IMG/VR virus record: IMGVR_UViG_3300032288_000781
Span: 1 to 30,146 of that record
DNA: 30,146 bases
Source of the DNA: a virus
Direction: 5' to 3' (one strand)
Shown in pieces: positions 1-30,146 of the stretch. The position numbers and the translations under genes were made by a program. Under the pieces are notes generated by a model. The model saw only the letters and a program-made list of their open reading frames with translations. It had not been told where the DNA came from and made no database searches. Position 1 is the stretch's first letter, and every line of letters begins with the position of its first letter.

Positions 1-150
1 CATTACTTCAGCTGACTATCCAACGGTCGTTGATATGCCTTAACTAGCAAACATATCTAACGCTGCGGTTGCTTTCTCTCAGAGCCGCAATCATTTAGCC
101 TAACGTCAAGCCGTGCGTTGTCCTCACATCTCGATTATCGGGGCGAGACA
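1..150 (+). ncRNA. Possible tmRNA-like RNA, tag-coding end (left-truncated)
   Basis: This stretch is clearly richer in GC (about 46% by hand count) than the coding DNA around it and has no convincing reading frame of its own. On the plus strand a GCA AAC start follows TAACTA at 47. It opens an 18-codon frame (47-100, peptide ANISNAAVAFSQSRNHLA) that ends at TAA 101-103, reminiscent of a tmRNA resume codon and its AN-starting tag. A stem TGCGGTT/AGCCGCA (64-70 with 83-89, one G-T pair) lies inside the frame, and a second stem TCTCG/CGAGA (129-133 with 144-148) follows it. No T-arm or CCA end is seen downstream. If real, it would be the coding piece of a permuted two-piece tmRNA with its acceptor piece left of the window. 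The tag ending HLA rather than ALAA is a weakness. It could be another structured RNA. Positions 151-177 hold nothing recognisable. Confidence 0.25.
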
Positions 151-177
151 GACCTTCAATTGTATTCTGATAAGGGA

Positions 178-624
178 CTATGTAATCTTCATAGATAATT
201 CTTCAGCCAATGGAGTAGGAGGAATAAATTTTACTGCCGAAATAAAGCCATTATAGTATTTGCGTGTGCCACTGGGTAGTTTAGTTCTTAATACGTCTTC
301 CATAATCTGCATTTCAACTTCTTTGTAGTGTAAACTACCTTTAGTTTTATGTAAACTTAAAATTAGAAATTTATAATTTTCTTTGCCATAAAGTTCAATT
401 GATTTGTTAAGTTCTGTGCTGCTGCCTGTATATGTTCGCCAATCGGATTCTTTTGTAAAATGTTTGCGATTTTTACGACCTTTAACTGCTTTTGTACGTT
501 TACTAAAAAACTGTTTTTTGCCTATATATTCTCTGCCTGTGTTTAATTCAATTATACGATAAACGAATCCGTACCATTCGTCAATATTAAATTCTTTGTC
601 GAATTCCCAGTGTCCAGTATCCAT
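178..624 (-). CDS. GIY-YIG family nuclease (possible homing endonuclease)
   Basis: This 148-aa protein has a GIY-YIG nuclease core near its N-terminus. The first half-motif is GFVY at residues 19-22 and the second is YIG at 33-35, ten residues apart as in I-TevI. Arg43 follows in a basic stretch, and Glu102/Glu104 (KEVE) are candidates for the metal-binding glutamate. The family cuts DNA; in T4-like phages such small free-standing proteins are often homing endonucleases (Seg type). No clear DNA-binding NUMOD-type tail is seen after the core, so a repair or degradation nuclease remains possible. It is the last gene of the minus-strand block, 55 bp after pstS. The ATG (624-622) has no Shine-Dalgarno sequence and lies inside a perfect hairpin stem, which suggests restricted translation. 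The next in-frame Met is far inside the protein, so this start is preferred. Confidence 0.7.
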   Translation of the reverse strand: MDTGHWEFDKEFNIDEWYGFVYRIIELNTGREYIGKKQFFSKRTKAVKGRKNRKHFTKESDWRTYTGSSTELNKSIELYGKENYKFLILSLHKTKGSLHYKEVEMQIMEDVLRTKLPSGTRKYYNGFISAVKFIPPTPLAEELSMKIT

Positions 625-659
625 AACAGCTGATACTTATTGTAATATCAGCTGTTATG
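622..659 (-). promoter_or_regulatory. 14-bp perfect hairpin sequestering the GIY-YIG gene start codon
   Basis: CATAACAGCTGATA (622-635) and TATCAGCTGTTATG (646-659) are exact reverse complements separated by a 10-nt loop. Read on the minus strand, the last three bases of the stem are the ATG of the downstream nuclease gene, so a folded transcript would bury the start codon. There is no U-run after the stem, so it is a poor intrinsic terminator. Hairpins that mask initiation sites of homing endonuclease genes are known in phage T4, and this is the proposed analogue. The element starts about 20 nt after the pstS stop. Confidence 0.6.
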
Positions 660-679
660 ATTTGAATGTGATTTACTAA

Positions 680-1609
680 TTAATTTTTAATCTGTGACCA
701 AATAGTAGATTTAATCTTGTTTACTTCTTCATCAGATATAGGAACATAATCCAATGCTTCTGCCGCTGCATCACCGTTAGTATATGCCCAATCAAAAAAA
801 TCTAATGCTGCTTTTGTATTTGCTTTATTAGCTGGATTTTTATGCATTATGATATAAGTTGGATCAGCAATGGGCCATTCTTTATTTTGAAAACTTTCTT
901 TGCCTGCACGTACAATCTTGTCGCCTATTTTCAAAGTACTGTACTTTAGCTTGTTTTGTTTTGCATAGGCATATTCAACATAGCCTATTGAGTTTCTTGT
1001 TTGTGCAACATTGCCTGCAACACCTTCATTACCTCTAGCTCCAACGCCTACTGGCCACTCTAGTGCAGTTCCGGTACCAACTTTGCTTTTCCATTCATCA
1101 CTTACACTGCTGAGATATTTTGCAAAGATAAATGTTGTACCAGACCCATCACTGCGACGTACCACAGTAATATTTGTGTTTGGTAAAGCAGTATTGGGAT
1201 TTAACTTTTGAATAGCAACATCATTCCACTTGGTTATTTTTCCTAAGTATATGTTTGCTACAGTTGCGCCATCTAAAACTAAATTATCAACAGTGTCAAG
1301 ATTGTAAACTAAAACATTTCCACCAATAACTGTTGGAAACTGTACAAGTTGATCTTTGTCTAGTGCTTGCTGACTTAGAGGCATGTCACTTGCACCAAAT
1401 GTTACTGTCTTTGATTGAATCTGTTTTATGCCAGCTCCACTACCAATTGATTGATAATTAATTTGAATATTGGTTGCTTTTTTATAATCGTCTGCCCATT
1501 TGCTATAAACGGGGTATGGGAAAGTTGCCCCCGCTCCTGTTACTTCTGCTGCTTGTACGTTTACAGCAAGTATCATACTTGCTAATGCTAGTGTCATCTT
1601 TCTTAGCAT
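680..1609 (-). CDS. pstS: PstS, periplasmic phosphate-binding protein (phage-encoded)
   Basis: This 309-aa substrate-binding protein belongs to the high-affinity phosphate ABC transporter. Family hallmarks are visible in order: GAGATFPYP just after the signal peptide, the phosphate-loop SIGSGAGIKQI, GASDMPL, RSDGSGTTF, and GVGARGNEGVAGNV followed by IGYVEYAYA. The N-terminus is a classic signal peptide (Lys/Arg, hydrophobic stretch, VQA before AE at residues 18-22), so the mature protein should reach the periplasm. The start at 1609 is chosen over an in-frame ATG at 1636 because AAAGGA lies 9 nt upstream of it, while the earlier ATG has no ribosome site and lies inside the proposed promoter. 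Phage pstS genes are known from marine T4-like phages and are thought to keep phosphate flowing into infected cells. No pstCAB genes are nearby, so it would have to work with the host permease. Confidence 0.95.
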   Translation of the reverse strand: MLRKMTLALASMILAVNVQAAEVTGAGATFPYPVYSKWADDYKKATNIQINYQSIGSGAGIKQIQSKTVTFGASDMPLSQQALDKDQLVQFPTVIGGNVLVYNLDTVDNLVLDGATVANIYLGKITKWNDVAIQKLNPNTALPNTNITVVRRSDGSGTTFIFAKYLSSVSDEWKSKVGTGTALEWPVGVGARGNEGVAGNVAQTRNSIGYVEYAYAKQNKLKYSTLKIGDKIVRAGKESFQNKEWPIADPTYIIMHKNPANKANTKAALDFFDWAYTNGDAAAEALDYVPISDEEVNKIKSTIWSQIKN

Positions 1610-1635
1610 ATGTGTTTTTCCTTTGTTTAGACACA

Positions 1636-1670
1636 TATTTAAACACCATTAGATGACGGTTCGATAACAA
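1636..1670 (-). promoter_or_regulatory. Candidate Pho-box promoter for pstS
   Basis: On the minus strand, TTGTTAT (1670-1664) and CCGTCAT (1659-1653) are direct half-sites 4 bp apart. They match the PhoB half-site CTGTCAT at 5 of 7 and 6 of 7 positions. Ten bases further on lies a -10-like TTAAAT (1642-1637), which is the spacing expected when a Pho box replaces the -35 element. Transcription would start near 1629, leaving a short leader with the AAAGGA ribosome site before the pstS ATG at 1609. The whole arrangement fits the 84-bp gap between gp46 and pstS. This suggests that the host PhoB-PhoR system controls the phage gene. The assignment is by eye and unscored. Confidence 0.45.
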
Positions 1671-1693
1671 AAGCAATTTAATTTGAAATATTT

Positions 1694-3463
1694 TTAATTT
1701 TCTTCAGAAAAATTTTCATAAGATGTAAAGCCGTTTTCTTTTACAACCTTCATCACGTTATTAACACGACCAGCAAGTTCATCTTTATGACTTACAAGGA
1801 ATATGCTCTTACTGCGTTCACGAGCCATCTTTTTAAGAATAGCCAGTGCGTTTTCAACACCACTAGTATCCATGCCGCTATCAATCATTTCGTCGATGAA
1901 CAGTAGATTAATTGGCATGTATAAGCTTTCCCAAACATCTCTAAATGCAAAGCTTAACGAAAGTATGAGACGATTTCGTTCACCCCTGCTGAGATTATCA
2001 AAATCTAACTCACGTCCTAGCTCAGTGATCTCTACATTAAGATCATTTAAGAACTTAACTTCATGTGGTAATCCAATGGCTTGTAAGTATGCTCCTAATC
2101 GAGTATTGAGATAAGCAAGATTCTGATCAATGATGCGTTTGCGCACAAAGCTATCTTTGTTTGTTAATAGTTTTAATAAGAATTCTTGATGTTCTTTATA
2201 TTGTGTAAGTGTATTGATTTTATCCCATGTAATTTCTTCAATTGCTGTTGTTTCCATGTCAGCAATTTGTTCAGCATAAGGATCCTGTTCTTCTCTTTTA
2301 GAATCTAATTGCTGTAATAGTTTGTCTAGTGTAGCACGATGTTCCAATGCTTGTTCTAATGAATCATAGATAACTTTTGGAGCAATACCTACTGGACCAA
2401 TATCATGAATTATAACACCGTGTTCAATCATTTGCGATTCATAAGTAAGCCATTGCATATGACTTTCCTGAAGTGCAGATTCTTTCTTAGATAGAATCTC
2501 ACTATGGGTTACATCATGCATTTCTTGTCCGCAAGCATAGCATTTGTGATTTTTAAGATCTTCAATTTCTTTCTTAAGTTTAATTTGAATCTTAGACTCA
2601 CGATCCATATCAGCTAACAGACTTTTAGTCCATTTATTTGATTCGTTAATCTTTTTAACTTTATCGTGATATTCTATCAAATCTCTGTGTGATTGAATTT
2701 CTAATTCTATGTCAACATTGGCAAGATCCATTAGACCTCGCTCTAAATTCACCACATCTTCTTCATGTTTAGTAATCCATAATTTTTGTCGACGCTTTAA
2801 ATTATCAATTTGCTCACTAATTCTTTTATTAGCATCTTGTACGGCTTTAATACGAATCTCTTCCTCAGTGATAGCCTCTTTTGATGATTTGATTTGTTCT
2901 TTGAGGCTCTCTGCTTTTTCACTGAGGATAGTAATGCCTAACAACTGTTCAATAATAGTACGCTGATCATTTGCTCGCATACTAAGGAACGGCTCTGTAT
3001 AGGTATTAAGTGCCAACACATGTTTGAACATGTCGTGTGTCATACCCAGTAAGCGTTCAATATCCTGCTGTGTTTCACGACTATCGCCTTGGCTGTCATC
3101 TTCGTATTCTTCCTGTTCACCGTTAACATATAACTTTAGAACATTAGGCTTACGTCCACGCTCAATGCGATAGTTTTGTCCGTTGACTTCAAAGTCAACT
3201 GTAACAAGCATGTTTTTTGCATTGGTCTTATTGATTAGATTATCACGTTTAATGTTAGTAAGTGCTTGACCGTAGAGACTATAACTCAAGGCGTTTATAA
3301 TTGTGGTTTTGCCCGTACCGTTACGAGCACCAGAATCATCACCTCCTAAATCTAAGTTTTCGCCTAATACTAGAGTTAAGTCTCTACGGTCAAAGTCAAC
3401 AGCTTGGGTAGCATTACCCACGCTCATAAAATTCTTTACTGTTAAAGTTTTAATTCGAAACAT
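1694..3463 (-). CDS. 46: gp46 recombination endonuclease subunit (Rad50/SMC-like ATPase)
   Basis: This 589-aa protein is slightly longer than T4 gp46 (560 aa) and has the full Rad50 layout. An N-terminal ATPase half carries Walker A GARNGTGKTT (45-54). Long charged coiled-coil arms (about 180-305 and 320-450) flank a zinc-hook motif CYAC at 308-311. The C-terminal half carries the ABC signature LSRGER (491-496), Walker B LLFIDE (520-525), the D-loop SGMD and the switch histidine in VSHK (557-560). With gp47 it forms the Mre11/Rad50-like complex that resects ends for recombination-dependent replication and helps degrade host DNA. The gene follows the radical SAM gene by 5 bp, so it is probably co-transcribed with gp47 and gp55. 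No strong ribosome site precedes the ATG. Confidence 0.95.
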   Translation of the reverse strand: MFRIKTLTVKNFMSVGNATQAVDFDRRDLTLVLGENLDLGGDDSGARNGTGKTTIINALSYSLYGQALTNIKRDNLINKTNAKNMLVTVDFEVNGQNYRIERGRKPNVLKLYVNGEQEEYEDDSQGDSRETQQDIERLLGMTHDMFKHVLALNTYTEPFLSMRANDQRTIIEQLLGITILSEKAESLKEQIKSSKEAITEEEIRIKAVQDANKRISEQIDNLKRRQKLWITKHEEDVVNLERGLMDLANVDIELEIQSHRDLIEYHDKVKKINESNKWTKSLLADMDRESKIQIKLKKEIEDLKNHKCYACGQEMHDVTHSEILSKKESALQESHMQWLTYESQMIEHGVIIHDIGPVGIAPKVIYDSLEQALEHRATLDKLLQQLDSKREEQDPYAEQIADMETTAIEEITWDKINTLTQYKEHQEFLLKLLTNKDSFVRKRIIDQNLAYLNTRLGAYLQAIGLPHEVKFLNDLNVEITELGRELDFDNLSRGERNRLILSLSFAFRDVWESLYMPINLLFIDEMIDSGMDTSGVENALAILKKMARERSKSIFLVSHKDELAGRVNNVMKVVKENGFTSYENFSEEN

Positions 3464-3468
3464 TGTTT

Positions 3469-4326
3469 TTATAATACACTATTTTTTACAGTGCCGCAAG
3501 TAATTCTACAATATTCATTGGGATTTTTTGGTATATCTATGTCTGCATCTTCATATGCGGTATTTTTAATATAGCAACAGGGTGTTAATAACCCTTGAGC
3601 AGTTAGATAAACACTGGGAATACTAAGATGCATACAATCAGCAATATCTACAGTTTTATCTACATCAAACATATGTTCTCTAGTTTTAAATTCTTCTACC
3701 CTTTTTATAGTATAAGGTTCTCCCGTTTTATAATTTCTAGCAGGATCAGGAATTCTAATACTGTTTCTTGTATAAAATTTTTTAAATTTCATTGATTGAC
3801 TAAGTCTCAGACAATCTTTTACTTGATGTTTGTTGTGCTCAAACAATAAAAATTGCCACTCTGCAATACCGCCCTCAGTAATAAATGCCTTGGCATTTTC
3901 CATAATCTTATTAAAGTTGGTTCCTTGTCGATGTATTTCATGTACACCTTCAAGACCGTCAATGCCAAAGATCACAGCATGATCTGTTTCCTTTATTATA
4001 GAAGCTAAATTGCTCCACCAAACGGGAGTTTTTAAACTTCCATTTGTGTGTATTCTTATTGTGAATTTTTTTTGAACACAGTATTCAACTAATAACTTAA
4101 TCCAATCACTAGCAATAGGATCTCCAAACGTACCGCACATTTGAACTGTTTTTAAATTAGGTAATTGTTTAACAACTTCTATAAAACGAAGCGGACTAAG
4201 ACTTTCTAGTTTTAGTCCTTCTACCGTACCATAACCATTATTATTTCTAGCACAAGCAGGGCAATGTGCATTACATTTAGTAGTTGGTTCCACATGTAAC
4301 CATGATATTTGATCTAAAGATAACAT
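3469..4326 (-). CDS. Radical SAM protein with SPASM/twitch-type C-terminus
   Basis: This 285-aa protein has the radical SAM cluster motif CNAHCPAC (C18, C22, C25), which binds a 4Fe-4S cluster and S-adenosylmethionine. CGTFGDP (64-70) occupies the GGE-like SAM-contact position, and FGIDGL (120-125) and the HNKHQV stretch resemble a radical SAM/twitch family I associate with marine phages and bacteria. At the C-terminus C231, G245 and C250 fit C-X13-G-X4-C, the start of a SPASM/twitch auxiliary cluster domain. C251, C273 and C277 could supply further ligands. The substrate is unknown; related enzymes modify peptides, nucleotides or cofactors. The ATG at 4326 overlaps the gp47 stop (TGATG), so translation is probably coupled. 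A TTG one codon earlier is a possible alternative start. Its position between gp47 and gp46 is odd, because these are adjacent in T4. Confidence 0.85.
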   Translation of the reverse strand: MLSLDQISWLHVEPTTKCNAHCPACARNNNGYGTVEGLKLESLSPLRFIEVVKQLPNLKTVQMCGTFGDPIASDWIKLLVEYCVQKKFTIRIHTNGSLKTPVWWSNLASIIKETDHAVIFGIDGLEGVHEIHRQGTNFNKIMENAKAFITEGGIAEWQFLLFEHNKHQVKDCLRLSQSMKFKKFYTRNSIRIPDPARNYKTGEPYTIKRVEEFKTREHMFDVDKTVDIADCMHLSIPSVYLTAQGLLTPCCYIKNTAYEDADIDIPKNPNEYCRITCGTVKNSVL

Positions 4327-5339
4327 CAAAGACTACTGTATATTTCCATTAGAATTTTTTTATCGTATGTATTTGTTTCTATAGTTTCAATTTGACTAAT
4401 AACAATTTGATCAACTGATTCAAATGCTGAGTCAATTGGAGTACCATTTAAATCTAGATCTTGTTTATGTGGTATTAAACTAAGTTCTCTTGCACCATAT
4501 TGAGTCAACATAGTTTCTTTAATGAAGTTTGCTTCTTCATAACTTATGGAAATGTCTAAATTTACTCTTGCGTATGTTCGATCGTTTAGATATTTCTCAG
4601 GATTATCAATAAGTTGTGCTAAACTCATAACCCTATATTCGGGGCCTTCGGTCCAGTTAACAAATTCAGGCTCCTTACCCCATTCTAAAATAACTGCTCC
4701 GCGATCATTATCCCATGCGTCGGCAAAATTGTGAGGAAAAGCATTACCGATATAATGTACATTTTTTTGAGTCTGTCTTTTGTGAAAATGACCTGTAAAA
4801 ACTTTATCAATATGATCGAAATCTTCTCGTCTAAGTTCACCGTGGTCAGGCATTTCAACCATTGCGTTCATAAGAAAACGTGGTAGTTCAAAATGACCCA
4901 TTACATAACGATCTTTGATTTTACGCATGTTTTTATGTTCTTCACCAATTAACCACGGAACAAAACAAACGTCCCCTTCGCTGTACTGATCGTTGATTAG
5001 TTGAATATTCTTGAACTTATCGATATATCTAATACTGCTAAGGGTACGTTTGTCTTTATGATATAAGTCATGATTACCTGGAATAAACATGGTTCTTATA
5101 CCAACACTGTCCAATTTTTCTAAACAGCGTAAACTATAATCCATAGTGCTGATATTAATACTATTTCTATTATGATGAAAATCGCCAAGAAATAATATAA
5201 TATCGCAATTACGTTGCTTAGTTAAATTAATAAACCAATCAACGTAACGTTCACAATCTTGATTGTGAATTTGGCTATTGGACTTCATCCCAAGATGCAA
5301 GTCTGTAAAAATAGCAGCACGTTTAAAAAGATTTGTCAT
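4326..5339 (-). CDS. 47: gp47 recombination endonuclease subunit (Mre11-like)
   Basis: This 337-aa metallophosphoesterase matches the T4 gp47 family in length and motifs. Motif I is DLH (13-15), motif II GDFHH (52-56), motif III GNHD (88-91), then MGHF (147-150) and the final GHFH (183-186). These residues bind the two metal ions at the nuclease site. It pairs with gp46 to process DNA ends for recombination and replication and takes part in breakdown of host DNA. The gene lies 37 bp after gp55 and its stop overlaps the start of the radical SAM gene. The three genes and gp46 therefore look like one operon read on the minus strand. The ATG start places the first active-site motif at the expected distance from the N-terminus. 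Confidence 0.95.
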   Translation of the reverse strand: MTNLFKRAAIFTDLHLGMKSNSQIHNQDCERYVDWFINLTKQRNCDIILFLGDFHHNRNSINISTMDYSLRCLEKLDSVGIRTMFIPGNHDLYHKDKRTLSSIRYIDKFKNIQLINDQYSEGDVCFVPWLIGEEHKNMRKIKDRYVMGHFELPRFLMNAMVEMPDHGELRREDFDHIDKVFTGHFHKRQTQKNVHYIGNAFPHNFADAWDNDRGAVILEWGKEPEFVNWTEGPEYRVMSLAQLIDNPEKYLNDRTYARVNLDISISYEEANFIKETMLTQYGARELSLIPHKQDLDLNGTPIDSAFESVDQIVISQIETIETNTYDKKILMEIYSSL

Positions 5340-5376
5340 GCTGCTATAATAATATATTGTTTATTAAAAAGCAAAT

Positions 5377-6228
5377 TTAACTTTTTCCAATTTGGCTAGT
5401 TGGATCAATATCAACATGCACTAACTCTTTAGATTTAATAGCATTTTCAGTTTGTCTAGTATAACTTGGATTCAATCCATTCATTTCTAGAATATCATCT
5501 CGTAAATGCTGATTACGCTTTTCTACGTTCAATACACGAGTAAAGCTGTTAGCCATAGTAGCAGTATAATAAGCAAATGGATTGTTTGATTTTGACTCGT
5601 CAAACTGTAAACCCACTTGACTTAGCTGCAATAATGCTTGACTACGCATTTCATCGTTATAAGTGTATCCGCGCCAGTTACCTTTTGATCCAAACCGTTC
5701 GCATAGTTTCATAAACATACGTGCAAGACTTGAAGTCATTGTGCCATGATCTTTATTAAACCAGCCGTTTTCTAATCCGCCTTCCCAGTGACTTTTACCC
5801 ACACAAATTAATTCGTCTTCATCATTATAACGATAATGTTGGAAAGGTGGAAAGTTAATTTTAGCATGTAAATCGCTGGATGTTTTTGGTGTTTTCTTTC
5901 TGCCTGGGGCCAACGGAATGTGGTCCCATGTCATGATTCTAAAGACAACTTCAGTCTTTTTAATTTTTTTCCAATCAATAGCATGATCGTCTAATTTAGT
6001 TTTTACACCCGACAATGTTGCTTGTTCCCATGCAGATTTAGCTAATCTAACAGCTTTTGCACGTTTTGCTTCAGCAACTGTTCTTTGATTAATCTTACTT
6101 AAACTAGGTAAGATCAAATCATATTGATGATCTTCAGGTGTTAAAAAACTACAATAACTATTTTTGCTTTTGTGGATCTCTCTTAATAAATCTTTGTTGG
6201 TTAGATAAGGAGTTCGTTTTGTTACCAT
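5377..6228 (-). CDS. 55: gp55 late-transcription sigma factor (marine T4-like form)
   Basis: This 283-aa protein resembles T4 gp55 (185 aa) in two parts. The N-terminal YLTNKDLLREIHK (8-20) parallels YVNNKELLQAI of T4. Residues about 166-240 (LCERFGSKGNWRGYTY, then FDESKSNNPFAYYTATMANSFTRVL) correspond to the sigma region-2-like core that melts and reads the late -10 element. Between them lies about 130 residues absent from T4, with FRIMTWDHIPLAPGRKKTP and SHWEGGLENG; as I recall, cyanophage gp55 proteins are built the same way. The clamp-binding hydrophobic tail of T4 gp55 (LDFLYE) is not evident at the C-terminus, which ends TSQIGKS. It would direct host RNA polymerase to TATAAATA-like sites, two of which occur in this window. 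It is the first gene of the minus-strand operon. Confidence 0.9.
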   Translation of the reverse strand: MVTKRTPYLTNKDLLREIHKSKNSYCSFLTPEDHQYDLILPSLSKINQRTVAEAKRAKAVRLAKSAWEQATLSGVKTKLDDHAIDWKKIKKTEVVFRIMTWDHIPLAPGRKKTPKTSSDLHAKINFPPFQHYRYNDEDELICVGKSHWEGGLENGWFNKDHGTMTSSLARMFMKLCERFGSKGNWRGYTYNDEMRSQALLQLSQVGLQFDESKSNNPFAYYTATMANSFTRVLNVEKRNQHLRDDILEMNGLNPSYTRQTENAIKSKELVHVDIDPTSQIGKS

Positions 6229-6233
6229 AGCTT

Positions 6234-6239
6234 ATTATA
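6234..6239 (-). promoter_or_regulatory. Possible sigma70-type -10 element upstream of gp55
   Basis: A perfect TATAAT is read on the minus strand six bases before the gp55 start codon. Only a poor -35 (TTTATC, 3 of 6) lies 17 bp upstream, and transcription from it would begin at or inside the ATG, giving a nearly leaderless message. In such AT-rich DNA the hexamer may be chance. Confidence 0.25.
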
Positions 6240-6256
6240 TAGCCATATTTTAATTT

Positions 6257-6264
6257 GATAAATA
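6257..6264 (+). promoter_or_regulatory. Late promoter, T4 type (GATAAATA)
   Basis: GATAAATA matches the T4 late consensus TATAAATA at 7 of 8 positions. It lies 25 bp before the gp48 start in the 61-bp gap between the two divergent gene blocks. It would be read by the gp55-bearing polymerase and would drive the whole baseplate cassette to its right. No -35 is expected for this promoter class. Confidence 0.6.
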
Positions 6265-6289
6265 TTTTTATTAAGAAAAGACATTAAAA

Positions 6290-7318
6290 ATGCCAGCTTT
6301 TACACCTATTAGGCCTAATTATTTTACTAGATCACAGCCCAATAATTCTGCGTCTGTTTTAGCTAGTCAAGGTGCTAGCGACACTTATATGGGTAATTTT
6401 TATAAAACTACTAGATCTAAACCTGTACCGGGTGCTACTATAAATCCAGTAAATCAATCTCCAAGATCTAACATATCTTTAGGAGCTACTGTTGGTTCCA
6501 GTGGATTTGCAGTGGGGGCGTCAATTGATACGGGGCCTGTTAGTATAGGTGTCACTTATGCTACTAATGGATATGCTGGAACAAATGATTTATCATTGAA
6601 TCGATTAACTATTGCAGGTATCCCTTTTGCTGGAGTTTATAGAACAGGTATAAGCTGGAGTAATATTCCTGAAGATACTTTAGACGTTTATGCTGCATTC
6701 AATGAATCAACTGAAACTCGTGTAATTATTAGCGATCAGACAGGCAAGTTTATCGAAGCACATTCTAATTTTGCTCCTTTAAGGGAAACTAGCGGCGTGT
6801 TATTTCCATATACACCAGTAATACAAATATCTCATAAAGCAAATTATGATACAGAAAGATTAATTCATTCAAACTACACAACGCCCTATTTTACTAGTAG
6901 TAATGTTGACAGCATTAGCATTCAAGGAAGATTTACTGCGCAAACACCCGAGGACGCTAACTATGTGTTAGCTATGATGCATTTCTTTAAAACTGCAACA
7001 AAGATGTTTTATGGAGCAAGTAGTAATAGAGGTACTCCTCCGCCGGTACTATATCTAGACGGGCATGGTCAAACAATATTAGATCATATTCCCATTGTAA
7101 TTACTGATTTTGGTTATACGTTACCAAACGAAGTACATTATATTCAAACCGAATATTTAGGCAGGGATAATCAAGTACCTGTTGATATGAATGTTAATAT
7201 AACTGCTATGCCTGTTTACAGTAGAAATAGAATTAGTAACGATTTCAACTTAGACACGTTTGCATCCGGAGGATTATTAACCAGTGGTTCTGGACCACGT
7301 AAGGGAGGATTTATCTAA
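6290..7318 (+). CDS. 48: gp48-like baseplate tail-tube cap protein
   Basis: This 342-aa protein is close to T4 gp48 (364 aa) in length. The best-conserved part is residues about 213-285, where TPEDANYVLAMMHFFKTATK parallels the TEDLMAIINIYQYF segment of T4 gp48. VLYLDGHG and IPIVITDFGY follow, as in tube-type proteins that stack on the hub. The N-terminal 100 residues are Ser/Asn/Thr-rich and poorly conserved. gp48 caps the baseplate hub and starts polymerisation of the tail tube. The gene is the first of the late cassette, immediately after a late promoter, and directly precedes gp53, as in marine T4-like phages. gp54, a related tube-initiation protein, is the main alternative. The last codons contain the AAGGGAGG ribosome site used by the next gene. 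Confidence 0.7.
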   Translation: MPAFTPIRPNYFTRSQPNNSASVLASQGASDTYMGNFYKTTRSKPVPGATINPVNQSPRSNISLGATVGSSGFAVGASIDTGPVSIGVTYATNGYAGTNDLSLNRLTIAGIPFAGVYRTGISWSNIPEDTLDVYAAFNESTETRVIISDQTGKFIEAHSNFAPLRETSGVLFPYTPVIQISHKANYDTERLIHSNYTTPYFTSSNVDSISIQGRFTAQTPEDANYVLAMMHFFKTATKMFYGASSNRGTPPPVLYLDGHGQTILDHIPIVITDFGYTLPNEVHYIQTEYLGRDNQVPVDMNVNITAMPVYSRNRISNDFNLDTFASGGLLTSGSGPRKGGFI

Positions 7319-7629
7319 TGGCCATAGAACGTGCTACATATAAACCCACTAGTCCTTATAATAAAACTTCTTTTTTTGGCGAAAGATTTTTAGATATAAT
7401 GGAATATAAATCGTTGCCGGCGCAAGCTGACGACATATATCAATCTATTACATCTACCTATCATCGTAGACCTGATCTTATGAGTTTCGATATCTATGGT
7501 TCTACAGATTTTTGGTATGTTTTTATGTTAAGAAACAGAGATATTATCATTGATCCAATTTATGATTTTACTGAAGATAAAAAAATATACATTCCTAAAC
7601 TAACAACTATATTAGAAAATTTAGGATAA
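7318..7629 (+). CDS. 53: gp53 baseplate wedge protein (short form)
   Basis: This 103-aa protein is about half the length of T4 gp53 (196 aa), as I expect for marine relatives. It keeps the LysM-like signature: YHRRPDLMSFDIYGSTDFWY (52-71) followed by VFMLRNRDIIIDPIYDF, the pattern shared by gp53 proteins in which a Tyr/Trp-rich helix precedes a DPI turn and IYIP ends the fold. gp53 sits between wedge and hub and is needed to join wedges into the baseplate. Its ATG overlaps the gp48 stop (TAATG), and a strong ribosome site AAGGGAGG lies 9 nt upstream, so translation is coupled to gp48. The next gene starts 3 bp after its stop. Confidence 0.88.
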   Translation: MAIERATYKPTSPYNKTSFFGERFLDIMEYKSLPAQADDIYQSITSTYHRRPDLMSFDIYGSTDFWYVFMLRNRDIIIDPIYDFTEDKKIYIPKLTTILENLG

Positions 7630-7632
7630 TAA

Positions 7633-9594
7633 ATGGCTACGGCTCCAACAGCAACTAAGCGATCAAATATATTACATGATTATACAAATTATACCTATAA
7701 TTTGCAATTATGGGCTATTACTAAAGGCGATTTTAATAAAATATCAAAAGGCAGTATTGTAGTTGGTAAAGAAGCCGACATTATTTCCAGTGGCGAGTTA
7801 TTGATTAGTAACGGCGGTGTAGGTAATGGGGAAAGACGTAGCGATGCTTTTCCAACTGATTTTGTTATTGATAATCTAGAAATTGAAAGTGTTGTAGGTA
7901 ATAAAGGTTCGGGTGCTAGAGGTACAGACGCATTAAGCTTAAAATTTGATATTATAGAACCTTATACTGTTACATTATTAAATCGTTTGGTAAAATTAAG
8001 TAGCAGTAGCAAATTTGCAGACAGCAAAGATTTCAAAACATTAATTTATTGTTTAAAAATTACTTTTCTTGGTTATGATGATTTAGGTAGACCTAAAGCA
8101 GATAGTGCATTGTCTAAATGGATACCATTTAGTCTTTTAAACATAGCCTTTAATATTACCCATAAAGGAGCAGTCTACAATTGTCAAGGAATTGCATTAC
8201 AAAACTTTGCTCTTACTAACTTAGACAATGTTATTCCTTTTCACGTAGAATTAAAAGGTTCTACTATACAAGAAATTTTTAATGGTTCTAAATTTACTTC
8301 GCAAAGTGGCGGATCAGCTAGAAGTGACGGGCCTACTACACCTAATAATAGTTCTACAACTATCACTAAAGGTATCGCAGAAGCACTAAACGAGAACGAA
8401 CAGTATCGTTTCGAACAGAAAGCAATAACTTATAAGAACGAATATAAATTTGAATTTGAAGATGAACTATTAAATTCTAAAGTTACTTTACCAAACCCGC
8501 CCGTTAATAATATACCAATGCCCAATGCTAGTCCAGAAAATTTACAAAGAGGAGCATTAGGTGTTTTGTCTTTAGACACAGTTAACAATACTTTTAGATC
8601 AGCACCTGGTACAAAAATAACTGACTTCATTCAATCTGTAATGATGACTACAGAATTTATGAAGAATCAAGTTATATCAGGCGGCGGTCAAGGCGATAAA
8701 CCTTTTACTGGAATTAAAATTATACCAAAATTAGAATTAAAAAATTACGATCCTAAAACTAATTGGTTTAGTAGAGTAGTAACCTATGTTGTAAAAACGT
8801 ATGAATATTATGGCACTGATCACGAAAAAGTCAATAAAAAACAATATCCTGATTCAGCAATAGTAAAAGATTATGAATACATTTTTACAGGAAATAATAA
8901 AGATGTTATTAAAACAAGTTTAGATTATAAAGTTGCATTTTTTGATCCAAGAAATAGTGTTAAAAGAAATACAGTAGAAGCGTCGGGAGAAGTACCCGAC
9001 GCTGATCCATATGAAGAATCTGGATCTAATGCACAACAAAGTCCATCATTGGGCAGACCTGGTCGCAATTCTCAAGCAGGCTTGCCTGCTGCTACGCAAG
9101 GATCTGCAACTTACGATCCAAAGTCTTTAACTTTAGCAGAACAAGTAAGTCAACTATTTGATAACGGAGTTGATTTAATTAGCTTAGACATAGAGATAGT
9201 TGGTGATCCAGATTGGATACAACAAGATAACATTTTATACGGCCCAAATGTACCTAAAAATCAAAAAACACTTTCTAATGGAACTATTACTTTTCAAGAT
9301 AGTGTAACATGTTTTCAATTTACATTTAAGAGTCCAACTAGAGACTATGACGATACAACAGGATTGATGTTATTAGATTCAGCAGAAACTGCTTCATTTA
9401 GCGGTGTTTATCAAGTTCTTACTGTGTCCAATAGGTTTCAAAAAGGAAAGTTTACACAACTTTTACGCAATGTTAGACTGAGAAATCAAAAAGAAGTAAA
9501 CAGTAATACCGGTAGTACAGCTAATACAACTAGAACTACAACTTCTACAGTTTCTACTAGAGCACCTACACAAAGAAGTATAGATGGAAGGTAA
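7633..9594 (+). CDS. Virion structural protein, possibly hub-like, between gp53 and gp5
   Basis: This 653-aa protein has no secure T4 name. I associate the N-terminal part (YTNYTYNLQLW at about 17-27, then a long beta-rich section to about 215) with conserved structural proteins of marine T4-like phages in this same position. A Ser/Thr/Asn/Gly-rich linker lies near 222-245 and another near 465-492. The C-terminal 150 residues show IEIVGDPDWIQQDNILY and FSGVYQVLTVSNRFQKGKF, a pattern typical of tail hub proteins (gp27 or Mu gpP type), whose last beta-domain ends with a GxYxVxxVxxxFxxGxFxQ strand pair. Its place directly before the spike gene gp5 supports a hub role. It starts 3 bp after gp53 with AGGA six bases upstream of the ATG. 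Confidence 0.6.
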   Translation: MATAPTATKRSNILHDYTNYTYNLQLWAITKGDFNKISKGSIVVGKEADIISSGELLISNGGVGNGERRSDAFPTDFVIDNLEIESVVGNKGSGARGTDALSLKFDIIEPYTVTLLNRLVKLSSSSKFADSKDFKTLIYCLKITFLGYDDLGRPKADSALSKWIPFSLLNIAFNITHKGAVYNCQGIALQNFALTNLDNVIPFHVELKGSTIQEIFNGSKFTSQSGGSARSDGPTTPNNSSTTITKGIAEALNENEQYRFEQKAITYKNEYKFEFEDELLNSKVTLPNPPVNNIPMPNASPENLQRGALGVLSLDTVNNTFRSAPGTKITDFIQSVMMTTEFMKNQVISGGGQGDKPFTGIKIIPKLELKNYDPKTNWFSRVVTYVVKTYEYYGTDHEKVNKKQYPDSAIVKDYEYIFTGNNKDVIKTSLDYKVAFFDPRNSVKRNTVEASGEVPDADPYEESGSNAQQSPSLGRPGRNSQAGLPAATQGSATYDPKSLTLAEQVSQLFDNGVDLISLDIEIVGDPDWIQQDNILYGPNVPKNQKTLSNGTITFQDSVTCFQFTFKSPTRDYDDTTGLMLLDSAETASFSGVYQVLTVSNRFQKGKFTQLLRNVRLRNQKEVNSNTGSTANTTRTTTSTVSTRAPTQRSIDGR

Positions 9595-9600
9595 TAATTT

Positions 9601-11412
9601 ATGGCACTAGTACAACCTAGCGGAAAAATAGATAAAAATTTAACACCTGAATCAGCTCCCGGCATACGAATTGATTCGGGACCTTTTGTTGGTGTAGTTA
9701 AAAGCAATATTGATGCTAGCAGATCAGGGGCATTGGCAGTTTGGATACCTGAGCTGGGCGGTAAACCAGAAGACCCATCTAATTGGAGAACTGTTAGATA
9801 TGCTAGTCCGTTCTTTGGAGTTACTCCGCGAGATATAAAAGCAAAAGGGCAAGGATTTGTGCCGGACAGTCCTCACAGTTATGGCATGTGGTTTGTGCCG
9901 CCAGATGTTGAAAATCGAGTTATTTGCACTTTCATAGGCGGTGATCCTAATCGAGGATATTGGTTTGCTTGTATACCCGAATGGCCAAACTTCCACATGG
10001 TGCCAGGTATTAGCAGTGGAAAATGGCATGGTGGCGGACCAGAACCATTGGTAGATTTTAATGATCAAGCTGATGGCGCCGAAAGTACAAAATCAGAGTT
10101 TTATAAACGTGCTGTTACTCCGCATGATTATCAAAAACAAGTTTGGGCTCGTCAGGGATTATTACAAGATCCTGACAGAGGGCCAGGAAATAGCAGTGCC
10201 TTTAGAGAAACTCCTAGTCGTGTTTTTGGTATAAGCACACCTGGACCAGAATTACAATTGCCTTCAGGCGAAGAAAATCAACATGCTAAAATGGAAGTAA
10301 CTGGTCGTCAAGGCGGTCATCAATTTGTAATGGATGATGGAGATATAAACGGCAACAGTCAGTTAATAAGATTAAGAACCAGTAACGGTAATATGTTACT
10401 AATGAATGACAGTGCGGGTTTTATATATCTTATTAATAGTCAAGGTAGTGCTTGGTTTGAGATGGATAAAACAGGTAATGTTAGAATCTTTAGTCAAGCT
10501 AAAATTGAAATGCATGCCACTGCTGGATTTTGTTTTGAAACTCCTACAAGTTTTACAGTTTCAGCTGGAACTATTAATTTATCAAGTAAAGGCCCTGTAA
10601 AAATAAGCGGAGCTACTGCTGATCTTATGGGCATGGGCGGCGTAAAAGTAGGCGGCCCAGGTGACTTACATTTGTCCGGTAAAAAAAGTTATCTATCGGG
10701 TAAAAGCTGCGTGGGTATATCAGGTGGCGCACATATAGATATGAAAGCAGGTTGTATTACTCTTAATACTAAAAAAGTTACTGAAGCATCGGCACCTAGT
10801 CCTGCTATGCCTTGTCAAGGTCCTACCCATGAACCATATGGCGGACATCAAGCAGGAAGAACAAATAGTCCTGTTAGTAGTGCAGGTTCGGGTGCAACTA
10901 ATGGTGTGCCTGAAGGAAATTCTGGCACATACGGCGCTGCTGGAAGTTTTGGTATAACACCGCGTACTCCAGGTTATTACGGAGCATATACAAATGCCAC
11001 TGGTCCAATTAAATTTAATCCGGGCTTACAAGGTAGCTATGAAGGTCAAGCTGCTAATCAAGGCACAACAGCATTATTGAATCAATATGATAGAAATTCA
11101 ATTCTATATACTAACGTGAATATTAAATTGCCATTTGCTACTGGAGGCTTTGCTGTTAATGTGAGAGATCCAGAAGTAGCTAGAGTGACAGATTTAACAC
11201 TGGGCGAAAGACAAAATAATCCTGGCGATTTAACTGGGTTAGAAGAAGATCCATTTGCAATTGGTATTACTAATGGGTTAAATGTTTATGCATCACCTGA
11301 GGATGGTATAGCTGCTCTCAGTCTCGCACTTGATTTAATTCAAGCTGACGGGGCAAATACTGTTGAAGAAATAATTCAAGGGTACGTACAACGTAAAGGA
11401 AACGTAATCTAA
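9601..11412 (+). CDS. 5: gp5-like baseplate hub/spike protein, no central lysozyme domain
   Basis: This 603-aa protein begins with an OB-fold region (about 28-130: GPFVGVVKSNIDASRSGALA, VWIPELGG, WRTVRYASPFFG, VICTFIGGDPNRGYW), as in gp5/VgrG spikes. The T4 lysozyme domain that follows in gp5 is missing; residues 140-225 are a linker. Residues about 228-395 form the spike, with short strands such as GNMLLMNDSAGFIYLINSQG and many Gly/Ser-spaced repeats of an intertwined beta-helix. A Gly/Ser/Pro linker (396-530) leads to a C-terminal module with RQNNPGDL (537-544) and YASPEDGIAALSLAL. This matches the first half of the RNNNPGN-type muramidase-like domain, and its second half appears in the next protein. 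The stop overlaps the next ATG (TAATG). gp5 forms the trimeric needle that pierces the outer membrane and wall. Confidence 0.88.
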   Translation: MALVQPSGKIDKNLTPESAPGIRIDSGPFVGVVKSNIDASRSGALAVWIPELGGKPEDPSNWRTVRYASPFFGVTPRDIKAKGQGFVPDSPHSYGMWFVPPDVENRVICTFIGGDPNRGYWFACIPEWPNFHMVPGISSGKWHGGGPEPLVDFNDQADGAESTKSEFYKRAVTPHDYQKQVWARQGLLQDPDRGPGNSSAFRETPSRVFGISTPGPELQLPSGEENQHAKMEVTGRQGGHQFVMDDGDINGNSQLIRLRTSNGNMLLMNDSAGFIYLINSQGSAWFEMDKTGNVRIFSQAKIEMHATAGFCFETPTSFTVSAGTINLSSKGPVKISGATADLMGMGGVKVGGPGDLHLSGKKSYLSGKSCVGISGGAHIDMKAGCITLNTKKVTEASAPSPAMPCQGPTHEPYGGHQAGRTNSPVSSAGSGATNGVPEGNSGTYGAAGSFGITPRTPGYYGAYTNATGPIKFNPGLQGSYEGQAANQGTTALLNQYDRNSILYTNVNIKLPFATGGFAVNVRDPEVARVTDLTLGERQNNPGDLTGLEEDPFAIGITNGLNVYASPEDGIAALSLALDLIQADGANTVEEIIQGYVQRKGNVI

Positions 11413-11609
11413 TGACATCTCCAGTTATTATTACAAAAGATCCAGTTGAAGTTAATTTTATTCAACGTATACAAAATACTTTTGGTTTAGACCCAGAACA
11501 AATTGTAGACGTTAACGATCCTTTGACAAAATTAACACTTGCTATTGCTATTACTACTATTGAACAAGGCGAAAACAATTATAGCTACGATCAATATGTT
11601 AAAGGTATA
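11197..11609 (+). other. Muramidase-like (RNNNPGN) module split across two coupled genes
   Basis: gp5 residues 533-603 contain the family opening (RQNNPG, then a NVYASPEDGIAAL segment and NTVEEIIQGY). The next protein, residues 14-66, contains the family ending: VNFIQRIQNTFGLDPEQIVD, NDPLTK, then IEQGENNYSYDQYVKGI, which lines up with the usual I-x-x-E-N-G-x-N-x-Y end. The gene boundary falls in the middle, where an uninterrupted family member has a variable loop (APPSENDT). Confidence 0.55.
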
Positions 11610-14372
11610 GCAAAAAGCAGCGGAATAGATGCAGCAGATTTAGATGAACAATTAAATGTAACTTCCTTACCTTTTGAAAATAATACAGGCTCAGCAGGAT
11701 TCGTGAGCCCTGCTACGAATTTAATTAGTTCAGGAAGATCTAGTGTGGGATCAGGTGCTAGATTAGATGTAGGAGCATATATTTCTATAACATCAACTCC
11801 TGTTGTGCCAGTCACAATGGCAGAAATAGGTGGCATAGGAAACTATATTCAACGCGGTGTCAACACAGTAACAGGATATTTTGGTGGTGGTACTGCTAAT
11901 CAAAATAATTCAACAACAATAATACCAGGTAATACCAATTCTAATTCCGAAGCACAATATGTATTATTGAGTACAGGAACAAACAGCTGGGGCAGCAATC
12001 CTGCTGCCGTACAAAATCAAATTAATTCAACAATACAATCTTTAACAGACAAAGGATATAATCCAGGCAACATTGTTATGCTGTTGCCTCCTAGAACAGT
12101 TAATGGTACAAGTACTGCATACGATGCTGCTTTAGCTGCGGCACGAGAAAAAGGTATTGCAACTATTAATGTGCCTTCGGACACTGCTGACGGGTTACAC
12201 TATACAGTAGCAGGCAATCAAAGAGTATTACAAGCTTTTAGTGAAGCTACAGGGCAGTCGACTGAAGCTCTAAAAGGAAATACGCTAGTTATAGGTGATA
12301 GTCGAGCAGTTCTAGCAAATAGAGCATTAAATTCTAATCCTGATCTAGCTGTACAAGGATTAAGTGCAGAACAAATATTAAACAGAACACAATCAGTTCC
12401 CACTGCTACTACAACTATTATACCTGGTACGCCAGGATCGGGAGATATAGCAGTAAGAGATTTGCCGCCTCCTGTATCTACTAATCCAGACGGCAGTCAA
12501 AGTGCTACACCATCTCAAAATGCTAATATAATTAATCAAGCTCCTAGTCCAGCAGCAGTTGGTCTTCCTGAAGGTTCAACTGTAACTCCTTTATATCAAG
12601 TTAATAGTAGCGGGCCTACACAATTATTGCAAGTCACTTATAAAAGTCCAGATGGAAATACCAGAATCTTAGATGCAAGAACAGGTGTAGTAAAATCTGA
12701 AAATGGAGAAGTATTAGGTACAGCAAGAGAGGTGCCGTTAGATCAAACTAATCTAAGAACACAAATTGAATCTGGCGGCAGCCCTTCTGGATCTGCTGTA
12801 TTGTTTACACCTGCGGGGCAACAAGAAAATACAGCACAACAGCAAACATTAACTGCAACATATACTGCACCTGGCGGCGAATCATTTAGTGTTACTTCAA
12901 ATGTTACATCTACAGCAAGTCAGCAATTACAGCCATTAGTGGATCGAAACAGTTTAATATCGACTGAGATTACTTCTCTAAGAGAGCAAAATACTGCATT
13001 AAAATCTGAAATATCCGATTTAGATCAAAGAATTCAAGCTGCACAAGCTGCGGGAGAGCCTGTAAGACCTTTATTAATTCAACAAGCTCAGACTCAACTA
13101 CAAATTGTTAACAATCAAGAAAGAATAGTTAATTTAGGTGCTGAAAAACAAGCTATTGATGCTAAATTAGAAAATCCTTCGCAGCCTGTAGGGGAACAAA
13201 GCGCAATTTTTAATGATCGAATTAATGAGTTGCAAGCAAAAATAGACAATCCAGAAGGTATTCCTGCTGGAGAATATCTACAATTACGCCAGGAGTATAA
13301 TGATTTAAAAGCTACACAAACGTTGTTGGAAAAACCTTATACAGGCTCATCATCGTCAATCGACAGACCGATTGATGAAGCGCAGGTTGGAACTGTGCGT
13401 CCGATTGTTGGTCCTGATTATGTACCCACTGATTTAAAGGTAGATAAAATTTATGGCATTTATCCTGATATGGATTATAAAGCAGGCACTAATTATAATC
13501 CTTATACCGGGGTTCTTTCGCAAAATGATGCAGCAAGATATGGCGAAAGAACTGGCCCAATAGTAACACCTGACGGCACACGACAGTTAACAGCTGAAGA
13601 AACGAATACTTATAAAGCTAGACTAGCTGACATTGAAGCAAGACAAAACGCATTTCAACAACAGGCAGAAGAACAAAATTTATCACCCAGTCAATATCTC
13701 GAACGTAATCAAGCATTCAATGAAGAAAAATCTTTGCTTATGCAAGAAGCACGAGCTAGCCAAACGTCGTTAGATACTGGAAGCATATTTGTTGCTCAAT
13801 CGAGCCCTAATACTGTTCAAGTTCCTATCACTGATGCTATGGGTAATTTTACAGGTTTTTATGAATCGGTTGAAAAACCTGCTGCTAGTAATCCCATTCC
13901 AAATCCTGCAGGTCCGCAAGTAGATCCTCCGCTTATCACCGAAGGCAAATTTGATAATCGAGTCTTACCATATCAATCGGGTGGTGGTACAACTGAACAG
14001 CCATTTGGTCCATCAGGACAAGTAAATCAAGATTTTTATGGCACACAGCCTGTTACAGCTTACGGTCCCAACGGGGAAGCTATACAGCAAAGTAGTCAGT
14101 ATACAAGTTCAGACACCAGTCCATTAGCATTTAATGCTCCTTCAGGAAATTATAGTTATGGAAATACACAAATGGGTACATTTGGTCCAACCGGTTTTCA
14201 AACTGTTGATAATACTGGTCAAGTAACCAATGTTGCGCCTTCAACTCCTTTTGCAAATAATACGACTGCTGCACCGAGTTCAAATCCAGCAGGTGGTGCA
14301 GCTTCTCCTGCTGCACCGGGCGGAGCAACTGCAAGTGCCGCACAACAACAAGGCATGGCGAAAGGTTGTTAA
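11412..14372 (+). CDS. 986-aa spike-associated protein with permuted SGNH-hydrolase-like domain and coiled coil
   Basis: I do not recognise the full-length protein. Residues 14-66 look like the C-terminal half of the muramidase-like module begun in gp5. Residues about 180-328 look like an SGNH/GDSL hydrolase with its blocks out of order: STGTN (block III, N191), DGLH (block V, D260 and H263), then VIGDS (block I, S297) and VQGLS (block II, G316). TTIIPG linkers (168-173 and 334-339) flank the domain. Residues 505-645 are Gln/Glu/Leu-rich and probably coiled coil (SLREQNTALKSEISDLDQRI). The remainder is low-complexity, rich in Pro, Gly, Ser, Gln and Asn, ending in AKGC with a terminal cysteine. 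The start overlaps the gp5 stop and has AAAGGA 11 nt upstream. Its place after gp5 suggests a tail-tip or spike-bound protein that acts on envelope polysaccharide. Confidence 0.65.
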   Translation: MTSPVIITKDPVEVNFIQRIQNTFGLDPEQIVDVNDPLTKLTLAIAITTIEQGENNYSYDQYVKGIAKSSGIDAADLDEQLNVTSLPFENNTGSAGFVSPATNLISSGRSSVGSGARLDVGAYISITSTPVVPVTMAEIGGIGNYIQRGVNTVTGYFGGGTANQNNSTTIIPGNTNSNSEAQYVLLSTGTNSWGSNPAAVQNQINSTIQSLTDKGYNPGNIVMLLPPRTVNGTSTAYDAALAAAREKGIATINVPSDTADGLHYTVAGNQRVLQAFSEATGQSTEALKGNTLVIGDSRAVLANRALNSNPDLAVQGLSAEQILNRTQSVPTATTTIIPGTPGSGDIAVRDLPPPVSTNPDGSQSATPSQNANIINQAPSPAAVGLPEGSTVTPLYQVNSSGPTQLLQVTYKSPDGNTRILDARTGVVKSENGEVLGTAREVPLDQTNLRTQIESGGSPSGSAVLFTPAGQQENTAQQQTLTATYTAPGGESFSVTSNVTSTASQQLQPLVDRNSLISTEITSLREQNTALKSEISDLDQRIQAAQAAGEPVRPLLIQQAQTQLQIVNNQERIVNLGAEKQAIDAKLENPSQPVGEQSAIFNDRINELQAKIDNPEGIPAGEYLQLRQEYNDLKATQTLLEKPYTGSSSSIDRPIDEAQVGTVRPIVGPDYVPTDLKVDKIYGIYPDMDYKAGTNYNPYTGVLSQNDAARYGERTGPIVTPDGTRQLTAEETNTYKARLADIEARQNAFQQQAEEQNLSPSQYLERNQAFNEEKSLLMQEARASQTSLDTGSIFVAQSSPNTVQVPITDAMGNFTGFYESVEKPAASNPIPNPAGPQVDPPLITEGKFDNRVLPYQSGGGTTEQPFGPSGQVNQDFYGTQPVTAYGPNGEAIQQSSQYTSSDTSPLAFNAPSGNYSYGNTQMGTFGPTGFQTVDNTGQVTNVAPSTPFANNTTAAPSSNPAGGAASPAAPGGATASAAQQQGMAKGC

Positions 14373-14382
14373 ATACATTATC

Positions 14383-14820
14383 ATGGCATTATACAAAGGT
14401 TTCAGTACAAAAAGTTTTAAGTTTAGCAATCCCAACAACATAGTTGGGTTGTTAGACAATGATTTTGGTCCATATAGTTTAAATGATAAAAATTTAATTA
14501 TTATGGATCTATTAAATCATTTTAATACGAGAAAAGGCGAACGTTTAATGAACCCAAATTTTGGATGTGTTATTTGGGACAAATTGTTCGAACCTTTAAC
14601 ACCTGCATTAAAAAATATTATTGTAAACAATGTTACTGAAATTATTAAATCAGATCCTAGAATTTCTGTATTGAATAGAGTTATTATAACTGAGTCTGGG
14701 GATGGCACAGGTCTATTATTAGATGCTGAAGTTGTTATTAAAAACACTAATGAATTAGTTGCATTAAACGTAAATTTTGATGGCACATCTGGAAAAGCGA
14801 ACTCTATAATTTCATACTAA
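14383..14820 (+). CDS. 25: gp25 baseplate wedge protein (gpW/gp25 family)
   Basis: This 145-aa protein is close to T4 gp25 (132 aa). It opens MALYKGFSTKSF and carries the family core DLLNHFNTRKGERLMNPNFG (44-63), followed by the conserved WDKLFEPLT and an Ile-rich helix-strand segment ending in the beta-hairpin VALNVNF. gp25 forms part of the inner wedge core with gp6 and gp53 and helps to nucleate the sheath. The reading frame extends upstream into the preceding gene, but the ATG at 14383 is chosen because the protein begins there with the family N-terminus. No strong ribosome site is seen, and AAAGG is 18 nt upstream. It lies 10 bp after the 986-aa gene and 49 bp before gp6. Confidence 0.93.
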   Translation: MALYKGFSTKSFKFSNPNNIVGLLDNDFGPYSLNDKNLIIMDLLNHFNTRKGERLMNPNFGCVIWDKLFEPLTPALKNIIVNNVTEIIKSDPRISVLNRVIITESGDGTGLLLDAEVVIKNTNELVALNVNFDGTSGKANSIISY

Positions 14821-14842
14821 AAACTACCCACTTTATAAAACT

Positions 14843-14850
14843 CATAAATA
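14843..14850 (+). promoter_or_regulatory. Late promoter, T4 type (CATAAATA), before gp6
   Basis: CATAAATA matches TATAAATA at 7 of 8 positions. It lies 19 bp before the gp6 ATG in a 49-bp gap, one of the longest in the plus-strand cassette. The GAGG ribosome site of gp6 follows at 14855-14858. It would give gp6 and the giant gene their own late transcript. Confidence 0.55.
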
Positions 14851-14869
14851 ATAATGAGGCAATTAAAGC

Positions 14870-17800
14870 ATGGCTACTAACAGACAAACAAACCTATTTG
14901 CAGTTGAAGATTGGAAACAGTTATACACTACCTTTAGTGAAGCTGATTTTCAATCATATGACTTTGAAACTATTCGCAAAGTTATGGTAGATTATCTTCG
15001 CACATATTATGCTGAAGATTATAACGATTTCATTGAATCCAGTGAATTTATTGCACTAGTTGATTTGATTGCCTTTCAAGCGCAAAGTCTTGCTTTTCGC
15101 ACAGATTTAAATGCTAGAGAAAATTTTCTTGAAACAGCAGAACGAAAAGACAGTGTTCTAAAATTAGTTAAACAATTAAATTATAATCCCAATCGTAATA
15201 AAGCATCTAACGGTTTATTAAAAATAGTTGGTATTAGTACTACAGAAAATGTATTTGATTATGGTAGCAGAAATTTAAGTCGTACTACTGTTAATTGGAA
15301 TGACTCAACTAATTCTGAATGGGCAAGTCAGTTTAGTTTAATTTTAAATGCTGCTTTTGGTGCAGGACAGCGTGTAGGTAAACCTTACGCCAGTAAAACA
15401 ATCAACGGAATTAAAACTGAACAATACAATTTAGCTATTCCTAATACTGTGACACCTGCTGTATTTCCTTTCAATTCTATAGTGAACGATGTTGCAACTG
15501 ATTTTGAAGTAGTAAGTGCAAGTATTACAAACAGCGATAGTATACTTGAGCAAGAACCTGGTGCAGTTGGTTCTTTTGGATTAATTTTTCAAAATGATGG
15601 TCGTGGTAATTCTAGTAATAATACAGGATATTTTCTTTTCTTTAAACAAGGCACACTAAATGCATTAGATAGTGCCATTACTGAAAAAATTCCAAACAGA
15701 ATCATTAGTATCAATGTAGAAAACATTAATAATGAAGATATATGGTTATATGATTTAGATACCACTGGAAATATTAATTCAGCATGGACAAAAGTTCCTA
15801 ATGTAGTAGGAAGTAATGCTATCTATAATAGTACTGCAAGGGGTATTAGAACTTTATTTTCAGTAAACACTAGAGCAAATGATCAAATTGATTTAGTTTT
15901 TGGTGATGATACGTTTAGTAGTATTCCATTAGGAAATTTTAGAACATTCTTTAGAATTAGCAACGGGCTAACTTACAGAATTAGTCCTGGTGATATTTCA
16001 GGTATAACAATTGTTGTTCCTTATGTTAGCAAAGACGGTCGTCCTGAAAAGCTTACTATAACAGCAAGTTTACAATATACAATAAGCAATAGCAGTAGAA
16101 GAGATTTGATTTCTGAAATCAAAGACAAAGCACCACAAAATTTCTACACACAAGGACGTATGGTTAACGGCGAAGATTATAATATTGTGCCCTATACTAA
16201 TTACGCTGATATTGTTAAAGTAAAATCTGTTAATAGATTTAGTAGTGGTATTAGTCGTTATTTGGATATCATTGATCCTACTGGAAAATACAGCAGTACA
16301 GACCTATTAGGTAGCGATGGCGCCATACATAAATTAGAAACATTAAAGAATTTTAAATTTACTTTTAGTAGTAGAAATGATATTTTAAGAACTATTTTTT
16401 CTAAAGTTCAACCTATTATTAATAGCAAAAGTAATTTACATTTTTATTATGACAAATATCCCAGTGTCAACTTAACTAGCCAAGCAATACAATGGGTTCG
16501 ACAAACAGATGATGTTACAACTAGTACTGGATTCTTTATACAAGTTGGCGGAACTAGTTATGAACAAATTGGATACTTTACAACTAGCAATTTAAAATAT
16601 TTGTTAATTAATAGTTTGATTAAATTCACTGCACCCGCTGGTTATTATTTTGATAGCAGTAATAGTTTAATATTGGGAACGCCAACACAAACAACTGATA
16701 AAAGAGAGATATGGGCAACAATTAAAAGTCAAATTGGCAATGGTAGTCAGGCATATTATATTGCGGGAAGAGAAATTGGTGCTGTAACAATTAGCAATAC
16801 TATTCCAACTGGGGCATTAATTACAGAAGTATACGCACCATACACAACTAATTTGTCAAACAGTGTGCTAAACACAATGAGTTCTTTTATTTTAAACAAT
16901 GTTGAATTTGGTTTAAGATATGACTTTACTTCCACTACTAGCGGCGATCCCTGGAAAGTAGTACCAATTGTAAGCATTGATCGAGAAGGTCCATTTGATA
17001 TTACAACTGCTGGAAATACCAGCGGAGATACATCGTGGTTGTTACTTTTTACAACCAATGGGGTAGAGTATACAGTTGAATATAGAGGTTTAGATTATAC
17101 TTTTACAAGTTCTAACAGTGTTCGTTTTCTAAATACCAATCCAACACAAGTATATGATAGTCGTACTAATTCCATTATTAAAGATAATATTAAATTGTTA
17201 CAAACTAATCTTAATAAAGAAGGCACTTCTAAACTTCCTAGAAATGTCATACTTCAAATTTATGAAAACGAAGTTGAAACTGACGGCTATATAGACAGTA
17301 CAAAAGTTAAAGTTACCTTTCCTACCGGAGCTAACAGTGATTTACCATTAGACCCTGCAATATTTTCAGATGTTGTTGCTGAAGGAAGTTATGTATTTTT
17401 TGAAAAATATTTAGACTACGATAACCTATTACGATATCGATTGTTAGATACAGGAGCAGTAAATTACCTATATCAAACAAAAGTAGACATTGAAAATGTT
17501 CGAAATAACTTCCCTGCAGGAAAGCTATTCTTTGCTACAGTTGATAAAATGTTTTATGAATTACAATCAAACGGAACAGTTAATACTGTAGTAGATGTCA
17601 GCAACAATTATCGTTATTACGAAGGTCGTCAAGATTTAATTTTTCAATATCGTCATAACGCAAGCGACAGCAAACGCATTGATCCGGCAGCAAGCAACTT
17701 AATTGATTGTTATATTTTAACACGCAGTTATGACGAAGCTTATAGAAATTATATTACAGATTATACATTAACATTGATGGAACCTGCTCCGTTAGATAGT

Positions 17801-18277
17801 GTTACTTTGAATAGCACATATGGACAACTCTTATCATTAAAAATGATTAGTGATGAATTAATTCTAAACAGTGGTTTATATAAACCTTTGTTTGGATCTA
17901 AAGCAAAACAAGCATTGCAAGCTAATTTTCAAGTAGTAAAAAATCCCAGTGCTAATATAAGTGATAATGAATTAAAGAGCGTTATTGTTGAACAAATTAA
18001 CAATTATTTTGCACTTGAAAATTGGAATTTTGGACAAACATTTTATTTCTCAGAGTTAAGTGCATATCTACACAGTAAGTTAGGCAATTATCTCAGTAGT
18101 ATTATTTTGGTACCGACTAATTCTAACAGTGTATTTGGTGATCTTTACGAAATACGTAGTCAACCAAATGAGATTTTAATTAGTGCGGCCACTGTAGATA
18201 ATATTAAAGTAGTAAATGGCGTGTATGTTGGTATAGATCAAAGTGGAATAACAACAGTAAATGCGAATACAATATAA
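14870..18277 (+). CDS. 6: gp6 baseplate wedge protein (long form)
   Basis: This 1135-aa protein is far longer than T4 gp6 (660 aa). The N-terminus is typical of marine gp6: NLFAVEDWKQLYTTFSEADF, then VDYLRTYYAEDYNDFIESSE, ALVDLIAFQAQSLAFRTDLN, and ARENFLETAERKDSVLKLVK with LNYNP. FGDDTFSSIPLGNF and ISPGDISGI in the middle are shared with baseplate J-like wedge proteins, and NGEDYNIVPY is the family element before the C-terminal half. The extra length lies mostly in the Ser/Asn/Thr-rich C-terminal half, which ends with a helical and strand segment NYFALENWNFGQTFYFSELS typical of gp6/gpJ proteins. gp6 dimers form the wedge ring that opens on contraction. It follows gp25, its structural partner, and has its own late-promoter-like site. 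Confidence 0.93.
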   Translation: MATNRQTNLFAVEDWKQLYTTFSEADFQSYDFETIRKVMVDYLRTYYAEDYNDFIESSEFIALVDLIAFQAQSLAFRTDLNARENFLETAERKDSVLKLVKQLNYNPNRNKASNGLLKIVGISTTENVFDYGSRNLSRTTVNWNDSTNSEWASQFSLILNAAFGAGQRVGKPYASKTINGIKTEQYNLAIPNTVTPAVFPFNSIVNDVATDFEVVSASITNSDSILEQEPGAVGSFGLIFQNDGRGNSSNNTGYFLFFKQGTLNALDSAITEKIPNRIISINVENINNEDIWLYDLDTTGNINSAWTKVPNVVGSNAIYNSTARGIRTLFSVNTRANDQIDLVFGDDTFSSIPLGNFRTFFRISNGLTYRISPGDISGITIVVPYVSKDGRPEKLTITASLQYTISNSSRRDLISEIKDKAPQNFYTQGRMVNGEDYNIVPYTNYADIVKVKSVNRFSSGISRYLDIIDPTGKYSSTDLLGSDGAIHKLETLKNFKFTFSSRNDILRTIFSKVQPIINSKSNLHFYYDKYPSVNLTSQAIQWVRQTDDVTTSTGFFIQVGGTSYEQIGYFTTSNLKYLLINSLIKFTAPAGYYFDSSNSLILGTPTQTTDKREIWATIKSQIGNGSQAYYIAGREIGAVTISNTIPTGALITEVYAPYTTNLSNSVLNTMSSFILNNVEFGLRYDFTSTTSGDPWKVVPIVSIDREGPFDITTAGNTSGDTSWLLLFTTNGVEYTVEYRGLDYTFTSSNSVRFLNTNPTQVYDSRTNSIIKDNIKLLQTNLNKEGTSKLPRNVILQIYENEVETDGYIDSTKVKVTFPTGANSDLPLDPAIFSDVVAEGSYVFFEKYLDYDNLLRYRLLDTGAVNYLYQTKVDIENVRNNFPAGKLFFATVDKMFYELQSNGTVNTVVDVSNNYRYYEGRQDLIFQYRHNASDSKRIDPAASNLIDCYILTRSYDEAYRNYITDYTLTLMEPAPLDSVTLNSTYGQLLSLKMISDELILNSGLYKPLFGSKAKQALQANFQVVKNPSANISDNELKSVIVEQINNYFALENWNFGQTFYFSELSAYLHSKLGNYLSSIILVPTNSNSVFGDLYEIRSQPNEILISAATVDNIKVVNGVYVGIDQSGITTVNANTI

Positions 18278-18295
18278 CATAACGGATTGTTAAAA

Positions 18296-21200
18296 ATGGT
18301 TGATAAAAAGTCTATAGAGTTTCTTCCAAAAGTTTTACAAACTAACACTAATCGTAGATTTTTAAATGCTACGTTAGATCAACTTATACAAGAACCTGCT
18401 TTAAGTAAAACTTACGGATATATTGGCAGACAAGATTTAAGTCCAGCATATGCTGCTGGCGATCCTTATGTGCTAGAAAACGATAGTTATAGTCAATACT
18501 ATCAACTTGAACCAGGGCTTGTAATTAACAAGCGTATTTTTAATACAAACAATTTTAAAACTGAAAATGCTTATAACTATGTTGATTTATTAAACTCAAT
18601 TACTAGTGAAGGCGGTTTAACAAATAATCATGACAGATTGTTTGCTAACGAGTATTACAATTATGAAGGATTTGTTGATCTAGACAAACTTGTAAATTAC
18701 GGAAAGTATTATTGGGTACCAAATGGTCCAAAAACTTTAGAAATTAACAATAATAGTTTACCACTACAGCAAGAATATATTATTAGTCGTCCATTGAGTA
18801 CTGATATTATATCAACTACATTGATTAATCAAAATATTGGACAAATTGGTTATAGTGTAGATAAAATTCCTGGTAAGTTTAATCCGGTAATAACTTTAGT
18901 ACGAGGTGGCAATTACAAATTTAAAGTAGGTCAACCCGGACATCCTTTTTACATTCAAACAGAACCAGGGCTGGGCTCTGGTACAAGTTTCCAAAGTAAT
19001 ATCATTAAAACTCAAGTTTACGGAGTACAAAACAACGGGGTCGATGCAGGTACAATTACATTTGCTGTGCCTAAGAAAAATGCACAAGCATTTTATGAAA
19101 CTGTTGAAGTTTTTGAAAACGTTGATATTGTATCCAATTTACCTTATAGCGAGTTACAAGGTGCAAATTACAATGATTTCACCTTAACTAATAGCATCGA
19201 CGGTAATAAGTCATTTGAAACAAAATCTATCATTTTAATAAATGAAGAAGATGACAAGTGGCTAGATGTTGAAGCTGAAAAAAGAAAAGGCATCTGGCAA
19301 ATATCTAATGTTGATGGTACTATTGAATTATCATATGTTAAAGATTGGCCCGCTAATACAAGAATATTTGTTGGCGAAGGTGTCGAGTACGGACATACAT
19401 TTATTCTTAAAGACTCATTGTTAAACATTACAAAAGTGCCAAATATTACAGCTCCTTTAGATACTCTTTATTATCAAGATGGTGTTGACCCTGATGTATT
19501 TGGTATTATTAAATTAGTAGATCAAGGACCAGTTAGTAAAATAGACGTTAATACTATTTTGGGTAGACAAAATTATACAAGTCCCAATGGTGTTGTATTC
19601 ACAAACGGTCTAAAGATTAAATTTACTAGCAAAACTATTCCCGAGTATTATGAAGGCAATGAATATATTATAGAAGGTGTAGGTAAAAATATTGTACTAG
19701 TACCATATGCTAATTTAATTACTCCAGACCCAAACAATCCTAATTTAGGTAACGGATATAGTGATCCAGCTGAACCATATGATACTTTAAATTATGATGT
19801 TAGTTTAAATGCTCCTTTAAGAAAAGACTATATTGTTATTAATCGTGCTAGCGTTGATGGGAACGCTTGGAGTAGAACTAATAGATGGTTTCATGAAGAT
19901 GTAATACGATATGCAGAAACATTTGGTAACCCTACTGGAAATGCTGTATTGGATAATAATCTAAGAGCTATTAGACCAATTATAGAATATGATGCAAACT
20001 TACAACTTTGGAATCATGCAAGTAGATTTGTACAACCAGTAACACTAATTGATACTTTTACTACCAATGTTAATAATCAAGTTGAAGGGTTTAGTCCCTA
20101 TGTGTTAATTGATAACAACGGTAACTATTACAGCGACAATGTTGCTTTGGAAGATGATACATTTGTTATTTTTGCTGAAGAACGTTATGAAAATACAAGA
20201 AATAAGATTTACAAAGTAAAAAATATTAAACCTTATTCTTTAGAAGATAAAGAAAAATCTACTACCGCATTTGCTGGTATTACTAAAACTAAATTGAAAT
20301 TTAATACAGTAAACGATTTGTTAATTAACATGAAAGTTATTGGGACAAATATTCCTGATAATACCGTTATTACTGCTATCGATTCTGAATTAGATACAAT
20401 TACTATTAATCATCCGCTGACAGATGATGTTCCAAGCGGGACTGTTATTACGTTTAAATCAGATAATATACAAGTTCATTTGATCCCAGTGCATGAAATG
20501 CAAGAAGGAGAAGGTGTAGTTGCAGTAAGCGGTGTATATAGACAAAATAAAAGTTATTATTGGAAAAATAACGATTGGGTACCTGCACAACAAAAATTTA
20601 GTTTAAATCAAAATCCCTTGTTTGATATTTTTGATTTAGATGGCAATAGTTTTGGAGACTTAAATTATTATCCCAGTAGCAGTTTTGTCGGATCTTCATT
20701 GTTTGGATATAAAATTTCATCTTCAGGAACTGCTGACAAAGAATTAGGCTTTACATTAAGTTATAAAAATGTAGGCAATATTGGTGATATTCAATTTGAA
20801 AATTATTATGATACTGATACATTCACGTATAGCTATCTTAATGCTGATAAAACAGTATTAATTAATAATGGATTCGTTCATGAAATAGCAGACAATGGAT
20901 TCAAATTAAGAAATAATTGGGTAAAAGTAAAAGATTATTCTAAACAATACATTCAAAGAAAATTTGTTGCTACTTTATTTAGAAAGAATAATTTCCCACT
21001 GGATATTGTTTATAACAATAGCTATACAGAAAAAAACTTGTTTGTTTTTGTGAATGGGAAAGAACTAGTTAGAGATACCGATTATGTTCTTTTATCAAAT
21101 CAAAATAAATCCATTATTAGTTTAACAAATGATTTAAATGAAAATGATGTTTTGATAATCAACATTTACGGGGTAAGTCAAAGCCTTAAGGAAAATTATA

Positions 21201-24200
21201 CTTTACCTAAAAATTTAACTGACAACAGTGAAAATTATAATTTTGATTCGTTAACATTAGGGCAAATTAGAAATCACTTGATTGAAATGTCTGAATACAG
21301 TTTAGACTTAGTGATCAATGAATTTGGCAATGACAATTTACGTGATATTAATTATAAAATTTTGCCGGGTAAAATTTTACAACATAGTGCAGGCGTTCAT
21401 ATTGCACAATTATTGTTTAATAATGATACTACCAATATTATTAAATCTATAGACTTTAATAGAAAAAGTTATTCTAGATTTAAAGATAGATTTTATTATC
21501 TATTAAGCACTATGGAATTTGAAAATTATGATGATTCTCGTTTTATATTAGACACCATAATGGAAGAAATTGTCATTAATAGTAGTAATGATCAAGCTTT
21601 CTATTTTACTAATATGATACCTTATGGAATAAATCGTTCTATTGAAAATAATTATACAGTTTACGATACAAATTATAGAAAATTTAATCTCATAAATCCA
21701 TATGATATTGATAATGACAGTTACAAGGCTATTTTAGTATATCTAAATAATGAACAACTATTATTAGGTAGAGATTATATTAATAATGGTTCTTTCATTA
21801 CATTAACTGATAGTCTAGAAATTGAAATTGATGATGTATTAAGCATTTACGAATATACTGATACTCGTGGATGCATGGTTCCAGTAACACCAACTAAAAT
21901 AGGATTGTATCCAAAATTTACACCAGAAATCTTTGAAGATAACACATACATTGGTTCTACTGTTAATGTAATTCAAGGCCACGATGGTAGTAAAACTATA
22001 GCATTTGGCGATTTCAGAGATAATGTAATTTTAGAATTTGAAAAAAGAATTTACAATAACATTTCTGTTGACTACGATAATACATCATCTGTAAATTTTG
22101 CAAAAATAGAACCAGGAGCATTTAGAAAAACTGCATATTCATTAAATGAATGGACTCAATTATTAAGTAATTCATTTTTAAGTTGGAGCGGCACTAACGG
22201 CATTAATGTTTTTGAAAACAATATAACACAACAAAACGATCCTTTTAGTTTTAATTACGCTGAAGGTATTGATCGACTATTTGGCGAAAGCGTTCCGGGT
22301 TACTGGAGAGGCATTTACAAATATTTTTATGACACAGATAGACCACATACTCATCCATGGGAGATGATAGGTTATACACAAAAACCAGACTGGTGGGAAG
22401 GTCGTTATGGTCCCTTGCCTTATACTTCAAACAACTTAGTTCTTTGGGGAGATATGGAAAAAGGATTAATATATCTTAACGGCATCGACAAGTATGTAGA
22501 TGAAAGATATGTTCGACCTAACTTATTAAAAATCATTCCAGTTGATGAATATGGAAATCTATTGTCTCCAATTAACTGTTTAATGGGTAAATGGAATCAA
22601 CAAACAGCTGGAGAAAATTGGCGTTTTGGTGATCAAAGTCCTCAAGAAACTGTTTGGAGACGTAGCAGCGATTATCCTTTTGCAGTGCAGATAGCATGGG
22701 CATTGGCTAGTCCAGCAGAGTATTGCGGTTTATCATTAAACACTAAAGACACAGCAAGAATTGCAGAATTAGATCAAATCATTAATAAAAAAACTGGAAA
22801 AAGAAAATTTAATTTATTAGTTACTGATATAGATCAATTTGTCCCAGGTAGTAATATTTGGATTAGAGATAGACTAGCAGATTCAGGTATTGATATAAAA
22901 ATTAATTTTAATGAAATTTTTGAAAATTATAAACTTAATTTAGTTTATAAAACAAGCGGTTTCACTGATAAGAAATACTTACAAGTTATTGCAGATCAAG
23001 CAAGTCCTAACAGTACAAACGCAGGTGTATTAATTCCTGAAGAAAATTATAAAGTTGTGCTTACTAAGAGTGCTCCTGTTAGTGTTGTAAATTATAGTGC
23101 AGTAGTAATTCAAAAAGGATCTGGCGTATTTAAAGTTTATGGGTTTGATTTAATTAAACCATATTTTACTATATTTCCTCGTCGCTATAATAACAATTTT
23201 AATACTATTAAAATAAGTGAGAGTTCAGCTCAAATCTTTAATGACGATGACAATTCAATTCAAGTAATACCTTACGGTAATAGCTTTACTACTCCTCAAC
23301 AGGTAGTAGATTTTCTTGTCAGCTATGGTTCATATCTTACAGCGCAAGGATTTATTTTTGATAATGTAGAAAATAATTCTACTAATAATTGGGATCTTGC
23401 TGTTAAAGAATTCTTATATTGGTTAGAACAGGGATGGGATGACAATACAGTAATCAGCTTATCTCCTGCAGGAACTAAAATTAAATTTAATAGTCAATTT
23501 GGTATTGTAGACGATTTAACAAATACTTTTAATAATTCTAGAATAATTGACAGTGAAGGGAAATCTTTACAAACTAAAGATTACGTAACATATAGAGAAG
23601 GCACACATTTCGAATTAATGACAAGGGATACTAGCAAAGGTATTCATTTAATAGATTTCACTGTGGTTCTATATGAGCATACTTTAATATTTGATAATGT
23701 TACTGTTTTCAATGATGTAGTATATGAACCTAATTTAGGTAATAGACAATATAGAATAAAATTAAATGGTTTTAAAACTAGACAATGGGACGGTAGTTTA
23801 TATGCTCCCGGATTCTTAGTAAATCACAGACCAGTGGAACAATGGATGCCGGTAAAGGATTATTACAAAGGCGAAGTTGTCCTTCATAAAAATTTATATT
23901 ACGCAGCTAAAAGTTTTACTCCAGGCAATACAAAATTTATTTTCAATGACTGGTATGAAATTAATGGTGATCTTTTAGAAAATCAATTAATTCCAAATGC
24001 GGCATTTAATGCACAACAATTTGAAAATTTTTATGATGTAGATAAATTTGATGTTAATAGATCAGCAGATGACGCTGCTAGAAACTCTACAGGGTTTGTG
24101 CCTCGAAATTATCTAACTAATATGGGATTAGACAATATTAGTCAACACAAGTTCTATTTAGGCATGATAAGAGAGAAGGGTACACAAGCAGCAGTAAATG

Positions 24201-27200
24201 CATTTTTAAGAACAAAACTTCCTTACATTGACAACGATGTTAAAATTGACGAACAATGGGCTATAAGATTAGGCAGCTATGGTGGTGTTACACAAAAATA
24301 TGACATAGAGCTAAGTTTAGATAAAGCTAAACCATTAAACGGCTCCTATGTGATAGAATTAATTGATAGTCAAGATACTAAGAGCAATCTATGGAATTCA
24401 TTTAAGCCAAAAGATCTGTTGATAAAGCCTACTAATTATGATCCAAATATATTTGCAGCAACTAGCGAACACGCTAGAGTTATTGGACAAACTGGACCGG
24501 TGTTGATTGATGAAGTTGCTACTACAGTTCTTAATATCATTAAAATTAATAACATTAGTGGACTAGCAAATATTCTTGGAGAAGGTAGTAGAATTTGGGT
24601 AGGCGCTGATAAAGACAACAGTTGGAATGTCTATAGAATTACTTCTTTAAAAGAAGCTGTAGTAAAAATTAAAGAAGCACAAGTAGTTGGAAATGAAATA
24701 GAGTTTACCTGCAACATTCCGCATGGATTAACTAGTACTGACATTGTTATGATTAGAAATGGCACGGTAGGTAATAAAGCCAAAACTAATCTAAATGGGT
24801 TTTATAGAATAAGCAACGTAGCAAATAGAATCTTTAGAGTTCCAATTTATCCAAATACTGCAAGCGGTTCAGGAAAAATGGATGCACAATTATATGTCTT
24901 ACGTTCAGTTAAGTTTGCAAGTAAAACTGCTATTGCAAGCAACATTCCTGCAAAAGGATGGCGCAACGGTGATAAGATTTGGTATGTTCCAAACGAAGAT
25001 TATTACGAAGTCATTGAGAATACTAGAAAATGGATATTAAATGAATCATTAACTCCAGTGTTTGCTAAAGACTCGGATAATTTTGGCCAAGGAATTGATG
25101 TTAAACCAACACAAGATATAATGATTGTTGGCGCACCCGGCAGAGAAACTAGTGGATCAGTTTATGTTTATAGACAAATAATTGATACTAGCTGGGAAGT
25201 AATAGATAATATTATGCCAGATGATGCTCATGCAGCAAACTTTGGTTATAGTTTAAAATATAATGATCTAGATTTAGCTGTTGTAGGTGCACCATCTAGT
25301 AATGGTAACTTAGGACTGGCTTATATAGTAACAACTACCAGCGAACAAGTTGGAGTTAAACAAGCTATTAATGTAGATGGATTGAGTTCAAATGCAGAAT
25401 TTGGAAAATCAGTTACAGCAAGTCAAGATGGAAAATGGATAGCTATTGGCGCTCCTGGTGTATCAACTGTTTACCTATACAAATATAAAGAAGTTGAAAC
25501 TGCTGTAGTAAGTGCCGATTTGCAAGGACAAGATTACCTACAGATTCCTGCCAGCGCACAAACTCAAGGTTTAACAGCAGGCGATGTTAAAGTTAGATTA
25601 AATGGCAAACTTCTGGTTCCTTATATCGATTATACTTTAGGAACAGAAATTATTTTTGGTGTTCCAACTGACGACGTTGTGAAATTAACATCGTCGCCTG
25701 GTTTTAATGATATTATGGAAATTACATATGAAAGTTGGTATCAATACGTTCAATCTGTAACAAATTCTGAAGCAGCAAGCGAGTTTGGATTCAGCGTGAG
25801 TCTAAGTGTTGACGGAAGTCAACTGGCTGTTGGTGCACCTAAACTTTCAAAAACAGAATTTGGTACTACATATCTAAATGCAGGTGCAGCTTACATATAT
25901 CATAGATCAGTTGAAACATTTATTGCCGACGGTGAAACAGATTCATTTGAATTAGAAAATGTGCCTGTTCTTGAAGACGTTTATGTAAACGGAGAACTAA
26001 CCGAAAATTACACTATAACAAGTAATTTAGAATTAGATGACACTCCTATTATAGGAAGTATTATTACTATTGAATCTAATAACTTTGTATTGTTAGAAGA
26101 AAAAACAGCGCCAGTATTACAAACTAATTTAAAATTTGGGTATAATGTTACTATATGTCCTACTACATGCAGTTTATTTGTAGGAGCTATTGGATATAAC
26201 AATAATACCATCGGTAATGGTGCTGTATATCGTTACATCAATACTGCTAGACTCTACGGTTATATTGCAGGGACAAAACAGCGTCCATTGGTTACTCCTG
26301 GAAAAAGCATAAGAATAAATGGTGTTAAAGTTGTGTTTACAGGTACTACTAGTATCAGTGCCGCACAAAACATTAATGATGCAAATATTCCAGGTGTCAC
26401 TGCTATAGCGTATAATAATTTAAATCTTGTAATACAATCCAACAGTGAAATTGCAAGAGATAAGTTAAAAATTACTTCCACTGATAACAGTGCATTGGAA
26501 GAACTAGGCTTAATCATTTTTGATTTTGATCAAACCATTTTAGCTAACAGTGACGAATATAGCGCAGATTTTGGTAGTAAAATTGTATTAACACCTGATT
26601 CAGGAAAATTATTAATCGGTTCAAATACTGCCAGTAATAATATTAATATAAGATTTGATTACGGAACTACAACGTTTGACGGTAATACAACTCAAATTGA
26701 TGTTGTTAATAAAAGAAGCGGTAAAGCATACCTATACGAATATCAAGCAGAACTTAATGAAACAGCAAGCAGTCATGGCAAATATATTTTAACACAGGGC
26801 ATGTCAACTAACTCATTGCGTAGTAATGATAACTTTGCTACTGGTATTGCGTTAACTGATAATTGGATGATGATTACTGCTCTTCATAGTATAACAGGTG
26901 CCGGAACAGTTTATAGTTTCTATAATAAAACTGGCGAAACAAATTGGCAAGTAATTCGTTCCTCACCCGTGGCAATAGACACTAGACGAGTAGAACGACT
27001 ATATTTGTACAATGATAATACTAAGTCATTAATTGCAGAGTTGCCTATAATTGATCCTGAACATGGATTACCAGTTAGAGCAGCAGCTGAACAAATTAAA
27101 TATATCGTAAATTACGACCCTGCAATTTACACTACTACTCCAAATGCATACAGTTTTTCATTAGACACTAAGAAATCTTGGGGCAAGGAGCATGTGGGCG

Positions 27201-30146
27201 AGTTATGGTGGGATACTAATGCTCTTCGATATGTAGATTGGTATCAAGGTGATTTAATCAAACGTTTAAACAACTGGGGGTTAACTTTCCCAAATAGCTT
27301 TATTAGCATTTATGAGTGGATTGAAAGTGATGTACCTCCAAGCATTTATGCAAAAACCCATCTTAAGGATGGGCCTGTATATACTGTAAATGACGTTTAT
27401 AGTGCTAAAGTTGAAATAGATGAAAAAAGCTTAAAAGCAACTACAAAATATTATTTCTGGGTTAGAAATAGTAACTTAAATGCCAATTTACAGAAACGTA
27501 ATTCAGCAATCCAACTGCAATCATTGATTAGTAATCCTAGAAACTCAAACGAACCGTTTGCTGCGTTAATAGGAACTAATGCGTTAACATTGTTTAATTG
27601 CCAAGATATAATAAACAGCGACACTAGACTGCATATTACTATTTCTACAAATAGAGATAGTAACCCTGTGCATGAAGAATGGAGCATGTTTGACGATGGC
27701 AGCGATTTAGGGGTAGCAGTTGAATTTCTAGAAAGAATTAATGATAGTTTATCAGGGCAAGACTCTCAAGGTCGTTTAGTTCCTGATCCTTCATTAACTG
27801 AAAAAGAAAAGTATGGGTTAGGTACTAAACCTAGACAAACTACTTTTGCAGATAGATTTGCTGGAAGAAAAATTTGGGTAGAAAATGTTAATGCTGCATT
27901 AATAAAATATCCTGTTACTTTGTTACGCGATACAACACTACTGCAAGAATTTGAACCAATACCAGCAGTTAATGGAGATCCGATAGTTTTCTCTGTTACA
28001 AACGACACTGAACTTGAATATTATAACAAAGGTTTTTATCAAATTGGAGATCAAGTAGTTGTAGAAAATGACAGCATCACAGGCGGGTGGACAGTTAGAG
28101 AACTTACTGTTGATGTAAATGATCCCACAGTTAGAATTTGGCAAATTGTACAAGCACAATCGTATGATCTCAATGATTATTGGGAATATAAAGATTGGTA
28201 TGCTGATGGTTATTCAGAAAAAACACCAATTAATAAAATTATTAATTATGAATATGAATTATTATCAAGTGACATAAACATTGGAGATGTTGTTAAGATT
28301 AAATTTGGTGCTAATGGTCTTTGGAAAATAGTATACATTAAAGAAAATACACTGGAATTAATTGCACAACAAAATGCTACAATTCAATTTAAATCAACAT
28401 TGTATAATAATATTACATCTGGATTTGGAATTGATACACAAAGTTTTGAAGTTATTGGATTTGCAAAAGACAATGCTTTAGAATTTAGAAAGATTTTTGA
28501 AATAATAAATTTTGAAATCCTAAATAAAGAATTGAGAGATAGTTATAAACAAGTTGTTTCTGCATTGATTGACAACATAGTAAGTCAATTTAAGAACAAC
28601 GACTGGTTAATGAAAACTAGTTTGATTAATATTAAGCATCGTGTAAGATCCTTAGATCAAATTCCGGTTTATATTAAACAGCCAGAAAATATTGTTACAG
28701 AATTTATTAACGAAGTTAAACCTTATCATACTAAAATTAAACAATATTTAAGCAGCTATGATAAGCTTGATCTAGCTAACTTAGACACTGTAGATTTTGA
28801 CTTGCCTGCTTATTATAATAAAGCTGTATCAAAGTATAGACAGCCGCAGCTGGGCAATGAATTAGATGCTGTTGCATTTGGTTTAGAACTAGGTGAAGTC
28901 GATGGTGAAATTGTTTTCTTAGAACCAACAATACCTACTAACAATGTTTATAGTGCTTGGTATTATGATCACAAATATGGAATAGAATTTATTGAGATAT
29001 TTAATGGCGGCACTGGATACAATTATACATCAGAAGTAAAGCTAGTTATTAAAGGTGACGGCGTAGGTGCAAAAGCCACTGCTTACATTAGAAATGGTGC
29101 TATTGCTGATGTTGTGATTGATAATCCCGGCAAGAATTATACATATGCTACAGTAGAAGTAATTAGTGCTCAAGGCAGCGGAGCAAAACTAGTTGCCAGA
29201 GTAGGATCGGGTAAACCTAGATCTTTTGCTACTACCATTAAATTTGATAGATTTACATATGAACCATTGACTGTAAACTGGCAGCCAAACACTACATATG
29301 ACGTAAGTTCCATGCTAATTTATAACAATAATTTATATAGATTGGCATTAAGCAGTGTAGGAACAGTTACAGAAGTAACAGAAACTCTAACAACTGGAGC
29401 AACTTTTACTTTAGACAATTTAATAGAATTTAATATTAAAGTTTGGGAACCTAATAAAAAGTATGCTAAAGATACAATAGTTGTTTATAACAAAGTTCCA
29501 TATGTTGCTTTAACAGATTTTACGAGTGGAAAGTATTTTCAATACAACAATGACATCACTGTAACTCATAGTGTAGATTGGCAACCTAAAACTGCTTATC
29601 CTATTAATACTATAATAAGTCACAACAATGCTGCTTACAAAGTAGCTGTTGTAGATTATGAAAGCAACACTGTTTTCAATGAAGTAGGACTAGTTAGAGT
29701 TTATGATCTTGGCATGTACCCTGGCGGATATTTTGATGACGCTGCTAGTAGAGTGTGGGCTTATTATTCGCCAAAGAGTGGCATGCCCGGCAAAGAACTT
29801 GCTCAGTTAATGACTGGTTTAGAATATCCGGGTGTAAATGTCATTGGACCAGAATATGATCAAAATCCTGGATATGGTTTTCAGTTGTACGAGCAAATCA
29901 CTTACGATACAAGAACATTTGATGAGAATGGTCTAATTGATATCTATGGTTCGCAAGCATTAGATAGTGTATTATTTGGCTTTTACAATGATGCACAATT
30001 GGGAATTAGAACTGAAGATATGATAACTGACGGTGCTGGCTATTTAGATGTTTATAATAGTCATGCTCCAGAAGAGTTTATTCCAGGTTATATGTTAGAT
30101 TCATTGAATATTAGAGTTAAAACTCTAACATCTACATTAATTAATA
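18296..30146 (+). CDS. Giant virion structural protein (gp7 position), 3' end outside window
   Basis: The frame opens 18 bp after gp6 with MVDKKSIEFLPKVLQTNTNR and stays open to the last base, giving at least 3950 codons. T4 has gp7 (1032 aa, wedge) in this position, so a gp7-like baseplate role is likely by synteny only. Visible landmarks, by residue: THPWEMIGYTQKPDWWEGRY at about 1352-1371; one W-x-P-x3-Y module near 1850; FG-GAP beta-propeller-like repeats at about 2263-2880; HVGELWWDTNALRYVDWYQG near 2966; VKPYHTK at 3474-3480; a Gly-rich beta repeat (FNGGTGYNYT, then GDGVGAKATAYI) at about 3570-3640; and three W-x-P-x3-Y modules after 3660. These suggest a long multi-domain baseplate or fibre-like protein with binding modules. 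No signal peptide or membrane segment is seen. The GGA 11 nt upstream is a weak ribosome site. Confidence 0.8.
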   Translation, partial: MVDKKSIEFLPKVLQTNTNRRFLNATLDQLIQEPALSKTYGYIGRQDLSPAYAAGDPYVLENDSYSQYYQLEPGLVINKRIFNTNNFKTENAYNYVDLLNSITSEGGLTNNHDRLFANEYYNYEGFVDLDKLVNYGKYYWVPNGPKTLEINNNSLPLQQEYIISRPLSTDIISTTLINQNIGQIGYSVDKIPGKFNPVITLVRGGNYKFKVGQPGHPFYIQTEPGLGSGTSFQSNIIKTQVYGVQNNGVDAGTITFAVPKKNAQAFYETVEVFENVDIVSNLPYSELQGANYNDFTLTNSIDGNKSFETKSIILINEEDDKWLDVEAEKRKGIWQISNVDGTIELSYVKDWPANTRIFVGEGVEYGHTFILKDSLLNITKVPNITAPLDTLYYQDGVDPDVFGIIKLVDQGPVSKIDVNTILGRQNYTSPNGVVFTNGLKIKFTSKTIPEYYEGNEYIIEGVGKNIVLVPYANLITPDPNNPNLGNGYSDPAEPYDTLNYDVSLNAPLRKDYIVINRASVDGNAWSRTNRWFHEDVIRYAETFGNPTGNAVLDNNLRAIRPIIEYDANLQLWNHASRFVQPVTLIDTFTTNVNNQVEGFSPYVLIDNNGNYYSDNVALEDDTFVIFAEERYENTRNKIYKVKNIKPYSLEDKEKSTTAFAGITKTKLKFNTVNDLLINMKVIGTNIPDNTVITAIDSELDTITINHPLTDDVPSGTVITFKSDNIQVHLIPVHEMQEGEGVVAVSGVYRQNKSYYWKNNDWVPAQQKFSLNQNPLFDIFDLDGNSFGDLNYYPSSSFVGSSLFGYKISSSGTADKELGFTLSYKNVGNIGDIQFENYYDTDTFTYSYLNADKTVLINNGFVHEIADNGFKLRNNWVKVKDYSKQYIQRKFVATLFRKNNFPLDIVYNNSYTEKNLFVFVNGKELVRDTDYVLLSNQNKSIISLTNDLNENDVLIINIYGVSQSLKENYTLPKNLTDNSENYNFDSLTLGQIRNHLIEMSEYSLDLVINEFGNDNLRDINYKILPGKILQHSAGVHIAQLLFNNDTTNIIKSIDFNRKSYSRFKDRFYYLLSTMEFENYDDSRFILDTIMEEIVINSSNDQAFYFTNMIPYGINRSIENNYTVYDTNYRKFNLINPYDIDNDSYKAILVYLNNEQLLLGRDYINNGSFITLTDSLEIEIDDVLSIYEYTDTRGCMVPVTPTKIGLYPKFTPEIFEDNTYIGSTVNVIQGHDGSKTIAFGDFRDNVILEFEKRIYNNISVDYDNTSSVNFAKIEPGAFRKTAYSLNEWTQLLSNSFLSWSGTNGINVFENNITQQNDPFSFNYAEGIDRLFGESVPGYWRGIYKYFYDTDRPHTHPWEMIGYTQKPDWWEGRYGPLPYTSNNLVLWGDMEKGLIYLNGIDKYVDERYVRPNLLKIIPVDEYGNLLSPINCLMGKWNQQTAGENWRFGDQSPQETVWRRSSDYPFAVQIAWALASPAEYCGLSLNTKDTARIAELDQIINKKTGKRKFNLLVTDIDQFVPGSNIWIRDRLADSGIDIKINFNEIFENYKLNLVYKTSGFTDKKYLQVIADQASPNSTNAGVLIPEENYKVVLTKSAPVSVVNYSAVVIQKGSGVFKVYGFDLIKPYFTIFPRRYNNNFNTIKISESSAQIFNDDDNSIQVIPYGNSFTTPQQVVDFLVSYGSYLTAQGFIFDNVENNSTNNWDLAVKEFLYWLEQGWDDNTVISLSPAGTKIKFNSQFGIVDDLTNTFNNSRIIDSEGKSLQTKDYVTYREGTHFELMTRDTSKGIHLIDFTVVLYEHTLIFDNVTVFNDVVYEPNLGNRQYRIKLNGFKTRQWDGSLYAPGFLVNHRPVEQWMPVKDYYKGEVVLHKNLYYAAKSFTPGNTKFIFNDWYEINGDLLENQLIPNAAFNAQQFENFYDVDKFDVNRSADDAARNSTGFVPRNYLTNMGLDNISQHKFYLGMIREKGTQAAVNAFLRTKLPYIDNDVKIDEQWAIRLGSYGGVTQKYDIELSLDKAKPLNGSYVIELIDSQDTKSNLWNSFKPKDLLIKPTNYDPNIFAATSEHARVIGQTGPVLIDEVATTVLNIIKINNISGLANILGEGSRIWVGADKDNSWNVYRITSLKEAVVKIKEAQVVGNEIEFTCNIPHGLTSTDIVMIRNGTVGNKAKTNLNGFYRISNVANRIFRVPIYPNTASGSGKMDAQLYVLRSVKFASKTAIASNIPAKGWRNGDKIWYVPNEDYYEVIENTRKWILNESLTPVFAKDSDNFGQGIDVKPTQDIMIVGAPGRETSGSVYVYRQIIDTSWEVIDNIMPDDAHAANFGYSLKYNDLDLAVVGAPSSNGNLGLAYIVTTTSEQVGVKQAINVDGLSSNAEFGKSVTASQDGKWIAIGAPGVSTVYLYKYKEVETAVVSADLQGQDYLQIPASAQTQGLTAGDVKVRLNGKLLVPYIDYTLGTEIIFGVPTDDVVKLTSSPGFNDIMEITYESWYQYVQSVTNSEAASEFGFSVSLSVDGSQLAVGAPKLSKTEFGTTYLNAGAAYIYHRSVETFIADGETDSFELENVPVLEDVYVNGELTENYTITSNLELDDTPIIGSIITIESNNFVLLEEKTAPVLQTNLKFGYNVTICPTTCSLFVGAIGYNNNTIGNGAVYRYINTARLYGYIAGTKQRPLVTPGKSIRINGVKVVFTGTTSISAAQNINDANIPGVTAIAYNNLNLVIQSNSEIARDKLKITSTDNSALEELGLIIFDFDQTILANSDEYSADFGSKIVLTPDSGKLLIGSNTASNNINIRFDYGTTTFDGNTTQIDVVNKRSGKAYLYEYQAELNETASSHGKYILTQGMSTNSLRSNDNFATGIALTDNWMMITALHSITGAGTVYSFYNKTGETNWQVIRSSPVAIDTRRVERLYLYNDNTKSLIAELPIIDPEHGLPVRAAAEQIKYIVNYDPAIYTTTPNAYSFSLDTKKSWGKEHVGELWWDTNALRYVDWYQGDLIKRLNNWGLTFPNSFISIYEWIESDVPPSIYAKTHLKDGPVYTVNDVYSAKVEIDEKSLKATTKYYFWVRNSNLNANLQKRNSAIQLQSLISNPRNSNEPFAALIGTNALTLFNCQDIINSDTRLHITISTNRDSNPVHEEWSMFDDGSDLGVAVEFLERINDSLSGQDSQGRLVPDPSLTEKEKYGLGTKPRQTTFADRFAGRKIWVENVNAALIKYPVTLLRDTTLLQEFEPIPAVNGDPIVFSVTNDTELEYYNKGFYQIGDQVVVENDSITGGWTVRELTVDVNDPTVRIWQIVQAQSYDLNDYWEYKDWYADGYSEKTPINKIINYEYELLSSDINIGDVVKIKFGANGLWKIVYIKENTLELIAQQNATIQFKSTLYNNITSGFGIDTQSFEVIGFAKDNALEFRKIFEIINFEILNKELRDSYKQVVSALIDNIVSQFKNNDWLMKTSLINIKHRVRSLDQIPVYIKQPENIVTEFINEVKPYHTKIKQYLSSYDKLDLANLDTVDFDLPAYYNKAVSKYRQPQLGNELDAVAFGLELGEVDGEIVFLEPTIPTNNVYSAWYYDHKYGIEFIEIFNGGTGYNYTSEVKLVIKGDGVGAKATAYIRNGAIADVVIDNPGKNYTYATVEVISAQGSGAKLVARVGSGKPRSFATTIKFDRFTYEPLTVNWQPNTTYDVSSMLIYNNNLYRLALSSVGTVTEVTETLTTGATFTLDNLIEFNIKVWEPNKKYAKDTIVVYNKVPYVALTDFTSGKYFQYNNDITVTHSVDWQPKTAYPINTIISHNNAAYKVAVVDYESNTVFNEVGLVRVYDLGMYPGGYFDDAASRVWAYYSPKSGMPGKELAQLMTGLEYPGVNVIGPEYDQNPGYGFQLYEQITYDTRTFDENGLIDIYGSQALDSVLFGFYNDAQLGIRTEDMITDGAGYLDVYNSHAPEEFIPGYMLDSLNIRVKTLTSTLIN
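25082..26960 (+). repeat. FG-GAP beta-propeller-like repeats inside the giant protein
   Basis: Blades begin with Phe-Gly and carry an (I/V)GAP-type turn: FGQGIDVKPTQDIMIVGAPG (from 25082), FGYSLKYNDLDLAVVGAPS (25241), FGKSVTASQDGKWIAIGAPG (25400), FGFSVSLSVDGSQLAVGAPK (25784) and FGSKIVLTPDSGKLLIGS (26570). A weaker FATGIALTDNWMMITA lies near 26839. The first three are exactly 159 bp apart. A (V)Y(V/L)Y strand follows most of them. Inserts separate the later copies; one of them (about 26290-26520) carries an INGVKVVFTG...NIPGVTA beta-module. FG-GAP repeats form integrin-alpha-like propellers used in binding. Confidence 0.65.
29279..29700 (+). repeat. Tandem W-x-P-x3-Y modules (carbohydrate-binding-like) in the giant protein
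   Basis: Three tandem units start at Trp codons 29279 (WQPNTTYDVSSMLIYNNNLY), 29444 (WEPNKKYAKDTIVVYNKVPY) and 29579 (WQPKTAYPINTIISHNNAAY). An isolated fourth copy starts at 23843 (WMPVKDYYKGEVVLHKNLYY). The pattern W-x-P-x3-Y, a mid (V/I), then Y with a following A or L resembles CBM5/12 chitin-binding-type modules. A sugar-binding role is inferred. Confidence 0.5.

What the first reader, a model, noticed from the sequence alone, without database searches (positions are those of the whole stretch)
11412..12420. Circularly permuted SGNH hydrolase-like domain in a spike-associated protein
The SGNH catalytic blocks can all be found, but in the order III-V-I-II: STGTN (N191), DGLH (D260, H263), VIGDS (S297), VQGLS (G316). 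In ordinary SGNH enzymes the GDS nucleophile block comes first. Here no GDS-like motif is present in the 180 residues before block III, and the segment after block V reads like a normal SGNH N-terminus. A permuted esterase-type domain next to the spike would be an unusual envelope- or polysaccharide-modifying activity of a tail tip. The motifs are seen directly; the permutation is inference.
Basis: partly seen in the sequence, partly recalled or inferred. Interest (0 to 1): 0.8.

Follow-up and report, generated by a model that had tools for sequence, protein, structure and literature searches.

The report
Rearranged SGNH esterase on phage tail
A large bacterial virus carries, in the protein encoded right after its cell-piercing spike, what appears to be an esterase domain whose sequence has been rotated (the catalytic serine block comes late instead of first), a rearrangement known in a few bacterial sugar-modifying enzymes but here with a different cut point, and at a position where related viruses carry cell-wall-cutting enzymes.

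Summary
STGTN 187-191, DGLH 260-263, VIGDS 293-297 and VQGLS 314-318 lie in the order III-V-I-II in the 986-aa ORF at 11412-14372. Motif order alone is cheap (a degenerate scan found it in 38 viral contigs, none with SGNH-profile support); the profile evidence is not. A profile of 69 ordinary-order phage SGNHs hits the intact protein twice, in circular order (model 26-126 at 163-274, then 2-49 at 291-337). The rearranged domain gives one 22.1-bit match, which none of 2000 shuffles reach. hhalign rises from 62% (E 7e-5) to 94% (E 2e-7). AlphaFold2 gives a confident alpha/beta model (pLDDT 89). No block I lies upstream. TTIIPG, the only repeated hexapeptide in the protein, brackets the domain exactly at the inferred cut, as tandem duplication plus truncation would leave. 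Permuted SGNHs are known (AlgX/AlgJ/PatB1/WssI, order V-I-II-III), but I found none with this cut. Related phages carry lytic transglycosylases at the same position. Best reading: a permuted SGNH ester hydrolase (probably a deacetylase) in an exchangeable envelope-enzyme slot of the tail tip. Fold well supported; activity and substrate inferred. No other intact permuted copy was found.

The parts
11412..14372 (+). 986-aa ORF: conserved N-terminus (1-111), permuted SGNH domain (177-336), coiled-coil and low-complexity C-terminal part ending in Cys
11940..12419 (+). Permuted SGNH domain, residues 177-336 (extent of the AlphaFold2 model)
11970..11984 (+). Block III, STGTN (N191)
   Evidence: aligned to block III of ordinary SGNHs
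12189..12200 (+). Block V, DGLH (D260, H263)
   Evidence: aligned to block V
12288..12302 (+). Block I, VIGDS (S297)
   Evidence: aligned to block I as a separate second match
12351..12365 (+). Block II, VQGLS (G316)
   Evidence: aligned to block II
11913..11930 (+). TTIIPG, upstream copy (residues 168-173), possible duplication scar
   Evidence: only repeated hexapeptide in the protein
12411..12428 (+). TTIIPG, downstream copy (residues 334-339), possible duplication scar
   Evidence: 15 of 18 bases identical to the upstream copy, differences at third codon positions
9601..11412 (+). Central spike (OB and beta-helix), baseplate hub and tail lysozyme type; its last part is the first half of a domain continued by the next gene
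   Evidence: phrog_13211 E 1.4e-30 and phrog_873 E 0.0028 at 532-593; PF04717 weak
14383..14820 (+). gp25-like baseplate wedge subunit (context)
   Evidence: phrog_261 E 2.3e-15
14870..18277 (+). gp6-like baseplate wedge subunit (context; used to find relatives)
   Evidence: phrog_10646 E 3.6e-285

Best explanation
Residues 177-336 of the protein encoded directly after the central spike form one SGNH-type alpha/beta domain whose chain is circularly permuted between blocks II and III (order III-V-I-II, i.e. N-H-S-G) [well supported]. It most likely works as other SGNH hydrolases do: S297 is the nucleophile, activated by H263 and D260, and the S297 backbone, G316 and N191 form the oxyanion hole [inferred from conserved blocks; distances not measured]. 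It probably removes O-acyl, most likely O-acetyl, groups from an envelope glycan that the tail meets at or below the spike; because related phages carry peptidoglycan lytic enzymes in this slot, peptidoglycan is the most likely substrate, surface polysaccharide second [inferred]. The permutation most likely arose by tandem duplication of an ordinary [I-II]-TTIIPG-[III-V] unit followed by loss of the outer halves [inferred from one hexapeptide repeat].
For: Two profile hits in circular order in the intact protein, one continuous 22.1-bit hit after rearrangement, 0 of 2000 shuffles as high, 142 other segments at most 16.8. Rotated profiles 15.6-18.9 bits against 10.0 unrotated, next best of 1239 ORFs 2.9. 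hhalign 62% to 94%. PF13472 13.9 to 19.2 bits with full model coverage. No block I upstream. Confident model, pLDDT 89.3, pTM 0.88, from an alignment whose two halves are not paired. Near-full-length sequential matches to HAD-type Rossmannoids, whose strand order is the one this permutation predicts (general knowledge). TTIIPG at both ends. Transglycosylase modules in the same slot in L082 and L085.
Against: No second intact permuted sequence was found, so conservation of the catalytic residues within a permuted lineage cannot be shown. Scores stay below Pfam's gathering cut-off (19.2 against 32.9 bits). The usual D after GxN and P after DGxH are S and Y here. The alignment used for the model was chosen so that catalytic columns lined up and contains 60 trimmed copies of the query; model coordinates could not be inspected. 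No solved SGNH structure appeared in the (sequential) structure searches. The hexapeptide argument is post hoc.
Confidence: 0.72

Rival explanations
1. Permuted SGNH fold, but catalytically dead or vestigial: the domain is kept as a structural or glycan-binding module of the tail tip.
For: The slot is variable and may be unoccupied by any recognised enzyme (L084). A possible cyanophage counterpart (ACG-2014d gp010) has GDQ in place of GDS. Residues next to the catalytic blocks deviate from the family (S for D after GTN, Y for P after DGLH).
Against: All four named catalytic and oxyanion residues (S, G, N, D..H) are kept, which decay would not favour.
Confidence: 0.2
2. Two separate incomplete pieces rather than one domain: a truncated C-terminal half of one SGNH followed by the truncated N-terminal half of another, with no joint active site.
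For: Tandem duplication followed by truncation would pass through such an arrangement; the halves are joined by a linker of about 15 residues (sequence).
Against: The two halves complement each other almost exactly (model 26-126 and 2-49) and AlphaFold2 folds them as one domain with pTM 0.88 without paired rows.
Confidence: 0.08
3. Not SGNH at all: a chance constellation of short motifs in another alpha/beta (Rossmann-like) domain.
For: The motif string alone occurs by chance in other viral proteins; the best sequential structural matches are HAD-type Rossmannoids.
Against: Chance motif carriers score below 6 bits with the SGNH profiles, this protein 10-19 bits; both halves match over long stretches, not only at the motifs. 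The HAD strand order is what the permutation predicts.
Confidence: 0.06

Closest known systems
AlgX/AlgJ, PatB1 (DHHW family) and WssI: circularly permuted SGNH-like O-acetyltransferases/esterases (PMC9487903, PMC4148444, PMC10302187)
   Same: SGNH-type core with rotated block order; act on (or transfer acetyl to) envelope or extracellular glycans.
   Different: Order H-S-G-N (V-I-II-III) with altered blocks (GTSYS or KDS; DxH or DHHW; Tyr or other in place of Asn). Here the order is N-H-S-G (III-V-I-II) with canonical GDS, GxN and DxxH blocks, in a phage virion protein about half as long as those domains.
Short ordinary-order phage/alphaproteobacterial SGNHs (A5: L178-L257, L170-L177)
   Same: Closest profile match; same block spacing (I to II about 20 residues), same length class once rearranged.
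   Different: Ordinary order I-II-III-V, mostly free-standing proteins of 126-170 aa; here rotated and embedded in a tail-tip protein.
SGNH deacetylase domains of phage tail fibres and tailspikes (papers listed, e.g. PMC9569702, PMC8471582; abstracts only)
   Same: SGNH-type or deacetylating enzyme carried by the adsorption apparatus of the virion.
   Different: Those lie in receptor-binding proteins; here the domain lies in the protein directly after the central spike, in a slot otherwise used for lytic enzymes. Block order of those proteins was not examined here.

Membership tests
SGNH hydrolase superfamily | Block I GDS with the nucleophile Ser | tested here: met
   VIGDS 293-297, aligned to block I of ordinary SGNHs
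SGNH hydrolase superfamily | Block II Gly | tested here: met
   G316 in VQGLS, aligned to block II
SGNH hydrolase superfamily | Block III GxN | tested here: met
   GTN 189-191; the following residue is S, not the usual D
SGNH hydrolase superfamily | Block V DxxH | tested here: met
   DGLH 260-263; followed by Y, not the usual P
SGNH hydrolase superfamily | Profile-level homology over the whole domain | tested here: met
   In circular order only: 22.1 bits rearranged, hhalign 93.8%; below Pfam's curated cut-off (19.2 against 32.9 bits)
SGNH hydrolase superfamily | Three-layer alpha/beta/alpha fold with catalytic residues meeting in one site | tested here: inconclusive
   Confident model with alternating strands and helices; no SGNH chain among the sequential structural matches; distances not measurable here
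SGNH hydrolase superfamily | Ordinary block order I-II-III-V (typical, but already broken in AlgX-type members) | tested here: not met
   Order is III-V-I-II
SGNH hydrolase superfamily | Ester hydrolase or transferase activity | not testable with these tools
   Needs expression and assay
AlgX/AlgJ-type permuted SGNH | Block order H-S-G-N (V-I-II-III) | tested here: not met
   Order here is N-H-S-G; family order from PMC9487903 and PMC4148444
AlgX/AlgJ-type permuted SGNH | DxH in block V, GTSYS in block I, Tyr in place of the block III Asn | tested here: not met
   DGLH, VIGDS and N191 instead; family features
Enzyme slot of the spike-following protein in this phage group | Gene directly after (or fused to) the spike, conserved N-terminus of about 110 aa, variable enzyme module, then gp25 | tested here: met
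   Same gene order and N-terminus in L082-L087; transglycosylase modules in L082 and L085

The most novel reading that the evidence does not exclude
A catalytically active SGNH hydrolase with a permutation point not described before (between blocks II and III), formed within a phage tail-tip enzyme slot by tandem duplication and truncation whose junction repeat is still visible, so that the birth of a circular permutant can be read from one sequence.
Probability: 0.4. Interest if true: 0.65.

Novelty: new variant of a known kind. Interest (0 to 1): 0.58.

Why it matters
Natural circular permutants are rare evidence for how folds acquire new topology. A further, independent cut point in SGNH enzymes, with an apparent duplication scar, would make the duplication-truncation route testable on one protein. 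It would also show that phage tail tips can swap peptidoglycan-cutting enzymes for a de-esterifying enzyme in the same slot, which bears on how phages get past O-acetylated walls or glycans. Practically, standard annotation misses such domains (no call from Pfam, PHROGs or NCBIfam for the whole protein here), so others may be hidden in databases.

Tried and rejected
Direct homologue searches with the whole protein or the domain in phages, plasmids, viral contigs and genome contigs found none. PDB sequence searches gave only a chance hydrogenase match. Single-sequence AlphaFold2 failed (pLDDT 44.7) and its Foldseek hits are meaningless. An SGNH family scan over 50 related phage records gave three partial matches below the cut-off in two records (G040, G050), probably chance, not followed up. 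The N-terminal-region alignment A1 found no further members of the split-gene clade. A degenerate DNA pattern for the permuted motif order gave 38 hits without SGNH-profile support, one of them a protein with an SGNH-like GTND...DGLHP stretch and a chance GDT. The top BFVD structural hit, A0A0E3G768 (Synechococcus phage ACG-2014d, 962 aa; 155 columns in chain order, E 6e-5), could not be tied to a gene: no 962-aa CDS in the parts of NC_026923 viewed (1-50000 and 65000-179110). The best sequence candidate, gp010 (940 aa), is only weakly similar (1.6-7.5 bits; hhalign E 0.067, probability 0.8%), so a shared permuted fold in cyanophages is a lead, not a result; ten other cyanophage equivalents of that gene show no such segment by these profiles. 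A CHAP/NlpC reading of the module in fused relatives (L004, L005), made by eye, was not supported by Pfam. In the structure search no SGNH chain was listed among the 1000 chains re-aligned; since the aligners follow chain order this does not count against the fold.

Full report
SETTING. The window is a 30146-base virus record with a T4-like baseplate cluster: a spike protein with OB and beta-helix parts (9601-11412; phrog_13211, E 1.4e-30), the 986-aa protein of the finding (11412-14372), a gp25-like wedge (14383-14820), a gp6-like wedge (14870-18277; phrog_10646, E 3.6e-285) and a giant ORF running off the end. The best gp6 relatives with deposited genomes are mostly phages of 280-490 kb, so this is probably a jumbo myovirus (inference).

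OBSERVATION. The intact protein gives no SGNH call in Pfam, PHROGs or NCBIfam. The excised domain gives a weak PF13472 match to the later part of the family only (14.5 bits, model 62-177).

IS IT A PERMUTED SGNH? Putting the block I-II segment in front raises PF13472 from 13.9 to 19.2 bits and extends the match to the whole model, 1-177. To get a closer profile I started from a query written from memory of the short phage/alphaproteobacterial SGNH type, found real members, and fetched 80 ordinary-order phage SGNHs from viral contigs. An HMM of 69 sequences (68 of these and P0002) finds two matches in the intact 986-aa protein, in circular order: model 26-126 at residues 163-274, then model 2-49 at 291-337. 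The rearranged domain is one continuous 22.1-bit match. No shuffle of the I-II part out of 2000 reaches this (maximum 21.0; 99th percentile 17.5), and 142 other segments of the same protein placed in front reach at most 16.8. Rotating the profile instead of the protein gives single matches of 15.6-18.9 bits for most cut points in the right range, against 10.0 unrotated; block-shuffled copies of the protein reach at most 8.6, and the best other ORF among 1239 reaches 2.9. hhalign agrees: 62.4% and E 7.3e-5 as given, 93.8% and E 1.7e-7 rearranged. A block I-II profile reports no match in residues 1-186, so there is no hidden block I upstream.

STRUCTURE. A single-sequence AlphaFold2 model was poor (pLDDT 44.7). 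I then supplied an alignment (A3) in which ordinary phage SGNHs enter as separate C-terminal and N-terminal halves, each an unaltered fragment, so that nothing in the alignment pairs the halves. The model of residues 177-336 has pLDDT 89.3 and pTM 0.88 with alternating strands and helices throughout. Caveats: 60 rows are copies of the query, nearly all trimmed, and the row set was chosen because MAFFT lined up the catalytic columns; coordinates could not be read, so triad distances are not measured. The sequential structure search lists HAD-type Rossmannoids over nearly the whole model, Z up to 8.6. From general knowledge, the SGNH sheet has strand order 2-1-3-4-5; cutting between strands 2 and 3 and renumbering gives 5-4-1-2-3, the HAD order. 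So these matches are what the permutation predicts, though Z 8.6 is only just above the tool's stated background. Foldseek against PDB gave nothing below E 1e-3.

ORIGIN. The hexapeptide TTIIPG occurs at 168-173 and 334-339 and is the only repeated hexapeptide in the protein. The copies lie just before block III and just after block II, the two ends created by the inferred cut. The chance of a shared hexapeptide in these flanks is about 0.0007 by local shuffles (post hoc). At DNA level 15 of 18 bases agree and the three differences are at third codon positions (sequence). This is what tandem duplication of [I-II]-TTIIPG-[III-V] followed by loss of the outer halves would leave. A single hexapeptide is suggestive, not proof.

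SURROUNDINGS AND FUNCTION. In the closest relatives (spike 58-65% identical; L082-L087) the gene after the spike has the same N-terminal part of about 110 aa but a different module behind it: a transglycosylase-like domain in L082 (27.3 bits, cut-off 27; residues 170-234) and an SLT transglycosylase in L085 (30.1 bits, cut-off 21.3; residues 216-264), both overlapping the position of the SGNH domain, and none recognised in L084. In more distant relatives this protein is fused to the spike. So the permuted SGNH fills an exchangeable enzyme slot of the tail tip. Best mechanistic guess: de-O-acylation, most likely de-O-acetylation, of an envelope glycan during penetration, with peptidoglycan favoured by the company it keeps. 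Substrate and activity are inferred.

COMPARISON. Permuted SGNH enzymes are known: AlgX, AlgJ, PatB1 and WssI have the order H-S-G-N (V-I-II-III) with altered blocks (PMC9487903, PMC4148444, PMC10302187). The present domain has canonical GDS, GTN and DGLH blocks and another cut, N-H-S-G. SGNH deacetylases in phage tail fibres are also known (papers listed). I found no report of a permuted phage SGNH in the library searched and no second intact copy. The top BFVD match is a cyanophage protein aligned over 155 columns in the same chain order. The likely gene (ACG-2014d gp010, residues 290-425) reads in the same order with a degenerate active site, but the sequence comparison is not significant and the accession was not mapped, so I leave it as a lead.

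VERDICT. Activity is untested. It is a new variant of a known kind.

Noticed in passing
window 9601-11412 and 11412-11760; L004, L005, L008, L082-L087: A muramidase/'endolysin'-like (phrog_873) domain appears split between the end of the spike gene (profile 354-421) and the start of the next gene (437-492 in L084). In distant relatives spike and follower are one ORF; in the window and L082-L087 they are two ORFs that touch or overlap by a few bases (TAATG in the window), so the split is real and not a sequencing error.
   Followed up: partly
window 14367-14369; C-termini of the ORF before gp25 in L002-L124: The spike-following (or spike-fused) protein ends in a terminal cysteine (-GC, -SC, -KC, -AC, -QC) in all but one (L120) of the 45 entries whose gp25 is closest, although the preceding residues are low-complexity; the cause is unknown.
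   Followed up: partly
L258:9997-10455 (Synechococcus phage ACG-2014d gp010) and L259:1501-1959 (S-SSM4): Cyanophage 'endolysin' proteins contain a segment that reads HVILTAGSKD ... AYVIGDQ ... NMSAKAIASS, i.e. the same order III-(V)-I-II with a degenerate active site; similarity to the window domain is weak by sequence.
   Followed up: partly
window 680-1636 (-): An ORF that reads like a PstS-type phosphate-binding protein with a signal peptide is encoded next to the structural genes of this phage (sequence; not searched).
   Followed up: no
window 3469-4329 (-): An ORF with a CNAHCPAC motif, like a radical-SAM enzyme, lies between the gp46-like and gp47-like recombination genes (sequence; not searched).
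   Followed up: no
window 18287-30145 (+): A giant ORF (at least 3953 aa, open at the contig end) follows gp6, in the same place as the 20-kb virion structural protein gene after gp6 in cyanophage ACG-2014d.
   Followed up: no
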